The notes under the pieces were generated by a model. The model searched no databases. It was not told where the DNA came from and saw only the letters and a list, made by a program, of their open reading frames with translations. From Halorubrum vacuolatum (GTDB lineage: Archaea > Halobacteriota > Halobacteria > Halobacteriales > Haloferacaceae), in assembly GCF_900188065.1 (NCBI RefSeq), contig NZ_FZNQ01000006.1, positions 62,001 to 126,000 on the forward strand: a DNA stretch of 64,000 nucleotides, written 5' to 3'. The translations under genes and the position numbers were made by a program. Within the stretch, counting starts at the first letter, position 1, and each line of letters opens with the position of its first letter. This document shows, piece by piece, positions 1 through 64,000 of this stretch.

Positions 1-2
1 AG

Positions 3-71
3 CGCGCTATCACCCGCGTACGTGAGATGTACCGGGACTACCGAGAGGGATCAATCGGTGATAGCTTATGA
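3..71 (+). CDS. C-terminal tail of a gene entering from the left (partial)
   Basis: A short open frame runs from the window edge to a TGA at 69-71 and encodes a charged tail (RVREMYRDYREGSIGDSL). The composition looks like a real helical C-terminus, but 22 codons cannot be assigned to a family. It lies upstream of, and on the same strand as, the gene at 160, so it may belong to the same operon. Confidence 0.3.
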   Translation, partial: RAITRVREMYRDYREGSIGDSL

Positions 72-159
72 GCGCTCACTGGACTGCAGGTATTCCTCCT
101 CCGAGCTATGGATGCCTATCCGAGAAGAAACAACATGAAAATGAAGAAACAGATCAATA

Positions 160-906
160 ATGACCGAAACACGCGACCTCGTCGATACGGAACGCCATTC
201 AATCATCAAACAGCGAACAGCGATTGTGGATGCTATTACCTCTACGTCTTCGGTCGCTGCACACCTGTACGCCGTTATCGAGACCACAGACCACAACATC
301 AACCGGACGCCTCGACAGAATGGAGAGGAGAGAGTCACACTGCATGTCGGCAGAGATGGTCTGAGACAGTGGCTACGCTACGGATGCGAACGTGTGATGC
401 AGATCGGGGGACAAACAGTTTGTCGCCCTCATAAACGGCATGGAGCCTTTACGCGACCGTCTGATGGCTATCACGACGCGAGTTCCTGCGCTGGTGTTGA
501 AAATCCTGCTGGCTGCCTCATCCACGATTTGTTCGGCGGCGATGCACGTTTATCACAGCAGCTGGTTACTTCCCGACCAACTAAGAGACACTTGTGGGAG
601 ATAGCAGTCGACACGCCACAACCAGCAGACATCGGATTGATTGTCGAGGCTATTCGCTATCTGGACTCACGAGATGTGTCTCTCCCAGCACATGGCCATG
701 TGAACACACGGCTCGTAAACCCACTGTACGACGAGAAAGAGGTATTGCGGACATACCTAACTCAGACCGTGACGGACTCGATGCATCACAAAGATCAGCG
801 TTGGCGTGATTCAACGTGTGAGAAGCATATCGCTGCGTTGCGGGAACAGCTAGCTGTTCGAGATGAATTACACCCTGCGATCTATCCTGACGGAGGTGAA
901 CGCTGA
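160..906 (+). CDS. Unknown protein with a Cas7/RAMP-reminiscent Cys-His segment
   Basis: A 248-residue soluble protein that I cannot place with certainty. Its middle (about residues 85-130) has a Gly-rich stretch followed by Cys, Cys and then GCLIHDLFGG. This recalls the Cys-rich 'C..C..FG' thumb segment of Cas7/RAMP proteins, but no other cas gene is nearby and the resemblance is weak. The start is the ATG at 160; there is no clear Shine-Dalgarno. Its stop overlaps the next start by one base (TGATG), so the two are translationally coupled. Paralogous plasmid-borne genes of unknown function are the main alternative. Confidence 0.6.
   Translation: MTETRDLVDTERHSIIKQRTAIVDAITSTSSVAAHLYAVIETTDHNINRTPRQNGEERVTLHVGRDGLRQWLRYGCERVMQIGGQTVCRPHKRHGAFTRPSDGYHDASSCAGVENPAGCLIHDLFGGDARLSQQLVTSRPTKRHLWEIAVDTPQPADIGLIVEAIRYLDSRDVSLPAHGHVNTRLVNPLYDEKEVLRTYLTQTVTDSMHHKDQRWRDSTCEKHIAALREQLAVRDELHPAIYPDGGER
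892..899 (+). promoter_or_regulatory. Strong Shine-Dalgarno deciding the start at 906
   Basis: GGAGGTGA lies 6 nt before the ATG at 906, inside the end of the upstream gene. It complements the archaeal anti-SD and supports reinitiation at the TGATG junction. Most genes in this region lack such a site and look leaderless. Confidence 0.7.
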
Positions 907-1274
907 TGAGCCAAAAGGCATGGCAGCATCCACAGCACGCGTATCCCGAGCGCATTTCGCGCCTGTATAACTGTCTCTCAGCGACACGACGATGCTGCGT
1001 TATTCAAATACTTGCTGCGAGTGAATCTGATGATGAGCCCATGTCTGTGCGCTCATTAGCGCGACAAATTACAGCAGCAGAACAAGATATCCGTATTGAG
1101 GCAGCGACAGGCGATCCGTACCGTAGCGTGTACATGACGCTTGTAGATACTCATCTCCCAACGCTAGATAGGGCCAACATTATCGAGTATGACTCAGATC
1201 GGCAGACTGTAGCCACAGGGCAGGATCTCGATGATGCCGTGCAGTTGCTGCGAGTTTTCGATGACAACAAGTAG
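906..1274 (+). CDS. DUF7344-type winged-helix protein
   Basis: A 122-residue protein with the layout of the haloarchaeal DUF7344 domain. An N-terminal helix (LYNCLSATRRCCVIQIL, like the usual 'RRRyvL' segment) is followed by a linker with paired helices (SVRSLARQITAAE) and the wing-like 'YMTLVDTHLPTLDRANIIEYD' type strand pair. Family members are small winged-helix proteins, presumed regulators. It is the second gene of an operon, its ATG overlapping the preceding TGA by one base. The start is fixed by the SD at 892-899. Confidence 0.7.
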   Translation: MSQKAWQHPQHAYPERISRLYNCLSATRRCCVIQILAASESDDEPMSVRSLARQITAAEQDIRIEAATGDPYRSVYMTLVDTHLPTLDRANIIEYDSDRQTVATGQDLDDAVQLLRVFDDNK

Positions 1275-1383
1275 ATATTCCGCTCTATCGGTCTCACGCA
1301 GTGAACGATCAAATCATCTGTGACGGATACACGGACCAAGGGTAGTCAATAGATGGGTGATACCTGATTAGCTCGGCTAAAAG

Positions 1384-1472
1384 CTAGTGCCGCTTCAACT
1401 GTGAATCGCTAGGTTCGTCGGCTACAGAGTCTCTTAGTTGATTGTAGCTGATCAGGCTTGAAGCAGCACTAG
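1384..1472. repeat. 89-bp MITE-like repeat, copy 1
   Basis: The element begins CTAGTGCCGCTTCAA and ends TTGAAGCAGCACTAG, which are 15-bp terminal inverted repeats with one mismatch. A copy of the same 89 bp, about 90% identical by eye, lies inverted at 9247-9335. It is too short for a transposase and looks like a miniature inverted-repeat element. It supplies the stop codon of the gene at 1469-1828. No clear target duplication was seen. Confidence 0.7.
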
Positions 1473-1828
1473 TTTTCTTCAGTAAAAACAGTAATACCGC
1501 GATCAACCAGCAAATGCTCCTTCTCTGTCTCATCCAGTATCTTTCCAAAGAACTCTTCGGATTCACATGCTGCCATCATAGGGTATTTCGCCCGACCGAT
1601 GTTCTTGCCCCCTCTGGCGCTGCGGAACCCAACCACTACTTGATCTTTTGATTTAGCCACTTGGATGACTTTTTGTGACTCAGGATACGCTCCTGTTTGA
1701 GCAATCACTGTCCGTCCTTTTGACGTATACTGCTTGTTGAAATAATCAAAATCAGCAGTCAGAAAAGCCTCTAGTTGGAGCAGGACCGCTGCGACCGATT
1801 CTAACTCAAGCACATCTAGCGGAATCAT
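1469..1828 (-). CDS. Unknown small protein, C-terminus clipped by a MITE
   Basis: A 119-residue protein without a recognised domain. The N-terminal half is hydrophobic/helical (LELESVAAVLLQLEAFL) and is followed by a basic stretch (VAKSKDQVVVGFRSARGGKN). The TAG stop lies within the terminal CTAG of the 89-bp repeat at 1384-1472, so the original protein was probably longer. The start is the first ATG at 1828. Codon use is A+T-rich like its neighbours, in keeping with accessory DNA. Confidence 0.5.
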   Translation of the reverse strand: MIPLDVLELESVAAVLLQLEAFLTADFDYFNKQYTSKGRTVIAQTGAYPESQKVIQVAKSKDQVVVGFRSARGGKNIGRAKYPMMAACESEEFFGKILDETEKEHLLVDRGITVFTEEN

Positions 1829-1896
1829 CTGCGTCGAACACCGCTAACGCGGTGTCGGTGTCCTCTTCAGTATCAACAATTTCCTACAAAAGAACG

Positions 1897-2292
1897 CTAA
1901 TTTCTAACGTTGTCAGCTGCTTCCTCCACGATCTCGTCAGCTGCTTCCTCCACGATCTCGTCAGCTGCTTCCTCCACGATCTCGTCATCTAATTCGTCGT
2001 CCTCTACATTATCCTGAATGAACACCAACAGGAGACTCCAAATTGTCAATATCATTAGAGCACTAGTAAGTGCGAAAAGCTCAAGTTGATCAAATATGAA
2101 TATAGTCTGATTGGCTCCTTCCAGAGTTGTATACATAGTCATTAATATAGTCATTCCCGCTATCGCAGAACAAATTACAGCAACATATTTCCCGAGACCT
2201 TCTGCATCATAATTCTTTAACACATACGCGAGAATCCCCAATATCACACTGTACAACGTAACAAGAGCTCCCATTACTTCAGCGCCTGTCAT
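1897..2292 (-). CDS. Small membrane protein with an acidic octapeptide-repeat tail
   Basis: A 131-residue protein with three to four predicted membrane segments (roughly residues 5-25, 35-52, 70-95). The cytosolic or external C-terminus is very acidic and carries three exact DEIVEEAA repeats encoded by a 24-bp tandem repeat. No enzyme motif is visible. A TATA box (2315-2320) lies 27 nt before the ATG, so the transcript is probably leaderless. It sits next to a TraB-like membrane protein transcribed the same way, but a 280-nt gap suggests separate transcription. Function unknown. Confidence 0.6.
   Translation of the reverse strand: MTGAEVMGALVTLYSVILGILAYVLKNYDAEGLGKYVAVICSAIAGMTILMTMYTTLEGANQTIFIFDQLELFALTSALMILTIWSLLLVFIQDNVEDDELDDEIVEEAADEIVEEAADEIVEEAADNVRN
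1913..1984. repeat. 24-bp tandem repeat, three exact copies
   Basis: Three contiguous identical units (starting TCAGCTGCTTCC) at 1913, 1937 and 1961 encode DEIVEEAA three times in the gene at 1897-2292. Identity at the DNA level implies recent slippage, so copy number is likely variable between strains. Confidence 0.9.
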
Positions 2293-2312
2293 GGTAGTTG
2301 AATATTCTCACC

Positions 2313-2325
2313 AGTATATATTATT
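2313..2325 (-). promoter_or_regulatory. TATA box for the gene at 1897-2292
   Basis: On the minus strand TAATATATACTG is centred about 27 nt upstream of the ATG at 2292, the spacing expected for a leaderless haloarchaeal transcript. Confidence 0.55.
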
Positions 2326-2575
2326 AACTGACATAGAAAAGAAACAGAATTTAATTTCCTACCAGCCCGGTATCCCATCTTCACGCTCACTCTTGATAGT
2401 TTTCCGGTTTCACGCTTTGTCACCGATACAAGTGCACATAGGGCACCCTGAGCGTGCCATAGAATGGTTACGCGCCCTTTTATTCCATACCTACTAACCA
2501 CCAGTTGAAAATCATACAGTATGAGTCGGCCACAACATGTTTTAATTGACTAATAGATCAGAAAGATAGAGACAT

Positions 2576-3310
2576 CTATATTGACAGCGACCAAACGAAC
2601 TCGACATACGCGACAAACAACGAGTAGAAAACCCAGAGGGCGCTAATGCAGAGAAATATTGGATAGGATACGTCTTTGAGATGCCTCCACGAAGTGCTCG
2701 AATAGACGGGCTTCTCTCGCACCGGGTCAATCCAACCGGGTAGATGTTGGATGATAGGCTCCGCGTGATTGTCGCCTACTACTGCTACGACCCGTCCTCC
2801 ATCCTTAGCTGCATCAGTGATCAATTCCGCCATCAGTTCGTTCCGACTATTATTAGTCCTAGCAGATTCATGAAAACGGAGAAACAATAATGGAACAAGT
2901 GCACTCCCGAGCAAAAGTGGGACCCCGAGGAGGTGGTTGCCTAATATTCCATAGAATGCAGAGATAGAAAATAATCCCAGAAACATAATCGCGGCAGCAA
3001 CCCTTGCAAGGCTGTGAGAGTTTTCGAGGACTGAAGCATCCGATTTACGGGTTTTCACAACTTCGCCATCTTGCGCTTTGGTGATATCTTCAAGGACAGA
3101 ACTGTCGGTTTGGAGAATTCGAAAGAACAGGTAGTTAGTGAGCATCATTACAAAGGCGTACCACTGTTGGGTCAGAGAATACTCAGCTTCATTCTCTGGG
3201 CCTTCCAGAATAAGATGGTCGACACCCTCAACCAGAAGCTCTCGTTCGTGGGCGAGATCACCCTTCGAGCTATGCAACTCGCCTTTGATAATAATCTCGC
3301 AATCAGTCAT
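2576..3310 (-). CDS. TraB/PrgY-like membrane protein (divergent)
   Basis: A 244-residue protein with both hallmark GxxH-type motifs of the TraB/PrgY/GumN superfamily. An N-terminal KGELHSSKGDLAHERELL is followed by a strand ending ILEGPE (the usual 'vELD/E' position), and a C-terminal VVAVVGDNHAEPI follows later. Hydrophobic segments occur around residues 50-67, 103-145 and 215-240. The fold resembles metal-dependent proteases (known in bacterial TIKI/GumN relatives) but the biochemical role in archaea is unproven. A second divergent member is at 21260-21880. It stands alone; an AT-rich TTTAAGTA element about 27 nt upstream suggests a leaderless start at 3310. Confidence 0.65.
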   Translation of the reverse strand: MTDCEIIIKGELHSSKGDLAHERELLVEGVDHLILEGPENEAEYSLTQQWYAFVMMLTNYLFFRILQTDSSVLEDITKAQDGEVVKTRKSDASVLENSHSLARVAAAIMFLGLFSISAFYGILGNHLLGVPLLLGSALVPLLFLRFHESARTNNSRNELMAELITDAAKDGGRVVAVVGDNHAEPIIQHLPGWIDPVREKPVYSSTSWRHLKDVSYPIFLCISALWVFYSLFVAYVEFVWSLSI

Positions 3311-3453
3311 TCACAGGGTTGATTCACCCGTTTTACTTAAATTTGCTTCTGTGGGAACAACCGCAGGGGTAGCTATCGAGGGCCAACCCTTTCAGTAAAC
3401 AAGTAGATCTACTGGAGAGTCATCAGATCATCTTTAACAAGAGTCACGGAAAC

Positions 3454-4496
3454 GGCTCTGTTGAAATCCTTGAGCGATGATAGGTTTCGGGCGTTGTGCT
3501 GAATATAGAGGGTGAGTTCAGCAAGGTGGCTGGTTGCTTACGACCAATCTATGCTGAACTAGCTGGCCACTGAAGACGGCGTATTGATTACGATGAGCTC
3601 TACCAGCTTCAGACGATATCCTGAGAGCTGTACGACAGACCGCGCAAATTTTGGATTGAGGATCCGATAAAACAGGACGCTATTTACACGGGATATTTCA
3701 CAAGAGTAGTCTATGTTAATTATATTAGAAAACTCCAACTATCTTCCTAATCATGATCGCAGAGAAAGGACAGAAATGGTAAATCCTCCGATACCATCGG
3801 CCTGCTCTACTGCCCGCCTGAGACATATCTTTCTCTTCTCCCACGAGAGGTCATTCATAAATTCTTCTTCTTGTACGTGGTTACATACTATCTGGAGAAT
3901 TTTTGTGACTTCGGTAGAATTTGAAATGCCATTAAGTTCAAATAATATACAATCAGATTCCGACAATTTTCGGTAAAAAATATTTTTCCTCGTGTTCTTG
4001 TCTACTTTCTCTTCTGCTTTGGCTAAGTAACCGGGATGATCTTCAAACACTACCAGAGCTGGATGGTTACCACTCCACTTCTCCTCAACTCTTTCGGGCA
4101 GATCCGACATACGCAACGATGAAAATCGTATATAAATCTCATCATCCAGATATTCTCCGACCCTCTCAAAATTGTCATCAAGCGCTAGAGTCACCTCATC
4201 CCTTAGATCCGGTTCAGGTCTCAACTCAAGTATATAGCCATCGTAAGCCCCAATTCTAACGAGGTTATTAGAGGATGTGATAACAGCGGCTGGCCGTGGC
4301 ATGACATATTATTTAGTTGCAAAAATAATAAGATTTCCTTGGCGTGTACTGAGTAGTTAACCCCGACGTGAGCCGATAGTGAAAGCCTGTACTGATTAGG
4401 GAGATTAACCTGAGAGGTAACGTTCATCCCGTGCCACATTCGCTCGGTAGATGCAGCACGCAGTTCGTATCAGATCTGAAGGATTTCAACAGAGCC
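3454..4496. mobile_element. IS-ended cassette 1 (mobile-insertion-cassette-like) carrying one passenger gene
   Basis: The ends are perfect 18-bp inverted repeats, GGCTCTGTTGAAATCCTT at 3454 and its complement ending at 4496. These match the left end of the IS5-family element at 30022. Subterminal sequence is shared with cassette 2: GTGCTGAATATAGAGG near 3495 compared with 12986, and GATACGA followed by GTGCTG near the right end. There is no transposase inside, only the gene at 3751-4302. No convincing target duplication flanks it. Confidence 0.6.
3751..4302 (-). CDS. Unknown protein, passenger of IS-ended cassette 1
   Basis: A 183-residue soluble protein with no recognised motif. It has an N-terminal beta-rich part (NLVRIGAYDGYILELRPEPD) and a charged helical C-terminus. 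It lies alone inside the 1.04-kb inverted-repeat cassette and reads leftward, starting 194 nt from the cassette's right end. The pentapeptide-channel gene of cassette 2 has the same orientation and starts 204 nt from the corresponding right-hand end. Upstream AT-rich sequence (TTATTATTTTTG) about 25 nt from the ATG could be its TATA box. The isolated context suggests an adaptive or defence cargo, without direct evidence. Confidence 0.55.
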   Translation of the reverse strand: MPRPAAVITSSNNLVRIGAYDGYILELRPEPDLRDEVTLALDDNFERVGEYLDDEIYIRFSSLRMSDLPERVEEKWSGNHPALVVFEDHPGYLAKAEEKVDKNTRKNIFYRKLSESDCILFELNGISNSTEVTKILQIVCNHVQEEEFMNDLSWEKRKICLRRAVEQADGIGGFTISVLSLRS

Positions 4497-4540
4497 AAAT
4501 AATCAAGGGTATTTATTTTCGAATGCCATTCCCTATTCTG

Positions 4541-5474
4541 CTGCTCTATTGAAAATGGAAGACGGCAACGCGATCACGCCGTAATGAGTTTAGGAAAACG
4601 AGGTCGAGAAGACGGTAATGGGAGTCGTCTTGCTCGACCTCGCTAAGACAGCACTACGCGTAGCTAAACAATCGTTAGGGAAGCGAGCGGGCAAGCCCGT
4701 CTCAGGCGGGCCTGCCCGCGAGGCGCATATGTCGCGCACGTTATTTGCAAGGAAGAGGGCCACAGCTATGCCGAACTCGTTGATCGGCTTAGCCTCATGC
4801 CAGACGTGTGTGATTGTCTTGGGATCAGCTCGGATGCTCCCCCCGATCCAACCACGTTCTACCACTCGTTTGATCGATACGCGATGCATGTTTGGCGGGC
4901 GTTGCTGCGCGTTTCAGCGCAGCAACACCCGCAATCTGGTTACGTTGCACTCGACAGCACGTTCTTCGAGCGATCTAACGCGTCCCAGTACTACTGTCAG
5001 CGGAAAGGACGGAAAGTAGAGACGGTCAAAGCAACGACATTAACCGATACAGAGTCGCTGGCGGTGCTGGACGTGCACTGCTGTATCGGGCGTGAGTATG
5101 ATACGAAGGCTGGCCCGCGGGTCGTCCGCCGGAACGCGGGCTACCTGCTGGCCGTCGCTGCTGATAACGGATTCCAAGATTGGTACTCAGAATACGAAAT
5201 GGCCGCATTAAATGTGGACTACCTCATTCAGTACCGTGGATCGACTCCGAAAGCAGCAGCAAACAACGCGCTGATCCGGTCAAAAGGCTACACACAGCGG
5301 TAGATGTCAGAAACATCCTACTCAATGGTCAAGCGAACGCAGGACTCCGCCCTGCGTTCGCAGTTATGGTAACGAAAGTTCCGTGAGATCATCCTCTCGT
5401 TCGCCCTCAACAACCTCAAGAGGCTCGCCAAAAGACTATGATCCCGCTCCCGCACCGCATTTTCAATAGAGCAG
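4541..5474 (+). mobile_element. Decayed IS5-family element (934 bp)
   Basis: Bounded by perfect 17-bp inverted repeats CTGCTCTATTGAAAATG at 4541-4557 and 5458-5474. It encloses a frameshifted transposase related to the intact one at 26551-27375. It sits at the truncated end of another transposase remnant (5475-6586), so it inserted into that gene and the rest was later lost or deleted. Confidence 0.8.
4618..5441 (+). pseudogene. IS5-family transposase, frameshifted
   Basis: Aligns along its length with the intact transposase at 26551-27375. The N-terminal part in one frame (LAKQSLGKRAGKPVSGGPAR) is followed by a frame change near 4730 into the frame carrying RALLRVSAQQHPQSG, VALDSTFFER and KAAANNALIRSKGY. 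An in-frame TAG at about 5301 and a further disruption near 5340-5370 precede the tail FREIILSFALNN. The first DDE aspartate (ALDSTFF) remains, but the protein cannot be made, so the copy can move only with a transposase supplied in trans. Confidence 0.85.
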
Positions 5475-6586
5475 GGGAATCGACAACCGAGAGCGTGGCG
5501 AATTTCCACGAGTAGGCGTAGTTGCGGCCCGGTTTCGTCCCCTGCACCCAGCCGGGACGGTCGTCAGGGTCGATGGTGCCGTACCACGGCCAATCCGTGA
5601 TGTCCGCCGCCACGTCGACGGACTCTCTGGAGTCGTGGTACAGCTCTGCGAGGTCAATCAGGGCCTCGTTCGCGGCGATGAACATCCGTTCGACCTCGCG
5701 CTGCTGGATGGGGTAGACGTGGTGAAACAGGTCTTGGCTGTCCGGAACCGGGCGTTCGTAGTAGAACGGCTTGAGCGCCAGATTCTCCGCTGCCTCGTTC
5801 GGAAAAATGCCGTCTTTCCCGGCGGCCGCGAGGATCGACAGCAGTTCGTCCTTCCGGTAGGTCGTGCTTGCGTCGCGGTCGAAGCGGACGAACTGCTGGA
5901 TCGACTGTCCATCTGGTAGCCGATCTCTACGACCTTGGGCGGGCCGCTCCCGTCCGGGGTCGGATCCGGGTCTGGAAGCCCGAGGGCGTCGGTGTCCATC
6001 CCGTGGGCCCTGAGACGGTCGGCAAGCAATTCACGCTCAGCCTTGATATAGGCCTCTGCTTCAGGCTGAACACGATCCTCGATGCGGTTGATTGTCGGCT
6101 GGCTCACCGGTTTGTAGACAGCCAGCCGCTCACGGAACGATTTTCGGTTGAACCGGTTGGCGATGCGGAGCTGCGGGAGCGTTGAGAGCTCGTCAAAGAT
6201 GTACAACCGGAACGCCTCTCCGGTAGAAAGTTTGCCCGAGAATTGGGGGTCGCCTCGAAGTCGAGATACTTCCCCTCTACGTCGATCTGTCCGATCTGCT
6301 CACCGAGTAGTTCGTGGGGCGTCGGGTCGGCACTCTCACACCACCCGTCGGGCAGCCCCTCGAAGATGAGTTCGGCCAGCGACACCTCGATGACGCGCTC
6401 TTCCAGCTCCTCGCGGTAGCTCTGATACTCGGCGTAGCTGTCGAACTCCTCGAAGATGTCGCCGTACTCGCCTTCTATGCCGAGAATCGCAGGCGGTTCC
6501 CAGTCCTCGGGCTCGTCCGGCCACGTCGGCCGTTCCGCCCCGTCTTCCTCGGAGGCGTTCTGGCCGTCGTCGCCGGGGGCTGTCAT
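5475..6586 (-). pseudogene. Haloarchaeal ISH DDE transposase remnant, frameshifted and truncated
   Basis: Three successive minus-strand frames reconstruct one protein. Residues from MTAPGDDGQNASEED to EGKYLDFEATP come from 6586-6240. A second frame follows (YIFDELSTLPQLRIANRFN, KPVSQPTINRIEDRV; about 6210-5900), then a third (MFIAANEALIDLAELYHD, ADITDWPWYGTIDPDDRP, about 5685-5475). The 'VAADITDWPW' segment is the first catalytic aspartate region of a large haloarchaeal IS4-like transposase, but I cannot name the IS. The 3' end is cut off exactly at the inverted repeat of the IS at 4541-5474. Confidence 0.7.
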
Positions 6587-6670
6587 ACCGCCGGCAAGCG
6601 ACCGCGGGTACTAAAATATAGCTGAAGATGTGGTGGTGATTACCCCTCTTGAGGTTCTCAGTTCTGACGA

Positions 6671-6680
6671 GAATATAACA
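6671..6680 (+). promoter_or_regulatory. TATA box for the gene at 6710
   Basis: GAATATAACA is centred about 34 nt before the ATG at 6710, implying a very short leader. It argues against the upstream TTG at 6707 being needed and leaves ATG 6710 or ATG 6728 as starts. Confidence 0.4.
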
Positions 6681-6709
6681 GAGAACAACATCTTTGTCGA
6701 ATCGGCTTG

Positions 6710-7891
6710 ATGGTTCGACTATGGAGAATGAATATTGATCACCACAAATTCAGCCTAAAATATGTGGAGATAATCGAAGATGTCTTACACCTTGGTGAAT
6801 CCGAATCTATTCGTCCTGTTCCAGAGGCTCGTGTTGAAGAACTTTCTCGAAGGCTATACACTCATTTTTCGGTGTGGCAACGAGGAGCATTAAATTCATT
6901 AAGAAATAGTGACCAAAATATTGTATTTCACTTTGGCAATTCTGATAGACTTACTGAAACTCTGGAATACTCTCCATTATATGCCGACCACGTTGTCTTG
7001 CAAGATTTGATTTTTCGACAACTACAGACGCGAACTACTCCAGCGAAGAAACTAATGAGAATTAAACCGGTTATAAATGAGATTATAAAGTGGAAGCCAC
7101 TTATAGAAGAAGGACGAGTGTCGATAGTGCCAAGTCCTAGGTATTGGGATGATCAAATTGAGGAACATCATATGGGGTTAGGGCCTCAAGAACGTCTGTT
7201 TGCTTCACCTCTTTATGCCTCAGTTTTATTGGATTGTCAACCCTTGACGGATGTTCCCACTATAGAGCGTAAGCTTCCTAAATTAGCAAAAAGCAGTATG
7301 GGGGAAGAAATAGCAAAAATTAGCGTAGACCAGAACGCAGTTAGCACAGAAGAGATATTTGAAGATGAGGAATTTTATAGAAATACGCTATCAGAGTTTG
7401 AAAACAACCAAGTATTTGATTTACTTCCGAACTTAATTGGGTCATCTCCAAAAAACAGCAATCCCGAGCTTTGGTGCTTGAAAGATCCAGACCCGGAACA
7501 ATTGAGTGAGCTGTCTGAAGATATTCATGGATTCCGTGAGTGGATTCATGAGACAATTAGAGAAATTGAAGAGGTGGATGATGCAAGCGAAATACACGAG
7601 ATCGTAGAGGTTGCTTCTGAACAGGCCCAGAAAGAGTATGTAACAATTCACCAAGAGAGGGTTGAATATCGAGACCAATTAGGTAAACAATCTATCCGGG
7701 TTGTATTCCAAAGTATCCCAATTGTCGTAGGAGTAACTCATCAAGATATTCTAATATCTATGTTAAGTTCAACCGCAGGTGCTGGGTTGACTGGGATAGA
7801 ATTGTATGATCTAATCAAAAAATGGAGAGAGGGGCCATCTGAGTCGCATAATTCTGTATTCAGAGTCTTTAACTTCTTTGATAAGAATTGA
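6710..7891 (+). CDS. Unknown protein with hydrophobic C-terminal segment
   Basis: A 393-residue protein not assigned to a family. The N-terminal half is alpha/beta with charged helices (ADHVVLQDLIFRQLQ, KKLMRIKPVINEIIKWKPLIEEGRV). The middle is acidic and helical (EWIHETIREIEEVDDASEIHEIVEVASEQAQKEY is split by no gap). Near residues 335-370 there is a hydrophobic stretch with Gly-Ala (SSTAGAGLTGIELYDLI). The 'effector-like' layout of long N-terminal module plus short hydrophobic end would fit a defence protein, but that is speculation. Base composition is markedly A+T-rich compared with the chromosomal part of the window. It is monocistronic. Confidence 0.6.
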   Translation: MVRLWRMNIDHHKFSLKYVEIIEDVLHLGESESIRPVPEARVEELSRRLYTHFSVWQRGALNSLRNSDQNIVFHFGNSDRLTETLEYSPLYADHVVLQDLIFRQLQTRTTPAKKLMRIKPVINEIIKWKPLIEEGRVSIVPSPRYWDDQIEEHHMGLGPQERLFASPLYASVLLDCQPLTDVPTIERKLPKLAKSSMGEEIAKISVDQNAVSTEEIFEDEEFYRNTLSEFENNQVFDLLPNLIGSSPKNSNPELWCLKDPDPEQLSELSEDIHGFREWIHETIREIEEVDDASEIHEIVEVASEQAQKEYVTIHQERVEYRDQLGKQSIRVVFQSIPIVVGVTHQDILISMLSSTAGAGLTGIELYDLIKKWREGPSESHNSVFRVFNFFDKN

Positions 7892-8054
7892 TCTAATTTG
7901 AGCCTCTTCTTTTGATTCATCTCTTTCTATAAGATACTAGCTCAGACCTTCCTGTTCGTTCTGACACCCTTCTAAAATTGGTGTTTAATTTTTCTTGCGA
8001 AAAACGCTGGACCAGCAAATAAATCTGGGGGATTATTTATTCCCTAAGAATGTT

Positions 8055-9140
8055 CTAAACAGGAGATTGATCGACCAGTTGCCTCTCATCATCTATATAC
8101 AGTTGACGGGCATCTTCACGCAAATAGACTCCCCACGGATCAGTTTCCATCAAGTAATTTAAATTTGCTAGATATTCGATGGACTCTCCACGTATGAAAA
8201 CAATATGTTCTGGGGCCATCTGTTCTGGGAACTTCACCAGATCGGTTATTGAATCCACAAATTTATTCATCGCCCTAATAGATTCGCGAATTATATACGC
8301 TAATACGGGCCAAAGAGGTGCTACTTTATTTTCTGATATGTGTTCACTATCCCATTCATTTTCAAAATAATGTAACACTGGATCATCTGTACTCACGCCC
8401 AATCCGGAAGATGATCTGAAAATTGGCCCAACTGTCTTCCCGTGGTGAACTATTGAATCTCTCGCATCGCGTATTTTTGCGAACGGTTCTGCGGCATCAA
8501 CATAGTACTCCGCAAATTCCTCTGGTATTCCATAATCTTCTGTTAATTGGTCTACTTCAACTGGATCATCTCCATGCAACGCCATCGATGAGAATTTTTT
8601 AGACAACGTATTAGTACCCCCACCATCCTGCAATTCAACTCGATCCCAAGTGTTGCGGATTACCTTCTGCAACGTCTCATACATACTCCTACAAGTAGTA
8701 AGAATATATTCAATTTCAGTTTTGATAAAATGTGTCGAGTTCGAATTCCCTTCTTGAATCAAGTAATCAAATAATCCAATCTGCGCCATACTACTCGAAA
8801 GATGGCGTAAATCGGAAAGTAACATATTGACGAGCGTTGATGTATCTCTGAACATAGCACACTGTATATAAAATTCAAAGAATTTTGAATGGACATCTCT
8901 CCACGAAGTTGCTTCTGTGCCAAAATAGATGTTTTCTGACGGCCATCCACGAAGGCGGGTTAATTCGTCATCCTGTACCGCCCAAATATACCAATCAGAT
9001 TCATCACCCCAATCCCGATACTCTTCACCATCATAATCAGGATCATAAACTGGGTACAACGGAAGCTCCTCTGGATTAATGTTATCTCGGAAATGAAACA
9101 ATCTGTCTAATTCATCCTTCTTGATAGACCCTCTACTCAT
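8055..9140 (-). CDS. HEPN-like helical protein of unknown function
   Basis: A 361-residue, mostly helical protein. Around residue 225 it has AKIRDARDSIVHHGKT, which contains an R-x4-H signature typical of HEPN RNase/toxin domains, preceded by long helices (residues 85-170) as in HEPN bundles. This suggests an RNA-cleaving or RNA-binding role, possibly in stress or phage response, but the assignment rests on one short motif. The start is the ATG at 9140, with a TATA box 27-29 nt upstream and therefore a leaderless mRNA. It stands alone between the orphan gene at 6710 and the MITE copy at 9247. Confidence 0.6.
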   Translation of the reverse strand: MSRGSIKKDELDRLFHFRDNINPEELPLYPVYDPDYDGEEYRDWGDESDWYIWAVQDDELTRLRGWPSENIYFGTEATSWRDVHSKFFEFYIQCAMFRDTSTLVNMLLSDLRHLSSSMAQIGLFDYLIQEGNSNSTHFIKTEIEYILTTCRSMYETLQKVIRNTWDRVELQDGGGTNTLSKKFSSMALHGDDPVEVDQLTEDYGIPEEFAEYYVDAAEPFAKIRDARDSIVHHGKTVGPIFRSSSGLGVSTDDPVLHYFENEWDSEHISENKVAPLWPVLAYIIRESIRAMNKFVDSITDLVKFPEQMAPEHIVFIRGESIEYLANLNYLMETDPWGVYLREDARQLYIDDERQLVDQSPV

Positions 9141-9163
9141 GAGATTCCGTATTCATTGAGAAC

Positions 9164-9174
9164 GTATATAATTC
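9164..9174 (-). promoter_or_regulatory. TATA box for the gene at 8055-9140
   Basis: On the minus strand AATTATATACG is centred about 28 nt from the ATG at 9140, the spacing of a leaderless start. Confidence 0.55.
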
Positions 9175-9246
9175 CGTCCACGAGAATGTTCACAATCCCG
9201 TTAGATCAAAATCTCCGAGTGGGAGGATGAAGAACTCGAATCCGAA

Positions 9247-9335
9247 CTAATGCTGCTTCAAACCTGATCTGCTACAATCAACCAAGAGACGCTGTATCGG
9301 ATGAACCTAGCGATTCACAATTGAAGCGGCACTAT
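9247..9335. repeat. 89-bp MITE-like repeat, copy 2 (inverted relative to copy 1)
   Basis: Begins CTAATGCTGCTTCAA and ends TTGAAGCGGCACTAT. It aligns gap-free with the reverse complement of 1384-1472 with about ten differences. The two copies face each other across 7.8 kb that contains only accessory genes and broken transposases. Confidence 0.7.
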
Positions 9336-9388
9336 GTCCAACCACCCATCCACTAGATTGATTCCAATTACTATCCTATGGCTAAGCA

Positions 9389-10510
9389 ATGCCACGACCT
9401 AATAAACAAATTCAAAAACTTGATACAGATTGGCCCGGGATTATACTCATTCTCTGCAACGGGGACACGTTGTTCGGAAAATGTCATGAATCTCATTGGT
9501 CTGGTGATGAAATTGAACTAATCAGTCTCCTTTGGGACAGGTATTTTGAGATTCCCAAAGATCGGGTTGCTGGAATATATCCTATAACTGCCTCACAAGA
9601 GAAAATTGAAAATAGTGTACAGAGTGATAACTCACCGTTAATTCAGAATCTGTCTAAATTTACTGAAAGAAAGGTGAATGAACACGGATTTAATACGCAT
9701 TCAATCGGTTTATCTTATTTTTCTTCAATCGACTCGGAGTTAGGAGAGGCACCACAGGTTAATATCCCAAAAGAGGATACTGATAAGAGGTCATCGGATA
9801 CCGATGCATACGGTGAAAAAGTTAAACCGGTTGACCGGCACTACGGCGGCCCACCACCGTCTGACGATGAAGAATATGATGAAAATGACAGTTTAAGTCA
9901 GGAGACTATACAATCGGTCACGCATACTGTTGAGCGACGGGGCGAGGTCTGGGCAGAAGAGAAAAGTTGGTTTGAAGAAGGATTTGACTGGGGAGCAATT
10001 GAATTTGATAACGACACACCACTTTACTGCGACTGGGATTTTCTCACCCGGAAACAAGGAAAGACTTTGAACAGTCTGGGTGCAGGAGCATTAGGACTCA
10101 GTTTATCTGCAGGATGGGACACACAGCTCTGGTCAGACTTCCAGAATAAAGTTGATGAAAGCAAAACACCCATTCAGTCAATATCTAATGAACATGAAGT
10201 GACTGTTGTAGGACATACTCAGTTCATTTCTTTAGGAGGTGGGGGATTGTCGATGACAATGGAAGGAGATGACTGGTATGCCGCAATCATTTCCCCCTCC
10301 CCAATTAAAAAAATAGATCAGTTATCGGATTATGACTGGGCTATCGTCTTTTTCAAATCGGACTGCTTTATGTTTCCAAAGAGTTTGTGGGACCAAATAG
10401 AAGAGCGAATGAATGTCTACGGCGATGTAGTTAGCACGAATTTCAGTACACCTATAGGTGAAGCGAAATGTTTCGTGAAGGCCCGAGCTTGTGCGTATAT
10501 TGAGGACTGA
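9389..10510 (+). CDS. Unknown acidic protein
   Basis: A 373-residue protein with no recognised family. The first 70 residues look like a small beta-barrel (WPGIILILCNGDTLFGKCHESHW), perhaps a substrate- or RNA-binding module. A disordered acidic linker follows (about residues 130-175, with PPPSDDEEYDENDS). The C-terminal half has Gly-rich strands (GAGALGLSLSAGWD, ISLGGGGLSMTMEGDDWYAAI). It is monocistronic and begins 53 nt after the MITE copy. Composition is A+T-rich. No nuclease, NTPase or membrane signature is visible. Confidence 0.55.
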   Translation: MPRPNKQIQKLDTDWPGIILILCNGDTLFGKCHESHWSGDEIELISLLWDRYFEIPKDRVAGIYPITASQEKIENSVQSDNSPLIQNLSKFTERKVNEHGFNTHSIGLSYFSSIDSELGEAPQVNIPKEDTDKRSSDTDAYGEKVKPVDRHYGGPPPSDDEEYDENDSLSQETIQSVTHTVERRGEVWAEEKSWFEEGFDWGAIEFDNDTPLYCDWDFLTRKQGKTLNSLGAGALGLSLSAGWDTQLWSDFQNKVDESKTPIQSISNEHEVTVVGHTQFISLGGGGLSMTMEGDDWYAAIISPSPIKKIDQLSDYDWAIVFFKSDCFMFPKSLWDQIEERMNVYGDVVSTNFSTPIGEAKCFVKARACAYIED

Positions 10511-10952
10511 CTTTTCTGGACTTTACTGACGTGAGCTACCTCCGCAAGAACCATTGACTCGCGTGCCTTGCCTCTCCTATGCCGGACGCATCTCTCGCTC
10601 GCTCTACTATGTGAGAAGTGACGGCCAGCGTGGATGCTCACTCGTTGGATAGCAATCAAAAATGGGTATGGAGCGCAGGTCGGGTTCCCCAAAATAAATG
10701 AAGGCAGGTATTTCCTATGTGATTATTTGGTGGATGCTAGTTGCCAAAGGCGTGCATTCCCGACTTTTCGGGAAGTCACCTCTCACCCGTCTTCTAAGTC
10801 CGAGAGTTTGGCGAATGCTGTCCGGTAAGAGTGATTATTTCGCATCTGCATTAGATTTGCATGAGAAGTAAATGAGATTACATGCCGTTTGGGTGAATGT
10901 TTTGGAAAGATCAACTTGCGCCTGAGTAAATGTATGTAGCACCACTATCCAA
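10511..10952. other. Intergenic stretch with one strong hairpin
   Basis: No convincing gene. A perfect 7-bp stem with a 4-nt loop (TTCCCGA-CTTT-TCGGGAA) lies at 10757-10774. It lacks a following T-run on either strand, so a terminator role is uncertain. The remainder shows no recognisable feature. Confidence 0.4.
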
Positions 10953-12119
10953 ATGGCTATGAGCCAACCCCAGCAGACTACGACACGAGCCGCAGGAGAT
11001 ACAGCTAATCAACCAACAGCTGAGCCAGTGGATATTGATGATCCAGACGACTATCGATACCAGTGCCCGCTATGTGAGGCGGTCTATGATAGCGAGATTG
11101 CTGCTCGCGTCCACATTACTCGTTCGGACGATGATACTCATCAAAATCAAAATGGGCTCATGCCAGAGAGCTACATTGAGATTATCGCAGACGACGATGA
11201 GGTAATTGGCACGGTGTCACGACAACCCGATGAGATCGCAGTCGGCAGCTTCTCGCTTGATCAGGTCCCTGATGAGTACCCCGAACATCACAAGCACATA
11301 ATCAAGATCGCTACTCAGCATCCATACAAAAATTATGCTGAGATCGAAGATCTGGTCATCAAAGAATTTGATGAGAAAGGCATTGATGTACCGTCATACT
11401 CCACGATCCGCCGCGTGGTGCGTGACTTCTACCATCCACGCGAGCTCAGTGAACAAGTTGAATCACTCGAAGCTCTAACAGCCAAGCAGCAGGCTATCAT
11501 TATCGCCCGCACGTTGTTGCCGTCCGAGCCAAAAGCGAAAATCTCTGACAGAGTAGGCTGTGCATCGTCGTATCCCGCGCAAGTTTACGAACGTGCACCC
11601 GGTATAATTAGATCCATCGAAGAGTCAGGTGATGTTTCTGAGCGGATAAAGTCGGAGCTGTCTGTCGAGAGCAAAAGGGAACTGACGACTGCCGGACTCG
11701 TTGACGAACTCCCGATTGAATTCGACGTGGCGGTCGAGGAAGTAGCAGATACAGACACCGAGGAAGCTAATGATAATGGTCAGCAGAGTCTGTGGGGATC
11801 GCCTGTCGATAATCCCACGGGTCTGCGAGGAGTTCCAACGCCAGAGTCTGTTATTGATACTGATGACGATGATGCTCACGAAGACGCGCAGACGAAAGTA
11901 CCAGCCGCACCACAGGCTGATGATTCAAAACCAGAGTTAGACAGTCTCGCAGAGGCAGATGTTCTTCGAGCTGATGTTGCTGATTTATATCAGGACATCA
12001 GCTTCTTATCAGATGTTTATCAGCACGTAGGAGGAAACAACGACCCCGATTTCACTCAGGCGGTTATTACAGCGGTCGCAGATCGGTGTGAGTCAATCCT
12101 ACAGCGAGGTGAGGCGTGA
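10953..12119 (+). CDS. C2H2-type zinc-finger / HTH DNA-binding protein
   Basis: A 388-residue protein. Near residues 35-65 it has CPLCEAVYDSEIAARVHITRS followed by D..H, a single C2H2-like zinc finger. Residues 110-150 (NYAEIEDLVIKEFDEKGIDV and PSYSTIRRVVRDFY) form a helix-turn-helix, and a second helical DNA-binding-like unit follows (AKISDRVGCASSYPAQVYERA). The C-terminal 130 residues are acidic and low-complexity and end in a short helical domain. Such zinc-finger/HTH proteins occur on haloarchaeal plasmids and integrative elements. It is the first gene of an operon whose second ORF begins in a TGATG overlap. Confidence 0.65.
   Translation: MAMSQPQQTTTRAAGDTANQPTAEPVDIDDPDDYRYQCPLCEAVYDSEIAARVHITRSDDDTHQNQNGLMPESYIEIIADDDEVIGTVSRQPDEIAVGSFSLDQVPDEYPEHHKHIIKIATQHPYKNYAEIEDLVIKEFDEKGIDVPSYSTIRRVVRDFYHPRELSEQVESLEALTAKQQAIIIARTLLPSEPKAKISDRVGCASSYPAQVYERAPGIIRSIEESGDVSERIKSELSVESKRELTTAGLVDELPIEFDVAVEEVADTDTEEANDNGQQSLWGSPVDNPTGLRGVPTPESVIDTDDDDAHEDAQTKVPAAPQADDSKPELDSLAEADVLRADVADLYQDISFLSDVYQHVGGNNDPDFTQAVITAVADRCESILQRGEA
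12106..12112 (+). promoter_or_regulatory. Shine-Dalgarno deciding the start at 12119
   Basis: GAGGTGA lies 6 nt before ATG 12119, favouring this ATG over the GTG at 12116. The SD plus TGATG overlap is the same arrangement as at 892-908. Confidence 0.6.
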
Positions 12120-12745
12120 TGTACGTTGCTCGCGACATACATCGTGACATTGCGATTTCAGGTGATGAGGTTATGAAACACACAGATAGTGGTAGCGATC
12201 AATTTCGTTGCCTGTTCTGTGATGAGCCGCTTACGTTCGACCCATGTAGTACCGGTCGTTTTGATTCTTTCCACCACCAGAATCACTCGGAACCGTGCGT
12301 AGCCGAGGGAAACATCTCAACGGCCCATCGAGTTGCACAGGAGATGGTGGCAAAGAAGGTGTATAATTTGTTCCCACACGGCTCGAAGATAGCTAGGGTT
12401 GACCTCGAAAGACGTGTCGGTAACAAGTCTGATTTTGTGATAACCGATCTGCTGTCCGACCCTGCAAGAGTAGCAATAGAGGTGATATACAAAAACACAG
12501 ATCTTGGCCTGCAGCGTCGGTTACGGACGCTCTTTGACGAGGGCTATGCAGTAATGCTAGTAGTGGTAACAACTTCCGATCTCCATCCTGACCGGTTAGA
12601 ACGATATCTCAAACGAGTCGGACCAATCCAAGTTGGACAGTTCGATCCGAGCACGATGGCAACGCGTCTTGGATCACTCGTGCGACCGGGCACGATAGAT
12701 ATTGATGCACAGGTTTGGGACGTGCTACCGCAGTATCTTTCATAG
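12119..12745 (+). CDS. CoiA-like putative nuclease with zinc-binding N-terminus
   Basis: A 208-residue protein resembling competence protein CoiA-like nucleases. An N-terminal zinc knuckle (FRCLFCDEPLTF with a later FHH and H) is followed by HRVAQEMVAKKVYN. The nuclease-like core has SDFVITDLL, then ARVAIEVIYKN, which provides the D...E-x-K pattern of the restriction-endonuclease fold. The last third is alpha/beta (YAVMLVVVTTSDLHPDRLERYL). Translationally coupled to the zinc-finger/HTH gene, so the two probably act together in DNA processing of a mobile element. Family activity is inferred, not shown. Confidence 0.65.
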   Translation: MYVARDIHRDIAISGDEVMKHTDSGSDQFRCLFCDEPLTFDPCSTGRFDSFHHQNHSEPCVAEGNISTAHRVAQEMVAKKVYNLFPHGSKIARVDLERRVGNKSDFVITDLLSDPARVAIEVIYKNTDLGLQRRLRTLFDEGYAVMLVVVTTSDLHPDRLERYLKRVGPIQVGQFDPSTMATRLGSLVRPGTIDIDAQVWDVLPQYLS

Positions 12746-13057
12746 TTCATATAATATCGACTGCGGCTTATTCAATCACTGCTCCGCGGTAAGGTATTCA
12801 ACTATGGAAATTATGGATTAGGTGGTATTTCTGTCTGATGTTGCAGAATAGAACTAAAGAGACAGAAGCTTTTTGATCGATACCACGTCGTTATAATATC
12901 TCATCTAAATAGAGAATATATAAATAGCGAGTTTAGGGTACAAGGCTCTGTTGAAATCCTTAGAAAGTGATATGTATTCGTGGCCGTGCTGCATATAGAG
13001 GTTCTACTCAGCAGCTTCTTGGGTTCGCCATCCAATACAACCAACCGGCGGAGCAGT

Positions 13058-15169
13058 TCACCGCGTTGCCCGCCGACCGAATACGAACACGAGGATGGCG
13101 AGTAGGACGACACCTATTGAAGTTTCAAACACGGCGAGAACCTGACCCCACTGGTTGACTGGAGCGAAGTCGCCGTAGCCCAGCGTCGTGAACGTCAGCC
13201 CGCTGAAATAGAGACTCTCAAACAGTGTCGCCTCATACCCAGAGTTTGCGTGCTCAACAAGGCCGAACGCATAATAAACGAGGCCAAAGGCCAGAACGGT
13301 GACCGCGCCAGTCCCCAGCACGCGGGCGGGACTCTCACCGTACCGCGCAACGAGGGTCGGTACAAACGAGCGGACGGTCATCATCGTCTCGCCGTCGCGC
13401 CAGTACTTCCTTAATTGCACATCTTTGCGCCCGAGGAAGCACTCGCTTGCCAGCCCCGGCAGGCTGTTGTTGCGGGCGAGATTTTCCAGCGTACCGTACA
13501 CCTCGCCGGCTTTCTCCAGACTAACCGATCCGTCGCTCCCACGGTAGCGCGGGTCATAGGAGCAGTAGGGCTCCTGATCGCGGAAGGCCATTTTGACGCG
13601 CCGGAGTACACGCACCGGGACCGGAGAGCCATCGGGGTCGCGGCGGTTGTCGTCCCCGTCCAGCCAGAAGTCTGTCTCGCGGTTGATGCGGGCGTCGCCC
13701 AGCAGCGCGCCGTAGAGTTTCGCCCCAGCGAGATTCGCCCAGAGGAGTTCCGCGCGATTGAGGCGTGCACGCTCAAACGACGCGCCAGCGAGTTCCGCGC
13801 GGCTGAAGTTCGCACCGGTGAGGTTCGTGCCGTCAAATGAGGCCGTCGAGATGTTCTCAGTGCCCGTTACGTCGGCATGCTCGAAGTCCGCGCCTTCGAG
13901 TGTGGCGTCGGTGAACTTGGCGTCCGACGGGAAGCGGGTGTTGCTGAAGTCGATTCCATCTTGGAAAGTCACGTCGCTAAAATCCACATCACCCGCGAAC
14001 ACGAAGTCGAACTGTTGCTCTTCTTGGTCGGATTGTTCGATCCGAGTGGTCGAGTCGACCCCACCGCGAAACTCCAACGCACGGCGGAACGTCGCACCTG
14101 AAAAGTCCAGCGAGTGTTCATATACGTTCTTATCGGCATTGCCAGCAGGCACCGCCCCAATACCGAATCCAAACGCAACGTCGTCCCGGAAGTTTACGTC
14201 GGTGAGAACTACACTGGACGCGACATCGAACCGCGTGTTCAGAAACGAGAGGGGAGCGGCGACCGTCGCACCTTCGAACGAAATCCTACCCTCTCCGAAT
14301 GCCGCAGTATCGAACAACACCATACCTTCCCCGAAAGTCGCACTATCGAACAACACCCTACCTTCCCCGAACTCCGAACCCACGAACGACACCACGCCCT
14401 CCCCGAACTCCGCATTATTGAACGTAATCCTACCCCCGCCGAATTCCGCACTATTGAACGACACCCTACCTTCCCCGAACGCCGCCCTGCTGAACACCAC
14501 ATTACTTCCCCCGAACGTCGCATCAGAGAACGACACCTTGCCCCTCCCGAACTCCGCACCCCAGAAGGACACCTCGCCCTCCCCGAACTCCGAATCCGCG
14601 AACGACACCGTACCTTCTCCGAACTCCGCACCCCAGAACGACACTGTACCCTCTCTGAACTCCGCATGACGAAATGAAATCCACCCGAGCTCAGCGATCA
14701 CTTCCTCTTCGCCAGTTTCGAACCGCGCCTGCCTTGCGAGCACGTCGTGTTCGAAAACGGCGTTTTCGGCGTTCAGTCCGTGCGCGAATGTCGCGTGGTC
14801 GAGTCGAATAGGATGTTCGTCACCAGCATCTAGCGTCTCATTCTCGATGTCAAACGCTCCGAACGTCGCGCCGACGAACTCTTTATGACGGCGCGCCGCC
14901 TCCTCGTTGTCGACAGCACTCACTTCGTTGACAACCTCGACGAACCGTTCGCCCTCGTCCACGTCGTCGGGCATGTCCTCGGGGCTGGTGTGGAACGCGC
15001 AGTACTCCTCACCGTCGAGTGACTCGTGTGGACACTCCCAGACCTCCTGTTCCAGCCCCCGCCTATGCTGATGGTTGTCCAGCAACCAGTCGTCGGGATC
15101 GTCACCGTGCCAGTTCGACGGATCTTCTTTCCGTGCAACATAGTCGCACGTTCCCTCTGGGTCGGCCAT
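13058..15169 (-). CDS. Pentapeptide-repeat protein fused to a two-TM ion channel
   Basis: A 703-residue protein. Residues 1-60 hold a small Cys/His patch (CDYVARK, WECPHESLDGEEYCAFH). Residues about 90-510 are pentapeptide repeats, including a block of near-identical 14-residue units (AEFGEGTVSFWG-type) predicted to form a right-handed beta helix. The C-terminal 110 residues have two membrane helices around a pore loop with filter TTLGYGD, the Ion_trans_2 potassium-channel signature. Likely a membrane channel gated by, or tethered to, the beta-helix domain. The start at 15169 has a TATA box 28 nt upstream (leaderless). It is the sole gene of IS-ended cassette 2. G+C and codon use are richer than its A+T-rich neighbours, suggesting separate origin. 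Confidence 0.8.
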   Translation of the reverse strand: MADPEGTCDYVARKEDPSNWHGDDPDDWLLDNHQHRRGLEQEVWECPHESLDGEEYCAFHTSPEDMPDDVDEGERFVEVVNEVSAVDNEEAARRHKEFVGATFGAFDIENETLDAGDEHPIRLDHATFAHGLNAENAVFEHDVLARQARFETGEEEVIAELGWISFRHAEFREGTVSFWGAEFGEGTVSFADSEFGEGEVSFWGAEFGRGKVSFSDATFGGSNVVFSRAAFGEGRVSFNSAEFGGGRITFNNAEFGEGVVSFVGSEFGEGRVLFDSATFGEGMVLFDTAAFGEGRISFEGATVAAPLSFLNTRFDVASSVVLTDVNFRDDVAFGFGIGAVPAGNADKNVYEHSLDFSGATFRRALEFRGGVDSTTRIEQSDQEEQQFDFVFAGDVDFSDVTFQDGIDFSNTRFPSDAKFTDATLEGADFEHADVTGTENISTASFDGTNLTGANFSRAELAGASFERARLNRAELLWANLAGAKLYGALLGDARINRETDFWLDGDDNRRDPDGSPVPVRVLRRVKMAFRDQEPYCSYDPRYRGSDGSVSLEKAGEVYGTLENLARNNSLPGLASECFLGRKDVQLRKYWRDGETMMTVRSFVPTLVARYGESPARVLGTGAVTVLAFGLVYYAFGLVEHANSGYEATLFESLYFSGLTFTTLGYGDFAPVNQWGQVLAVFETSIGVVLLAILVFVFGRRATR
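14281..14680. repeat. 42-bp imperfect tandem repeats (14-residue units)
   Basis: About nine to ten units of roughly 42 bp, each carrying CTTCCCCGAA-like sequence, encode alternating (S/A)EFGEG-VSF units of the pentapeptide domain. Similarity at the DNA level is high enough for unequal recombination. Confidence 0.75.
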
Positions 15170-15192
15170 CGTGTCTCACTCGTCTGCTCTCA

Positions 15193-15203
15193 AATTATAA
15201 ATT
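15193..15203 (-). promoter_or_regulatory. TATA box of the channel gene
   Basis: AATTTATAATT on the minus strand lies about 28 nt from ATG 15169, inside the cassette, so the passenger gene carries its own promoter. Confidence 0.55.
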
Positions 15204-15492
15204 CCGCTCCTGTATACCTCTCTGACACTGGATATGGCACAGCAAACGGACGACTGCTCGTGCACAAGCATCCTTTCGGCATCACTGGCGCAAGCAATGA
15301 TAACCGACTGTTTTATATGCGCGTTGTATTCAGCACCGAGATCGTATCAGCTTTGAAGGATTTCAACAGAGCCAAAAAGACCTAATCGAGGAACGCAAGT
15401 CACATGTATTCCGCTTGGAGTTGTCTAATATATATGTGTGAAGTAAGACAAATATGCCATTAAGTATGTACTTGTCGGATTAGCTGAAATTA

Positions 15493-17013
15493 TTAAATAA
15501 CGTCTTTAAAGTCGCCAATTTTTTCCAGCATCTTCATCATATCGAGTTCACTTTTGTTTGGCCACCGCCGCTCACCAAACTCACAATCACTATTAGTGCA
15601 CATATATGAGCGCTGTGTATATCCCTCAAGATAGTATCGTCCGTTACTTATCAACATCTCATCACAGGAAGGACATTGCAACCGTATCAACGGACTAGCC
15701 GATTCAATGATATATGGTGAAAATTGATCGACATATTCCTTTTCTGTCTCTGATCTGGATCTCTTGGCGCTGTACTTTTCATTTATCTGAGCAACCACTT
15801 CTTGTACCTCATCGAACTTATCAGCTGATATCATAGCTAGCTGCTTGTCTTCATGATGTGGGTTTTCGGGATGATGCTGAAGATAATCAATTCGTAGTGT
15901 CGGTGAGCCCTTGTATACAGGGTTAGTCACGATTGACTTAATATCCTTTCCAGTTAGTTTGTCATCTACCAGTTGTGGAGTAAATTTAACCCTCGTTTTC
16001 GTATCAGTACTATTTTTTGCATCTTCATTACCTTCGTTGTCATCCGGACTCGCCACAACATATTTATTTGAATCTACAAAATCCTCAAGATTAGATATCT
16101 CCTGAAGCTCTTTTTTGAATATCTTATTAATTTCACGTGCTGTAGCTTCGTATCCACGCTTCTGTTTGAATACCTTAAAGATTTTTTTGATGATAGGTTT
16201 CCACTCATCTATCGGCTCAATCCATTCACCCATCGGTTTATACCCGAGAGGGATATGATGGCGAAACCATGCTCTCCATACTCTTTTCTCCAAAAATCCA
16301 TCAGCGGCAGATCTAACTGCAGACCTCGTGCGGGTCATCGTGCTAAATTCGGCCATCGTCGCTTGCATGATGGCCTGTAGTCGATCTTCCGGAACTTTCA
16401 GATCTAGTTCTTTGTTTCGACACAACAACTTTACATCGTAATCATTCCGAAGTTGGGTGATGAACATCAGCGTCTCAGGAACGGTTCTGCCGATTCGATC
16501 TATGGTGTCTACCAATAGATGGGTTACATCGTCACGCTGAGCAAGCCGACCAACTTTTTGTATGCCGTCTCGGTTGAAATCGGTCCCAGATCTACCTTCA
16601 TCTGTAATATCCTCTATGAGCCTTGCGTCTGCTCGGTTGTTAAGAACTGCTGTGAGTTCTTCTTTCTGTGAATCGAGAGATCGACCGTTCTCTTTTTGTT
16701 CATCTGTACTTACACGACGATACATTAGAATTCCTTCTCCACCCTGTTTTTGTGAATCAGTTACAGGTGGAGAATCCGAGAATTCGTACAGATTCGTCTG
16801 TGAAGACTGGGACAGGAGAGTAATGACTGCGACGAGAGGAAGGAAGATACTCGTTCGCCTATGTAAGCTCTGGCCAAGATTACTTATATAACGCCTGATA
16901 CGGAAAGCCAAGGCTTGTCGTATCCGACCTTTTATAAGTATATTGGGCCAACCGGGGTGCTCTGCGGCCGTCGCAAAACGGGCTCGTAAATCGTCTAACC
17001 AGCCCGCGATCAT
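15493..17013 (-). CDS. Large serine recombinase with a fused N-terminal membrane-like module
   Basis: A 506-residue site-specific recombinase. Residues about 97-250 form the catalytic resolvase domain, with MYRRVSTDEQ carrying the nucleophilic serine and DEGRSGTDFNR and DTIDRIGRT following. A recombinase domain (GYEATAREINKIFKK, region near residue 240) and a C-terminal zinc ribbon (CPSCDEML ... CTNSDCEFG, about 445-480) follow, the architecture of large serine integrases/transposases. The first 95 residues are unusual: a basic helix (GRIRQALAFRIRRYI) and a hydrophobic segment (IFLPLVAVITLLS). The ATG overlaps the stop of the upstream tyrosine recombinase by 4 nt (ATGA), so the two are translationally coupled. 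It likely cuts and joins DNA of the resident element. Confidence 0.85.
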   Translation of the reverse strand: MIAGWLDDLRARFATAAEHPGWPNILIKGRIRQALAFRIRRYISNLGQSLHRRTSIFLPLVAVITLLSQSSQTNLYEFSDSPPVTDSQKQGGEGILMYRRVSTDEQKENGRSLDSQKEELTAVLNNRADARLIEDITDEGRSGTDFNRDGIQKVGRLAQRDDVTHLLVDTIDRIGRTVPETLMFITQLRNDYDVKLLCRNKELDLKVPEDRLQAIMQATMAEFSTMTRTRSAVRSAADGFLEKRVWRAWFRHHIPLGYKPMGEWIEPIDEWKPIIKKIFKVFKQKRGYEATAREINKIFKKELQEISNLEDFVDSNKYVVASPDDNEGNEDAKNSTDTKTRVKFTPQLVDDKLTGKDIKSIVTNPVYKGSPTLRIDYLQHHPENPHHEDKQLAMISADKFDEVQEVVAQINEKYSAKRSRSETEKEYVDQFSPYIIESASPLIRLQCPSCDEMLISNGRYYLEGYTQRSYMCTNSDCEFGERRWPNKSELDMMKMLEKIGDFKDVI

Positions 17014-18140
17014 AGATAACCACCTCCACTCTCATCAGCAACACGGTCCAAAATTCGCCGGCGAGCACGGCACCGCTCTTCTTCTGTCGTTTCATCGTAG
17101 TGCTTGCGTATGGTATCTTCGCTAACATCGCAGCGTTCGCTCAGTACATCGAGTGGTATACCACGCCGGCGGCCCTCAGTAATGAATCCATGTTTGAGTG
17201 CGTGGGGTGAGCGGCTCGATGGGCATTTCGAGGCGTGGTCCATCGACTGTGCAGCCGAGCAAGAATCAGGATCACGATCATGCGGACAACCAGCACCGAT
17301 CACGCACGGTCGGCTCCACTGGTAGATGTACCGACGGATGGTAGATTTTGAGACCCGACCATGCCTCGTCGCTAAAAGAGGCTCTCGGTCACAGTCATCT
17401 GTTACGTCCGGTCGGGTCGTCTCGATATAATCAGTGACAACCTCAGCGTCACCCTTCGAGATAGCTACGTGACCTGCGCTCTTGGTCCCGTTTTTCAGTC
17501 TCGTGCCTTGATCTGGCCGATGGTGAAACTCAAGATATGGCTCATCAGTATCTAAGTGAGCGTCATCTACATCTAAGGCGACTAGGCACCCGGTGCGCCG
17601 CCCTGTACGCACGCCGAGCACCCATACTACGTGTGCGAGCGTGGCATACTCATATTTCTCCAGATAGCTGAGGGTGAGCCGAACTCGCTCAGGATCCAGA
17701 TCCACGTCTCGTACGCCATCACCTGCTGAGAGCTCCGGGACTGGTACCGAGTCGCTCAGTCCGGGTTTGACGGCCTCAATATCTTCGAGATAGGAGAGCC
17801 AGCTTCGAAGCCGATACATCTCATCACGCATCGTCTTGTTTGATAGCTCACTGACTCGCTCGCACGATTCGTACCGCCGCCACGTGGCGATGTCGTTGAT
17901 CAAGCGACCGTCAAGGTCTCGCAAATCGTCGATCTCCTCTTGTTCCAAAAAGTCCAAGATTCGACCTAATTTGGATGCGTAAGTTTCGAGGGTCTTCTCC
18001 GTCAGCTCTGGACGTCTCGCGTCTAAATAACGCTCAAGACCCTGCTTAGGCGTACAGGGCTTGAGATTCGGTCCCAGCTTAGAGCGGAGTAACTCAAAAA
18101 TCTCGTCTTCATCCAGATCACCAATTGAGGCTCCGCTCAT
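17010..18140 (-). CDS. Tyrosine recombinase/integrase with an altered HxxR motif
   Basis: A 376-residue phage-type integrase. The N-terminal SAM-like core-binding domain (RYLDARRPELTEKTLETYASKL) is followed by the catalytic domain with RTGRRTG (first Arg) and HHRPDQGTRLKNG. The C-terminal box reads SPHALKHG, so the usual HxxR is HxxK, and the nucleophile is in IRKHYDETT. A Cys/His patch (CVIGAGCPHDRDPDSC) interrupts the domain as in other haloarchaeal XerC/D-like proteins. The ATG at 18140 is chosen over an upstream ATG at 18317, because the family N-terminus begins near MSGASIGDLDEDE and the added 59 residues look untranslated. Activity is uncertain because of the Arg-to-Lys change. Divergent from the operon at 18383. 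Confidence 0.85.
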   Translation of the reverse strand: MSGASIGDLDEDEIFELLRSKLGPNLKPCTPKQGLERYLDARRPELTEKTLETYASKLGRILDFLEQEEIDDLRDLDGRLINDIATWRRYESCERVSELSNKTMRDEMYRLRSWLSYLEDIEAVKPGLSDSVPVPELSAGDGVRDVDLDPERVRLTLSYLEKYEYATLAHVVWVLGVRTGRRTGCLVALDVDDAHLDTDEPYLEFHHRPDQGTRLKNGTKSAGHVAISKGDAEVVTDYIETTRPDVTDDCDREPLLATRHGRVSKSTIRRYIYQWSRPCVIGAGCPHDRDPDSCSAAQSMDHASKCPSSRSPHALKHGFITEGRRRGIPLDVLSERCDVSEDTIRKHYDETTEEERCRARRRILDRVADESGGGYL

Positions 18141-18342
18141 CGGCACCACCCCACGGTGTCTGTATCTGCTTGCGTGTCTGTTCGACTCTGCGGCTCGTTT
18201 CGACTGGTCTTGCCAGTCTTGGTATCGATGGCTTTCATTGCCGCGAAGGAAAACGGGAGCGGGGTCCCTCGACCTATCGGTAAATTTACATTTAGTAGAT
18301 TGACTTAAGACCTCCAATAAAAGACTCCATCTCGAACGAAGG

Positions 18343-18350
18343 TATATAAA
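18343..18350 (+). promoter_or_regulatory. TATA box of the RpoB''-like operon
   Basis: TATATAAA is centred about 37 nt before ATG 18383, placing transcription start near 18373, downstream of the GTG at 18365. This decides for ATG 18383 as the translation start of the first gene. Confidence 0.6.
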
Positions 18351-18382
18351 GAGAGCCTGAAACTGTGATTTTAGACAGAACT

Positions 18383-19579
18383 ATGGATGCCACAGATCGA
18401 CTGGATTGCCGTCAGTACAACCTTTCCGCATTACAGTTGGCACATCTTCTTGATGGCGACATTGGGGATCGTAACCCAAAAAATCTAGAAAAAGAGATAC
18501 AAGATACAGCGATACAGCTCGATAAACGTCTGCAGTATCTAATTGAAGATATTTGCATCCTCTATGAACAAGGCTATTTGAATAAAGAAAATTGGCCGGT
18601 AGGTTGGGATCAGCTTAGCGATCTTAACCGTAATGACAATCTCTACGATCCTCCACTCGGGATAGTTGGGGCTTCTCAGGAAACTATGGATTACATGTCT
18701 ATGGCAATGCATTTGGGCCATGTCTGTCGACTCCTCTACTCCGCAACGGCACCACAGTTCGATTCAGAAATGGCCGCGCTTGGGTTTTTGATCGGGCTAA
18801 GAGGTGGATGGCTGAGTGAGGATTGGAGGGCTGAGTCATCTCAGAAATTATTGAAAGTGCTTCCTGAGGAGGGCCTGAAAGCAGACATCTTCGAGATGCC
18901 ATCATCAGATACAAGCAAGGGCCTTGCTGACGTTCTCCGTCAGGTTGATGATAGTTTTACCAAGGAAGATATCGTGCAGGACGAGGATATCGAGCTACGG
19001 AACCGTTTAGAGGAATCTAATCTCACTCTTACTCCAACAGTATTTGAGTATGCAGAGGAAATGCTCGTAACAGCAGATTTCCCTGCCACATCACCCGTAA
19101 TAGAGGGTGTAGTAGACCAAACAACGGCTAATCACGAGTTAAAAAAAGCAGAAAGGCTAGCTGACCAGTTAATACAGGATATCGACTCCCTCGTACATCA
19201 TAATTATAGGGGTGGCGAAGCGATCCAAGTCTTCTGGGCCATCCACACCACCGAGTCCGTTGAGGATAATGACGATATCGTAGGTTCTGTTGACACAAAA
19301 AAGCACCAAGTTAGTAAGCTAATGACTGATTTGTGTGGCCGCGAGTCACCATGGGACCTACGCCCAGTAATTGTGGACGGGCAATTTGGAATAAAGAAGA
19401 CTAATTATGGAAAGCTGATCGCCCAGTTGCTGACCGCAGAAAGTGACGACAAAAAATATGCTGTTCCACCTGATAATGAGATATATGATGCTTGTCATGC
19501 AGCCATTCTTGGTGAATCCGACGATGTACGTCAAGAGTTGATGAATGAGGTACTCTCGGAGGTAGAAATAGATACCTAA
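18383..19579 (+). CDS. Unknown protein in operon with an RpoB'' paralogue
   Basis: A 398-residue protein that I do not recognise. It is mainly helical and acidic: an N-terminal segment SALQLAHLLDGDIGDR, a 'hydrophobic with Gly' block near residues 135-150 (AALGFLIGLRGGWLS), and a C-terminal alpha/beta part (RPVIVDGQFGIKKTNYGKL, then YDACHAAILGE). No membrane segment or catalytic signature is obvious. It is the first gene of an operon and its stop lies 26 nt before the RpoB''-like ORF, so a partner role with that subunit is a reasonable inference. Composition is A+T-rich, like the neighbouring accessory DNA. Confidence 0.65.
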   Translation: MDATDRLDCRQYNLSALQLAHLLDGDIGDRNPKNLEKEIQDTAIQLDKRLQYLIEDICILYEQGYLNKENWPVGWDQLSDLNRNDNLYDPPLGIVGASQETMDYMSMAMHLGHVCRLLYSATAPQFDSEMAALGFLIGLRGGWLSEDWRAESSQKLLKVLPEEGLKADIFEMPSSDTSKGLADVLRQVDDSFTKEDIVQDEDIELRNRLEESNLTLTPTVFEYAEEMLVTADFPATSPVIEGVVDQTTANHELKKAERLADQLIQDIDSLVHHNYRGGEAIQVFWAIHTTESVEDNDDIVGSVDTKKHQVSKLMTDLCGRESPWDLRPVIVDGQFGIKKTNYGKLIAQLLTAESDDKKYAVPPDNEIYDACHAAILGESDDVRQELMNEVLSEVEIDT

Positions 19580-19605
19580 AGCCTCAATATCACTCCACAT
19601 ATCTA

Positions 19606-21168
19606 ATGCATCGTGAAAAACGTCAGAGGCTCGCTCAGGCATATCTCAGTCGGCAAAACGTTGCCGCACACCATCTCCATTCATTCAATCGGTTTTTAGA
19701 GGCTGGTCTACAGACGGTTGTAAAGCAGAAGGGGCCGATTCATACGAGTATAGGAAATCAAGATACTGACGCTACCTCTGGCAACGAATCACATGAAGAG
19801 CCTCTCGTAGCTAAGATAACTGAAATTCGGGTGGAGTCACCTCAATTCCGAGAGAGCGACGGAAAGGTAACTACACTATATCCTCAGGAAGCTAGGCATC
19901 GGAATCTTACCTATGCTGCACCGATGTTTCTAACCATTCAATTAATCATAGGTGGTAATCAAGAACCAAAATCTATTTTCAAACGGCAGGAGGTAAAAGT
20001 CGGGAAGTTACCGATTATGGTCCGTTCTCATAGTTGCAACCTAGCCGGCTTATCCCCATCGGAGCGTATAAATAAGAACGAGGATCCGCTTGACCCCGGT
20101 GGGTACTTTATTGTGAACGGTAATGAGCGCGTTTTGATTAGTACGGAGGACCTTGCCTCCAACCGAATTCTGACCGCCTTTGCTCAGCGATCCGGAACTA
20201 AGATTCCAGAAGCAACGACGTATTCGCGCCGACGGGGATATAGGAATATCACCCGGGTTGTTTACGACAAGAACGACCAGCTGGCCGTGTCCTTTCCGGG
20301 TGTTTCCGGGATGGTCTCATTCACTACAGCTGTCTGTGCGTTGGGTATGGAGACAGATGACGATATTTACCAGCACTTTTCTGACGATGAGAAAATCATT
20401 CGAATATTGTTTAGCTCTCTTGAAACCCGACAAGCGAGAGATAGAGATGCTGCTTTGGTGAAAATAGGCTCAAACCTCGCACCGAAGCAGTCTGCAGAGC
20501 AACAGAGGGAGAAAGCTCTCGAAGTCTTTGACCAACGGCTTCTCCCACACCTCACGGAATCCAGAGATCAACAAGCAAGAGTCCGATATTCCAAGGCCAT
20601 TCACCTCTGTCGGATGGCCGAGGCCTGCCTCAATTTATATCTTGGCCGAAAAGAGCCCGAGGACAAAGATCACTACAAAAACCAGAGGCTACGAGTAGCA
20701 GGCGACTTGATGAGGGAACAATTCCGTGCGGTTCTAAACCGATTTGGTCGAGATCTAAAATATCAAATTGAGCGAACTTACAAACGGAACCGGAAACTGT
20801 CGATACCGAATCTGATCCAATCTGATCTGATCGGGAACCGTCTGGAAGCTGCCCTTGCGACAGGGAACTGGGTAGGCGGCCGATCCGGTGTCTCGCAGTT
20901 TGTTGATCGGACGAATATGCCAAGTCTGCTCAGCCAACTCAGACGAGTGCAGAGCCCGCTATCACGCGGGAGGCCGCACTTTGATGCACGTGATCTGCAT
21001 GCTACGCACTGGGGTCGTATCTGTCCAAGCGAGACGCCTGAGGGACCAAATTGTGGATTAGTGAAGCATCTCGCGCAGGCAACCGACCTTTCTACTACCG
21101 GTATTGACGAGAGAATTCTGAAAGATGAGTTGGTATCGATGGGTGTTCGGCAGACGGATCCACACTAA
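19606..21168 (+). CDS. Second, divergent RNA polymerase subunit B'' (N-terminal half of beta)
   Basis: A full-length (520-residue) homologue of archaeal RNA polymerase subunit B''. It keeps the landmarks of the family in order: an N-terminal FNRFLEAGLQTVV, LYPQEARHRNLTY, PGGYFIVNGNERVLIS with EDLASN, YRNITRV in the lobe, ATGNWVGGRSGVSQ with DRTNM, LRRVQSPLSR, and DLHATHWGRICPSETPEGPNCGLVKH near the C-terminus (fork loop 2 and the rifampicin-pocket region). The core around the active centre is almost unchanged while the lobe and protrusion regions diverge. No partner RpoB', A' or A'' gene is present. The gene lies in accessory DNA beside recombinases, with A+T-rich codons, so it is an extra copy, not the housekeeping gene. 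It could replace the normal subunit in the enzyme; effect unknown. Confidence 0.9.
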   Translation: MHREKRQRLAQAYLSRQNVAAHHLHSFNRFLEAGLQTVVKQKGPIHTSIGNQDTDATSGNESHEEPLVAKITEIRVESPQFRESDGKVTTLYPQEARHRNLTYAAPMFLTIQLIIGGNQEPKSIFKRQEVKVGKLPIMVRSHSCNLAGLSPSERINKNEDPLDPGGYFIVNGNERVLISTEDLASNRILTAFAQRSGTKIPEATTYSRRRGYRNITRVVYDKNDQLAVSFPGVSGMVSFTTAVCALGMETDDDIYQHFSDDEKIIRILFSSLETRQARDRDAALVKIGSNLAPKQSAEQQREKALEVFDQRLLPHLTESRDQQARVRYSKAIHLCRMAEACLNLYLGRKEPEDKDHYKNQRLRVAGDLMREQFRAVLNRFGRDLKYQIERTYKRNRKLSIPNLIQSDLIGNRLEAALATGNWVGGRSGVSQFVDRTNMPSLLSQLRRVQSPLSRGRPHFDARDLHATHWGRICPSETPEGPNCGLVKHLAQATDLSTTGIDERILKDELVSMGVRQTDPH

Positions 21169-21259
21169 GCGAGGAACCTGATGACATTACTTACTGGCAT
21201 CTGGATCCCCGAAAAAAACAAATATTAAATTGATCACACTTACTATTTGATCGATACAC

Positions 21260-21880
21260 ATGTCTGATAGTGAGTTGAATCTGCTCCTTCTGGGTGGTGT
21301 ACACATCAAAGATTCGAGCGCCCGATTTGAACTAACTAAACAGACTTTTGATCACGTGGATACGGTCTTTATTGAGTCAGTCACAAAAAATGAGTCTTCT
21401 GTTACAAAGCTCATTAGTGGGCTAAGAGCTCCGCTGATTGTTCCTATTTGCTTATTTGCTCTGAAAGCTATGAATTATTATACCAAATTAACTGGGAAAG
21501 GGGATGGTGAGTTGCGAAGGGACATAGTAGATGAGTTTGATGCAGATGTTATTGAAATAGATCATAGCTTTTTTCCGATAATTAACGAGTCCCCATGGTT
21601 TTGGCCACTCTCAAACTACGTAGCTTTGTTGAGTTCGATGCTGTCGTACATATGGATCGGATCGATGAGCGTGTCTCTACTTACACCCGTGTCTCTACTG
21701 CTTCTTTATCTCGCTTCTACTCTATACGGTCGGGATGCTAAGATGGCACTTGATATTGAACAGTACGCACAAGCAAAATCTGGTAATGCGGTCGCAATTA
21801 TCGGTAGTCATCATCAAACTGGAGTGGTTAGTAAATTAGCGAATAGCTCTATCGTACGAATCGTGTCAAAAAATAATTGA
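21260..21880 (+). CDS. TraB/PrgY-like membrane protein, second copy
   Basis: A 206-residue protein sharing the TraB-type frame with 2576-3310. Residues 5-40 read LNLLLLGGVHIKDSSARFEL followed by VDTVFIES. The C-terminal GNAVAIIGSHHQTGVVSKL corresponds to the second motif. Hydrophobic segments lie at about residues 55-70 and 115-150. It is clearly related to the first copy in organisation but only weakly in sequence. It begins 92 nt after the RpoB''-like gene and probably has its own promoter (AATATTAAAT about 35 nt upstream). Proposed role: a membrane-associated GumN/TraB-type hydrolase or signalling protein; unproven. Confidence 0.65.
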   Translation: MSDSELNLLLLGGVHIKDSSARFELTKQTFDHVDTVFIESVTKNESSVTKLISGLRAPLIVPICLFALKAMNYYTKLTGKGDGELRRDIVDEFDADVIEIDHSFFPIINESPWFWPLSNYVALLSSMLSYIWIGSMSVSLLTPVSLLLLYLASTLYGRDAKMALDIEQYAQAKSGNAVAIIGSHHQTGVVSKLANSSIVRIVSKNN

Positions 21881-21941
21881 ATCATTTGGGGTTTTCAGTT
21901 GATATTTGTCAAGAAGGACATCCAATACAAGTATTCACCTT

Positions 21942-22340
21942 TCATATATGACCGATCTCAACATGATGTGGAAGATAGGCCGCGTGTAACGCTTCCTTCC
22001 AGCAGCCGAATTTGTATTTATACGTCGTAGGTGTCGCCACAGCATCTCGCTCACGAAGACCATATTTCGTCACCACACCACTTGTTCCAGCATCAACTCC
22101 TGTAACGTCGCAATCAACTCCTCGTCTTCATACTGTGGTGGTCCAGCATGATACGTTTCCAACCCTGCTGTTTCCCTCGTTCCAATTCAGTTCCCAAACA
22201 CATTCTGGAACACACTGATCGGCGGTACATCCACTGTCTATTCTAGTCTGACTTGGAGGTGAACAGTCCCACCCTTGCAGCACCATCTTGCAATTCCTCG
22301 ATTAACTCCTCACGACGGACATCACTCAATGCCGAGTATG
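21942..22340 (-). pseudogene. Homing-endonuclease-associated repeat protein, decayed
   Basis: Two stretches on the minus strand match the repeat seen in homing-endonuclease-associated-repeat (HNH_repeat) proteins. The upstream one reads VRREELIEELQDGAARVG (about 22335-22265) and then breaks. The second has YEDEELIATLQEL, followed after a frame change by ATPTTYKYKFGCWKEALHAAYL, ending at a TGA at 21942. The 'EELI..L.. / TYKYKFGCWKEAL.AA' pattern is diagnostic of the family. Several stops and frame changes make it a pseudogene. It separates the TraB-like gene from the STAND NTPase gene. Confidence 0.55.
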
Positions 22341-22363
22341 TTATAGCGTGCTAGTAGTTCTAT

Positions 22364-25300
22364 TTAAATGGGGAGATGGCTTTCTAAAAATTCCGTGTCC
22401 ATTTTATTGTTTTCTGCTGCAAACTGATCGGCTATGTCTAATGCTGTCTGTAGCGCCTCCTCTCCTGCATCTTCCGCACACTCGTAAAGGTAAGACCGAT
22501 GGTCTTCCTGACTTGTTCGAGCAATAGATGACCATTCACCACAGGTAACAGCATCAACTAATTCATCATATATCTTTATTGTCACAACAGGGCAGTCAGC
22601 TGCTTGCTCTGCTAACCATCCCTCAATGCGCCGCCAGTGGTGCGTGTGTTTAGCAACGAATGGGAGTGATTGAAGAATTCGGCTTTCCTCGTCTTTTAGG
22701 GTTGTTGTCGTTGCACTTCGAACACAGTCAAGGAAATACCTGATCTCTGTATCATGATCTTCTGTGTCAGGGTCAACCACATTTAACCGATACTCCCAGA
22801 GATCTCGGATTTTGCTCCACTGGTCCTCAACTTCCTCGTTACCCATTGACGATGCCAACGTTGAGGCCAGTTCTTTTACCGCCTCACGATCAGCAATATG
22901 GTAAAAGTGGTTGATCAGGCTTTCGTCATCACTGAGGTCGTCGTTTTCAAACAAGTAGATCGAAGCAACGTGAGCAGTGGTTGACCGAGCCTCAATTTGA
23001 TATGCAGCATCTTTATCGGCATCAAGCAGGCTGAGCGCGTGGAAATAGTATTCGCGGAACAATTCGCTGTCCCAGTATCGATTATACGCCGTATAGGAAT
23101 TCCATGCGGCAATAAACTGTCGTTGAGCTGGCTGGTCAGTCCCCCGTGTGAAAATATCGTCCAAGTGATCTTTAATGAACTGTGTATTAAGCCTATACAG
23201 GGTGCCAAATCGGCGACCAATCACTGACCGAACAGCAAGGGACTGGTCCTCAAGGATACGCTCCTCGATGGGGTCAAAAAACAGCTCGTCTAGCTGTGTT
23301 TCAGTTTGTTCATCTTTCCATGCAAGATAAGTGATATATGCGTTCACTGCCATCGGACGGACGGAATTAATCGCAACCGTGGCCGGATCGCCGTGGCCAG
23401 CCATTCCTTCAGCAGGCTGGTCACGCTCAGGCACGGGATCTGGGTCAGTAGACAAGGTAGACAAAACGTCTTCGATCTGTGATTCAAAACCATCCGGGAA
23501 CGCAGTCGTATCGGCTGCAATCCCTCGATTAATCAGCATCGCGAGGTTGGTTTTCGAACGCTCACTCCAAGCGGTCGGTGATGTCGTAATTGCTTGTCCG
23601 AGTGCAAGAATTGAGTCCCATGGGAAGGTCTCGCCATCATCAATAAGATCTCGAAATGCACGGAAAGCAGCTTCAGCGTACTGTGAATGAGCGTCTTCCA
23701 ACACCGAAATTTCACGCGCATATCGCTGCGGATCCTCCTTGATCAATTCACCGAGCTGACTTGAGAAACCCCTGTGACTGCGTTCCTCAAGCTGAACAGT
23801 TTCACCTGTGTTCCACCTCTCTGATTCGGGTGGTTCCCATTTGACTGCTGTCGTAAGGACTTCTTCGGCAGGCTGGTCCCGAAGTTTGTCTGTCTTTTCT
23901 GGGCCGTATTGTCGGACCACACCACCATGCATCCGTACTGGCTGCCGGCCCCGTGATGGTGGTCGGTCTGGCTCACCGTGCTTTTCGAGCAGTTCGTCAA
24001 GTTGCGCTATATACGGATCGTCTAGGTAATCGCGAATTAGATAAAACCGATCACGCTTCCACTTTTCCCGTATTCGTTGTTCGAAATAGCTTGCTGATTC
24101 TTCCTCTCGTGCGGCTAATCGTTCAGCACGATTTTCCACATCGTCGGCATACGGGCCATTTTCGATGATCCCACAAACCCGCTGCTGTGCTCTATGATCA
24201 AGGTGCTCATAGCCCTTCTCGAAAGCAAGATAAAACTCATAATGGGACTGCTGCTCGTGATACTTTTGCTCGTTCGTTACTTCGTCGCTAATTTGTGTGA
24301 CAAATGCTTCCGGAAATTCACTGAGGACGTACAAACCTATCCGCTGAAGGACCGTATGTTGATCTAACAACCATTCTACAAATTCAGTTTTCTGGTCGCT
24401 TGTAGGGTTTATATTGACCCACGCAGTCATCGCTTGGACGGAGTAATCCAGCAAAATCTCTGCAAGCGATCCTCGCTTATTTTCAACAAAGTTTAAATCA
24501 GCAAATGAGATCTGATCTGCAACAGTGCCATACTTTTCTTCCTCTTCTGTCCGCTGTTGGAGTGCTGTGATGAGATTTGTTGTAAACATTCCCAAGAGCT
24601 CCCCACCGCGTTCCTGAAGTAATTCATCAAAGTGTTCGTCAAACAGCTCCGTCAGATTGTACCGGATCATACCTTGGTCGACATCCAACTGGTTTCCTTC
24701 TCGTGGCATCAGCATCACATCAAGAATTTCAAGTGCCACATCGTACTCGTCATGCTCAATAAGATACGAAGCCAGTCGTATTGCATAACTGCCAAGGTAA
24801 CCGTACGCTTCGTCGTCCTGTACCCAAGTTAGAGCCTGTTGTCCGACGACAGCGGCATTATTTACTGGAAGATCACGACTAAGTGAAAGGAAAAATCGTT
24901 GCGTTCGAAGATTATCTGTTTCAAGCTCTTGAGCAACTTGTTGTACAAATGATGGCCGTGTCTCGGCGGTCCGGCCCAAGTAAGTTATGAGGTTATTATG
25001 TGGGTCGGTGAACTTGCCTTCTTCGAAAAGAAACTCGACCCACGAAGGATCAAGGTCTCTATCGTAGAAGTGATTCGCCATATTACAGCTTGTTTCAACG
25101 CTTGACAGTATTGCTTTCACGATGGTGTCTGGTAACTCAGCGGGATCATGTTGCTTGAATTCATCAAGAAGAATCGATGAGGGATAAAATCGGAGTCCTT
25201 CGTCGGAGATGGTTGTCTCAATCAGATCCGTGAGGAGGTCCTGCTCTTCTTCGAGAGTGCTTTCTGAAAGGTGGGATATCCAAGAGGTGACATGGTTGAT

Positions 25301-26410
25301 TTCGATTTCGAAGGTACGATGGTCATCAACGAGTTTGATGAGTTTCTCAGCATGATAAACACATGCACCAACGTGGGCAGTCTCAGTATGATCAGACCGT
25401 GCCTCCAGAAAGTCTCGAAAGACATCATGGACTTTGAAGATCTGAAGACCATCCGCATTGGTGCCCAGTGTCTGCACAACGGTACGCGTATTGAGTGAAT
25501 CAAGTATTTCGCCCACCTTGACACGATCAAATCCATGAGCACGGGAGGCTACACGCGTGCAGAGTTCTTCATTGAGTTCCTCAAGTGAAGCCGTAGCTAG
25601 GAGAAGCCGTCGCTCATCAGCCGTAAGAAATTCAAAATATCGCCGCTTGATTTCTTTTTGAATCTTCTTTTCAGGGATATCTAACAGATCATCATCACTG
25701 TTCGCTTCTGTCTGCAATCCGAGATACAGGGGGTGACCGCCTAATTGGTCATGAACTGCATGTGCGTCCTCGGTCGTAACGTCTGTGGCATTTTGGAGAA
25801 AAGTGATCGTCTGTTCCTCGGTAAACATAGATAGCGAAACCGTCGCATCTATTTCATCTAAGGCAAGCCGACCGGCAGTGATAAGAATAACATTGGACGG
25901 CAGTTCCTCAGCCGCTTCCTGAATCGCACCCTGCACCTTCCGCTTGTCCTCGCTCAATTCATGGACATCATCTACACAGACAATCAATGATTGATCCTCA
26001 GGAAACAAATCACTCAAACCTAACAAAGAATCTTTGTAACCAAACTGTGCACGAGACGCTTCCGCCTCGTGTGATTCAAATGAGACACCCCCGCCACCGA
26101 TTGGTGTACTTACACTCAAACCAGCAAACTTCCGCCCCTCTTCCTTCTTTCCCTCAGGCAACGCATTAAAAAGTGCACGGCAGAGTTTCCGAAAAAGCTC
26201 ATCTAAATTATGATTCGCCTGAATATTCCGCCGATCTACCCGAATCTCACCATCCAACTCCTCCTCAATATGGTCAAGCACTGTTGTCTTCCCCACACCC
26301 GGTTCACCGACGATATGAACCACTTCCTTATTATGCTCAATGTATTGAGCGATGATCTCCTCCTCAGGCCGAGATATTGCATCTGACGAGGAAACACCGT
26401 TTTCTGTCAT
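22364..26410 (-). CDS. STAND-type NTPase with long helical-repeat C-terminus
   Basis: A protein of about 1,350 residues. Residues 15-330 are a P-loop STAND/AAA_16-like module: Walker A GEPGVGKTT (near residue 35), Walker B LIVCVDDVHE (near 145), a sensor strand VILITAGR and a winged-helix end (VHDVFRDFLEAR). The remaining 1,000 residues are alpha-helical solenoid without an obvious effector domain. Such proteins bind ATP and oligomerise on sensing a ligand; many bacterial relatives (Avs-type) are antiviral. That role is inferred here from architecture and the mobile setting. The ATG at 26410 is preferred over the GTG at 26425, because a CACATAAAC TATA-like box would place transcription start near 26425. 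It is monocistronic. Confidence 0.8.
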   Translation of the reverse strand: MTENGVSSSDAISRPEEEIIAQYIEHNKEVVHIVGEPGVGKTTVLDHIEEELDGEIRVDRRNIQANHNLDELFRKLCRALFNALPEGKKEEGRKFAGLSVSTPIGGGGVSFESHEAEASRAQFGYKDSLLGLSDLFPEDQSLIVCVDDVHELSEDKRKVQGAIQEAAEELPSNVILITAGRLALDEIDATVSLSMFTEEQTITFLQNATDVTTEDAHAVHDQLGGHPLYLGLQTEANSDDDLLDIPEKKIQKEIKRRYFEFLTADERRLLLATASLEELNEELCTRVASRAHGFDRVKVGEILDSLNTRTVVQTLGTNADGLQIFKVHDVFRDFLEARSDHTETAHVGACVYHAEKLIKLVDDHRTFEIEINHVTSWISHLSESTLEEEQDLLTDLIETTISDEGLRFYPSSILLDEFKQHDPAELPDTIVKAILSSVETSCNMANHFYDRDLDPSWVEFLFEEGKFTDPHNNLITYLGRTAETRPSFVQQVAQELETDNLRTQRFFLSLSRDLPVNNAAVVGQQALTWVQDDEAYGYLGSYAIRLASYLIEHDEYDVALEILDVMLMPREGNQLDVDQGMIRYNLTELFDEHFDELLQERGGELLGMFTTNLITALQQRTEEEEKYGTVADQISFADLNFVENKRGSLAEILLDYSVQAMTAWVNINPTSDQKTEFVEWLLDQHTVLQRIGLYVLSEFPEAFVTQISDEVTNEQKYHEQQSHYEFYLAFEKGYEHLDHRAQQRVCGIIENGPYADDVENRAERLAAREEESASYFEQRIREKWKRDRFYLIRDYLDDPYIAQLDELLEKHGEPDRPPSRGRQPVRMHGGVVRQYGPEKTDKLRDQPAEEVLTTAVKWEPPESERWNTGETVQLEERSHRGFSSQLGELIKEDPQRYAREISVLEDAHSQYAEAAFRAFRDLIDDGETFPWDSILALGQAITTSPTAWSERSKTNLAMLINRGIAADTTAFPDGFESQIEDVLSTLSTDPDPVPERDQPAEGMAGHGDPATVAINSVRPMAVNAYITYLAWKDEQTETQLDELFFDPIEERILEDQSLAVRSVIGRRFGTLYRLNTQFIKDHLDDIFTRGTDQPAQRQFIAAWNSYTAYNRYWDSELFREYYFHALSLLDADKDAAYQIEARSTTAHVASIYLFENDDLSDDESLINHFYHIADREAVKELASTLASSMGNEEVEDQWSKIRDLWEYRLNVVDPDTEDHDTEIRYFLDCVRSATTTTLKDEESRILQSLPFVAKHTHHWRRIEGWLAEQAADCPVVTIKIYDELVDAVTCGEWSSIARTSQEDHRSYLYECAEDAGEEALQTALDIADQFAAENNKMDTEFLESHLPI

Positions 26411-26469
26411 TGCACGACGATTCACAAGTAGACTTTTTCAATGTTTATGTGAAGCACATCCGTGTTAGA

Positions 26470-27502
26470 GGCTTTGTTGAAAGTGCTGTGCTGAATGGCT
26501 CCTTTACAGCAATGTAGAGAGTGCTGTGTTGAATAGATGCTGAGTCACGGTTAGAGCGGCTCACACAGTGGTTCTATGTTGGTGATGGCGAACATGAGGA
26601 CAATTTCACGGAACTGTCGATACCAGCCGAGCGCTCGCACGGCATCGCCGAGCGAGCGCTTGGTTGTCGAGTAGGATGTTTCAGCCATCCACCGCTGAGA
26701 GTAGCCCTTTGCTTGATTGAGTGCGTTATTCGCAGTTGCTTTCGCTGATGATCCACGGTAGTGAACAAGGTACTCAACGTCGTGTGCGGCGATTTCGTAC
26801 TCTGTATGCCAGTCTTGGAAGCCGCTGTCAGCGGCGACTGACTGCAGGTCGTCCGCGTTTCGGCGGACGACCTGCGGTCCACTCTTTGTGTCGTGCTTCC
26901 ACCGTGCTGCGATGTGAACGTCAAGCACAGCAAGCGATTCCACATCAGTCAATGTCGTCACTTTCAGCGTCTGTATCGTCCGTCCTGCCCGCTGACGGAA
27001 GTACGAGGACGCACGCCGCCGGTCAAAGAACGTGCTATCGAGAGCTACGTGTCCGGACTGCGGGTGCTGCTGCGCAGAAACGCGCAGCAGCGCCCGCCAC
27101 ACCCACATTTTCAGCCGATCAAACGACTTGTAGATCGTCGTGTGATCGGGGAGCTCGTCCCGATCTAATCCGAGAGCATCGCGGACCTCAGCCATGTACT
27201 TCAGCCGATTCGGCGTTTCACGGTAGCTGTGGCCGTCTTCGACCCGAAAACAGTGCAAAACGACGTGAACCCAGCGGGCGAACCCGCCGCTGGCGGGCTC
27301 GCCCGCGTGCTTTCCTAACGCTTGTTTAGCTAGGTCACGACACTGTTCAATGAAGTCGAGGATGTCGATTTCCATACCAAGTTCGATTTCCTCGGCTTCA
27401 TCCTTCTAAACCAGTGATATCGGTAGATAAGATCGCTATTCAACGCAGCAGTAGAGAGAATAAATTACTTCGGAAGCGGTTCGTTCAGCTTTCAAAGTAG
27501 CG
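26470..27502. mobile_element. Intact IS5-family insertion sequence
   Basis: The left end GGCTTTGTTGAAAG (26470) and right end (complement GCTACTTTGAAAG ending near 27502) form an imperfect inverted repeat around the transposase gene at 26551-27375. The subterminal GTGCTGTGCTGAAT motif occurs twice on the left. Ends are estimated by eye and could shift by a few bases. Confidence 0.65.
26551..27375 (-). CDS. IS5-family transposase (intact)
   Basis: A 274-residue DDE transposase. It has the N-terminal dimerisation/HTH part (DLAKQALGKHAGEPASGGFARWV), then VALDSTFFDRRR with the first catalytic Asp, a second region AVAADSGFQDW-like (SVAADSGFQDWHTEYE), and the C-terminal YSTTKRSLGDAVRA helix with the downstream FREIVLM. 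The ORF is uninterrupted, unlike its relative at 4618-5441. It could mobilise its own element and perhaps related decayed copies. Transcribed leftward between the STAND NTPase and the FokI-like nuclease gene. Confidence 0.9.
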   Translation of the reverse strand: MEIDILDFIEQCRDLAKQALGKHAGEPASGGFARWVHVVLHCFRVEDGHSYRETPNRLKYMAEVRDALGLDRDELPDHTTIYKSFDRLKMWVWRALLRVSAQQHPQSGHVALDSTFFDRRRASSYFRQRAGRTIQTLKVTTLTDVESLAVLDVHIAARWKHDTKSGPQVVRRNADDLQSVAADSGFQDWHTEYEIAAHDVEYLVHYRGSSAKATANNALNQAKGYSQRWMAETSYSTTKRSLGDAVRALGWYRQFREIVLMFAITNIEPLCEPL

Positions 27503-27647
27503 TATTAACTATCGATGGTAGGAGAAATAAAGAGCCATTTGGTAGAACCCGTGCTTGCCTGCTTGGTCGACATCTGCGATGTATAGGTTCTCTCTAAGTG
27601 GATCCATCTCGCACTCACCCGCTAGTACTTTATTTCATCCGCCAATT

Positions 27648-29837
27648 TCAAATATATCGGTTTCTATCTTCTGGGATGTAATCTTCTCTGTCGATGATCC
27701 TTCGGATGTTACCTAGATGGTTCTCTTCATTTTCCTCTAATTCTAGACAGTTGTCTGAGAGCTTACTTTCTTCAATCATGGCCTTAATCTCTGAAAACAC
27801 GTCTTCGCGGACATCATTAGTGCTTGACAGTATGTGAGTATTCTCCGAGAATATTTCATATATTTTATACACAGTCTCTACACTGAGAAAGTGGAAACTT
27901 GCATCCTCGTCTCCGGCAACCCGTTCTCGTGCATCTGGATTTAGACTACCAGACTCAGTATTTGAGAGAAGCAGCTCTTTTGAAATGACGAATATCATGC
28001 TATCACTTTCTACAAGATCGCTGTACTTCGAATCAACTAGGTCTTGATTAGCTTTTATTAGCTGCGATTGAGGAAGATCTGATCGCTGTTTTGAATCGAC
28101 GAGATAATATTTATTTCGTAGCTGTAGGGCACCATCTGGTTCATTTTTCCCTCCAGCATATAGATAATCTCTAAATAAATATCTAAATAGGACATTGAGA
28201 TGGTCTTCGACTACATAACCTGCCTCGGCCGGCCTTTCATATCTATCTCGAAATTCTTCGGGACTCTGTAAGTAATCACTTAGAATTTTTGCCGACCGCC
28301 GAGCTTCTTTTTCTACAAGCATCTTTTGATGATATTTTGCCTGTCTCTGAGCAGCTCTAACGATGTATTCGACTACCTCTTCCTCTGATTGGGAAGTTAA
28401 TATTTTATGGTAATCAATTCTAGAAAGAATAATATTATAAATCTTCTCGAAATTATCCGGTCTGGCTCTAAATGGAATAATTACTCGATAGAACCGTCTG
28501 TGAGCGTCCTCTGCATCATCAGAATATGACTTCAAAACTAGGGCCAATCGACTGTCTTCGTATCCTTCAAGCTCGGCGATCCGATGCTGTCTACCGTTGA
28601 TCTCAATATCAACTCTCTCTGCTTCCTCTAACTGATTTTGTATTGCACTGGCTAGTGTTTCTTTGTCCAACGTGATTTTATCTTCTTCATTATCTTCGTT
28701 GATGATGCCGCCATCAGTGAGAATATCAAGGTCGTTGTTGTTCTCCATCTCCTCCAAGGGAGCCAAATACTTGCTACGATAATTGCTATTGGTCGTCAGA
28801 AGCTTGTTGAAATAGTATGCTGACGGTTTATAGTAGGGCTCATAAACCTCAACTCCGTAATGTTCTAATATGTCCTCAAGATCTTCTCGCGAAGATTCAT
28901 GATCTGTTGGTAATTCAAGCGCGATCTTTATGAACTCTTGATTGGTTTCGATGCGTCTGAACGTTTGGAAATTTAGTTTGAAATCGATATCTTCATTCTC
29001 CGTTATATAGACAAACTCGCAGCTACTCAGTGAAAGAATATCCTGCTTGTTCTGGAGCAATAGATCATAATCCACAAAATCTTGCACATCTATAGCGCCG
29101 TCACCAGACGCAACAGACATGGATATGTCAGAGCCACCTCCTGAGATCTTTATATTCTTGAGAAAAATATCGTGGTCTTTTAAATTCTGTATGAAGTCAG
29201 GTCTTATCTCCAATTCATCATACGCCTCCGGTTCTTCATCCTGTAAACTTATTGTATCATGTTCTGACGTCTCTTTCACAAACCTATTCCTTTGATCTCT
29301 ATCACCAGATAGCTGAATCTCCCCGCTCTCACTATCGACTTCGATCAATAACGGAGGATAGAACTCTGCATCTATTGGTTGTAAAGGCTCAACGTACTCT
29401 CTAGAAGTTCGCTCACCCACATAGATTATTCTCGGATTTGAATCATCATCTTCCAAGACAAGATCATTACCTCCTGCGATTTCAGATAAAAACGAATCAA
29501 TATCAGTATCGTCTTCTAACTTTTTTACGTCGTTTTTCCTGAACTCTTTGTCAAACCTGATCTTGAGTAATTTCTTTATATAGTCTCTAAATTCTTCCTC
29601 AGAGAAGTCGGGCACATCAGCGTCATATGCATCCGATATGATTTCAGCTACGTCTGTCCAAAAATCCTCATCATCTTTTGAGAGAGAATCATATCTTTCT
29701 TGTAAACTCTCGATGGATGTTCCGTGATCTTTGAATGCATTTCTGGCGGAAACAAATGTATTGGCACTTTTTGAACTGAAGAGGAGAGGCAGAACACTTT
29801 GTTGTAAGAATTCTTTTTCTACTTGTTCGTCTCTCAT
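27648..29837 (-). CDS. Putative defence nuclease with FokI-like catalytic domain
   Basis: A 729-residue protein. The C-terminal third has a restriction-endonuclease core: a helix VEDHLNVLFRYLFRDYLYAGG, then NEPDGAL, a strand and YYLVDSKQRSD (about residues 545-585). The P-D...D-x-K arrangement and the later HFLSVETVYKI match the FokI cleavage domain (PDGAI ... VDTKA ... LSVEELL). The first 500 residues are acidic and helical/beta with no known motif, and might recognise DNA or a partner. Most likely a DNA-cutting restriction or abortive-infection protein; no methylase gene adjoins it. The start is ATG 29837. The base composition is strikingly A+T-rich. Confidence 0.7.
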   Translation of the reverse strand: MRDEQVEKEFLQQSVLPLLFSSKSANTFVSARNAFKDHGTSIESLQERYDSLSKDDEDFWTDVAEIISDAYDADVPDFSEEEFRDYIKKLLKIRFDKEFRKNDVKKLEDDTDIDSFLSEIAGGNDLVLEDDDSNPRIIYVGERTSREYVEPLQPIDAEFYPPLLIEVDSESGEIQLSGDRDQRNRFVKETSEHDTISLQDEEPEAYDELEIRPDFIQNLKDHDIFLKNIKISGGGSDISMSVASGDGAIDVQDFVDYDLLLQNKQDILSLSSCEFVYITENEDIDFKLNFQTFRRIETNQEFIKIALELPTDHESSREDLEDILEHYGVEVYEPYYKPSAYYFNKLLTTNSNYRSKYLAPLEEMENNNDLDILTDGGIINEDNEEDKITLDKETLASAIQNQLEEAERVDIEINGRQHRIAELEGYEDSRLALVLKSYSDDAEDAHRRFYRVIIPFRARPDNFEKIYNIILSRIDYHKILTSQSEEEVVEYIVRAAQRQAKYHQKMLVEKEARRSAKILSDYLQSPEEFRDRYERPAEAGYVVEDHLNVLFRYLFRDYLYAGGKNEPDGALQLRNKYYLVDSKQRSDLPQSQLIKANQDLVDSKYSDLVESDSMIFVISKELLLSNTESGSLNPDARERVAGDEDASFHFLSVETVYKIYEIFSENTHILSSTNDVREDVFSEIKAMIEESKLSDNCLELEENEENHLGNIRRIIDREDYIPEDRNRYI

Positions 29838-30021
29838 ACTCTACTTACCCCCGTGTGGATGGTGATATAATGCTGAGAGGCTGAATTCTGCCTTTTAGGT
29901 ACATGCAAGACGGTTTACAACCAACATATAAATATACTGGGTATACAGTGCACTATATTCAACCATACCAGATCCTCGTTAATCTGTGCAATCAGTATTC
30001 GTCTTCAGTTAATATTTTCAG

Positions 30022-30909
30022 GCTCTGTTGAAATCCTTAGAGAGTTACAGGATTGAGCAGTAGTCTGACCGAATGCAGGCCCTCCCAAAGTCACAGTTGC
30101 TCCGGTTTGTTGAGCAGGCGTATCACTTGGCCCAGCGAGCTGTCGCTCGGTACTCTTCGAAATTCTCGAAACGGCGGTACACACTTCATCAATACATCGT
30201 CCTCCTCTGTCTCAAGGTTCGGAAGAATACAACGTACCGAACGCTCCTTGACGAATTAATCGAGATGCCTCGGATTCGAAGCGCTATCAATCTTGAGGAG
30301 CTCCCATCCCCCTCGATGTTGTGTAAGGCGTTCAATCGCCTCGATATGGCGGTTTGGCGCGTCCTGCTCAACCTCTCAGTCGCACTCCTTCCGACCAACG
30401 GTGTCGTCGGGATTGATGCCTCGGGGTTCGACCGGGGTCACGCCTCGAAACACTATACGAAGCGAGCGAAGCTGACGATCCAGCAGCTGAAAGTCACGCT
30501 TCTCGTGGACACGAGGTCGAACGCGATTCTCGACGTACACGTAACAACGACACGAAAACACGACTCGAAGATCGCGCCGTCGCTCATCAAGCGGAATAGC
30601 GACGAAGTAGCGATTCTCTTCGATGACAAGGGGTACGATGACCAGAAGATTCGTGCATTAGCTCGTGAAGATGATGTTCGTCCGGTCATCAAACATCGAG
30701 AATTTTCGCCGCTCCACAAGGCTTGGAACTCCCGGCTTGACGCTGACCTCTACGGGAAACGTAGTCAGAACAAGACGGTGAACTCTCGTCTCAAACGGAA
30801 ATACGGCGCATTCGTCCGCTCACGACGCTGGTGGAAGCAGTTCCGTGAACTCGCTATTGGCTGTCTCACTCACAACCTCGACAAGACACTATGAAAATTC
30901 TACAGAGCT
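30022..30909 (+). mobile_element. Intact IS5-family ISH element (888 bp)
   Basis: The left end GGCTCTGTTGAAATCCTT at 30022 is identical to the ends of the two passenger cassettes. The right end (ATTCTACAGAGCT ending at 30909) is a diverged inverted copy matching 12 of 18 positions. The single gene, at 30073-30894, encodes the transposase. This is the probable source of transposase for the cassettes at 3454 and 12944. Confidence 0.7.
30073..30894 (+). CDS. IS5-family transposase (intact)
   Basis: A 273-residue DDE transposase with an N-terminal region LLRFVEQAYHLAQRAVARY, the TYRTLLDELIEMPRIR helix, the first catalytic Asp in VVGIDASGFDRG, the second in ILFDDKGYDD and a C-terminal NSRLKRKYGAFVRSRRWWKQFRE with the Glu-less basic helix typical of the group. 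It is distinct in sequence from the transposase at 26551. It is the only gene of the IS at 30022-30909 and has no frameshift. Confidence 0.9.
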   Translation: MQALPKSQLLRFVEQAYHLAQRAVARYSSKFSKRRYTLHQYIVLLCLKVRKNTTYRTLLDELIEMPRIRSAINLEELPSPSMLCKAFNRLDMAVWRVLLNLSVALLPTNGVVGIDASGFDRGHASKHYTKRAKLTIQQLKVTLLVDTRSNAILDVHVTTTRKHDSKIAPSLIKRNSDEVAILFDDKGYDDQKIRALAREDDVRPVIKHREFSPLHKAWNSRLDADLYGKRSQNKTVNSRLKRKYGAFVRSRRWWKQFRELAIGCLTHNLDKTL

Positions 30910-30915
30910 GGCACA

Positions 30916-31120
30916 CTAATCAGGCCGTCGAGATTGTACGACTGTTGCGACTCCAGAGATAACGAGAAGGAGGCTACCACCAATTGCAACCAAGTTAACT
31001 GGTCTGTTTTGTATCTCTGGCCCAAGTGGGTTCTGAAATGCACCATTAATTCCGAGAAGAGTAAGACCGACTGCGCCAAGAATGAGAGTCCTAATACCCC
31101 CACTTGAGTTGGTCGTTCAT
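30916..31120 (-). pseudogene. Small two-TM membrane protein interrupted at a G5 tract
   Basis: From the ATG at 31120 the frame reads MNDQLKWGY then stops. Shifting by one base at the GGGGG run (about 31097-31101) opens RTLILGAVGLTLLGINGAF, a loop, and NLVAIGGSLLLVISGVATVV ending at a TAG at 30916. Two clean membrane helices across the shift make a real, frameshifted 67-codon gene likely. It abuts the right end of the IS at 30022-30909. A sequencing error or slippage at the homopolymer cannot be excluded. Confidence 0.45.
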
Positions 31121-31227
31121 ACTCGGAAGGTGCTATCGGATAAATAAAAAAACTGTGCCAGAGCCGGCGATTGGTTCGCAGTTCTACCCAACAACCGCTT
31201 CAGCGGGAAAGGTGTCGATCCAATGGG

Positions 31228-31241
31228 ACTTCAACAGAGCC
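31228..31241. repeat. Solo IS5-type right end
   Basis: ACTTCAACAGAGCC matches the last 14 bp of the cassette/IS right end with one mismatch. It could pair with the left end at 30022 as an older, larger element, or be a solo remnant. Confidence 0.45.
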
Positions 31242-31342
31242 GGGAGAATTAGATCGGTTAGTGCAGGAGAGAGTGATGTTCTCCCCGAACGTTAAAATGA
31301 AACCGTGTCTGATACAACTCAGAAGCCGTTCGACATTTGCTC

Positions 31343-31957
31343 ATGAGTAGACTGAATGTACTGTCCGGATATATACGACAGGTCCTCCAAGAGGTACCAG
31401 TAGTTAGAACGATGTATCGTCTGGGGTTATTGTCGTGGGATCGCCTAACAGGTCGGGTTCGAGATCATCTTGTTCAAGACGTGCATATTGCTTCTCATGA
31501 GCATATGGGCGATTATCCCGTTGAAACCGCCGTTTTTGGAAATAAAAATCCCGGGTGGCTAGAGTTCGAACTCCCAATACAAAATGAATCTGAAGATGAA
31601 ATGTCCGTAAGCGGCGTCGATTTGAGATTCGGCTTAAATAGTGGTGGTGCCGAGATTGGTCATGTGATCTGGAATTCTGAGACAGGCGTGGAGAAGCCCA
31701 AATACATCTCTTGTCGCAAAATTAGCCCTCATGGGGTAGGATATTTAAAGATACACGTAACGCCCCCAGAGTATGTGTTTCGCGCAAAGAGACCGTTCAA
31801 CGTCCGAGTGGCAGGAACAGTACAGTTAGATACTTCTTTTGGTGAAATTCAAGTTCCTGTTGCTTCGTCAGGACGTTTTATGGAGGGTGATTTTGAAGAC
31901 CTGTTTGCCGAAGCATTAGATGATTTTGAAAGACGGTGGAGTAGAGAACTTGGATAA
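31343..31957 (+). CDS. Unknown beta-rich protein
   Basis: A 204-residue protein. The N-terminal 45 residues are amphipathic (YIRQVLQEVPVVRTMYRLGLLSWDRL). The rest is beta-rich and resembles an Ig-like fold (VDLRFGLNSGGAEIGHV, VGYLKIHVTPPEYVF, PFNVRVAGTVQLDTSFGE). The ATG at 31343 is preferred to the TTG at 31337. It lies between two IS-end remnants (31228, 31969). No family recognised. Confidence 0.5.
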   Translation: MSRLNVLSGYIRQVLQEVPVVRTMYRLGLLSWDRLTGRVRDHLVQDVHIASHEHMGDYPVETAVFGNKNPGWLEFELPIQNESEDEMSVSGVDLRFGLNSGGAEIGHVIWNSETGVEKPKYISCRKISPHGVGYLKIHVTPPEYVFRAKRPFNVRVAGTVQLDTSFGEIQVPVASSGRFMEGDFEDLFAEALDDFERRWSRELG

Positions 31958-31968
31958 TAGGTACAACA

Positions 31969-31982
31969 GCTTGTTGAAATCC
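31969..31982. repeat. Solo IS5-type left end
   Basis: GCTTGTTGAAATCC resembles the first bases of the cassette left end, and the downstream GTGTATTCAGCAG resembles the cassette subterminal motif. No matching right end was found nearby. Confidence 0.4.
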
Positions 31983-32061
31983 TCGTACTGCATTCGCACT
32001 GTGTATTCAGCAGGACTCCTGAAACAAGTCACCTAGCGAGGGGATCAACAACCGGAGCCAG

Positions 32062-32373
32062 TTATACGTCCTCGGGCCAGTCGTTTGGTAATCGTGACAG
32101 GGTTGCTTTGATAGTGAGGTCACTAAGTACCGTTTGCTCCCGTAACCAATCAGCGGCCGCAATATGGGCGTCCTGACCGTTTGGAATATAGAGCCCGTCC
32201 GGCGACTGTGCGACGAATGGCAGTTCGGTCACCTCGTTTTCAAGCACCTCTCTCAGCTCGTCATGATCTTCCGTTCCAGCTACGAGACGAACAAGTTGTC
32301 CAGCCGGAATGGGCGATCCCCATGAGTGACGGCGAGCCAACTTCCACACGAACTTCGCCGCAGCATCCGACAT
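32062..32373 (-). CDS. Small haloarchaeal protein of unknown function
   Basis: A 103-residue protein (MSDAAAKFVWKLARRHSWGSP...), with an N-terminal helix and an acidic middle (AGTEDHDELREVLENEVTEL) and the C-terminal DWLREQTVLSDLTIKATLSRL. The ATG at 32373 is chosen over an upstream frame extension to 32457, because the intergenic AT-rich promoter lies there. It diverges from the wHTH gene at 32499, a pairing that suggests joint regulation. Function not recognised. Confidence 0.55.
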   Translation of the reverse strand: MSDAAAKFVWKLARRHSWGSPIPAGQLVRLVAGTEDHDELREVLENEVTELPFVAQSPDGLYIPNGQDAHIAAADWLREQTVLSDLTIKATLSRLPNDWPEDV

Positions 32374-32498
32374 TATGGTGGATACTGTGTTGTATCCATT
32401 TATATCTATACAGTCCAGTAAGACATACGTGTCCAATAGGTTTAACACAATGAGCACACTACATCAAGATAACAGCGTATCCAACCGCTAGCAATAGT

Positions 32499-32852
32499 AT
32501 GTCGAGTCAAAAGCCCCCCTCCAACCCGATGGAGAACCTTTCGATGGACGAATTGCGCGACGAGTATCCAAGTGGATGGCGTATTCTCGTCCAGAACGAG
32601 AGCGTTGGCTATATCCTTGATATGCTGATGGATTCCCTGCCGAGATCTGAATTCACAAAATCGGAACTGGCCGAGAAGTCAGGTGTCAGCCGTCAATCCG
32701 TGTATACACATTTGGATCTTTTGCTGGTCTTAGGTGTACTCGAACCCGTTGACGATACCTCTCCAGAACGCTATCGCGTATGCCACAGTAGCGAATTACT
32801 TGAACTACTCCACCAAATCAACGGAACAGTGAACGAGCGACTTGCCCGCTAA
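32499..32852 (+). CDS. Winged-helix transcriptional regulator
   Basis: A 117-residue protein with a MarR/ArsR-like winged helix: FTKSELAEKSGVSRQSVYTHLDLL is the helix-turn-helix, followed by LGVLEPVDDTSPERYRV as the wing. It presumably controls itself and the divergent gene at 32373 through the 125-nt shared intergenic region. Located next to an integrase, as often seen for haloarchaeal island regulators. Confidence 0.8.
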   Translation: MSSQKPPSNPMENLSMDELRDEYPSGWRILVQNESVGYILDMLMDSLPRSEFTKSELAEKSGVSRQSVYTHLDLLLVLGVLEPVDDTSPERYRVCHSSELLELLHQINGTVNERLAR

Positions 32853-32883
32853 GGGCTCATCAGCCCCGTTCACACACGACTAC

Positions 32884-33894
32884 TCAGAGGTCGTCTAAGT
32901 AGTCTCGCCGTTGCTCCATTTTCTCTTCCTCTGTCCGCGAATCGTAGTGCACTGAGAGCACTTTTTCGCTCACGTTGGCGCGATCACCGACTGCCTTCAT
33001 CGGCCATCCGTTCTGCAGTGCGTGTGTGATGCCGCCTCTCCGCACTGCGTGAGGACTTACAGCTGATGGACATGCAGACGCTGAGTCATACGAGGTCGCA
33101 TCACATTCGTCCAGATCTCGTCCGTGCGGACATTCTCGTGAGACCTCACAGGGTCGAGTGTATCGATAACAGTCGCCGCGTAGCGTCGTCGTATGAGCTC
33201 GTCCTTCTGGAGTCGAAATCAACGGCTTCCGTCCGTGCTCATCCGTCACGGCTGGACGAGTATGTTCTAACCAGTCGTCCAGAAGCTCACACACCTCATC
33301 AGATAGGGCAACCAATCGTTCCCCTCGTTTTTGATTCTTCAGCGTCGTCTCTGACTCTGGCCGATGGACTACCTGTAACGATTGCTTGACGGAATCGTAA
33401 TCACCGCAATCAAGCCCATGAATTTCTCCGACACGCATCATGGTGTGCCACATCAGCGTAAGTGCGACGTGTGGTCGGGATGCGTACTCGTACTTGTTGA
33501 GATGAGAAAGGACCTGCTCGGCTCGATCAGTATCCAGCATATCATCGCGGACGTTGTCGTTCCCACTCAGTGTGGGTGACAACACTTTCGTGTGGAGATC
33601 GAGTTCGACGGCATCAATTGACTCCAACCATTTAACGAACACCCGTAGTGTGTCCATCTGCGTCTTTTCACTCGCTGGCGAGAGACCACCTTCCATGCGT
33701 CGCCACATTCTGAATTCATGTAATTGGCGACCGGACAGCTCGTTCAGATTCGTGATCTCGGCATCGTTACACCACCGGACGAAGTGTCCAAGCCGCGACC
33801 GATGCGAATAGATCGTCGCTTGCGAGACACTATTTTCTCGATCAGCGAGGTACAGTTCGAGCGCGTGTTCGGGGTCTATGGGTTCCAAACTCAT
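32884..33894 (-). CDS. Tyrosine recombinase/integrase (intact XerC/D-like)
   Basis: A 336-residue integrase with a core-binding domain (ELYLADRENSVSQATIYSHRSRL) and a catalytic domain bearing MMRVGEIHGL (Arg I), HRPESETTLKNQKRGERL, VSPHAVRRGGITHAL (HxxR) and the nucleophile in LSVHYDSRTEEE. A Cys/His patch (CEVSRECPHGRDLDEC) is present as in related haloarchaeal enzymes. All catalytic residues are retained, unlike the paralogue at 17010-18140. It likely integrates or excises part of this island. Two palindromes adjoin its start codon. Confidence 0.9.
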   Translation of the reverse strand: MSLEPIDPEHALELYLADRENSVSQATIYSHRSRLGHFVRWCNDAEITNLNELSGRQLHEFRMWRRMEGGLSPASEKTQMDTLRVFVKWLESIDAVELDLHTKVLSPTLSGNDNVRDDMLDTDRAEQVLSHLNKYEYASRPHVALTLMWHTMMRVGEIHGLDCGDYDSVKQSLQVVHRPESETTLKNQKRGERLVALSDEVCELLDDWLEHTRPAVTDEHGRKPLISTPEGRAHTTTLRGDCYRYTRPCEVSRECPHGRDLDECDATSYDSASACPSAVSPHAVRRGGITHALQNGWPMKAVGDRANVSEKVLSVHYDSRTEEEKMEQRRDYLDDL

Positions 33895-33933
33895 GTTTGC
33901 CTACGCAAACCCCCGTCAGAATACCCATTCTGA
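33895..33933. promoter_or_regulatory. Two adjacent palindromes at the integrase start
   Basis: GTTTGC-CTAC-GCAAAC (33895-33910) touches the integrase start codon, and TCAGAAT-ACCC-ATTCTGA (33916-33933) follows. The two share a 4-nt spacer and lie 5 nt apart. They are candidate operators or recombinase-binding arms controlling the integrase. Confidence 0.5.
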
Positions 33934-34270
33934 GACGGCCGATTTCAGCCGCCTCACGCCTCAGAGGTTGATCCGTTCGACAGTCGAACAAGCGCTCGTC
34001 GCGCCCGTACGCTTCTAATTGGAGTACAGCGACGAGATAGACGCGATGATAGTAAGAGGTGCACGCGTTCGTTCGACCAGTGACCGTCTACGGGTACATT
34101 GGTGGGGTTCGCGTACCTCCCAACTCGGGTGGAAAAGAGATGATCAGCCGGACACTGACGGGAGCGGTGCTCAGATCCGGTGTGAATCGTGGGACGGTAC
34201 GTTCTCGATAGAATCTACGCCCCAAAATACTCATCTCGCCTTTCAATCAATTGTCTGAACACCGACTGTG
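33934..34270. other. Intergenic stretch between integrase and surface-protein operon
   Basis: No gene or RNA was recognised here; an 80-codon plus-strand frame has no supporting features. It separates the divergent-ended integrase promoter from the 3' end of the surface protein gene. Confidence 0.4.
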
Positions 34271-37200
34271 CTACTCGGAGACCCGTGTGCGTGCTGCGAT
34301 GAGTGCTGTGGCGAGCAGTGCGATGAGTGCGACGACCACACCGAATCCGGGTATTTGCTCTTCGACGGCCGGCTCCTCTTCGGGCGTGTCGGCTACGCTA
34401 TCGTCGCTGTCGTCGCTATCGTCCGCCGTGTCTTCCTCGGGATCGGTGTCGTCCGTTCCAATAGTCAGCGTGTCGGTGTACGTATCGTCAGCAGTCGTGA
34501 GACGGTACGTGTATTCTCCCTCGCTTAACGCGGAGATATCAACGTCGTTGAACTCAACCGTTACCTGTCCATCTGAGCCGAGCGTCAACTCCTCCTCGGC
34601 AACGGTTTCGCCATCGATCTCCAGTTCGATCGTCTGGCCGTCGGACGGTCCACCCGTATTCGTGATCGTCGCCGTGACATCGATCGGTGTACTCGCGTCC
34701 TCCTGACCGCTCACTTCGGGCGCGGAGATCTCGAACTGTTCATCGCCAGGGGTGGGAGCGCCGGCGCCGCCACCACCACCGCCGCTGGCACCAGCGTCGG
34801 CGCCGTCGTCGTCATCAGATTCTGTGTCCTCCTCTTCGGATTCATCTTCTTGTGCGTCCTCCTCTTCGGATTCATCTTCTTGTGCGTCCTCAACGGATAT
34901 TGTTTCCGTGGTGGTGACGTCGTTGCCGGCCTGATCGACGACCTGCAATTCGACGCTAAAGGTCTCATCAGGCTGCAGATCATCGACGTGCACCTCGGTC
35001 TCCTCGCCGGTAATCTGCACGTCCGTTCGATCGTCACTGAGATCAACGTCGACGCTCGTCTCCGAGACGTCGATCGCGGATATCACCGGGGAGTACTCGA
35101 AGGTGAGCGTCACGTCTTCATCATCGATATCGAGGTCGGTACCGGGATCAACGGTCGTGTCGTCGATCGATGGTGGCTGATCATCCATCCCACCGGGCGC
35201 GAGCTGGCTGAAGCCGTCCACCTCGACGACGAGTTCGTCATCGACGATCTCGGGTTCAATCACCTCGTAGTCTTCCTCACCCTCCGGTGAGTAGAAGAAG
35301 ACGAGGTCCTCATCATCGATGCCCTCGATATCGATGTCAGCGAGTGGAACGCTCACGGTCGCGTCCTCGAGTTCGTCTTCGTCGAGGCCAATGTCGGCGA
35401 CATCGATGAACTCGTCCGTGATCTGGTCGGGTTCAACGGATGTTCCGGCGGGCGCGCTGGACGTCTGTCCGACCGACGCACTTCGCTCCTCATTCCCGTC
35501 GGCGTCATCGCTCGCTGAGAGAGCGAACGAGCCGTCAGTCGAGTCGGGCTCGACGGTCGCCTCGTTGTTCTCATCGAGTGCATAGCTAGTGACTGATGTG
35601 GTCAGCTCGTAGGTATCAGCGTTGCCGATCTCATCTTCGGCCTCCACCTCGATCGTGAAGGTAGTGTCTTCATCATCGAGAGTTGTCCCGTCGAATTCGA
35701 TCTCGAACTCATCACCCTCATCGGTCGGTGTGGATGGCGATCGATCCTCGGTGGTTCCATCGGCTTCTGCTTCGATGTCGATCTCGTCGATCGTGACGTC
35801 CTCATCGGCCTCGATCGTGAGCGTGGCATCAACTTCACCGAGGTCAGTCACGCGCGGCTGGATATCCGGGGCGGTCGTATCGACCGTCACGGTGGCGTCT
35901 TCATCTTCGAGTTCTGCGACGTTCCCAGCTTCGTCCTGCGCGGAAATGATCGCATTGTACTCACCATCGCCGACGAGGTCATCGACATCGATCGTCGTTT
36001 CAACGTCACCTTCCGCGTCGGCGTCAGTGAATTCTTCCCCGATAGCGAAGAAAGTAAACCCGGAGGCCAGACCGAGATTGACGACCTCAACATCACTGTT
36101 GACACCCTCAACATCGGCACTGACAGTAACCTCATCGTTTGTCAGGTCCGTATCGAGTTGGAGATTCTCGATCGTCGGTGGGGAGTTGTCGACCTCGAAC
36201 GGCTCGGTTTCGACTTGTTCTTCCTGACCGTCTCCACCGAATGCGGTCACTCTGAGGCGGTACTCCCCGTCATCGACCGGTTCGTCGTCCTCATCGATGG
36301 CGGTGTAGAAGAGGTCGGTGACGTCATCCTCGGCGTCGAAGGTGGACGTACGAACGACTTCGTCGTCCTCGTTCAGCACCTCCGTTTCGAAGGACTCCGC
36401 GACATCACTGTTGAGTTCGACCGTGACATCAAGCGGCTGGTTCGTGCTGATGAGGTCTGGCCCGGAAGCGAGCTGCAGATCGATCTCGTCATCCGGCACG
36501 AAGTCGCTCTCGACCTCGAAATCACTTTGCAGATTGCGGACAGTGCCGAGCCGCTCATGGATACGTTCGCCCGCTACTTCCTCTTCGAACATCGATATAC
36601 TGGCACTGTACTCCCCGCTTTCAATCTCGGAGACATCAACGGTGAATTCGAACTCGTCGTCCCCGTCACTATGTTCAACTTCCTGCTCAAGGACGGGTAG
36701 CGGATCTTCACCAACCAACCGGAAGGTGACAAACCAGTCTTCATCAACTTCCTCATCTCGTGGCGCTGTGACTGTTATTTCGTCTTCCGTCCCATCTTGT
36801 TCGATATCGCCAACATAATTCACCCCAATAAGGCGCTCCTCACTCGTATCTACTCGGTCACCATCTTCAACAAGAGCAAGTTCAAATTCGTTGAACGTGT
36901 CACCACTGCCGGTGAAGACATCATCATCACCCTCGACTGTGATGTTTATATCCTCACCGTCTTCATCTGGTGTTATCATTCCGACTCGCGGATCGACACG
37001 GATCTCACCAAGACCGTCGTAAATACTCAGCCGAATCGCCTCAACGTCGAATGTTTTCTCATCCTCCTCGGGAATGATCTCAATGGTACGGTCAGTATCT
37101 GTATTCGTGACCTCGATCGTGCGGTCGGCATCACCACCGAATGAGAAGGTGTCTTCACCCTCGGGCGCTGCATGAAGAACTTCCGCGGTGGTAGACGTTC

Positions 37201-38878
37201 CATCCTCAGTTAGTGTCGTCGTCGATCCTGCCACACCTTCCGCGTGCGTGATGCCGACGTCGGGGTCAGATTCGGGCTCATCCTTCTCAACGTTGTTTGT
37301 GACGTCTAGGTCGGTAAACCCTTGCGCAAACGTACCGTCATCGACTGCGACGACGGCGCCATCATCGCCAAGGGAGAAGTATGCCAATGACTCCTCAATC
37401 ACGTCCGGATCATCTGCCTCAACCTCTTCGGTCAGTGGCACGATGATGTCGCCGTCAGCAACGCTGAGATCGCCATCAGCCACTGTTTCGGGGTCGTTGT
37501 TCAGGCCGTCGCCATCAAATATGAAGAATTCTCCCGCATCATTAGGGAAATTATCCATCAGTTCCACTTCCTCCTCGAAGACCACGACGATCTCGTCTGG
37601 GGCGTCGTCCCGAACAGTCGCGGACGCAACTTCCGGTCCGGGCTTAAAAACGGTGATCTGGTCGATCTCTTCCCCGGAGACGGGGTCGACATCAGCGTCG
37701 AACCCTTCAACGTCGACTTCCACAGCGAAGTCGGTCTCCGAGTCAACAACAGGTGCCTCAACGTTCTCAAACTCACTTCCTTCGACCGTCACCACAGCTG
37801 AGTCATCATCTGCGAGATTGCCGAGATCAGCCGACTTGACGATAGACGCTGATTCGCCATCCTCGTAGTTGACGAGCTCAACGGTAACGTCGGCTGTAGT
37901 TACGTCATCGAGGTTCTCCAACGCAACCTCAGCAACATAATCATCTGTATCATCCTCAGTCACAACATCCGGACTAATGCTCGACGCATCGGCGTCTACT
38001 GTCGGCTGGGTATCGGGTTCTTCAACGACCAGATCACCAGCCACGTCGTTATTACCGGCCATCACGAGCACGTCGTAGTCAGTAGCGTCGAAGTCGCCGG
38101 TGACGCTCCCGAAGGTAATCGTGTCACTGTCGCCAGCGTCGAGGGTGACGTCTTCGGTGGCTGCGGCACCGCCACCGTCAAGCCCGCCGGCAACCTCCAA
38201 CTCAACTTCGAACGTGCCCTGTTCGTCACCGACGTTCTCGATAGTAGCACTGATGTCTTCGTCGTTACCTTCGGTGATAGTTGCATCAGCGCCTTGGCCG
38301 GCGATGTCGAGTCCGCTCAACGCCGGTTCTGCCGGGTCACTGGGTTCACCATCATCATCCGTATCGACCTCAAGTTCTGCATCTTCGGACTCGGTTACGG
38401 TGATACTCTGACCGTCACCGTCGCCGAGCGTCTCGACTGTCTGTTCAACCGATGCTGTACCGGGCTCCTTCGTTTCGATAGTTACGGTTGCGATGGTGAC
38501 TTCATCGTCGGCGTCCGAGTCGATCGCCTCGTCTCCGTAGACGACATCAGCGGTCGCAGTTGCTCCATCATCAGAGACTGGGTCATCCGGCTCGAACAAT
38601 GGATCGCCGGCCGGTTCGAGGTCCACTATCTTCGCAACGTTTGTGTCGGTGATATCAACCGTTGTGGTATATGCACCGACATCATCCTCAACGCCCTCGA
38701 CGACGATATCGAAAGTTAGCTCCTCACCGACATTCGCTTCGGTCTCATCGGGTGAGAGCGTGGCCGTCACCGCTCCAGTGTCGGCAGCAAAACCCACACC
38801 GCCAAAGAGGACGGTGATCGCGAGAAGTGTAATAACGAATTTCCGGGGAGTCAGCGAGTCTACAAACCGATCACTCAT
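34271..38878 (-). CDS. Giant cohesin-bearing surface protein with PGF-CTERM anchor
   Basis: A 1,535-residue secreted protein. The N-terminus has a signal peptide (KFVITLLAITVLFGGVGFAAD) followed at about residues 30-175 by a cohesin-type domain (VTATLSPDETEANVGEELTF, VGAYTTTVDITDTNVAKIV). Many acidic CARDB/Ig-like beta domains follow. Near the end is a SDDDDGADAGASGGGG linker, an Ig-like domain and a terminal PGF-CTERM tripartite signal (PGFGVVVALIALLATALIAA then RTR). This signal is processed by archaeosortase ArtA to a lipid anchor at the cell surface. The ATG at 38878 overlaps the upstream dockerin gene's stop by 8 nt, so the two are translationally coupled. Likely a cell-surface scaffold. 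Confidence 0.85.
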   Translation of the reverse strand: MSDRFVDSLTPRKFVITLLAITVLFGGVGFAADTGAVTATLSPDETEANVGEELTFDIVVEGVEDDVGAYTTTVDITDTNVAKIVDLEPAGDPLFEPDDPVSDDGATATADVVYGDEAIDSDADDEVTIATVTIETKEPGTASVEQTVETLGDGDGQSITVTESEDAELEVDTDDDGEPSDPAEPALSGLDIAGQGADATITEGNDEDISATIENVGDEQGTFEVELEVAGGLDGGGAAATEDVTLDAGDSDTITFGSVTGDFDATDYDVLVMAGNNDVAGDLVVEEPDTQPTVDADASSISPDVVTEDDTDDYVAEVALENLDDVTTADVTVELVNYEDGESASIVKSADLGNLADDDSAVVTVEGSEFENVEAPVVDSETDFAVEVDVEGFDADVDPVSGEEIDQITVFKPGPEVASATVRDDAPDEIVVVFEEEVELMDNFPNDAGEFFIFDGDGLNNDPETVADGDLSVADGDIIVPLTEEVEADDPDVIEESLAYFSLGDDGAVVAVDDGTFAQGFTDLDVTNNVEKDEPESDPDVGITHAEGVAGSTTTLTEDGTSTTAEVLHAAPEGEDTFSFGGDADRTIEVTNTDTDRTIEIIPEEDEKTFDVEAIRLSIYDGLGEIRVDPRVGMITPDEDGEDINITVEGDDDVFTGSGDTFNEFELALVEDGDRVDTSEERLIGVNYVGDIEQDGTEDEITVTAPRDEEVDEDWFVTFRLVGEDPLPVLEQEVEHSDGDDEFEFTVDVSEIESGEYSASISMFEEEVAGERIHERLGTVRNLQSDFEVESDFVPDDEIDLQLASGPDLISTNQPLDVTVELNSDVAESFETEVLNEDDEVVRTSTFDAEDDVTDLFYTAIDEDDEPVDDGEYRLRVTAFGGDGQEEQVETEPFEVDNSPPTIENLQLDTDLTNDEVTVSADVEGVNSDVEVVNLGLASGFTFFAIGEEFTDADAEGDVETTIDVDDLVGDGEYNAIISAQDEAGNVAELEDEDATVTVDTTAPDIQPRVTDLGEVDATLTIEADEDVTIDEIDIEAEADGTTEDRSPSTPTDEGDEFEIEFDGTTLDDEDTTFTIEVEAEDEIGNADTYELTTSVTSYALDENNEATVEPDSTDGSFALSASDDADGNEERSASVGQTSSAPAGTSVEPDQITDEFIDVADIGLDEDELEDATVSVPLADIDIEGIDDEDLVFFYSPEGEEDYEVIEPEIVDDELVVEVDGFSQLAPGGMDDQPPSIDDTTVDPGTDLDIDDEDVTLTFEYSPVISAIDVSETSVDVDLSDDRTDVQITGEETEVHVDDLQPDETFSVELQVVDQAGNDVTTTETISVEDAQEDESEEEDAQEDESEEEDTESDDDDGADAGASGGGGGGAGAPTPGDEQFEISAPEVSGQEDASTPIDVTATITNTGGPSDGQTIELEIDGETVAEEELTLGSDGQVTVEFNDVDISALSEGEYTYRLTTADDTYTDTLTIGTDDTDPEEDTADDSDDSDDSVADTPEEEPAVEEQIPGFGVVVALIALLATALIAARTRVSE
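34825..34884. repeat. 30-bp tandem duplication
   Basis: Two identical 30-bp units at 34825 and 34855 encode an acidic decapeptide (AQEDESEEED) twice in the linker of the surface protein, consistent with slippage. Confidence 0.85.
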
Positions 38879-41800
38879 CGGAATCACCCCCAGTAACGCG
38901 GTCGTACAATGCCTCAACGTCTGCCTCAGTCACCTCGTCGGGGTCGTCATCTGCGAAGTTGAATGCCTCCGAATTTTGTTGTACCTCCTCGGAATCAAGA
39001 TTCTGCTGGAGTGCTTGAACATCTACGACATCTGCTGTGCCGTCTCCGTTGATATCCTCATACAGGCCGTCTCCGTTGAGGTCTTGAGGTGGATCATCTC
39101 CGACGATTGGTGAGAGAGAAGCACCGTCAAGAGACACATGTAGTTCATTTTTTTCTGGCTCAATTGATAATTTCTTTCTGACACGATCGAACCCGGACTT
39201 TTTAATAACAACCTCGTACGTTCCCTCATCTATCCGCTCAATTGAATACTCCCCATCTGTGTCCGTTGTCGCGGTGGCCTCAAGATCGCCTGTTTCAGAA
39301 TCAACTACATTGATTTCAGCCGCTTCGAGTGAATCATCATCAGGGCCCGTTACTCTTCCAGTAAGAGTGCCTGTGTCCGGATTGATCGTCCCGGACTGAG
39401 CTTCGGCCCAGTCGTTGTTATGACCAAGTGTTCCGAGAGATGTTCGTGAGTCTTCACTGGAGCCATCGACACCTGCACTTAACGCATACACTGTACCCGG
39501 ATCGTCCCAGTCCGCGATGTAGACCGTACCATCCGCCACGGTTGGGGATGAGAAGAAACCCCAAGGAGAAACAGGTTCGAATCTCCACTGTCTATCCCCG
39601 AAAAATGAAGCATCCGCGTCCAACGCATATACGCTTCCCTCTCCACCTCCGACGAAGACAGTACTACCGGCTACCGTCGGTGACGACCGAACTCGACCAC
39701 TCGTCTCGTAACCCCATTCTCTCTCGCCCGTCTTCGCGTCCAATGCGTATACATGCGGATGGTCCGCCGCAGGGAGATCATTGGTCCCAATGTAGACGGT
39801 TCCATCGATAACTGTAGGTGAAGACCTTCCCAAAGTCTCGGCTTCGAACGTCCACTCTTCCTCGCCCGTTTCTGCATCCAATGCGTATACGTTGTTATCG
39901 TCACTCCCAACATAGACGATTCCATCCTCCACCGTCGGTGACGACCTGACCGAGTCCCCAGTAGCAAGTTCCCACTTTTTATTTCCGTCGTCAGCATCCA
40001 GTGCGTATATGCTGTTGTCTTCACTCCCGATATAGACGGTTCCGTCCAATACCGTCGGAGATGAAATGACTGCACCGTCGGTTTCGAAGAACCATTCTTT
40101 CTGACCTGTGGCCGCATCCAGTGCGTACACATTGTCGTCACTTCTCCCAAAATAGACGGTCCCATTTGCGACCGTTGGCGAAGATTGAACTGTTGCACCT
40201 TCCTCAAAACTCCATATCTCACTCCCGTTGGACGCATCCAGTGCGTACACATTCCCCGCAGCACCGAAGGTGCTATCATCACTTCCAACATATACAATAC
40301 CATCTACTACTGCTGGTGATGACCTTACAGATGAACCGGCATTGAAACGCCACTGCTCTTCACCTGTTTCTGTGTCCAGTGCGTATATGTTGTTATCGTT
40401 GCTCCCGATATAGACGGTTCCATCCACCACCGTCGGTGACGAGAATATCCGAGAATTAGTTTGGAAGGTCCAGAGTTCTTCTCCCGGTAAGTTAGTCCGT
40501 GTTAGTTGAACATCTTCACTACGGGTCTCATCTGGTTGGATAGTTACTTCGGTGCTGAACGATTCGAACTCTACTTGATCGATAATGACTTCATACGTTG
40601 CCTCAGCAGGTAGATCGGTTTCGTACTTTCCTTCTTCACTTGTTTTCGTGGTTGATACTAATTCATCTGTTCTAGTGTCGCCGAATTTTAATTCAACGTC
40701 AGTAACAGGGTCATCACTATCGTCGGTGACAATTCCCGTGATCGTACCGATATCTGGCGGAAGCGAAGCATCACCTATATTTATTGTCGTGACCGCTTCA
40801 TCGGTTGTTTCGTCATTATCACTCTTAGTGACGACCGTTAAGTCTATTTGGTACGAACCAGCCGTGTCAAATGTATAGTTTATTGATTCGCGTTCGAACT
40901 CTTCCTCTTTAATTTCCCACTTATAGGTGTCTATTGAGCGATCGTCGCGTGGATGATACGAATCCGACCCGTCGAATTCGATCTCCTCCCCGGTTTTGAG
41001 ATCACCAATGACATCGATCCTCGCCCGGGGGGTTCCCAACCGTTCCTCAATGTCCTCAACAGTAAATGTCGAAGTGATTTCGTCATTTTCGCCGCTCCGG
41101 CTCACTTCGAGACTCACTTCGTATTCGCCGGGATCGTCAAACGTGACTGAAACCGACTCACCGCTGTAGTTCTGTCCATCAATCTCCCACTCGTAGCTAT
41201 CAGCATCACCCGTTGAAGTAAATTCGACCACATCGCCGGGTTCGGGTGCCGAAGGTCGACGATCGAACGACGCGATTACCGGCGGCACCTCCTCAATGAT
41301 AACCTCGGTTTCTGTCTCATCCACGAGACCGCGGTCGTCTTCAACGGTCAGCCGTGCTGTGACGACACCCGGTTCGAACGTTACGTCGTCGACGCTCTCA
41401 CCACTACGGGTCTCTTCGAACGACCCATCGTCATCTCTCTCGAACACCCACGAGAACGACTCGATGTCGCTCCCAGCGGTCGACTCGCTTGCGTCGAACG
41501 TGACCGAATCGTCCATCACCTCGGCCGGTGCGTCGATCTTCGCGATGGGGGGATACTCGATGTTTCCTGCTGAAACCTCGTACGCCGTGAACCCCTGTTG
41601 ATCCGTTTTGACTCCTTGCGCACCGTTATCTTCAGGAGCGCGTGCGAACTCATTTTGTCCCGCTTCACTTTCCGGATCTTCTGCAGTCAGAATGGGTTCC
41701 AGCGCTGAGCGATATCTGAACCAGACGTCTTCGAACGCATCATCAGCATCATCATCGTCGTCATCGATCGGCTCATCACCAGCATAGCTAAATTCGACGA

Positions 41801-43307
41801 CCAATCGCTTGGTCTCACCGGGTTCATACTGTCCATTGATATCAAGGAGGGTGTGTTCTGCCGTATCGGTGGTGCCATCGTCTTGAATTATCTCATCTTC
41901 TCCCGCTTTGTGTCGCGTAACACTGATCACGTCGTCACTTTCTGCTTCAATAAAATCGACCGCTAGCTTATCAGAATGTGAAATAGACAGATAACCCTCA
42001 TTGCTGGTGAGGCCTGCACTCGATCCGTTCGAAACCTCGAATTCGACGCGAGATTTTGTTTTTTCACCGGTTGCCACCTGCCGAAGTTCGGCGTCGATCA
42101 CACCGTGATGGCGCACGGTTGAGACGGATGCACTGGGAGGATCAACAAAACGCAATATATCTCTGAGATTTTGATCCTCGTCACGACTGTACTGCTGCAG
42201 CATCTCGAAGAAATCACGAACATCATCCTTGGTTTTGCCTACAGAGGGTGGAGTCCCATCACACACGCGGCCTAGATTGCTCGAATAGTACCGCTGTGCA
42301 CCTGACTCGCTCCAGAGGGACCCGCTGCCGGTAGACGTATCGAAGAGCCGTTCACGCTGCTTTTCAAGGGCTTCGATAACTCCAGTCCGATTCTTTTGTT
42401 CCCACGCGTCCTTTTCATCGCTGGCCAATTCTTGGAGGTCAACGAGTGCCTCGTCGGAGTTACCAGCGCATTCGATTGCTGCTTTATCAGCGTAGTCGAA
42501 GAAATCGTTTTTGAGGTCGAACGTTGATTTGACCGCCTGACTCATCGACGTCCCACTAAGCCCATTTCTCAGTCCATATGCAGCTCCCGCAACCTTGGGC
42601 CAATCCGAATCAATTACTTCGGCAGTCACACCCGCTACTTTGCTCGTAACCGAAGCAACTGCGAGATCCGACAGGATGCTGACTGTCTCCTTCGCGAACT
42701 GTTCTTCCCAAGCTTTCGCTTCAGTGACGCCAGCGTACGCTTCTGCATAATTTTCGAATAGAACCTCGCGCCTGCCAGCCATCTCCGCGAACAGGCTCCA
42801 GTCGAGTTCATCGATAACGTTGTATTGAAGCCGCGTGTTGTCGGTTACGTCCTGATCACTGTCGATGACTTCGATTGTCGGTTCATCACCTGTTGGTTGT
42901 AAAAAAAGCGTGACCGCATGTGTACTCGGTGCAGTAACGGGCTCTTCATTGTGAAGTGTAATCTCTGGCCCCCCGCCATTGACAGTAAATTCCCCGTCCG
43001 TGTCATCGCCCTCCACCTCCAGATCGCTCAATTCGATATCAACGTCCGCCTCCTCAATTTCGTCGCCAAATACTGAGAACCCTCCACTAATTTCGATGAT
43101 GATCGTCACCGGAATCGTCGTCTCGGTTTCTGGAGGTAGCGGTATTGAGGTATCCTCTGGTGTCACGATAACTTCTTGTGACGGTCCAACTAACTGCGGC
43201 GTTGTTTGAGGACTTAGATCGGTTTCGTCGGTACGTACAACCCCGCTTAGCGGCACTAATGATGAAGCTGTGAGGAAATGTCGACGCGAGAGATCGAATT
43301 CACGCAT
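38871..43307 (-). CDS. Tat-exported PQQ-propeller/PKD protein with C-terminal dockerin
   Basis: A 1,478-residue exported protein. The N-terminus is a twin-arginine signal (LSRRHFLTASSLVPLSG). A helical coiled region at about 150-380 is followed by beta domains. Three PKD-like domains (GDADSYEWEIDGQNYSGESV-type) lie at roughly 590-830, a CarboxypepD_reg-like domain (TGIVTDDSDDPVTDVELKF) next, then seven to eight PQQ/Kelch-like propeller blades, each GTVYIGSNDNNIYALD-type (about 950-1280). A second regulatory-like domain and a dockerin with calcium-loop motifs (DLNGDGLYEDINGDGTADVV) end the protein. No catalytic site is visible. It starts the operon; an SD (CACCTC complement) and TATA lie upstream. 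It probably docks onto the cohesin of the coupled downstream protein. Confidence 0.85.
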   Translation of the reverse strand: MREFDLSRRHFLTASSLVPLSGVVRTDETDLSPQTTPQLVGPSQEVIVTPEDTSIPLPPETETTIPVTIIIEISGGFSVFGDEIEEADVDIELSDLEVEGDDTDGEFTVNGGGPEITLHNEEPVTAPSTHAVTLFLQPTGDEPTIEVIDSDQDVTDNTRLQYNVIDELDWSLFAEMAGRREVLFENYAEAYAGVTEAKAWEEQFAKETVSILSDLAVASVTSKVAGVTAEVIDSDWPKVAGAAYGLRNGLSGTSMSQAVKSTFDLKNDFFDYADKAAIECAGNSDEALVDLQELASDEKDAWEQKNRTGVIEALEKQRERLFDTSTGSGSLWSESGAQRYYSSNLGRVCDGTPPSVGKTKDDVRDFFEMLQQYSRDEDQNLRDILRFVDPPSASVSTVRHHGVIDAELRQVATGEKTKSRVEFEVSNGSSAGLTSNEGYLSISHSDKLAVDFIEAESDDVISVTRHKAGEDEIIQDDGTTDTAEHTLLDINGQYEPGETKRLVVEFSYAGDEPIDDDDDDADDAFEDVWFRYRSALEPILTAEDPESEAGQNEFARAPEDNGAQGVKTDQQGFTAYEVSAGNIEYPPIAKIDAPAEVMDDSVTFDASESTAGSDIESFSWVFERDDDGSFEETRSGESVDDVTFEPGVVTARLTVEDDRGLVDETETEVIIEEVPPVIASFDRRPSAPEPGDVVEFTSTGDADSYEWEIDGQNYSGESVSVTFDDPGEYEVSLEVSRSGENDEITSTFTVEDIEERLGTPRARIDVIGDLKTGEEIEFDGSDSYHPRDDRSIDTYKWEIKEEEFERESINYTFDTAGSYQIDLTVVTKSDNDETTDEAVTTINIGDASLPPDIGTITGIVTDDSDDPVTDVELKFGDTRTDELVSTTKTSEEGKYETDLPAEATYEVIIDQVEFESFSTEVTIQPDETRSEDVQLTRTNLPGEELWTFQTNSRIFSSPTVVDGTVYIGSNDNNIYALDTETGEEQWRFNAGSSVRSSPAVVDGIVYVGSDDSTFGAAGNVYALDASNGSEIWSFEEGATVQSSPTVANGTVYFGRSDDNVYALDAATGQKEWFFETDGAVISSPTVLDGTVYIGSEDNSIYALDADDGNKKWELATGDSVRSSPTVEDGIVYVGSDDNNVYALDAETGEEEWTFEAETLGRSSPTVIDGTVYIGTNDLPAADHPHVYALDAKTGEREWGYETSGRVRSSPTVAGSTVFVGGGEGSVYALDADASFFGDRQWRFEPVSPWGFFSSPTVADGTVYIADWDDPGTVYALSAGVDGSSEDSRTSLGTLGHNNDWAEAQSGTINPDTGTLTGRVTGPDDDSLEAAEINVVDSETGDLEATATTDTDGEYSIERIDEGTYEVVIKKSGFDRVRKKLSIEPEKNELHVSLDGASLSPIVGDDPPQDLNGDGLYEDINGDGTADVVDVQALQQNLDSEEVQQNSEAFNFADDDPDEVTEADVEALYDRVTGGDSDE

Positions 43308-43313
43308 TCATCC

Positions 43314-43376
43314 CACCTCTACTGATCTCCCTAGAGCAGACATCCGTCGTTTTTATTCGATTCTGCCTTTTTATAC
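43314..43376 (-). promoter_or_regulatory. TATA box and Shine-Dalgarno of the dockerin/cohesin operon
   Basis: On the minus strand TATAAAAA (43368-43375) lies about 64 nt before the ATG at 43307, giving a leader of roughly 35 nt. GAGGTG (43314-43319) precedes the start codon as an SD. The combination supports this start and a leadered transcript. Confidence 0.55.
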
Positions 43377-43969
43377 CAGCCGTCCAACCACTCTGGACAC
43401 CTATCCGGAAAAAGAGCTTCTCACGATTCATTGACAAATGAAAGGTGGCTATTGGTATTAGTATACACTCCTCGATGCCATTCAACGAGTCCTCGATGGG
43501 TCGCCATTCCAACATCGAACACCGTCAGTAGCAAGCCGGACCCTCCCTCTGACCTTACGAGTGCCGTTCCACCACCCGCGATAACCGATCCGCAATGCAG
43601 GTAATTCATTTGCATTGACAATTGGTCGGAGGAAATCAATATAATTCTTATCTCTCACTCATAAAGTCACAACATTGTAGCATTAATTGCCGTGTATCGT
43701 TTATTTTCTATTGATCCGTATCTATGAAGGAGAATTAATTGATCATCCTGACCATTCTCATTTCTGATGGCATAGGCCGTTAGTTAATTGAAGCCGGTCC
43801 TTCCCAAATGGGTCGGCACAGCGCTGTCTGAACGTCAAGAAGGCATTATTTAATGTATGATTACATATCGAATTTATGTATTGAGATTGAAGTGTAATAT
43901 AACCGGTAGTGAAGACGATGATGTCAATTACGGATTTTCTCCGCCGCTGACATGCAAAGCTGAGTCACG
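43377..43969. other. Non-coding or unrecognised A+T-rich stretch
   Basis: A 72-codon minus frame at 43421-43639 has no supporting start signal or family resemblance. I see no RNA gene, repeat or IS end here. Confidence 0.4.
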
Positions 43970-44150
43970 CTTAGATATGGTTCAAGAATCGTCGCCGTTG
44001 CTCCATCTTTTCGCGTTGACTTCGCCGGTCGTAGTGCTCGTCAAGGACACTGGCGTAACGTTGGCGCGATTGCTGACAACATCAGTGGGCACATGGTGGT
44101 ATGGTGTGTGATTCCACCTCTCCGCAGCGCGCGCGGACTACCTATTGACA
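43970..44150 (-). pseudogene. C-terminal integrase remnant 1
   Basis: Read on the minus strand, a LRRGGITHH-like stretch (about 44140-44110) is followed after a frame change by VLDEHYDRRSQREKMEQRRRFLN (split here by no gap in the DNA). This is the C-terminal HxxR-to-Tyr region of the haloarchaeal integrases at 32884 and 45300. The nucleophilic Tyr is retained, but the frame is broken and the rest of the gene is absent. Confidence 0.65.
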
Positions 44151-44401
44151 GTGTGTCCGTTGGGGGACGTCGGCACCGATGGGGTTGCCAACGTTGTCGT
44201 GTCTCTTGAGCATTGAGCGGTGTCAGGGACGCGGTTTCTCAGCGATCACTTCGAACGTGCAGCGACGGAGCGAGAAGGAGTACCTCACTGAGCAGCAAAA
44301 AATTACTTGGTCGAATACGAATCACACGTCGCCGTACTGAACCGGGTTCGGGGTGAGATTGCCGTCAAGCCACTATTCAGATGATTCTCGGGAAGAGGCC
44401 G

Positions 44402-44542
44402 CTATTCGTTTTCGAGTGCATCGTAGACCTCACGGTTTTCGTCCCGATCAGCCGCTGCGACTCGACGGACCAGCTCTTGGCGAATATCCTCCATCACCTC
44501 GTCGAGTGGGGATCCGGCCTCTGCACCTTCTTCAGTCGCCAT
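44402..44542 (-). CDS. Putative antitoxin partner of the Doc-like toxin
   Basis: A 46-residue acidic helical protein (MATEEGAEAGSPLDEVMEDI then RQELVRRVAAADRDENREVY). It lies 25 nt after the Doc-like gene on the same strand. It does not look like Phd (no AbrB/Phd fold signature). An upstream ATG at 44581/44584 would overlap the toxin stop and is also possible. The role is inferred from pairing and size. Confidence 0.5.
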   Translation of the reverse strand: MATEEGAEAGSPLDEVMEDIRQELVRRVAAADRDENREVYDALENE

Positions 44543-44567
44543 GGTCACTCTATGTTTGCGAGGCTGG

Positions 44568-45056
44568 TTAATCGTTCGCATCATCCGAGTCTCCGGTCAG
44601 TTCGTCCAATCCGTATCTGATGAGTTCCTCACGCCACCGTTCTATCTCTCCCGGGAGTTCGATCTCTTCAGTGTGACATCGAAGATACTCGACGACTGTG
44701 TCTTCGTCTACAGCTGCCTCGTCCGTTCCGAACCGCTTGAGGATCGATCTGATCTCTTCGTCGTATACGAATCGGTATCCGTTGAGAAAGTAGAATACGG
44801 CGGTCGTGTTGAGTGCGGTTCGTTTGTTGGCGTCGGCAAACGGATGATTCGCTACAAGGAGCCGAAGGAGGTGAAATGCCTTTTCGTGTATCGTACGCGG
44901 CACCGTTCCGAAGTTCCCTTCCTCGATGTATTGGAGTGCGAACTCGATATCGCCACGATTCTGGATCCCAGCGTGCGTGTCGTCGTATTCGGAGACGATG
45001 TCCTCGTGAATAGTAAGCACGTCATCGACCGAAGGATACCAGAGTGAGTCGGCCAT
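44568..45056 (-). CDS. doc: Doc/Fic-family toxin
   Basis: A 162-residue protein with the Doc signature HPFADANKRTAL at about residues 72-83, a form of the Fic HxFx(D/E)xN(K/G)R loop used by Doc kinases or AMP-transferases. Flanking helices (EKAFHLLRLLVAN before, NTTAVFYFLNGYRF after) match the Fic core. Doc of phage P1 phosphorylates EF-Tu, but this protein's target is not known. ATG 45056 is preferred over a GTG at 45077. The toxin precedes its partner, the reverse of classical phd-doc. It lies between two integrase remnants. Confidence 0.8.
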   Translation of the reverse strand: MADSLWYPSVDDVLTIHEDIVSEYDDTHAGIQNRGDIEFALQYIEEGNFGTVPRTIHEKAFHLLRLLVANHPFADANKRTALNTTAVFYFLNGYRFVYDEEIRSILKRFGTDEAAVDEDTVVEYLRCHTEEIELPGEIERWREELIRYGLDELTGDSDDAND

Positions 45057-45299
45057 TCGTTCTGACGTTGAAGTCACCCGGCGTAATTCTTCCGCTCATT
45101 CGGTCACCGCAATAATATCCTCTCCTGTACGATATTCATATGAGACAAAGCATTCCCTGTTGAGGTGGCTCTCAAACAGGATACTGGCACGACTGAGAAC
45201 GAAATCACGACGAAATTGGTATTCAAGTCGGTACGAGAAATTCGCTATATCTGCCAATTTATCGGAGGGTAGTCAAATCATACGTGATTTTGATCCCGC

Positions 45300-45905
45300 C
45301 TAGATGTTGTCGAGGAAGTCCCGTCGCTGTTCCATCCTCTCGCGCTGATTACGGCGATCGTGGTGCTCGTCAAGGACACCGCGTGTGACGTTGGCACGAT
45401 CGCTGACGACATCGTTGGGAACGTCGTGGTTGAGGTGATGGGTGATGCCTCCTCGCCGAAGTGCATGCGGACTCACGCTCGAAGGACAATCAAATGGTGT
45501 TGTGTAGCTCATCCCTTCACAACTCTCCGGTTCTCGGTCGTGAGGACATTCACCCGCCACGATGCAAGGTCTGGTAACACGATAACAGTCTCCTCGGAGC
45601 GTGGTCCGATGAGCACGGCCGTTCGCCGTCGACAGCAGCGGCCGACGGCCGAACTCGTCTTCGACATCGGGACGCCGGTCAGCGATCCAGTCATCAAGCA
45701 GTCGGTAGACGGCCCCCTGAAAGGGCGACGAGCCGCTCTCCGTTCTCAGCATTCCTGATCGTCGTTCCCATCTCCGGGCGCCGGATGACGGCGATCGACT
45801 GCTCGTCGGGGTCGTAGTCGTCAACTTCGAGCGAGTGGACGGCACCGAGGTGCATCATCGTGTACCACATCAGCGACCGATTCATCAGGGACAATTCACA
45901 AATAG
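45300..45905 (-). pseudogene. Integrase remnant 2, frameshifted
   Basis: Two minus-strand frames together give the catalytic half of a haloarchaeal integrase. MWYTMMHLGAVHSLEVDDYD (Arg I position now His) comes from one frame. After a shift near 45700, RRPDVEDEFGRRPLLSTANG, SPHALRRGGITHHL and RANVTRGVLDEHHDRRN come from the other. The nucleophilic Tyr is replaced by His (EHHD compared with HYD in the intact enzyme at 32884). It is inactive. It abuts the first chromosomal gene and probably marks the island edge. Confidence 0.8.
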
Positions 45906-46010
45906 CCTCACCGTGTGGTACCGATATCGAACGATGGAATCGGAACCCAAGACAACAGGATCGCGATCGACTCCCGGTCCAGTAACGAGACGGAGCATGT
46001 CGATGGAGCG

Positions 46011-47576
46011 ATGAACGGGAAGATCGATCGGGCGATCGAGTTTGTCCACCGCTCGCTTGACGCAGAGACAGCCGCGGAGTTCGACGCTCGGATACGGGAC
46101 CAGGCCGAGTGGCTCCGATCGGCCATCGAGACCGGAGAGATGGACAACGACGGTTTCGCGACCGGTCTGGAGTTGGAGGTGTATGCAGTCACGGACGAGC
46201 GATGGACCGATTCGGACGGCCCGTACCTTTCCCCGTTGCCCGACGCTGTCTTCGAGACGCAGGCAGCGAACAAAGAACTCGGTCATCACAACATCGAGAT
46301 CAACACGGAGCCAACGCTGTTGACGGACGACGGGCTGGCGACCCAGGCGACGGCGATCCGCGATCGGACCGCCGCGGCCCGGGCAGCGGTTCGGGAGCAT
46401 GACCGCGAACTCGTGCTCGATTCCATATGGACGCTTCCGCCGGCCGACGGGACGATCGAGTATTTATCAGCGATCGACGAACGCGACGGGGTCGTGGTCG
46501 CGGCCAACATGCGGCCGGACTCGCGATACCTCGCCATCGACAACCACGTTCTCGAGTACGCCGATGGGGGCCCGATTCCGCTGTCGGTCCCGGGCGTTGA
46601 ACAGGCGTTTCCATCGATGCTCTTCGAATCGCTCGCCACATCGATGCAGCCGCATTACCAGGTTCCATCCGCGGCCGACCTGCCGGCCGCCTACAATACC
46701 GCGATCCGAACCATGGGTCCGGTCCTCGCGCTGTCGGCGAACTCGCCGTTTCTCCCGGCGGACCTCTACACCCACGTCGAGGATCCGGCGACGCTCTGTA
46801 CGGAGACCCACGCCGAACTCCGGATCGCGGTTTTCGAACAATCCGCCAACCACACTCCGAACCCGAAAGTCGGGGTGCCGAGAGACATCCGGACCGCCAC
46901 GGACGTCGTCGATCGCGTTCTGGAGGACGACCTGTGTGCGCCGTTTCTCAGGGAGTGGGTCGCCGACGACCCGTCGCGAGGAACGCTCTCGGATCGGATC
47001 TGGGAGTTCGATCACAAACGCGGTACGTACTGGCGGTGGCTCCGTTGTGTGATCGGCGGCGATTACATCGGACCGGGCAACGACGAACGCTCGCTCCGGA
47101 TCGAGTATCGCCCGATCCCCACCCAACCGACGGTTACCGACGTGATCGGCATGCAAGCCATCGTTGTCGGACTGATCCACGGACTCGTGGACGCCGACCA
47201 TCCGATCGTCGATCTGCCCTGGAGGGCCGCCGAATCGAACTTCTACAACGCCGCGGAAGACGGATTGGATGCGGACCTGGAGTGGATAACCGCGGACGGG
47301 GAGCGAACGACCGATCGGGCGGTCCTCTTCGAGGAACTCTTCACCTACGCACGGCACGGGCTGGAGACTGCGGGCGTTCCGGCCGGCGACATCGAGCGAT
47401 ATTGTTCGCCGATCGAAGCCCGGTGGGAAAGCCGGACCGCGCCAAGCGACTGGAAGCGACGAACGGTCCTGGAGGCCGTCGAGCAAGGGACCGATCTGCC
47501 GGGGGCGATCGCCGACATGCAACGGGCGTATCTCCAGCGAAGTCTCGAGACCGATTCGTTCGCCGAATGGCTGTGA
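46011..47576 (+). CDS. Glutamate-cysteine-ligase-like (GCS2-type) enzyme
   Basis: A 521-residue protein similar in layout to ATP-grasp-unrelated GCS2 carboxylate-amine ligases. It has GLELEVYAVTDERW (the 'E-x-E' metal/ATP motif), KELGHHNIEINTEPTL (second metal-site region) and later LRIEYRPIPTQPTVTD (substrate Arg region). Family members join glutamate to an amine, e.g. cysteine in gamma-glutamylcysteine synthesis; the substrate here is not known, and the length exceeds that of typical haloarchaeal GshA. ATG 46011 is favoured over an upstream ATG at 45915, because the N-terminal 32 residues look non-conserved. It is the first G+C-rich chromosomal-type gene in the window. Confidence 0.7.
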   Translation: MNGKIDRAIEFVHRSLDAETAAEFDARIRDQAEWLRSAIETGEMDNDGFATGLELEVYAVTDERWTDSDGPYLSPLPDAVFETQAANKELGHHNIEINTEPTLLTDDGLATQATAIRDRTAAARAAVREHDRELVLDSIWTLPPADGTIEYLSAIDERDGVVVAANMRPDSRYLAIDNHVLEYADGGPIPLSVPGVEQAFPSMLFESLATSMQPHYQVPSAADLPAAYNTAIRTMGPVLALSANSPFLPADLYTHVEDPATLCTETHAELRIAVFEQSANHTPNPKVGVPRDIRTATDVVDRVLEDDLCAPFLREWVADDPSRGTLSDRIWEFDHKRGTYWRWLRCVIGGDYIGPGNDERSLRIEYRPIPTQPTVTDVIGMQAIVVGLIHGLVDADHPIVDLPWRAAESNFYNAAEDGLDADLEWITADGERTTDRAVLFEELFTYARHGLETAGVPAGDIERYCSPIEARWESRTAPSDWKRRTVLEAVEQGTDLPGAIADMQRAYLQRSLETDSFAEWL

Positions 47577-48021
47577 TCGTCACCGTTCGGGGGGATCAAG
47601 CCCACGCCGGCGCCACGTTGCTGGCATCGTCGTGATCGCGTCGTGAATCGGGCGCCTTCCACAACGAGTACCAGTCTCCTCCCAGCGGTGGATGCATGAA
47701 GGGAACGAGTGAGCGGCTGAGCGGATATTTCAGCAACTACATTAATGAAAACATCACGCCATTTCGATTGCTCCGGCCCACCCATCTGCTGAGTGCTTGA
47801 TACCACACCCACCGGAGGGTCGTCGGATTCCTGGGGCGGCACCCCGTTCGATCCCGGGTCGCTGGTGGTCGACTACGACCTCCGGGAACGGATCATGGAC
47901 CGGAACGGTATCGACGGGGCCGTGATCCGTCCCTCATTCGAGTACGACATTCTCCATCGCTCGGCGGCCTCACGACTCCTCCGGCCGCGAGGTTTTTGCC
48001 CGAGACGGCCGTAGGCCGCCC
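47577..48021. other. Intergenic stretch with a possible degraded ORF
   Basis: A plus-strand frame at 47793-48014 encodes VVDYDLRERIMDRNGIDGAV, which faintly recalls an amidohydrolase N-terminus, but the rest is absent. No other feature is evident. It precedes the HAD gene. Confidence 0.35.
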
Positions 48022-48696
48022 GTGGCATCGTTCGACGCCGTTCTCTTCGACCTCGACGGGACGCTCTGTCGCCGGACGCAGGACACACAGGCCATGTACG
48101 AGCGTGCCTTCGAACGCGCCGGCGAGGTGCCGTTCGGGGATCCGGATGCCCTCTGGGCGGCCCTCGACGGCCCGCCGGATCACGACGACATCGTCGGCTA
48201 CTTCGGTGCGGGCTTCGCCCGTGTCGCCGCCCAACACGGCCGATCGGACGCTGATCCGCTCGCATTGGGACGGGCGCTTGAGGAGGCCATCGACGACCGC
48301 GCGGTCGAACTGCTCCCGGGCGCGGGGGAGGCCGTCGAGCACGCCGCGACGAACGGACCGATCGGCGTCGTGACGAACGGTCCCGAAAGGGGCCAACGGA
48401 CGAAACTCGACGCGCTCGGGATCGCCGACGCCTTCGACGTCCTCGTCTACGCCGGCGATCTCCCTCGATCGAAACCCCATGCGGCGCCGTTCGACCGGGC
48501 ACTCGACGCGGTCGGGGTCACACCCGAACGGGCGCTGTACGTCGGCAACAAGCTCGCATACGATGTCGCGGGCGCACAGAACGCCGGGCTGGCGGCCGCA
48601 TGGCTCCGTGGCGACGCGGAGGCGGGTGCATATAATCCGGAGTACACGATCGGCTCGCTCACCGAACTTCCCGACATCATTCGTGGCGACCGATGA
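48022..48696 (+). CDS. HAD-superfamily phosphatase
   Basis: A 224-residue HAD hydrolase with FDLDGTLCRR (nucleophile Asp), GVVTNG (motif II Thr/Ser), a Lys in SKPHAAPF and GNKLAYDVAGA (motif IV). The cap is helical as in the subfamily I phosphoglycolate-phosphatase-like group. The start is GTG 48022. Its stop overlaps the next ATG by 4 nt (ATGA), so it is translationally coupled to a kinase-fold gene, suggesting that the pair makes and removes phosphate on a related small molecule. Confidence 0.85.
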   Translation: MASFDAVLFDLDGTLCRRTQDTQAMYERAFERAGEVPFGDPDALWAALDGPPDHDDIVGYFGAGFARVAAQHGRSDADPLALGRALEEAIDDRAVELLPGAGEAVEHAATNGPIGVVTNGPERGQRTKLDALGIADAFDVLVYAGDLPRSKPHAAPFDRALDAVGVTPERALYVGNKLAYDVAGAQNAGLAAAWLRGDAEAGAYNPEYTIGSLTELPDIIRGDR

Positions 48697-49652
48697 GCCG
48701 CCCCGACCTCACGGCGGCGTTTCCCGCCGGTCCGTTGCGGGCGGCCGGCGCCGTCGCGCTCGAATCGATCGACGGGGCGGCAACGACGGTCGAGCCGCTC
48801 GTCCGCGGGAACCGAAAGCGAACGGTCATCGTTCGATTCGTCGACCGCAGACCGGTCGTCGTGCAGGTCTGTCGTGAGCGCGAGTGGCTCCGGACCGAGG
48901 CCACCCTCCTCGCTGCGATCCGGAAACGGACCGACGTCCCGGTTCCGCCGGTGCTCGCGGCCGGCACACACGGAGGGGCCGCATACATGGTCTCCGCGTA
49001 CGTCCCCGGTGACGATCTTCACGAGCGATTCGGGTCGCTCGGTGCGGGGATGCGAGGCGATGTCGCCCGCTGGTTCGGGTCGACGCTCGCCCGACTTCAT
49101 GGGGCGTTTCGCTTCGACGGCTACGGGACGTTAACACGCTCCTCCGGCGAACTCGTCGCGACGAACGGGGACTGGGAGACGTGGTTTCACGGGTACGCGA
49201 CGGGGGCGGTAGACCGGCTCCCGGCGGGGTTCGATCCCCTTCGGGAGGAGCTCACCGCCGCGGTCACGAACGTTCCGGAGGCGGATCCCGCCGCGCGACT
49301 CTTTCCGTGGGACTTTCGGCCCGGAAACGCCCTGTTCGCCGACGGCTCGATCACCGCGGTGCTGGACTGGGAAGCGCCGCTCGCGGCGCCGCCGGCGCTT
49401 TCGATGGCCAAAGCCGAGTATCTCGTCGCCGACTGGTACGTCGACGATCCTGCCCCGCTCCGGCGGGCCTTTCGGGACGGCTACGCCTCCGTGCGTGAGT
49501 ATCCCTCGATCCCGACGGCCTATCGAATCGCCGCCGTCGCCGACAGCGCGGTCGACTCCTCCGGAACCGTGACCAACCCACGGTATCCACCGGTCGGGGA
49601 GGAAGTCGCGGTGTCGTTTCACCGCGAGGCGCTGTGGCGGCTGCTCGGGTGA
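48693..49652 (+). CDS. APH-fold kinase (aminoglycoside phosphotransferase family)
   Basis: A 319-residue phosphotransferase. It has the Lys-equivalent strand near TVIVRFVDRRPVVVQ, a Brenner-type loop LFPWDFRPGNALFAD (catalytic Asp with Asn; the usual His is Pro) and metal-binding LDWEAPLA. The substrate is unknown; haloarchaeal members may act on small sugars or thiols. Coupled to the HAD gene by a 4-nt overlap. Confidence 0.8.
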   Translation: MSRPDLTAAFPAGPLRAAGAVALESIDGAATTVEPLVRGNRKRTVIVRFVDRRPVVVQVCREREWLRTEATLLAAIRKRTDVPVPPVLAAGTHGGAAYMVSAYVPGDDLHERFGSLGAGMRGDVARWFGSTLARLHGAFRFDGYGTLTRSSGELVATNGDWETWFHGYATGAVDRLPAGFDPLREELTAAVTNVPEADPAARLFPWDFRPGNALFADGSITAVLDWEAPLAAPPALSMAKAEYLVADWYVDDPAPLRRAFRDGYASVREYPSIPTAYRIAAVADSAVDSSGTVTNPRYPPVGEEVAVSFHREALWRLLG

Positions 49653-49718
49653 CGGACGGGGATCATCCGTCGAAGGAGCCATAACGTCCGAACACCAGTA
49701 CGATCGTGTGTAACGCTC

Positions 49719-50159
49719 ATGATCCCGGCGTGGTTTCCGTCGCTGATCCTCTTTTCGGTCCCGATGACCCTCCTCGGCTATGCGTTCGGTCGGTTGCACA
49801 TCCGCTACCTCGCGTTTCACGGCGGCGAGTCGAAGTATCCGGAACCGATCCCCGAAACCGTCGAGGCCTATCGCGAGCTCAACCACGTCGAGGAGCTGCA
49901 GCGGACCTTCTACGGGGTGATGGCCGTGCCGCTCGTTGCGACGGCCGCGTTATCGGCCGCCACTGTCGTCCTGCTCATCGGCTCTTTCGGCGTCGGATAC
50001 TACTTCGCGACGCTGTCCATCCGCGAACTCGTCGGCGTCGAGCGAGCGGACGAGCAACGGATCTTCAACGACGACAGCCTCGAGCCGATCGCCGAGCCAT
50101 CCCGATCCGAGGACGGGAACGGGATCGGATCGTCTCGGGACGACGAGACGGACGAGTAA
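49719..50159 (+). CDS. Small membrane protein, unknown function
   Basis: A 146-residue protein with a membrane segment at residues 5-22, a central conserved-looking PETVEAYRELNHVEELQRTF and two more segments at about 66-110. The C-terminal tail is acidic and low-complexity. It follows the APH gene by 66 nt on the same strand and may be cotranscribed. Confidence 0.55.
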   Translation: MIPAWFPSLILFSVPMTLLGYAFGRLHIRYLAFHGGESKYPEPIPETVEAYRELNHVEELQRTFYGVMAVPLVATAALSAATVVLLIGSFGVGYYFATLSIRELVGVERADEQRIFNDDSLEPIAEPSRSEDGNGIGSSRDDETDE

Positions 50160-50280
50160 GCGGATCCGGCCGTTCGCTGCGTCTCCGAACGTGGTGAATC
50201 GATGGCGGGAGCTTCCGAGACGCGGCCGACACATGATGGAGGACCGACGGACACGGTTCAGTTTACTCCCGATCGGACGC

Positions 50281-50667
50281 TCACTCAGCTTCTGATCCCG
50301 GGGACTTTCCATGTACGTGTTCACATGAGCGGTACCGTCCCCAGATCGCGCGACGGTCGGCGACGAACCGATACCCCCGCTCGCGGATCCGTTCCGAATA
50401 CGGGAGGAGGCGGCCGACGCGGACGATGGCACGACCGAGGGGACCACAGCGGCTCACACTCGCTTCGAGCGCGTGTCCACAGGAGTAGACGGCCTCGTCG
50501 GTCAACAGATGCATGCAGTTCTCGTACTCCTCGGGAAGCCGGGCCTTCTGATCGGGTGTGAGTTCGCTGAACCCGACGGGATCGAACGTGCCGAACCGCA
50601 ACAACCACTGAACCATATACATACAGAACCCGCAGTCGTCGTCGTACACGAGGCGTGGCACGGCCAT
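50281..50667 (-). CDS. DCC (DUF393) thiol-disulfide oxidoreductase-like protein
   Basis: A 128-residue protein with the DCC motif (LVYDDDCGFCMYMVQWLL, Cys-x-x-Cys at residues 12-15) and a downstream EYENCMHLLTDE of the family. Members are thioredoxin-fold proteins of unclear substrate. A TATA box (50690-50697) lies 28 nt upstream of the ATG at 50667, so the mRNA is leaderless. Confidence 0.8.
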   Translation of the reverse strand: MAVPRLVYDDDCGFCMYMVQWLLRFGTFDPVGFSELTPDQKARLPEEYENCMHLLTDEAVYSCGHALEASVSRCGPLGRAIVRVGRLLPYSERIRERGYRFVADRRAIWGRYRSCEHVHGKSPGSEAE

Positions 50668-50689
50668 ATCCGTGGTTCGTGGCGCGCGT

Positions 50690-50698
50690 TTTTATATT
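50690..50698 (-). promoter_or_regulatory. TATA box of the DCC gene
   Basis: ATATAAAAA on the minus strand is about 28 nt upstream of ATG 50667. Confidence 0.55.
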
Positions 50699-50780
50699 CT
50701 CCACCGTGGGACGCCGGGCCGCGGTTCGACGGGTTCGGTCCCCGGATCCACATTCCGCGGAATTTCGCCCCGCCACACAC

Positions 50781-50788
50781 GTTTATGA
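50781..50788 (+). promoter_or_regulatory. TATA-like box of the OsmC gene
   Basis: GTTTATGA lies about 25-27 nt before the ATGs at 50809/50812, supporting a leaderless start there, not at the upstream ATG 50785. Confidence 0.45.
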
Positions 50789-50808
50789 GCCTTCGCTTGT
50801 CAGTTTGG

Positions 50809-51324
50809 ATGATGGCCCAAGACGACCTTCGCGCGGTACAGGAACCGATCAAAAAGCGGTATCAGGAGGAGCCCGAGCAAGCACGTGTCACCCTGCGGGC
50901 GACCGGCGACGAGCAGGATGACGCCCGCGCCTGCAGCGTCGACATCGGCCGGGCGATCTACGAGGCGGAGCTCCACGAGGGCACCGGCGGCCCCGGAACC
51001 GCCGCCTGTTCGGGGGATCTGCTCCTCGGCGCGCTCGCCGCGTGTTCCCAACTGACCGCGCAGGCGGTCGCGGAGAACTTCGGGGTCGCCGACGACGTCA
51101 CGATCGAAGTCGACGTCGAGGGCGACCTCGACCTTCGTGGCACGCTCGGTCTCGACGACGACGTCCCGGTCGGCTTCGAGGACCTCCGGCTCACCGTGTC
51201 GGTCGAGGGCGACATCGACGAGCGGACGAAGGAGGGGCTACAGAAGTACACCGAACAGTACTGCGTCGTCTATCAGACGCTCGTCTCCGACGGTGACGTG
51301 GAGACGGAGTGGTCGTTCAGCTGA
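50809..51324 (+). CDS. OsmC-family protein
   Basis: A 171-residue OsmC/YhfA-like protein with GTGGPGTAACSGDLLLGALAACS holding the redox-active Cys positions (ACSG and AACS), followed by VTIEVDVEGDLDLRG, and a C-terminal EQYCVVYQTL. These are organic-peroxide-reducing or stress-related enzymes. The ATG at 50809 (or 50812) fits the promoter. It ends 33 nt before the 3' end of copA. Confidence 0.85.
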   Translation: MMAQDDLRAVQEPIKKRYQEEPEQARVTLRATGDEQDDARACSVDIGRAIYEAELHEGTGGPGTAACSGDLLLGALAACSQLTAQAVAENFGVADDVTIEVDVEGDLDLRGTLGLDDDVPVGFEDLRLTVSVEGDIDERTKEGLQKYTEQYCVVYQTLVSDGDVETEWSFS

Positions 51325-51356
51325 TCGTCCTCGGTATATAAAAGGAGACGGTCGCC

Positions 51357-53663
51357 TCAGAGGTCGATCCGACCGAGCCGCGCCGAGTTGGTGATCACGG
51401 AGAGGCTGGAGGTGAACATCGCGATCACCGCGATAACCGGGTGGAGCAGCCCGAAGAACGCGATGGGGATCGCGACCGTATTGTAGATGAACGCCCAGAA
51501 GAGGTTCTGTTTGATCTTCGTGAAGATCCGCTCGGAGAGCGTGAACGCGTCGACGAGCGCCCCGAGGGATCCGCGGACGAGGCTCACGTCGCTCGACTGA
51601 ATGGCGATATCGGTGCCGGTTCCGATGGCGATCCCGATGTTCGCCTGCTTGAGCGCGGGCGCGTCGTTGATCCCATCGCCGACCATGGCGACGTTGTGTC
51701 CCTCCGCTTGGAGCTCACGGACCTTCTCGATCTTGTCCTCGGGGAGGACGCCGGCCATGACGCGGTCGGGATCGATGTTCACCTGCTCGGCGATGGCCCG
51801 AGCGGTTCGCTCGTTGTCGCCCGTGATCATCCACGTTTCGAGCCCGCGGTCGTGCAGGTCCTGAATCGCCTGCGTGGAGTCGTCCTTGATCGTGTCGGCG
51901 GTGGCGACGAGCCCGATGACCTCGTCGTCGACGCCCACGAGGACGGTCGTCTTCCCCTGTCCTTCGAGCGCATCGAGTTCCGATTCGAGCGCGAGCGGAA
52001 TGCCGGCCTCCTCGAGGAACGTCGTGTTGCCGACGAAGACGCGCTCGCCGTCGATCGTCGCCGAAATCCCCTTCCCCGGAATGCTTTCGAACTCCCGTGG
52101 CTCGGAGAGGTCGATCCCCTGCTCGTTCGCGTAGTCGATGATCGCCTGGCCGATCGGGTGTTCGCTGCCGCGCTCGGCCGAGGCGGCGAGCCGGATCACT
52201 CGGCGCTCGCGGTCGCTCAGACCGTCCGCGTCCTGCTGCGGCTCGACGAGGGCTCCGCCGTCCGGGCTCGCCCCGCGCCCGACGGGGACGACGTCCGTCA
52301 CGGAGTGGTTGCCCTCGGTGATCGTCCCCGTTTTATCCAGGACGACGACATCGAGGTCCTTCATCGTCTGGATCGCCTCGCCATCACGGAAGAGCACGCC
52401 GTTCTCGGCGGCCTTTCCGGTTCCCGCCATCAGCGCGGTCGGCGTCGCGAGCCCGAGCGCACACGGACAGGAGATGACCAGGACGGCGACCGCCGCGAAG
52501 ATCCCCAGCGTAAGCGGATCGAGCCCGAGGTCGACCCATGGAAGATATGGCGCGGCGATCGACGCGACCGATGCCATGGCGCCCGGAGCCGCGATCCAGA
52601 CCACGAACGATAAGACTGCGAGGCCGATCACCGTGGGGACGAAGTAGTTGGTCACCCGGTCGGTGAGCGCTTGGATCGGCACCTTCGTGCCCTGTGCTTC
52701 CTCGACCAGTTCGACGACCTGCGAGAGGAACGTGTCCTCGCCGACCTTCTCTGCGCGTACCTTCAGCATGCCGGCCTGATTGACGGTCGCGCCGATGACC
52801 TCGTCGTCCACCTCTTTCGTGACCGGGTTCGACTCGCCGGTCACCATCGACTCGTCGACGTTGCTGCGTCCCTCGACGACGACGCCGTCGACGGGCACCT
52901 TCTCGCCGGGGCGGACGACCATCACGTCGCCGACTTCGACCTCGTCGACCGGGACCTCCACCTCCTCGCCGTCGCGTTCGACCACCGCCGTCTCCGCCTG
53001 CATCGACATCAGTCCCTCGATGGCGGCGCTCGCGCGGCCCTTCGCGCGGTGTTCGAGATACGTCCCCACCTTGTGTGAGGCCATGATCATCGCCCCGACG
53101 CCCGCGTAGTTCTCGATCGGGTAGGCGAACACCATCACGCCCGTCACCCAGGCGACGACGGTCCCGATGGCGATCAGCGAGTCCATGTTGAACGTCCCGT
53201 TTTTGATCCCTCGGATCGCGGACGCGTGCGTCCGTCGACCGTAGTAGAAGACGACGGGGGTCGCGAAGACGAGCATGAGGACGTCGATCTGAAAGCCCGT
53301 GAGTCCCTCAAGCGGCGTCCACATGAACAGCATGAGCCCGACGATGGGTGCCGTGACGATCCACGACCGAACCGCGAGCTGTTTTAGCTCCGCCAGTTCC
53401 GCTTCCTCTTCCAGCTCCTGTTCCCCCTCAAGGAGGTCCTCGCGGACGCCGTAGCCGGCCCCCTCGACCGCGTCGACGAGGTCCTCGGTTGCGAGGTCCG
53501 GATCGTGACGGACGTCCGCCCGCTCCGTTGCGAAGTTTACCGAGACGTCCGTGACGCCGTCGACTTCGGCGAGACTCTCTTCGATGGTCGATGCACAGGT
53601 CGCACAGGACATCCCCGAGAGGGAGAGGTCGGTTCGGTCGGGTTCGAAATCTGAATCCGTCAT
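51357..53663 (-). CDS. copA: Copper-exporting P1B-type ATPase
   Basis: A 768-residue P-type ATPase. It has one N-terminal heavy-metal domain (GMSCATC at residues 17-23), eight predicted membrane helices, the TGES loop, CPC in the sixth helix ([11 protein letters not shown], about 400), DKTGT (phosphorylated Asp, about 445), an HP loop (ERGSEHPIG) and GDGINDAP near 660. The CPC motif indicates Cu(I) or Ag(I) export. It is convergent with OsmC. The putative promoter lies in a 280-nt intergenic region shared with the His-rich secreted protein gene on the same strand upstream. Confidence 0.95.
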
Positions 53664-53941
53664 GATGAGTCACCTTATATACTACTACGGATGCCCCTTT
53701 GATGCGGTTTTTCACTTATAATACCAAAAATATACTGTAAAATACTTACGAATCAAAACCACAGTTGGTGATCGTTGGGTTCAATAGAGGCACACAAGGC
53801 CGATAATACGGCCAGTAGCGCGTCGATATTGTGAGAAAAGCGGCTGTGAACGTCTTGAGCGTCTATCTATGTGATTTCGATTCGAAGGCTCAGCTACCTC
53901 TCCGCCGAATATTCAAAAGAGGTACGCAAACGGTAGTCGGT
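53664..53941. promoter_or_regulatory. copA upstream region with two TATA-like boxes
   Basis: On the minus strand TATTATAAG is centred near 53719, about 56 nt before the copA ATG, and GTATATAAGG lies near 53678, too close to serve the annotated ATG. The region is A+T-rich relative to its surroundings. No separate gene was found. Confidence 0.4.
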
Positions 53942-54244
53942 TCAGCAGTAGCCGCCGCGTTCGCCGTCGGCGTGGTGCCGCGTCTCGTTGCCGACGTCAT
54001 GCTGCATGTGTGCGCCCCGCTCGCCATCAGCGTGATGAGCGCCCCGCTCGCCATCAGCGTGGTGGGTCCCGGGGGCCCCATCGCCGTGACCCATCCACTC
54101 ACCCATGTCCTCAGACCACGCGGGCATCTCGACACCATCGGTTGCGTTCTCATCCGCAGCGCTCACGACGCTCGCAGCGCCCGCCAGCGCAACGAGGACG
54201 ACGACACCGACCGCGACGAGTAGGATTCTCTGTTGCATTGTCAT
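53942..54244 (-). CDS. Secreted His-rich small protein beside copA
   Basis: A 100-residue protein with a signal peptide (QRILLVAVGVVVLVALAGAAS) and a mature part of 70 residues with EMPAWSEDMGEWMGH and three copies of HHADGERGAH-like units ending in Cys. His and Met clusters suggest a metal-, probably copper-binding periplasmic-space protein. The neighbourhood (copA; a membrane-bound wHTH protein) supports that. Start ATG 54244; ATG 54238 is also possible. Confidence 0.6.
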   Translation of the reverse strand: MTMQQRILLVAVGVVVLVALAGAASVVSAADENATDGVEMPAWSEDMGEWMGHGDGAPGTHHADGERGAHHADGERGAHMQHDVGNETRHHADGERGGYC

Positions 54245-54309
54245 CCCTCAAGTGAGCGTACGGTCGGGGATGATTTGGAGTATTGGGCGTGAACACACCG
54301 CTTGAAAGG

Positions 54310-54321
54310 ACGTTATAACGT
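54310..54321. promoter_or_regulatory. 12-bp perfect palindrome in the promoter of the His-rich gene
   Basis: ACGTTATAACGT is a perfect palindrome overlapping a TATA-like element, 66 nt from the ATG at 54244; a second CGTTTATAACC lies next to it. It could be a repressor or activator operator. Confidence 0.45.
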
Positions 54322-54404
54322 TTATAACCGTCTCTAAACGTTTTTTGTTACACAGATCGTTTCTCCGGCCCGTCTGCTGGTCTGCCGGCGAGCGGTGACG
54401 CCAA

Positions 54405-55133
54405 CTACTCGTCCGCGAGCTCCCCTGCAGGGTAGATCCGATACGTCCGTCCCTGCCGCTCACGCGACACGAGTCCGCGTTTTTCGAGTTCGGAGACCGT
54501 CTGGCTCACTTTGGCTTTCGAGAAGTCGGCCCGATCACGCAACTCGATCTGGGTTATCCCCGGCGACTCGACGATCGGGGTGAGGATCCGCCGCTCGTCC
54601 TCCGGAAGGAGCTGGAGGAGCGCATCCACGTCGCGGTTGCTTTCGGTGTCGCCGTCGGTTTCGGTGTCGCCGTCGGTTTCGGTGTCGCCGTCGGTTTCGA
54701 CATCGCCGTCGGTTTCGGTGTCGCCGTCGGTTTCGGTGTCGCCGTCGGTTTCGACGTCGCCGTCGGTTTCCGTATCGTGGTCGGTGGCTCCCTCGACCGT
54801 TTCGTGTCCGGTTGGGGGCACCCCGGCTTCCGAATCGGATCGGGCGGGCTGCCCGCTCGGCGTTCCACCGCGACCGTCCCCGGTGTCGAGCAGTTCGTCG
54901 CGCACGAGCAGGTAGAGCCCGACGAGTATCCCCGCGACGACGACGGTTCCAAGGAGGTTCCAGATCGGGCTGATCCCGTGCATCCCCGAGCCGTGTCTCA
55001 TCCCCTCGGTCGTCGCTTGATACGCCTGCAGGGTGGTGATGGCTCCGGCTCCGAGGATGAGTAGGGCGATCAGCCCGACGACGTAATCCAGCGGTGAACG
55101 GGTCACGGGAAACTCACTTACGAGGCCGCTCAC
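54405..55133 (-). CDS. Membrane-anchored winged-helix regulator
   Basis: A 242-residue protein with two N-terminal membrane helices (about residues 14-36 and 58-78) and a C-terminal MarR-like winged helix (RRILTPIVESPGITQIELRD, FSKAKVSQTVSELEKRGL, VSRERQGRTY). The two are joined by a low-complexity linker of TETDGD/VETDGD hexapeptides. This DUF7343-like layout suggests a membrane-bound transcription factor. Its position next to the His-rich protein and copA hints at copper-dependent control, without direct evidence. G+C-rich. Confidence 0.75.
   Translation of the reverse strand: MSGLVSEFPVTRSPLDYVVGLIALLILGAGAITTLQAYQATTEGMRHGSGMHGISPIWNLLGTVVVAGILVGLYLLVRDELLDTGDGRGGTPSGQPARSDSEAGVPPTGHETVEGATDHDTETDGDVETDGDTETDGDTETDGDVETDGDTETDGDTETDGDTESNRDVDALLQLLPEDERRILTPIVESPGITQIELRDRADFSKAKVSQTVSELEKRGLVSRERQGRTYRIYPAGELADE
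54642..54776. repeat. 18-bp tandem repeat in the regulator linker
   Basis: About seven imperfect to exact copies of an 18-bp unit (TCGGTGTCGCCGTCGGTT) encode the TETDGD/VETDGD hexapeptides. High DNA identity implies recent expansion; linker length likely varies. Confidence 0.85.
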
Positions 55134-55178
55134 CGGGGAGATGGATACGTGTCCCGGTTTTCCCCGTACGCTCCCCGC

Positions 55179-58100
55179 TCATCGACCACCGTCCGCTCCT
55201 TCGACCGCGCTGGCCAGTTTCTGGATCGGATGATCGGGCGTCCCGTACTGTTTCTCGTACTCCTTGAGCTGTGATCGGCAGGAGGTGCCGGGGGCGACGA
55301 CCTCGGGCGCGGGTGACGCCTCGACGGCATCGAAGAGCAACTCGCCGATCGCCATGCTCATCGAGTAGTGCTCCGCTTCGTAGCCGAACGAGCCAGCCAT
55401 CCCACAACAGGAGGTGTCGAGCACGTCGACCTCGAAGCCGGCCCGCCGAAGCACGGCGACGGCGTGATGGTCACGACTCGCCGCGGTCTGGTGGCAGTGG
55501 CCGTGATACGCGAGATGGGCCGCACCCGACGCCCCGCCGGCGCTCCCGGCCTCCAACCCGGCGTCCAGCTGGAAGACGTCGAGGTACTCCATCACGCTAT
55601 AGCTGTTCGCGGCGACCTGCTCGACGTCGGGGCCGGTGAGCAGGTCGAGGTAGTCGACCTGATACATCACCGAGTCGCTCGGCTCAACGCTCACCACGTC
55701 GAAGCCCTCCTCGATCCGCGGCGCGAGCGCCGCGACGTTCTCCTCGGCGATCGCCCGCGACCGATCGACCAAGCTCTTCGAGTGGGCGGGACGGCCGCTG
55801 TCGCCGACGTCCTCCGGGATCTCGACGTAGACGCCCGCGGCTTCAAGAACCTGCACGGCGGCCTTGCCGATCTCCGGCGTCGTGTAGTTGGTGTACGGGT
55901 CCGCGAGCAGCAGCGCCTTCCGCTCGGCCTCCTCCTCGCTCACGGCGGGCGTACGCGATCGATCCCATTTCCGGAGCGTTTCGCGCTTGAACTTCGGGAG
56001 GTCGCGTTCCCGGGCGATCCCGAGGAGCTTCTCCGTCGCGACCCCGCTTCCAGGTAGCTTGCCGGCCCAGTTCGAAACCGGGGCGAACGTGCTCCCGAGT
56101 TTATAAAGCGACTCCGCGTTCGCAAAGAGCTTGTCGCGGAACGGGACCCCTTCGCGCTGGTGATACTCGTGTTTGACCTCCGTTTTGAGCTTCGCGAGGT
56201 CGACACCGCTCGGACAGTCCCGCTTGCAGCCTTTACACCCGATACAGAGGTCGAGCACCTCGTGGATGAACTCGTCCTCGAAGACGTCCTCGGGGAGGTC
56301 GCCGCTCATCGACCGCCGGAGCATGTTCGCCCGGCCGCGTGTCGAGGTGATCTCCTCGTGTTCGGTCGCTCGGTAGGTCGGACACATCACGCCGCCGGTC
56401 GTGTCCTGATGGCCCTCACAGCCCGCACAGCCGTGACAGAGTTCGACCATTCCCTGGAAGCCGTTCTCGTTGTCCCAGTTGAGCGCCGGTTCGAAGTCCG
56501 CCTCGAAGGCGTAGTTCCGATCGTATCGGAGGTTTTCGGTGGGATCGAAATCGCCACAGACGTTCCCCGGATTCAACAGCCCCTGCGGGTCGAAGGCGGC
56601 TTTGAGATCTTGGAACGACGCCCAGAGCTCGTCGCCGTAGAGCTTGCGGTTCCACGTCGTCCGCGCACGGCCGTCCCCATGTTCGCCCGAGACGCTCCCG
56701 CCGTACTCGATGACGAGGTCGGTGATACCCTCCGAGATGGCGAGCATCGTCTCCACGCCGTCCTCGGCTTTGAGGTTCAAAAGCGGCCGAATGTGTAACA
56801 CGCCGGGACCGGCGTGGGCATAGTACGACGCGAACGTGTCGTGTTCGTCGAAGAGCGCCTGGATGTCCGCGACGTACTCCGGGAGGTTCTCGGCCGGCAC
56901 GGCCGTATCCTCGACGAACGGCCAGTGTTTGTCGTCGCCGGTCCGCGAGAGCAGGATCGGCAACCCGGCCTTCCGCATCTTCCAGAACTTCGCCTGTCGG
57001 TCCGGGTCGTAGGCCTCCAGCGCGTCGACGGCGTTGCGCGCTGCGCCCGCCGCGGCCAGCTCCTCGCCGCGCTCGCTCGGTTCGAACTCCGCGTCATAGT
57101 CGGGGAGCCGGTCGGCTAACAGGTCCGCGACCTGCTGTTTGCCGTGATCGACCGAGTCGGCGTAGAACTCGACCAACAGCGTCGAGTCGGTCCCCTCCGG
57201 GAGGATGTCAACGACGCTCGCGAACTCCGCCGTGTCACGGGCGAGATCCAACATGATGTCGTCCATCACCTCGACGGCGGCGGGGTCGTGTTCGAGGATG
57301 GGCGCGACGTCGCGCATCGCGTCGATCACGGTGTCGTAGGTCAGGAGCACGACGCTCGTCTCCTCGGGGACGGGTTCGATCGAGACGGTCGCCTCCGTGA
57401 CGATCCCGAGGGATCCCTCGCTGCCGGCGAACAGCCGGCCGACGTTGACCTCCCCGCGCTCCTCGACGTCCTCAAGCAGCTTATCGAAGTTGTACCCGGA
57501 GACGTTGCGCATGAGGTCCGGGTACTTCTCCTCGATGAGGTCGGCCTTGTTCCGCAAGACGTCGGAGACGACGCGATAGGCCTGTGCCTCGATGCCGTCA
57601 TCGTCGGTGACCGCCTCGGCGCGCTCGTGCAGTTCCTCGATGGGCATCCAGTCGAACGTCGTCACGGTGCCGTCCGCGAGGACGACCTCGACGGATTCGA
57701 GGTAGCCGTCCGCCTTCTCGTATTTCAACGAGTGTGCGCCGGTCGTGTTGTTCCCGATACAGCCGCCGAGGACGCTTTTATCTCCCCACGCCGGGTCCGG
57801 TGCATATTTCAAGCCGTGCTCGGCGAGCCGGTCGTTCAGCCGGGCGAGCGTGATCCCCGGCTGGGCGGTGACCGTCCGTGCCTCGGGGTCGACGTCGATC
57901 ACCGAGTTGAGCCGCTTTTTAAAGTCGAGCACGACCGCCTCGTTCACCGTCTGGCCCGCGAGGCTCGTGCCGCCCCCGCGGGGTAACACGGGGATCTCCC
58001 GCTCGGCGCAGTATTTCATCACCGCCTGTACGTCGGCGGTCGATTCGGGCACGACGACGCCGATCGGCAGCTGGTGATACGCGCTGGCGTCGGTCGCGAA

Positions 58101-58367
58101 GAGGTTCCGCGTGTAGCTGTCGAAGCGGACCTCACCGTCGATGAGCGATGAGAGGTCCGAAACGAGTTCGGGATCCTCGATATCGTCGCTCCGATAGTCG
58201 TAGTTCGCCCGCGGATCGTCGGCCGGATCGGTCGTGTCGGCCGGATCGGTCGTGTCAGCCGGATCGGTCGTGTCGGCCGGATCGGTCGTGTCAGCCGGAT
58301 CGGTCGTGTCGGCCGGGTCGGTCGCGTCGGCTGTGTCGGTCGTGTTCGATGAAGCTGGTTTGCTCAT
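55179..58367 (-). CDS. D-lactate dehydrogenase-type FAD/Fe-S oxidoreductase (GlcD/GlcF fusion)
   Basis: A 1,062-residue fusion. An N-terminal low-complexity tail (TDPADT repeats) precedes a PCMH FAD domain (PRGGGTSLAGQTVNEAVVLD), a FAD-oxidase C domain (AHAGPGVLHIRPLLN, SGEHGDGRARTTWN), an Fe-S region with CHGCAGC and CIGCKGCKRDCPSG, and CCG-type motifs (HGHCHQTAAS, DTSCCGMAGS). This is the architecture of GlcD/DLD-GlcF fusion enzymes that oxidise D-lactate or glycolate and pass electrons to the respiratory chain. The lactate permease gene lies immediately upstream on the same strand, supporting D-lactate. Initiation at ATG 58367 includes the repeat tail. Confidence 0.85.
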   Translation of the reverse strand: MSKPASSNTTDTADATDPADTTDPADTTDPADTTDPADTTDPADTTDPADDPRANYDYRSDDIEDPELVSDLSSLIDGEVRFDSYTRNLFATDASAYHQLPIGVVVPESTADVQAVMKYCAEREIPVLPRGGGTSLAGQTVNEAVVLDFKKRLNSVIDVDPEARTVTAQPGITLARLNDRLAEHGLKYAPDPAWGDKSVLGGCIGNNTTGAHSLKYEKADGYLESVEVVLADGTVTTFDWMPIEELHERAEAVTDDDGIEAQAYRVVSDVLRNKADLIEEKYPDLMRNVSGYNFDKLLEDVEERGEVNVGRLFAGSEGSLGIVTEATVSIEPVPEETSVVLLTYDTVIDAMRDVAPILEHDPAAVEVMDDIMLDLARDTAEFASVVDILPEGTDSTLLVEFYADSVDHGKQQVADLLADRLPDYDAEFEPSERGEELAAAGAARNAVDALEAYDPDRQAKFWKMRKAGLPILLSRTGDDKHWPFVEDTAVPAENLPEYVADIQALFDEHDTFASYYAHAGPGVLHIRPLLNLKAEDGVETMLAISEGITDLVIEYGGSVSGEHGDGRARTTWNRKLYGDELWASFQDLKAAFDPQGLLNPGNVCGDFDPTENLRYDRNYAFEADFEPALNWDNENGFQGMVELCHGCAGCEGHQDTTGGVMCPTYRATEHEEITSTRGRANMLRRSMSGDLPEDVFEDEFIHEVLDLCIGCKGCKRDCPSGVDLAKLKTEVKHEYHQREGVPFRDKLFANAESLYKLGSTFAPVSNWAGKLPGSGVATEKLLGIARERDLPKFKRETLRKWDRSRTPAVSEEEAERKALLLADPYTNYTTPEIGKAAVQVLEAAGVYVEIPEDVGDSGRPAHSKSLVDRSRAIAEENVAALAPRIEEGFDVVSVEPSDSVMYQVDYLDLLTGPDVEQVAANSYSVMEYLDVFQLDAGLEAGSAGGASGAAHLAYHGHCHQTAASRDHHAVAVLRRAGFEVDVLDTSCCGMAGSFGYEAEHYSMSMAIGELLFDAVEASPAPEVVAPGTSCRSQLKEYEKQYGTPDHPIQKLASAVEGADGGR
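58218..58343. repeat. 18-bp tandem repeat in the D-lactate dehydrogenase N-terminus
   Basis: Seven contiguous 18-bp units (GTCGGCCGGATCGGTCGT-type, the last ones imperfect) encode TDPADT repeats. The tail is presumably disordered; repeat number should vary between strains. Confidence 0.9.
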
Positions 58368-58465
58368 GTGCGGATCGGTGGGTGTCGTGAGGTGGTGTGT
58401 CAGGCAGTCGATGCGGCGGTCCGGTCGGCGATACGGAAATGTGCTGATCGATTGGTGGGTCCCGA

Positions 58466-60253
58466 TTAAAACACCGTCGGGAACACCACATAGACCGCGA
58501 GGGTGGTGATGATCCCGCCGCCAAGCAGGTAGTAGGCCAGCGGGATGAGGTTGAGCCGGATCACCCGACCAACCGCCCCGACCAACCCGACGGTCGCCAA
58601 CGCGGCGATCACGTTGTGGATCGCGATGATGTTCCCGATGGACGCGCCGATCGACTGGCTGGCGACGAGGACGGTCGTCGGCATATCGAGCGCGAGCGCG
58701 ACCTCGAACTGGAAGGCGGCGAACGTGATGTTGCTCACCGTGATCGAGCCGGCGACGAACGCGCCGACCATCCCGACGACGGGCGCGACCATCGGGTAGG
58801 CCGGCCCGAACGTCGCCGCCGTCCCGTCGGCGAGGACGACGATCATGCTGACGTCGATGGGACCAGTTCCGTGCGCGTTCGTGTTGAGCATGACCTCGAC
58901 CATCGCGATCACGAAGAAGAGCACGATGGCGGGGGCGATGATCTTCTCACCGGCCTCCTTCCAGGCGCCGACGACCTCCTGTCCGTTCATGCCGAAGATC
59001 GGGACGGCGATGAGCGCGCTCACCAGCAGCCACGTACCGGGGACGTATGCCCAGCTGATCCCGCCGACCAGCCCGGTTCCGAAGACGTCCCAGCTGATCG
59101 CGAGGAACGGCTCCTGCTGGAGGAACTCCTGAACCGGTTCGATGACCCGCGTCGCGATCAAAAGCACCGTCAGCACAAGGTATGGTGACCACGCGCGCAG
59201 GAGGCCCATCGAGGGGGTCGAATCGATGGCCCCCGTGTCGATCTGGGTGTCGGCGTCCTCGACGTCGACCGCCTCGTCAGCGGCGACATCAGCGTCCTCC
59301 GCGTTCTCCGTCTCGACATCCTCCGCATCCGCGTTCTCTCCGCCGGGTTCGATGGTACCGACCCAGTGGTCCGGCCACTCCTCACGCGGCGGGAACTCCC
59401 ACTCGTCCTTCGGCTCCAGGTAGCCGGCACGGAGCAGCCCAACGACGACGACACCGCCGACCATCGGTGCGAACAGCGAGGGGAGCTCGGGGCCGACGAG
59501 ATACGCCGTCGCCATGTAGGGGATCGCGAAGGCGACCCCGGAGACGATCGCGAGGGGGATGACGCTTTTTACCGGCGCGAGGGTCCGCTCCTCGCCGAAG
59601 AAGTAGACGACCATCGCGACGGCGACGAGCGGCATCAGGATACCGAGAATGCCGTTGAACAGGGCGGCGAACGCGCCTGCCTCAGCTGCGTACTGCGGTA
59701 CGGTTTGGCCCGTTCCCTCGACGATCTCCTGTTCAACCGCGCCGAGCGGCTGCTGGAACCCGACGATCACCGGCGTTCCCACCGCGCCGAAGACGGTCGC
59801 GATGGCGTGGCCGATGAGCGCGGCGATCACCGCCGCCAGCGCGGGGAAGCCGAGCGCGAGCAACAGGGGCGCGACGACCGCCGCGGGCGTCCCGAATCCA
59901 GCGACACCCTCCAGAAACGTCGCCAAGAAGAACGCGAGGAGGATAATCTGCACGCGTCGATCGTCGCTGATCGTCGCGAAGCCGGTGTTGATCCGGTCGA
60001 CGGCCCCGGAGCGCATCAGGGTATATAACAGAACGAGCGCGCCGAAGACGATCCAGAGGATCTCGATGGCGGCCATCACGCCAGTGAGGCTGGCGGCCGC
60101 GACGAACTCAAGCGGCATCTCCCAGAAGGCGAACGCGATGATCGCGGCGGCGGCCCACGCGATCGGCATGACCCGGGTGGCCGACCACAGCGCCCCGACG
60201 AGGAGAACGGCGACGATCAGCAGCGGTGTCAGTGCGAGAAGCGTTTCAAACAT
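58466..60253 (-). CDS. Lactate permease (LctP family)
   Basis: A 595-residue membrane protein with about 12-13 segments, starting ETLLALTPLLIVAVLLVGAL, and conserved-looking FLEGVAGFGTPAAV and HNVIAALATVGLVGAV stretches of the LctP/GlcA family. A cytosolic acidic insert (AEDVETENAEDADVAADEAV, about residues 300-345) is a haloarchaeal addition. It imports lactate or glycolate for the downstream-coded dehydrogenase, 98 nt after it. Together they form a lactate-utilisation unit. Confidence 0.9.
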   Translation of the reverse strand: MFETLLALTPLLIVAVLLVGALWSATRVMPIAWAAAAIIAFAFWEMPLEFVAAASLTGVMAAIEILWIVFGALVLLYTLMRSGAVDRINTGFATISDDRRVQIILLAFFLATFLEGVAGFGTPAAVVAPLLLALGFPALAAVIAALIGHAIATVFGAVGTPVIVGFQQPLGAVEQEIVEGTGQTVPQYAAEAGAFAALFNGILGILMPLVAVAMVVYFFGEERTLAPVKSVIPLAIVSGVAFAIPYMATAYLVGPELPSLFAPMVGGVVVVGLLRAGYLEPKDEWEFPPREEWPDHWVGTIEPGGENADAEDVETENAEDADVAADEAVDVEDADTQIDTGAIDSTPSMGLLRAWSPYLVLTVLLIATRVIEPVQEFLQQEPFLAISWDVFGTGLVGGISWAYVPGTWLLVSALIAVPIFGMNGQEVVGAWKEAGEKIIAPAIVLFFVIAMVEVMLNTNAHGTGPIDVSMIVVLADGTAATFGPAYPMVAPVVGMVGAFVAGSITVSNITFAAFQFEVALALDMPTTVLVASQSIGASIGNIIAIHNVIAALATVGLVGAVGRVIRLNLIPLAYYLLGGGIITTLAVYVVFPTVF

Positions 60254-60530
60254 CCGCGCCTCCGCGGGCGTTCGAGCCCGGGTTACAGTACGACATCCGA
60301 GTATCTTTATTTATCCTCATAATTGGCACTCTACTATCTTGTATGTTATATGTTATGGTTTCTGTAATTGTTGCTCGAAATATATCGTATATGATCGTGT
60401 AAAAACACACGACGCGGACGGCATCGGGACGCTGAGTCCGTGATCTCTCAGAAAATCGTGAACTCCATTCAAGTGACCGGCGGTGTAACAGTCCGTGATC
60501 CAAGCACCCAGCGGCGTAACCGCGCGTGAC

Positions 60531-61529
60531 TCACGCGACCGGGGTGCGTTCGACCACGGTGCCGTTCACCGTCGGGTACTGTTCGACGATCTCACCCGTA
60601 TCGAGGTCGCCCGCTTCGACCATTTCCTCTAACAGCCACCAGGCGACCTCGACGTGGTTGGTCTTGACCGTGTAGAACTCCTCGGGAACGCCGAGCGCCT
60701 CGAACCGCTCGGGCGGGGCGTACGTCTTCCCGTAGACGAGCGTGCCGTCGTCTGTCACCTCGTCGAACTCCCGACGGACCCGGCGGGCCATCCGTTTCAG
60801 GCGGTTTCGGTGCTGGGCCGCGTCTTTAAATACGGAGGTACAGAAGTAGACCTTCTCGTGGGAGGCCATCTCCTCCAAGATGGCGGCATCCTTCGAGCCC
60901 TCGACGGCGGACATGTGTCCCTCCTGCAGCTCGTATCCCGCCTCCTGCATCCGCCGATAGTTCCCGTCGCTCATCTCGAACTCGTTGATGTTACAGAACT
61001 CGGCGGCTCCCTCGTCGAGGAACTCCAGAAACTCCGGCTCCGCACGAATGCCCGGAATCTCGAAAGCCGGCGTGAGTCCCTCCTCACGGGCGATATAGAG
61101 GATATCCTCCCACTCGGTGCCGTGCATCTCGCCCCACAGTTCGAGTGGCGGGTGAAAGCGGATCTCATCGAGACCCGCCTCCGCCAGTTGGCGCATGTTC
61201 TCACGCCCGCCCGTGATCCCGGTGTAGAGGTGGGTGTGGTGCTCCTCGCCGAACTCCTCTTTTAACAGCCGGAGGTAGCGGGTCGTCTTCGCCATCGCCT
61301 CTTGCGGCTCACCGCCGGTGATCGACGTGCCGAGCGCCTCCATCCGCTTGGCCTCGGCGATCACGTCCTCGTCACGTTCGACCTTCCGTTCGTTGGCGTA
61401 GACGTCCGTGACGTTTTTTCGGTTCTCTCCGAGGGGGCAATAAAAACAGTCCCGCTGATCACAGTAGCCGTAGACGAAAAGCACCATCTTCCCGCCCATC
61501 GCACACTGCTCACAGCCCTTGGAGATCAT
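60531..61529 (-). CDS. Radical SAM protein with a CX4CX2C cluster motif
   Basis: A 332-residue protein with YGYCDQRDCFYCPLGE at residues 20-35, a cluster motif with four residues between the first two Cys instead of the usual three, preceded by another Cys pair (GCEQCAMGGK). ITGGEPQEA is the SAM-binding GGE segment, and the barrel strands continue to about residue 230. The substrate is not apparent. It is convergent with nothing nearby; the lactate permease upstream is on the same strand but 280 nt away. Confidence 0.8.
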   Translation of the reverse strand: MISKGCEQCAMGGKMVLFVYGYCDQRDCFYCPLGENRKNVTDVYANERKVERDEDVIAEAKRMEALGTSITGGEPQEAMAKTTRYLRLLKEEFGEEHHTHLYTGITGGRENMRQLAEAGLDEIRFHPPLELWGEMHGTEWEDILYIAREEGLTPAFEIPGIRAEPEFLEFLDEGAAEFCNINEFEMSDGNYRRMQEAGYELQEGHMSAVEGSKDAAILEEMASHEKVYFCTSVFKDAAQHRNRLKRMARRVRREFDEVTDDGTLVYGKTYAPPERFEALGVPEEFYTVKTNHVEVAWWLLEEMVEAGDLDTGEIVEQYPTVNGTVVERTPVA

Positions 61530-61646
61530 CTATCCTCCCATACCGACTCAGTCACCAAAAAGCGTGCGAACCCCGTTCGTGAACCGCCCATGCCGGATCC
61601 CATGCGGGCCGAAAGCATATGCCGACCGCTCACGTACCCCTGCCCG

Positions 61647-62765
61647 ATGCTGTTGGTCCTCTGTGTCGACCTCGACGACGACCTCGGCCGCAAGACCGGC
61701 GTCAAAACGCCGGTGATCGGCCGGGAGGCCGTTCGCGACGCGGCGGTCGCGCTCGCCACCGTCGATCCGGAGGATTCCGACACCAACGTCCTGTTCCAGG
61801 GGATCCACACCCATGACGAGCTCCAAACCGCGGGCGAGGCGGTGGAGGTGGCAGCTGTCACGGGCGTCGATGGCTCGGACGTGCAGGCGAACCGGGCGGT
61901 CGGCGAGGAGGTCGATCGCGTCCTCGCGGAGCTCGCCACCGGTGAGGAGGTCTCGGCGATCGTCATCACCGACGGCGCACAGGACGAGTCGGTCCTCCCC
62001 GTGATCCGTTCACGAATGCCGATCGACGGGGTCAGACGGGTCGTCGTCCGGCAGGCACAGGACCTCGAATCGCTCTATTACACGATCAAGCAGGTCCTCG
62101 CCGATCGCGAGACACGGGGAACGATCCTCGTTCCGCTCGGCATCCTCCTGCTCATCTATCCCCTCGTCGTCGTCGCGAACCTCTTCGATCTGGCCGGTGC
62201 GGCGGTTCTCGGGGTCATCTCCGGGCTCGTCGGACTCTACTCGCTGTTCCGCGGGCTCGGGCTTGAGGAGTCGGTCGATCGGGCTGCCGACGCCGCCCGG
62301 AACCTGCTGTATGCCGGTCGGGTGACGCTCATCACGTACGTCGTCGCGCTCGCGCTGATCGTGGTCGGTGGCGTGCAGGGGCTCGAGACGCTCGAGGGGG
62401 TCCAAACCGTCGAGGGTGACGCGATTCCCGTCGGCACCGCCATCGCGGCGTTCGTCCACGGATTCGTCCAGTGGCTCGCGGTCGCCGGTGTTACCTCCAG
62501 CCTCGGCCAGATCACCGACGAGTACCTCGCCGGCCGGTTCCGCTGGCGGTACCTCAACGCGCCGTTTTACGTGGTCGCCATCGCCGTCGTGTTGTATGCG
62601 GTCTCGGGCTTCTTCCTGCCGGAAGCGCCCGGCGTGACCGCGCTCGGGCTCAACGACCTTGCGCTGGCGCTCGCGGTCGGGACGCTCATCGGCGTGTTGA
62701 GCACGCTCACCTTCGCGGTCGCGGAGTCACAGGTTCCCTCGATCGATCCGACCGAGCCGAGTTAG
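61647..62765 (+). CDS. DUF373 membrane protein
   Basis: A 372-residue protein of the archaeal DUF373 family. A soluble N-terminal domain (MLLVLCVDLDDDLGRKTG, VIGREAVRDAAVALA, DESVLPVIRSRMPIDG) is followed by several membrane segments from about residue 155. The ATG at 61647 begins at the conserved MLLVLCVDLDDD. An AT-rich GCATATG lies 30 nt upstream as a promoter candidate. Function unknown; divergent from the radical SAM gene. Confidence 0.85.
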   Translation: MLLVLCVDLDDDLGRKTGVKTPVIGREAVRDAAVALATVDPEDSDTNVLFQGIHTHDELQTAGEAVEVAAVTGVDGSDVQANRAVGEEVDRVLAELATGEEVSAIVITDGAQDESVLPVIRSRMPIDGVRRVVVRQAQDLESLYYTIKQVLADRETRGTILVPLGILLLIYPLVVVANLFDLAGAAVLGVISGLVGLYSLFRGLGLEESVDRAADAARNLLYAGRVTLITYVVALALIVVGGVQGLETLEGVQTVEGDAIPVGTAIAAFVHGFVQWLAVAGVTSSLGQITDEYLAGRFRWRYLNAPFYVVAIAVVLYAVSGFFLPEAPGVTALGLNDLALALAVGTLIGVLSTLTFAVAESQVPSIDPTEPS

Positions 62766-62804
62766 AACCGACCGCATCGAATACAACCGGCCGACGCGGT
62801 TCCC

Positions 62805-63854
62805 TCACCGGGGAACCCACTGATCGCAGGCCTCCATGTCGTCCATCAACTCGTCGTAGTGGCCACAGTACGGGCGCATCCCGTCGTCCGTCTGGACGTA
62901 ATCGAAGCGGGCGCAGTTTCCACAGTACGCGTCGCCGGGTCCGTCGCGCGGGGCCGCGGCCGATCGGTCGCGCCCTTTCGACTGACGGCCTGCGGCATCT
63001 GCGGCCGGACCACCGGACGGGGCGGGGCCGGGGGGTGAAGCCGGGCCGTCCGGTGAAGCCGGGCCGGTCGGGCTGGCCGGTTCAGCCGATGACGTGGTCG
63101 TTCCGTGATCGTCCATCGGCGAGGTGATCGTCGTGGTCGACTCCCCGCCGTCGCTCACGCCCGTGGTGGGTCCGCCCGGGGAGCGATCCTTCCGGCGTGA
63201 GATCGTGCGGTCGGCGGTCGTCGTCGACGTGCCGGTATCGGGCCGGTTCGTCTGCGTCTCGACCTCGCCGTCCGGCGTGCCCCCGAGGAAGCCGACCCCG
63301 CCAAGACCGTTGAGCCCGTCCAGTTGGTCGCGTTCGACCTCGATCACCTTCGTCTCGCCTTTGTGCGTGACCTCCATCGTGACGGTCCCTCCGGGGTCGT
63401 TCCGCGTTTTGAAGTTCGCGATGCCGACGAAGAGACACCACAGCGTGGTCGCCGCGCCGAGCAGGTAGACCCCTGCGGTCGGGAGCGTGAGGTCCGTCAG
63501 CTCGGGGTTTGGGCCACCGACCCACTGCTGTGGGTACGCGTGTGCGAAGAGCGCCACGCCCAGCGCCATGATCGCGGCGCCGATCAGGGCCGCGACACGG
63601 GTGTTTCTGTCGGCCGGCAACACGATCATGATGCCGAGCATAACGATCGGCACGCCGAGGCCCCCGAGGATGCCGCCGTATCGACGCGCGGCACCGGAGG
63701 TAAATCGGCCGCTGAAGAGTACCTCGGCGGCCGTGAGTAGGCCGATAACGAGGAGGAGGGTCCCACCGACGAACAGCCCCACGCCGATGGAGAGGCGGCG
63801 CGGGTTCACCTCGGAACGTCCCCCACCCCCATACGTCTCGGAGAGACTGGTCAT
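62805..63854 (-). CDS. Haloarchaeal permease-like membrane protein with C-terminal Zn-ribbon (DUF7139-like)
   Basis: A 349-residue protein with four to five membrane segments in its first 150 residues (LFVGGTLLLVIGLLTAAE, GVPIVMLGIMIVLPA, AALIGAAIMALGVALFA, LLGAATTLWCLFVGIA). A beta stretch (TVTMEVTHKGETKVIEVERD), a long Pro/Ser/Gly-rich linker and a C-terminal CGNCARFD ... CGHYDELMDDMEACDQW zinc-binding tail follow. Convergent with the DUF373 gene and divergent from the gene at 63887. Confidence 0.75.
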   Translation of the reverse strand: MTSLSETYGGGGRSEVNPRRLSIGVGLFVGGTLLLVIGLLTAAEVLFSGRFTSGAARRYGGILGGLGVPIVMLGIMIVLPADRNTRVAALIGAAIMALGVALFAHAYPQQWVGGPNPELTDLTLPTAGVYLLGAATTLWCLFVGIANFKTRNDPGGTVTMEVTHKGETKVIEVERDQLDGLNGLGGVGFLGGTPDGEVETQTNRPDTGTSTTTADRTISRRKDRSPGGPTTGVSDGGESTTTITSPMDDHGTTTSSAEPASPTGPASPDGPASPPGPAPSGGPAADAAGRQSKGRDRSAAAPRDGPGDAYCGNCARFDYVQTDDGMRPYCGHYDELMDDMEACDQWVPR

Positions 63855-63886
63855 ACGCGGTCTTCGTAGGCATCCCTCAAAACACT

Positions 63887-64000
63887 ATGTCAGACGATTC
63901 GGCAACCAGCGCCCGATCGACGGTGTCCATCTCGACCGCGCTTGAATCGACATCACCCAACACCCAACCGGGATCGACCACCGATGACGCTCACGACCGA
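63887..64000 (+). CDS. Start of a gene leaving the window (partial)
   Basis: An ATG at 63887 opens a frame (MSDDSATSARSTVSISTALE...) that runs to the window end without a stop. The N-terminus is low-complexity, Ser/Thr/Asp-rich, as in many haloarchaeal proteins; no family can be named. It is divergent from the gene at 62805 with a 32-nt gap, so the promoters overlap. Confidence 0.5.
   Translation, partial: MSDDSATSARSTVSISTALESTSPNTQPGSTTDDAHDR

Follow-up and report, generated by a model that had tools for sequence, protein, structure and literature searches.

Why does a stretch of haloarchaeal DNA encode a tyrosine recombinase and a large serine recombinase as a coupled pair, and where might such a pair act? 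The window, by which we mean the whole 64,000-nt stretch analysed, is C47:62001-126000 in a genome of 72 contigs. Its serine recombinase, SR (15493..17013, − strand), has the predicted 506 residues and comprises a Resolvase domain (Pfam, 6.5e-20, residues 96-225), a Recombinase domain (1.9e-5) and a Cys4 zinc-ribbon-like region, as assigned from Pfam, alignment and a structure model. The serine catalytic residues are intact, and the alignment shows that SR relatives keep YxRxS, RxGR and the four Cys. Profile and Foldseek searches group SR with the TP901-1, SPbeta, Bxb1 and phiC31 integrases (the Foldseek matches being to SPbeta and Bxb1); both its sequence and its predicted fold mark SR as a large serine recombinase.

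The SR-associated tyrosine recombinase, YR1 (17010..18140, − strand; 376 aa from its ATG), is recognised from its reading frame, from its position in a tree and from weak Pfam matches, slightly under the Pfam cut-offs, to an N-terminal SAM-like domain and to Phage_integrase. The predicted 4-nt coupling is there: YR1 and SR share the four bases of an ATGA stop/start overlap (17010..17013, − strand). So is the predicted HxxK motif, since YR1 reads SPHALKHG, with Arg I, Lys and Tyr present and the second catalytic Arg changed to Lys. We rejected HxxK as a mark of the family: other paired YR1s carry Arg at this position (HxxR, YxxR or similar), and the change is private to the window's YR1.

The original prediction had set itself against the possibility that the pair occurs only in this strain, and we reject that possibility. 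SR relatives were found in 20 of the 391 genomes of the class that were searched, and family-wide searches gave additional ones; the coupled SR-YR1 pair is present in at least 10 other haloarchaeal genomes, at least 11 with the window's own. The coupled loci are L039 (H. halodurans), L040, L042, L043 (Halobaculum litoreum), L044, L046, L054, L076 (a Haloquadratum MAG), L238 and L240 (Salinibaculum litoreum). Their junctions are mostly ATGA, TAATG or GTGA, with a longer overlap in some. Judging from these sequences, the recurrence of the pair is more than chance, and the two families are indeed encoded together as a conserved, coupled unit across haloarchaea. The arrangement does vary. In L053, SR lies directly behind a different tyrosine recombinase, and YR1 and SR stand 4-5.4 kb apart in L075 (Natrinema zhouii) and L239, with other genes between them. 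YR1 has six more matches in the window's own genome, including one fragment; none of those examined is paired with an SR. For SR relatives, plasmid records gave no match, and phages and viral contigs gave weak matches only, none of them close.

Ahead of its catalytic strand SR carries an N-terminal extension of about 92-97 residues (approximately residues 1-92, 16738..17013, − strand) with a basic stretch and a hydrophobic stretch, TSIFLPLVAVITLLS, in agreement with the roughly 95 extra residues first noticed. The hydrophobic stretch occurs in many of the extensions but not in all. The suggestion that the extension is a small integrase-associated protein fused onto SR did not hold up: it has no Pfam match, and it is predicted to be disordered, AlphaFold2 giving pLDDT < 50 at residues 1-7 and 12-88 but modelling most of the enzyme part with good confidence. 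Its most conserved feature is a DNA site.

This site is a symmetric sequence of ~54-56 bp lying in frame inside the extension (16883..16938, − strand), with the half-site ACTTATA-N7/8-GATACG-N8; its centre is at 16910/16911, where the central dinucleotide reads TT on the − strand. A symmetric site upstream of the catalytic domain is common to the SR relatives; it follows directly after YR1, in the 5' part of the SR gene, with one intact copy per island. All 19 loci have only A or T in the central dinucleotide (TT in 7, TA in 7, AA in 3 and AT in 2). Counting outward from the centre, nearly all loci show complementarity at positions 9-17, less consistently at position 11, although several bases vary: the arms of a locus match each other at 17.5 of 26 positions, vs 12.7 of 26 with arms swapped between loci (0 of 20,000 permutations). 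A length of ~54 bp with a 2-bp centre of A/T only fits the form of a large serine recombinase att site, such sites being ~40-55 bp long with a 2-bp exchange point in the middle; the attP of A118 integrase is a 50-bp imperfect palindrome of which 22 bp are needed on either side of the 2-bp crossover (PMC3556126). We consider the embedded site to be most likely SR's own crossover site, serving either multimer resolution or a second route of integration.

Two other explanations of the dyad were weighed. An RNA hairpin in place of a DNA site is unlikely, given symmetry that extends up to the centre and a central pair that is A/T only. The palindrome might otherwise be an operator or promoter element through which SR or another dimer controls transcription, with no recombination. 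Serine resolvases are known to act as repressors at their own sites, and the arms here hold TATA-like A/T-rich stretches; but symmetry down to an A/T-only centre in 19/19 loci fits a crossover site, the site lies downstream of the start codon and within a coupled operon, and L239, where YR1 is 4 kb off, has a separate TATA-like stretch upstream of the SR start. Purely regulatory use of the palindrome thus appears unlikely.

Does translation run through the site? The original prediction allowed that SR might start downstream, leaving the extension untranslated, and for the coupled loci this is unlikely. All 17 loci keep the SR frame open through the embedded site, while the other two frames hold 28 stops each; it is the only fully open frame in 16 of the 17, one alternative frame being open in one locus. 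Counted from the site centre, the catalytic Tyr codon lies at 2 modulo 3 in 17 loci, although the spacing ranges from 188 to 383 bases. With the frame open and its phase to the catalytic domain constant, the SR extension appears to be translated, on evidence that is strong though indirect. In L045 and L237, which have no coupled arrangement, the site is in another phase, so translation through the site is not obligatory.

Several loci carry variants of the site. Other arms, of the GTATGAT type, occur in L045, L052, L053 and L055, with extra direct repeats (AATCATACC-like) after the dyad; L057 has TCCCAC direct repeats in that place, and in many loci CTGTACAG-like motifs flank the site on both sides. 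These extra repeats and flanking motifs are possibly accessory sites. In L048 and L051 (Halorhabdus amylolytica), two overlapping tyrosine recombinases (297 and 375 aa) are divergent from SR, and a one-sided version of the SR site lies between them and SR. At L070 only the SR-proximal half of the site can be recognised, which would fit decay or a past exchange alike.

In its own genome the embedded site is single-copy. The genome yielded no convincing second site; nine one-mismatch matches elsewhere match no more than the searched arms. No second copy was found near any relative examined, and viral contigs and 194 genomes outside the SR loci gave isolated matches only, which, where checked, were without recombinase relatives. 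A local inversion switch is rejected, there being no convincing partner site in the genome or near relatives.

The gene pair belongs to a larger module. In most relatives an operon encoding a Cas4-like PD-(D/E)XK nuclease, a TFIIB-like protein and a second serine recombinase, SR2 (~312 aa), is convergent with SR-YR1. The 3' end of the window's SR2 (316 aa) occupies 1..71 on the + strand; the whole gene is C47:61121-62071, and the TFIIB-like gene lies directly upstream of it, outside the window (the two together at C47:60358-62071). The recurring gene order shows a conserved core of two convergent halves, one being the coupled SR and YR1, the other Cas4-like, TFIIB-like and SR2. Among the core genes searched we found Cas4-like and TFIIB matches only, the defining genes of a casposon being Cas1 and PolB, and there was no TnpA among the core genes examined, this DDE transposase and terminal inverted repeats being what defines a Tn3-type transposon. 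Distances for SR and YR1 correlate across islands (r 0.61, p 0.0006), as do those of most other core genes. In the tree, most paired YR1s fall into one clade (support 1.0); the YR1s of G424 and G257 adjoin this main clade, that of G267 is unresolved, and the tyrosine recombinases at island ends (YR2, described next) form a separate group.

A tRNA-Arg (CCG or TCG) lies beside nine of the examined islands and a tRNA-Ala beside one, in each case with the tRNA 3' end facing the island; no tRNA-Arg or tRNA-Ala was found beside the G407 locus in the longer flanks examined. For the window's island the tRNA-Arg(CCG) is outside the window (C47:45281-45353), and a 14-bp copy of its 3' end, the attR core CTCGTCGCGCCCGT, lies at 33995..34008 (+ strand), ~100 bp from YR2 (32884..33894, − strand), the tyrosine recombinase that adjoins this island end. 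The tRNA-Arg end and the far 14-bp copy place the island at C47:45354 to 96008, about 50.6 kb. Exact copies of at least 14 bp are likewise present at the far end in G205, G352, G267, G385 and G424, and in four islands (those of the window, G205, G352 and G267) the far copy is ~100 bp from the YR2 start. The far repeat was looked for and not found in G244, G235, G257 and G360; the G244 island is apparently ~9.5 kb and has little besides core genes. The attL/attR comparison between genomes that the original prediction proposed gave the tRNA-Arg end and its far copy; a clean empty site was not recovered, different DNA following the tRNA-Arg in many genomes of the genus. Past the island end, at window 45300-45894, lies a broken third tyrosine recombinase of YR2 type, which points to earlier insertions at that tRNA.

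A tRNA 3'-end repeat with an adjoining integrase gene, in the window's island and in others, bears out the idea of an integrating element. The SR-YR1 pair is probably not its integrator. Because of its position at the att end, YR2 is probably the tRNA integrase of the island. The island ends are tRNA 3'-end repeats beside YR2, not hybrids of the SR site, which is internal and whole; it follows that SR did not integrate the examined islands there, and that the embedded site, being single-copy, intact and internal, is not the island's integration point.

Might the pair then be a passenger, a dead or drifting remnant inside an island that YR2 moves? The Lys at the second catalytic Arg of the window's YR1 would suit this, as would the fact that no Cas4 was found in the window's island. 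Against it stand the open frames, the intact serine catalytic residues and the co-divergence of the core genes, and the compact G244 island holds almost only core genes. We give this explanation very little weight.

If the pair is functional, what reaction does SR carry out? Recombination between identical copies would be most compatible with a site that is single-copy, intact and in frame. An in-frame site survives exchange between identical copies but not exchange with an unlike site, and this is the main argument for resolution. Our preferred account, which we hold tentatively and at somewhat less than even confidence, is that of a conserved tRNA-island core in which YR2 is the integrase, SR acts at the embedded site to resolve multimers or tandem copies, and YR1 is its partner. 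YR2 would integrate and excise the island at the tRNA. An SR dimer would bind the embedded site, two such complexes would pair, and strands would be exchanged at the central 2 bp. When the excised circle forms multimers or tandem copies, their identical sites would thereby recombine, with the SR gene restored each time; YR1 would be produced at a constant ratio to SR and serve as its partner or as an accessory recombinase. The genome and loci searched showed neither a recombination product nor a circular form nor another copy of the site, and no product was found that would speak for the two-step or dual-specificity recombination originally suggested. SR2 instead of SR might use the embedded site.

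A close rival to resolution is that the embedded site is an attP and that SR provides a second integration route, into some attB on, for example, a plasmid or virus, with YR2 providing the tRNA route. The length, symmetry and 2-bp centre of the site match the A118 attP, and the known large serine integrases join attP to attB, sites unlike each other, two identical attP normally not being joined (PMC3556126); this habit favours an att site over resolution. The fold of SR is of the phage serine integrase type, and since attP and attB are unlike in sequence, a lone site would be expected. However, SR integration would cut the YR1-SR operon and part YR1 from SR, and none of about 26 loci shows such a split, with SR at one end and YR1 at the other. 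We also sought YR1 elsewhere in the searched genomes whose SR lacks an adjoining YR1, as SR-mediated insertion would predict, and found none; this includes L070, the sole locus here with a one-sided site. Furthermore, 9 of the 19 centres read TA or AT; being palindromic, these would not fix the orientation of integration. We judge a second integration route possible, though we would not expect it. Just as doubtful, in our estimate, is a broader proposal: that these are islands with four recombinases of two unrelated families, in which SR recombines inside its own coding sequence and each exchange restores or breaks the operon it shares with YR1. If true, this would constitute a built-in switch, with gene integrity controlling the reaction.

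The islands also carry cargo. The same island as the window's pair includes HmaABC-like defence genes (helicase, methylase and ATPase; C47:46639-57097, L258), outside the window. Within it are a 1353-aa AAA/STAND protein whose C-terminal part has a Dsr1-like match (22364-26425, − strand); an RNA polymerase subunit B''-like (RpoB'') gene (19606-21168, + strand; 520 aa), 51% identical to the other genome copy (C54); and, next to SR, a 703-aa pentapeptide-repeat protein joined to an ion-channel domain (13058-15169, − strand). Besides the RpoB''-like gene, the island has its own TFIIB-like gene. A 404-aa gene divergent from YR1 (18365..19579, + strand) is weakly matched by a homologue at the corresponding position in Natrinema zhouii, and homologues of a conserved 209-aa gene (12116..12745, + strand) come after SR2 in two relatives (L040 and L075). 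In Natrinema zhouii the DNA between YR1 and SR (L075:4755-8262) encodes what by eye is a CARF-type CRISPR accessory-like protein, and transposase-like fragments lie nearby.

Cargo separates YR1 from SR in two loci (L075 and L239) and SR2 from SR in four, the window's among them, which could mean that SR and YR1 capture cargo, new genes entering at or beside the SR site. Yet where YR1 is separated in this way, SR retains the complete site, and the cargo ends show no direct or inverted repeats beyond chance length; capture of this kind seems to us highly improbable.

A 2021 review describes archaeal serine recombinases as uninvestigated (PMC8371274). Our literature search, with most subscription journals outside its reach, found no description of this gene combination or element, and a family of tRNA-inserted islands with up to four recombinases and sometimes antiviral defence genes is apparently undescribed. 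Large serine recombinases, tRNA islands and multi-recombinase elements are already known; what is new, as far as could be searched, is the combination of these kinds together with the in-frame site. The locus offers an archaeal large serine recombinase that is defined together with its candidate site and is open to direct testing, and the island family can bring defence systems such as HmaABC into haloarchaea. If true, a site kept in frame in the gene of its own enzyme would be an unusual tie of a reaction to gene integrity.

Comparison with known systems shows where these islands stand. The large serine integrases (phiC31, Bxb1, A118 and SPbeta) share with SR a catalytic domain, a long helix, a recombinase domain and a Cys-rich C-terminal part and, adjoining the gene, a palindromic site of ~50 bp centred on 2 bp. 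Unlike in those systems, the SR site is inside a translated gene and intact in the integrated island, the island was probably inserted by another enzyme, and SR is coupled to a tyrosine recombinase. A serine resolvase with its res site (Tn3 family, TnpX-like) resembles SR in having one site per element beside the recombinase gene, with an A/T centre, and resembles some SR relatives in having extra direct repeats beside the site; here, however, enzyme and site are of the large type, the core genes include no TnpA, and resolution is a proposal. Several recombinases are encoded together, as here, in Tn554-type and recombinase-in-trio elements, which are not known to use recombinases other than those of the tyrosine family. 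Like tRNA-integrated haloarchaeal elements such as SNJ2, whose tyrosine integrases use an att of about 13 bp (PMC8371274), the window's island has YR2 adjoining a 14-bp core that matches a tRNA 3' end; the present gene core differs in adding three further recombinases and the Cas4-like and TFIIB-like genes. Finally, SSV-type suicidal integrases, like SR, have the recombination site within the recombinase gene, but the SSV enzymes are tyrosine recombinases that are split on integration (PMC8371274), whereas the SR gene is unsplit in the loci examined.

What the first reader, a model, noticed from the sequence alone, without database searches (positions are those of the whole stretch)
18343..21168. 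Accessory second RNA polymerase subunit B'' in an operon with an unknown partner
Seen: a full-length 520-residue RpoB'' homologue with intact fork-loop and rifampicin-pocket blocks but a diverged lobe, in A+T-rich accessory DNA beside recombinases, 26 nt after an unrecognised 398-residue gene and sharing its TATA box. Known: haloarchaea normally carry one rpoB2 in the rpoH-B2-B1-A1-A2 cluster. Inferred: a mobile element supplies an alternative subunit that could be swapped into the host enzyme, giving resistance to a polymerase-targeting inhibitor or element-specific transcription, with the upstream protein as assembly factor, toxin or regulator.
Basis: partly seen in the sequence, partly recalled or inferred. 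Interest (0 to 1): 0.88.

Follow-up and report, generated by a model that had tools for sequence, protein, structure and literature searches.

The report
Spare polymerase subunit on mobile element
A salt-loving archaeon carries, on a 50-kb mobile DNA element that also holds antiviral genes, a second and heavily altered copy of one piece of its RNA polymerase, which might be swapped into the cell's only transcription enzyme to change or protect it.

Summary
Window 19606-21168 is an intact 520-aa RpoB'', additional to the host's own rpoB2, which sits in a complete rpoB2-B1-A1-A2 cluster (51% identical). No close relative was found in 392 genomes of the order, all 170 held of the family, or viral and plasmid records.

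New facts. The gene is cargo of a roughly 50.7-kb integrative element in a tRNA-Arg(CCG) gene; attR is window 33995-34008, beside integrase 32884-33894. The element also carries Hma defence genes, a Dsr1-like STAND NTPase and a TFB-like factor. The copy evolves very fast (end branch 3.44, median 0.041) yet conservatively. Its lobe is disproportionately diverged. Three residues otherwise invariant in 60 homologues are changed at rifampicin cluster I, including the E. coli H526 equivalent. It is basic (net +14) where host copies are acidic (-17 to -32).

The 398-aa 'partner' is not specific to B'': its relatives recur beside integrases (12 of 25 loci) and never with rpoB. Assembly-factor or toxin readings lose support.

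Best reading, unproven: an exchangeable subunit giving an altered, perhaps inhibitor-resistant polymerase, comparable to actinomycete rpoB(R)/rpoB2. It is a singleton, so conservation cannot show function.

The parts
19606..21168 (+). accessory rpoB'' (520 aa): protrusion (20-185, 364-430), lobe (186-363), fork (431-493)
   Evidence: NF007175 6e-183; Pfam Rpb2_1/2/3; second copy in own genome 51% identical
18383..19579 (+). 398-aa orphan protein upstream of B'' (404 aa from GTG 18365); member of a sporadic, integrase-linked haloarchaeal family
   Evidence: no Pfam/NCBIfam/PHROG/PADLOC hit; relatives
18343..18350 (+). TATA-like box TATATAAA upstream of the 398-aa gene
   Evidence: read in sequence; no expression data
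17010..18137 (-). tyrosine integrase 'a', divergent from the 398-aa gene
   Evidence: Pfam Phage_int_SAM_1 and Phage_integrase, weak; PHROG 1 integrase 8e-19; same pair in L057 and L058
15493..17013 (-). serine recombinase
   Evidence: Pfam Resolvase 6.5e-20
21260..21880 (+). 206-aa membrane-like protein downstream of B''; TraB/TIKI-like by eye only
   Evidence: no library hit
22364..26425 (-). 1353-aa STAND-type NTPase resembling defence protein Dsr1
   Evidence: Pfam AAA_16 3e-11; PADLOC Dsr1 2.2e-23
32884..33894 (-). tyrosine integrase 'b' of the element, next to attR; 79-86% identical to integrases of two other elements
33995..34008 (.). attR: CTCGTCGCGCCCGT, repeats the 3' end of tRNA-Arg(CCG) (contig C47 45281-45353, left of the window); the element spans C47 45341-96008
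   Evidence: related integrase/att sequences follow the same tRNA in other genomes of the genus

Best explanation
The gene encodes an exchangeable RNA polymerase subunit B'' carried as cargo of a tRNA-Arg-integrated element. SHOWN: an extra, full-length, strongly but conservatively diverged B'' beside a complete host rpo cluster, with no second B' gene in the genome. INFERRED: when expressed it competes with host B'' and assembles with host B', A', A'' and the small subunits, giving a minority polymerase with an altered lobe, an altered rifampicin-cluster-I loop and a far more basic surface. INFERRED and weaker: the benefit is that this polymerase still works when the normal one is blocked (by a virus-coded inhibitor or an antimicrobial), or behaves differently on promoters, as the duplicated rpoB(R)/rpoB2 of actinomycetes does. 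The 398-aa gene upstream is an element gene, not its dedicated partner.
For: All B'' domains present, no stop, score far above the equivalog cut-off. Constraint retained: 140 of 182 positions invariant across 61 B'' sequences of the phylum are kept against about 35% identity at the other positions; replacements are conservative (mean BLOSUM62 0.00 against -1.23 +/- 0.09 for random; 80 replacements are residues seen in homologues against 42 +/- 5 expected). Lone B'' only: no second B' in the genome, so any polymerase role must use host subunits. Changes concentrate in the lobe (1.9x) and, within the fork, in rif cluster I (9/18 against 6/53 positions, p=0.0014; invariant losses 3/7 against 2/34, p=0.028). 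The E. coli H526 and S531 equivalents are both changed, the two sites changed in Nonomuraea rpoB(R) and Nocardia rpoB2 and linked there to rifamycin and sorangicin resistance (PMC5431353). Defence genes share the element.
Against: It is a singleton: no relative with which to test conserved function. 42 positions invariant in the other B'' are lost, several non-conservatively (G158N, P185S, R220Y, R244C), and the haloarchaeal C-terminal GIPGI is missing, so assembly may fail. Net charge +14 in a salt-in cell is unexplained. The rif-cluster-I loop also varies naturally between haloarchaea and methanogens, and the S531-equivalent position is variable, so clustering there is weak evidence. No expression or phenotype data.
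Confidence: 0.42

Rival explanations
1. Element-specific transcription: the altered B'', perhaps with the TFB-like factor on the same element, makes a polymerase that prefers element promoters.
For: A 256-aa TFB-like protein with TFIIB repeats lies on the same element about 20 kb away. Lobe and protrusion surfaces are strongly altered and more basic.
Against: Haloarchaea commonly carry many TFBs (own knowledge). The TFB-like gene is not adjacent. No distinct promoter motif was sought or shown on the element.
Confidence: 0.17
2. Dominant-negative or decoy subunit: it enters assembly but poisons or sequesters transcription, or binds a virus-coded polymerase inhibitor, as a defence or element-control device.
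For: The element carries Hma genes, a Dsr1-like STAND NTPase and a VakA-like kinase. Loss of 23% of otherwise invariant residues fits impaired activity. Paralogues turned inhibitors exist in archaea (TFS4, PMC5715097, listed).
Against: The fork keeps 88% of invariant positions, more than a mere decoy would need. No regulatory partner was identified.
Confidence: 0.17
3. A passenger on the way to decay: a captured B'' with little or no function that happens to be still open.
For: A single occurrence, a huge branch (3.44), loss of invariant residues and of acidic surface, low GC3 (0.48 against 0.87 for the host copy).
Against: About 250 replacements without a stop in 520 codons, conservative replacements and a graded site-wise constraint pattern need long purifying selection.
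Confidence: 0.17
4. Exapted stand-alone nucleic-acid-binding protein built from the B'' fold and no longer part of polymerase.
For: Net charge +14, pI 9.45, against -17 to -32 for 42 haloarchaeal B''; protrusion and lobe are most affected.
Against: The fork, which packs near the catalytic centre, is the best-conserved domain (75% identity to host).
Confidence: 0.07

Closest known systems
Haloarchaeal RNA polymerase subunit B'' (rpoB2; NCBIfam NF007175)
   Same: Same domain set, same split point after the fork, 51% identity.
   Different: Not in the rpo cluster; on a mobile element; basic; lobe and rif cluster I altered; lacks the GIPGI C-terminus.
Duplicated rpoB in actinomycetes: Nonomuraea gerenzanensis rpoB(R) and Nocardia farcinica rpoB2 (PMC5431353)
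   Same: A second beta-type gene beside a normal one; changes concentrated in lobe and fork; the E. coli H526 and S531 equivalents substituted.
   Different: Those are whole bacterial beta subunits, with described resistance and, for rpoB(R), few described changes; here only the N-terminal half (B''), archaeal, half its residues changed, no phenotype known.
Second lone B'' in another haloarchaeal genome (G265, L066:8404-9987)
   Same: A lone extra B'' without B'.
   Different: 86% identical to its cluster copy, acidic, in 68% GC chromosome, rif cluster I almost unchanged; absent from the six other genomes of its genus.
tRNA-integrated archaeal elements (integrase beside the att site)
   Same: Integration at a tRNA 3' end, integrase beside attR.
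   Different: Carries an RNA polymerase core subunit as cargo.

Membership tests
RNA polymerase subunit B'' (NF007175) | Score above the curated equivalog cut-off over the full length | tested here: met
   608.8 against 355 bits, model positions 2-491 of 496
RNA polymerase subunit B'' (NF007175) | Gene in the rpoH-B2-B1-A1-A2 cluster | tested here: not met
   The cluster carries the other copy; this one is on an element. This bears on orthology, not on fold.
RNA polymerase subunit B'' (NF007175) | Residues invariant in the phylum's B'' | tested here: inconclusive
   140 of 182 kept; fork 36/41, lobe 42/63
RNA polymerase subunit B'' (NF007175) | Assembles into RNA polymerase | not testable with these tools
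   Needs copurification or reconstitution
Actinomycete-type resistant duplicate rpoB | Coexists with a wild-type copy | tested here: met
Actinomycete-type resistant duplicate rpoB | Substitution at the E. coli H526 equivalent | tested here: met
   Q444 where 60 of 60 other B'' compared have H
Actinomycete-type resistant duplicate rpoB | Deletion in the lobe's hypervariable region | tested here: not met
   The lobe is diverged but without a comparable deletion (alignment)
Actinomycete-type resistant duplicate rpoB | Confers resistance to a polymerase inhibitor | not testable with these tools
   No phenotype data
tRNA-integrated genetic element | Direct repeat of the tRNA 3' end at the far end beside an integrase | tested here: met
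   14-bp perfect repeat at C47 45341 and 95995 = window 33995, 100 bp beyond the start of integrase b
Conserved operon of B'' with the 398-aa gene | Pair recurs in other genomes | tested here: not met
   25 further loci of the 398-aa family read, none with rpoB seen beside it; accessory B'' not found elsewhere

The most novel reading that the evidence does not exclude
A mobile element carries a replacement for one core subunit of the host's multisubunit RNA polymerase and, after integration, re-equips the enzyme, so that the polymerase escapes a virus-coded or antimicrobial inhibitor or changes promoter choice: element-supplied core-polymerase swapping in archaea.
Probability: 0.3. Interest if true: 0.88.

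Novelty: new variant of a known kind. Interest (0 to 1): 0.62.

Why it matters
Archaea are thought to run on one RNA polymerase whose diversity comes from multiple TBP and TFB factors. A mobile, fast-evolving core subunit would mean that the core itself can be exchanged by horizontal transfer. The split B''/B' design of haloarchaea makes half of beta swappable as a small gene, so the idea is directly testable in a genetically tractable haloarchaeon.

Tried and rejected
(3) The 84,980-species scan with B'' gave only a Pacearchaeota rpoB (34%); its exact 8-residue patterns limit its reach. (4) Plasmid and phage records: only bacterial rpoB. (5) A dedicated B''/398-aa operon: rejected (see membership test). 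(6) Recent duplication from the host's own genus: the free tree puts the gene on the stem of all haloarchaeal B'', but holding it with its own genus is not rejected (AU p=0.155), so the origin stays open because of the long branch. (7) PDB profile search and Pfam for the 398-aa family: nothing significant. (8) Papers: no report of a mobile archaeal polymerase core subunit found in six searches of the held library; absence there is not proof. (9) The bacterial sigma-70-type promoter scan is not applicable to archaea.

Full report
OBSERVATION. The 520-codon frame at 19606-21168 is a complete RpoB'' (NF007175, 6e-183; Rpb2 domains 1, 2 and 3). It is extra: the genome's other copy lies on contig C54 in the expected cluster rpoB2-B1-A1-A2-nusA-rps12-rps7, and B' occurs only once in the genome. 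The 398-aa frame begins at 18383 (ATG) and ends 26 nt before B''.

RARITY. In 392 genomes of the order a B'' was found in 386, but nothing closer to the window's copy than the native ones. The same holds for all 170 held genomes of the family at a threshold that native copies do not reach and for 80 genomes drawn across the phylum. Viral, phage and plasmid collections gave no archaeal relative. The sets overlap and are not a complete census. One other genome (G265) has a lone second B'' (L066), 86% identical to its cluster copy, and the six other genomes of its genus lack it. Lone B'' duplication is therefore rare but not unique, while the window's extreme form is so far unique.

EVOLUTION. 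Identity of the copy to haloarchaeal B'' is 50.6% on average, to other Halobacteriota 47.2%; haloarchaea differ from those others by only 36% and among themselves by at most 18%. In the tree the copy attaches to the haloarchaeal stem with an end branch of 3.44 against a median of 0.041. Its place on the haloarchaeal side is well supported (100/99), but an origin inside its own genus is not rejected (AU p=0.155); long-branch effects leave its age open. GC3 is 0.48 against 0.87 for the host copy, which fits arrival from the A+T-rich mobile pool without amelioration (inference).

CONSTRAINT. Of 182 positions invariant in 61 other B'' sequences, 140 are kept (fork 36/41, lobe 42/63). Replacements are conservative against random expectation. 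This pattern, without a stop in 520 codons, is what purifying selection on a B''-like function leaves; it does not prove present function. Relative to haloarchaea-methanogen differences the lobe is over-diverged 1.9x, protrusion-a 1.09x.

RIFAMPICIN CLUSTER. Aligned with E. coli beta (locus L151), the copy has Q444 at H526, Q449 at S531, F432 at F514 and N437 at N519. The H, L and D that it replaces at 444, 432 and 437 are invariant in 60 of 60 other B'' compared. Differences from the host are concentrated there within the fork (9/18 against 6/53, Fisher p=0.0014; invariant losses 3/7 against 2/34, p=0.028). The p-values are not corrected for choosing the segment, and the loop also varies between haloarchaea and methanogens. 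The parallel with Nonomuraea rpoB(R) and Nocardia rpoB2 (H526N, S531Y; lobe changes in rpoB(R); PMC5431353) is suggestive only. Archaeal polymerases are not rifampicin targets (own knowledge), so any inhibitor would be another one.

CHARGE. B'' from 42 haloarchaeal loci carry net charges of -32 to -17, other Halobacteriota -9 or lower; this copy carries +14 (pI 9.45). The shift lies in protrusion-a (-2 against -21) and lobe (+6 against -9). Most other proteins of the element are acidic, so a non-halophilic origin of the element does not explain it. I have no proven explanation; tighter DNA contact is one possibility.

THE ELEMENT. The A+T-rich region lies in 65-70% GC DNA. Contig C47 45281-45353 is tRNA-Arg(CCG); its last 13 bases plus T (CTCGTCGCGCCCGT) recur at C47 95995 = window 33995, 100 bp beyond the start of integrase b. 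Integrase b is 79-86% identical to integrases of two other elements, and DNA homology with those loci ends at this point. Other genomes of the genus hold related integrase and attachment sequences downstream of the same tRNA. The element is thus about 50.7 kb, C47 45341-96008, and includes window 1-34008. Its left part, outside the window, has HmaA, HmaB and HmaC, a VakA/cytidylate-kinase-like protein, a TFB-like protein and a serine recombinase. In the window it has a Dsr1-like STAND NTPase 1.2 kb from B''. It is a defence-bearing integrative element, probably a mosaic.

THE 'PARTNER'. No library or PDB match. A profile finds relatives in 23 of 293 haloarchaeal genomes; this genome has three members (the window, C41 and C52). 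In 12 of 25 other loci a tyrosine recombinase lies within 1.7 kb (no formal background rate was measured). In L057 and L058 the order integrase a, divergent 398-aa relative, cargo, integrase b is the same as in the window. None has an rpoB. The gene most likely belongs to the element's integration or control functions, and B'' is cargo placed behind it, possibly cotranscribed (inference).

MECHANISM. Because only B'' is supplied, a polymerase role requires host B', A' and A''. I commit to an exchangeable subunit (0.42 overall), with protection from an inhibitor as the likeliest use given the defence neighbours and the altered lobe and rif loop. Element-specific transcription, a decoy or dominant-negative role, and decay are each about 0.17. 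What is shown is the gene, its context, its constraint and its oddities; assembly, expression and benefit are inferred.

VERDICT. Real, rare, mobile and odd; a new variant of a known kind (duplicate beta-type subunits), with a testable and potentially striking claim, held back by being a single case.

Noticed in passing
L072:6639-17097 (contig C47 46639-57097, left of the window): Hma-type defence system (HmaA helicase, HmaB methylase, HmaC ATPase) with an extra DUF7680 gene between B and C, on the same element.
   Followed up: partly
L073:2358-3128 and 3121-4071: TFB-like protein of 256 aa whose gene overlaps the start of a serine recombinase gene, just left of the window.
   Followed up: partly
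L073:1061-1609: Cytidylate-kinase-like protein matching VakA and the kinase part of viperin-kinase fusions (PADLOC), but no viperin seen nearby; may be a plain CMP kinase paralogue.
   Followed up: no
L066:8404-9987 (genome G265): An independent lone second rpoB'' in core-like chromosome, 86% identical to its cluster copy, with an insertion of five residues and 24 changes at otherwise invariant haloarchaeal positions.
   Followed up: partly
window 22364-26425: Dsr1-like STAND NTPase with an AAA_16 P-loop N-terminus; the Dsr1 match covers only its C-terminal half.
   Followed up: no
window 2576-3310 and 21260-21880: Two proteins with TraB/TIKI-like motifs by eye; library support is absent or not significant.
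   Followed up: no
window 34271-43307: Two very large, very acidic proteins (1548 and 1478 aa, net -430 and -236), the first with PGF-CTERM, just beyond attR, in DNA that is still A+T-rich: possibly a second, adjacent island.
   Followed up: no
window 13058-15169: 703-aa protein with pentapeptide repeats fused to a C-terminal ion-channel domain.
   Followed up: no
L187 and L184 (tRNA-Arg locus in other genomes of the genus): The tRNA-Arg(CCG) site holds related integrase and att sequences, in L187 in more than one copy: an integration hotspot.
   Followed up: partly

Follow-up and report, generated by a model that had tools for sequence, protein, structure and literature searches.

Several dockerin–cohesin systems offer points of comparison for the locus studied here. 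In Archaeoglobus fulgidus, binding has been reported for the dockerin–cohesin pair AF2375/AF2376 (PMC9705933). Non-cellulosomal archaeal dockerins also occur in ANME, together with multi-cohesin proteins (PMC9012536). In haloarchaea, the dockerins of the Natronoglomus mannanivorans enzymes were read as substrate-binding and cohesins were not mentioned (PMC10963439); haloarchaeal type I dockerins were interpreted in the same way in PMC13260240. The mechanisms of polysaccharide hydrolysis in cellulose- and mannan-degrading haloarchaea have been called almost unknown (PMC10267330), and we found no description of haloarchaeal cohesins in the open-licence literature searched.

We analyzed a gene pair in a 64,000-nucleotide stretch of Halorubrum vacuolatum DNA, hereafter the window. 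Like AF2375/AF2376, it is archaeal, lies in neighboring ORFs and has one dockerin and one cohesin, the latter sharing its predicted fold with the A. fulgidus cohesin 2xdh (VIA Z 13.6). The two pairs showed no match at the sequence level. Additional features of the window pair are predicted Tat export, modules of the PKD and propeller types, an extra calcium-type motif N-terminal to loop 1 and, as seen from the window alone, a PGF-CTERM anchor. With bacterial cellulosomes such as Clostridium thermocellum CipA and its anchoring scaffoldins, the pair shares the cohesin fold (1ohz_A, Z 13.4), a C-terminal dockerin and a surface-anchored cohesin protein, but it has a single cohesin and lacks both glycoside hydrolases and carbohydrate-binding modules; its anchor is of the archaeosortase type instead of SLH or sortase. 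Its dockerin belongs to the same family as those of the N. mannanivorans enzymes (L034/L076). The ANME proteins were detected with domain libraries of the standard kind; for the cohesin family of the window, the Pfam model often fails to give a match.

Results

The locus consists of two ORFs on the minus strand (Table 1). The stop of gene 1 and the start of gene 2 overlap by 8 nt, as the earlier note had stated. An integrase is encoded close to the operon (32884-33894) and an integrase-like fragment lies at 45300-45845; the GC content is 0.40-0.58 to the left of 46 kb and 0.62-0.68 to the right.

Table 1. Coordinates and supporting evidence for features of the gene pair (window positions).
Feature	Position	Strand	Details
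Gene 1, PKD / CarboxypepD_reg / PQQ-type beta-propeller with C-terminal dockerin, Tat-type	38871..43307	-	1478 aa
Twin-arginine signal region of gene 1, MREFDLSRRHFLTASSLVPLSG	43224..43307	-	motif read from sequence
PKD domains of gene 1	40743..41552	-	about aa 586-855; Pfam PKD_4 E=6e-25
PQQ_2/BamB-type beta-propeller repeats of gene 1	39408..40490	-	about aa 940-1300; Pfam PQQ_2 E=3.5e-55, ACSF4-type propeller E=9e-59
CarboxypepD_reg domain of gene 1, N-terminal to dockerin	39147..39368	-	Pfam PF13620 E=1.7e-25
Dockerin region of gene 1	38874..39113	-	aa 1399-1478; family alignments A1/A5
Conserved extra motif DLNGDGLYED, N-terminal to loop 1	39054..39083	-	in 60/61 aligned members
Calcium loop 1, DINGDGTADVVD, canonical	39021..39056	-	61-sequence family alignment
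Loop 2, NFADDDPDEVTEAD, non-canonical	38919..38960	-	14 residues; 61-sequence family alignment
Gene 1 stop / gene 2 start overlap, ATGAGTGA	38871..38878	-	8 nt
Gene 2, anchored cohesin protein	34271..38878	-	1535 aa, counted from its ATG
Sec-type signal peptide of gene 2	38777..38878	-	read from sequence
Cohesin domain of gene 2	38351..38776	-	aa 35-176; AlphaFold2 model; Foldseek and VIA matches to cohesins
fn3-like domain of gene 2	34895..35116	-	PF00041 E=3.4e-5, slightly under cut-off
PGF-CTERM sorting signal of gene 2: IPGFG, hydrophobic helix, basic tail	34289..34360	-	TIGR04126, Pfam PF18204

Close to the N-terminus of the gene 1 product, an SRRHFL twin-arginine motif can be read, and the product is thus predicted to be exported through Tat. 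The PKD, CarboxypepD_reg and PQQ_2/BamB-type repeats all exceeded their Pfam cut-offs. The possibility that gene 1 encodes a PQQ-dependent dehydrogenase was rejected, as the dehydrogenase models scored far under cut-off (TIGR03075, 114 versus 480 bits).

The dockerin occupies the final 70-80 residues of gene 1, and a C-terminal position was seen in 90 of 96 family members. A profile of the family retrieved the window tail from its own genome at E=3.6e-26, the window sequence being itself part of that profile. The Pfam dockerin model (PF00404) scored the tail at 18.1 bits, under the cut-off of 22.9. All but one of 30 family members matched Dockerin_1 at E<=0.1, with a best value of 3.4e-11. The two calcium-loop repeats announced by the earlier note were recovered only in part: loop 1 is canonical, but loop 2 has 14 residues instead of the 12 of an F-hand calcium loop and no GDG core, although its last Asp is kept. 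Because of this loop, the window dockerin was classed with a divergent dockerin subgroup and not as canonical; ten other members of the alignment also have the long second loop.

Gene 2 had been described as a signal peptide followed by a cohesin-like domain and a PGF-CTERM, and reading of the sequence, the predicted fold and TIGR04126 agreed with each of these. The tripartite sorting signal scored 39.1 bits with TIGR04126 (cut-off 24.5) and also exceeded the cut-off of PF18204. Archaeosortase A (ArtA) is encoded in the same genome (TIGR04125, E=4.7e-100).

The relation of the N-terminal domain to cohesins was less apparent from sequence. Single-sequence searches of Pfam, NCBIfam and the PDB did not recognize a cohesin in gene 2, PF00963 included, and a profile search of PDB sequences with the family gave insignificant matches only, the best cohesin at 0.55. 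The closest relative, L122, reached 24.0 bits with PF00963 (cut-off 24.1; E=4.9e-5), and among 27 relatives the model matched three (best 1.5e-4). As neither sequence nor profile searches had found the cohesin, the fold was needed to identify it. The AlphaFold2 model (pLDDT 95.5, pTM 0.89) shows the nine-stranded beta-sandwich of cohesins, and the structural matches listed by Foldseek and VIA were nearly all cohesins, including the best Foldseek matches, with VIA Z values up to 14.5. By its predicted fold, the domain is a cohesin.

In its own genome, the pair comprises the sole dockerin and the sole cohesin of this family; a search for other dockerins of the family returned none, and Pfam-type cohesins are absent. 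Across 391 Halobacteria genomes, the dockerin was present in 171 and the cohesin in 187 (both in 156, dockerin only in 15, cohesin only in 31, neither in 189), corresponding to an odds ratio of 63 with a p of 6e-58 that is inflated by kinship of the genomes. An association with cohesins in general was ruled out, since Pfam-detectable cohesins gave an odds ratio of 1.85. Archaeal examples thus do exist, but to call them scattered, as had been done, understates their spread in Halobacteria.

The sample held 95 distinct dockerin ORFs from archaea, and for 64 of these a cohesin was found in the same or the adjacent gene; the cohesin gene was directly downstream on the same strand in 37 cases and upstream in nine. 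No cohesin was nearby for 30 of 96 sampled dockerin ORFs. The pairing spans at least 14 lineages, with frequent start/stop overlaps, indicating that the gene pair is not a chance arrangement.

The closest relatives have the propeller in the cohesin partner, to which the corresponding half of gene 1 can be aligned; judging from these alignments, the propeller module is exchanged between dockerin and cohesin partners. Clusters in which glycoside hydrolase-dockerins accompany multi-cohesin scaffoldins, one with eight cohesins, occur in some relatives, and the combination characteristic of a cellulosome, a scaffoldin bearing several cohesins together with glycoside hydrolases that carry dockerins, was found in L075 and L111-L113. 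In N. mannanivorans, the neighbors of the dockerin enzymes include an eight-cohesin GH5 scaffoldin as well as a cohesin that ends in a PGF-type tail. Natrinema ejinorense also has GH-dockerins and a scaffoldin, here with two cohesins, and a dockerin protein together with a membrane-tailed cohesin was noted for Haloarcula vallismortis. In the window there are one cohesin, one dockerin and no GH domain.

A natural Halobellus dockerin–cohesin pair (L064), taken as one chain by stop read-through, was modeled with a pTM of 0.81, a value for this one pair. By our yardstick, which is an estimate, a well-placed dockerin would be expected to give about 0.81 and an unplaced one about 0.55-0.6, so the model is consistent with docking.

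Discussion

The two genes very likely specify a surface assembly of two parts, in which a Tat-exported PKD/propeller protein is docked by its dockerin onto an ArtA-anchored cohesin protein. The earlier note had predicted such an arrangement, and the fold, the conserved gene pair, the co-occurrence, the sole copies, ArtA and the module exchange all lend it support. The gene 2 product would be exported by Sec and, with its PGF-CTERM tail as the signal, anchored by archaeosortase A on the cell surface, where it would display its N-terminal cohesin. The gene 1 product would leave the cell by Tat in folded form. Its C-terminal dockerin would plug into that cohesin, presumably in a calcium-dependent manner, keeping the PKD/beta-propeller body at the surface. 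There, this body would most likely bind a polymer or another surface, and adhesion or polymer capture is a plausible role for the pair.

The dockerin could instead be a substrate-binding (carbohydrate) module next to an unrelated surface Ig-type domain. This would agree with the published reading of haloarchaeal dockerins and with the failure of Pfam to call the window cohesin, yet we regard it as very unlikely, given that the neighbor is predicted to fold as a cohesin and matches cohesins best, that its closest relative scores with PF00963 at E=4.9e-5, and that the two families co-occur so strongly. If both domains are genuine, the gene 1 dockerin might still bind a cohesin of another protein or cell, and adjacency would reflect co-regulation only. 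Cascade operons hold several cohesins and dockerins together, so that pairing need not track gene order, and some dockerin genes lack a neighboring cohesin. This genome, however, offers one dockerin and one cohesin of the family and no Pfam-type cohesin, and we regard this reading as very unlikely.

The integrase, the integrase-like fragment, the shift in GC content and the non-canonical loop 2 could also fit a decaying remnant whose proteins dock no longer. We give this hardly any probability: both long ORFs are intact, and the long loop 2 is more readily seen as a subgroup trait than as decay because it recurs in ten other members, including intact pairs such as L033.

The pair appears to be one of the simple forms of a docking system that is widespread in haloarchaea, has largely been overlooked and, in some relatives, seems to build cellulosome-like machines of several enzymes. 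Probably, this is a distinct cohesin–dockerin platform to which the Pfam cohesin model is blind in about half of the carrier genomes. It would range from simple anchored pairs, such as that of the window or the PhoX phosphatase-dockerin of Haloarcula, to cellulosome-like machines with Tat-exported GH5/GH10/PL14-dockerin enzymes, an eight-cohesin GH5 scaffoldin and an ArtA-anchored cohesin, and its dockerin recognition residues look uniform within a genome and different between genomes.

The cohesin family supplies the haloarchaeal dockerins with a putative partner. If the pairing holds, the cellulose- and mannan-degrading haloarchaea assemble proteins and enzymes into complexes on their surface at salt saturation, by means of Tat export and archaeosortase anchoring, and the dockerin–cohesin pair would be a source of salt-stable protein coupling modules.

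Architecture of the gene pair and its genomic setting

The 8-nt overlap claimed for the two genes was seen in the window sequence, both genes lying on the minus strand. Gene 2 had been read as carrying a signal peptide and a PGF-CTERM end, and the latter indeed scores above the curated cut-off; archaeosortase A, taken to tether such proteins, has a strong match in the same genome. A check of this genome for further dockerins, proposed in the earlier note, returned a single dockerin and a single cohesin of this family, those of genes 1 and 2.

Features of the operon, its flanks and the clusters discussed in the text
Feature	Location	Strand	Content
Gene 1	window 38871-43307	-	1478 aa: twin-arginine start, unassigned N-terminal part, PKD domains, CarboxypepD_reg, PQQ_2/BamB-type beta-propeller, second CarboxypepD_reg, dockerin tail
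Gene 2	window 34271-38878	-	1535 aa: signal peptide, cohesin domain, Ig/fn3-like stretches, PGF-CTERM tail
Phage-type integrase	window 32884-33894		one flank of operon
Integrase-like fragment	window 45300-45845		other flank of operon
Fic/DOC family protein	window 44568-45077	-	PF02661, E=4.5e-9
Natrinema ejinorense cluster	L075:1692-15029		GH5 proteins with dockerin
Cellulosome-like cluster (L111-L113)	G345:C23:284001-330000
Pfam-type cohesin cluster	G043:C1:470364-487342
Pfam-type cohesin cluster	G208:C1:81770-110285

The claim of two calcium-loop repeats in the dockerin was only half right, because loop 1 is canonical (DINGDGTADVVD) and loop 2 is a 14-residue variant (NFADDDPDEVTEAD); an extra conserved Asp-rich motif is also present. 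In the family alignment of 61 dockerins, the motif ahead of loop 1 fits 60 members, loop 1 fits 55 and loop 2 fits 50, and the second loop departs from 12 residues in 11, the window included. Pfam Dockerin_1 was matched at E<=0.1 by 29 of the 30 members of the first alignment (best 3.4e-11), and dockerins of known structure, CelS (E 1.6e-5) among them, are recovered by the dockerin profile alongside other EF-hand proteins.

The integrase and the integrase-like fragment flank the operon and the GC content rises near 46 kb from about 0.40-0.58 to about 0.62-0.68, and therefore the operon sits at the margin of a probable integrated element. The closest relatives of its dockerin are found in other haloarchaeal families and not in its own genus, which suggests horizontal gain. 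The Fic/DOC family protein upstream of the operon has, despite its name, no relation to dockerin.

Cohesin fold and docking model

The cohesin of gene 2 was not picked up by Pfam or PDB sequence searches, although its predicted fold agrees with the cohesin-like domain proposed earlier. AlphaFold2 modelled it from a 68-sequence alignment with pLDDT 95.5 and pTM 0.89. Each of the best 50 Foldseek hits, Archaeoglobus fulgidus 2xdh among them, was annotated as a cohesin, a cohesin-like module or a chain from a cohesin-dockerin complex. VIA-align gave Z-scores up to 14.5, with non-cohesins confined to a few of the last rows listed. In the closest relative pair (L122), the cohesin reaches 24.0 bits in Pfam against a cut-off of 24.1.

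Docking was modelled for Halobellus captivus, in which the cohesin gene follows the dockerin stop in frame, by folding a single read-through chain from an alignment that combined pairs with single domains. The chain obtained pLDDT 89 and pTM 0.81, with low confidence in the linker only; by a rough calculation, pTM would be about 0.8 if the dockerin were placed within 2-3 Å expected error and 0.55-0.6 if not. This model, which covers this one natural pair alone, supports a defined dockerin-cohesin contact.

Conservation of the pair

A scan by pattern and tblastn, blind to cohesins, returned 78 dockerin loci; 16 were left out as bacterial going by their titles, and the counts rest on the archaeal loci with 95 distinct dockerin ORFs. 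A cohesin was found in the same or a neighbouring gene for 64 of these (same ORF 43, directly downstream on the same strand 37, upstream 9; the categories overlap). The downstream arrangement occurs in 14 lineages, and among relatives the stop and start codons repeatedly overlap by 1, 4 or 8 nt (4 nt in L122).

Among 391 Halobacteria genomes, 156 have both the dockerin and the cohesin of this family and 189 neither, an odds ratio of 63. Because the genomes are kin to one another, p-values for this association should not be read at face value. As a control, Pfam-detectable cohesins are only weakly associated with this dockerin (odds ratio 1.85), and the dockerin link is therefore specific to the cohesin family of gene 2. 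In L122 and in Natrarchaeobius chitinivorans (L033), the propeller and neighbouring modules sit on the anchored cohesin protein, whereas the window has them on the dockerin protein, and one L033 protein aligns to parts of both window proteins. Such module exchange is expected if both products act as one unit.

Similar dockerins are carried by Bipolaricaulota and related bacteria (L047, L060, L073, L081, L086, L095, L103), near which no cohesin of this family was found.

Larger systems in relatives

Two loci (L055, L096) share the order X-dockerin, two genes with two cohesins and a dockerin, and a three-cohesin gene. In the Natrinema ejinorense cluster, six GH5 proteins bear the dockerin, and a further protein combines two cohesins with fn3, PKD and a weak match to CBM5/12. 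Genome G345, taken as Natronoglomus mannanivorans, encodes a GH5 protein that carries eight cohesins and a protein of 278 aa in which a single cohesin is joined to a PGF-type tail; together with many dockerin-bearing enzymes of the GH5, GH10 and PL14 types, these form a cellulosome-like cluster. Haloarcula amylolytica (L056) encodes a PhoX alkaline phosphatase that also carries a cohesin and a dockerin; the protein after it has a cohesin and, at its C-terminus, a hydrophobic segment. L057, L058 and L074 resemble this locus in ORF size, Tat motif and arrangement; the PhoX scan covered L056 alone.

Dockerin C-termini look alike within a genome and seem to differ between genomes (VSVTDVVELF in G345, VGFNDVVALF in G104, IGFADVLDLL in G322), as expected for genome-specific recognition. 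In one small haloarchaeal genome of 2.7 Mb (G002), dockerin matches number 71 and cohesin matches 19. In G043 and G208, 11-12 Pfam-type cohesins are clustered in large ORFs; each genome has just one or two members of the present dockerin family, and the partners of these clusters may belong to a different dockerin family.

Relation to known systems

The A. fulgidus ORF2375/ORF2376 pair is the known archaeal precedent for pairing a dockerin with a cohesin (PMC9705933). An ANME study, citing Peer 2009, states that large scaffoldins had not been known from archaea with these domains, and reports ANME proteins with up to five cohesins (PMC9012536). Open-licence papers on haloarchaeal polysaccharide use, in which we found no mention of cohesins in haloarchaea, pass over dockerins or take them as substrate-binding (PMC10963439, PMC13260240). 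Since Pfam-type cohesins occur in 153 of the 391 genomes, databases already show that haloarchaea have cohesins; the novelty appears to lie in the dockerin-linked cohesin family and its organisation. The window operon in itself, an anchored dockerin-cohesin pair in two parts, amounts to a modest variant, and for its propeller/PKD cargo the most natural guess is a role in adhesion or in capture at the surface. Its value is that it reveals a wider haloarchaeal dockerin-cohesin system.
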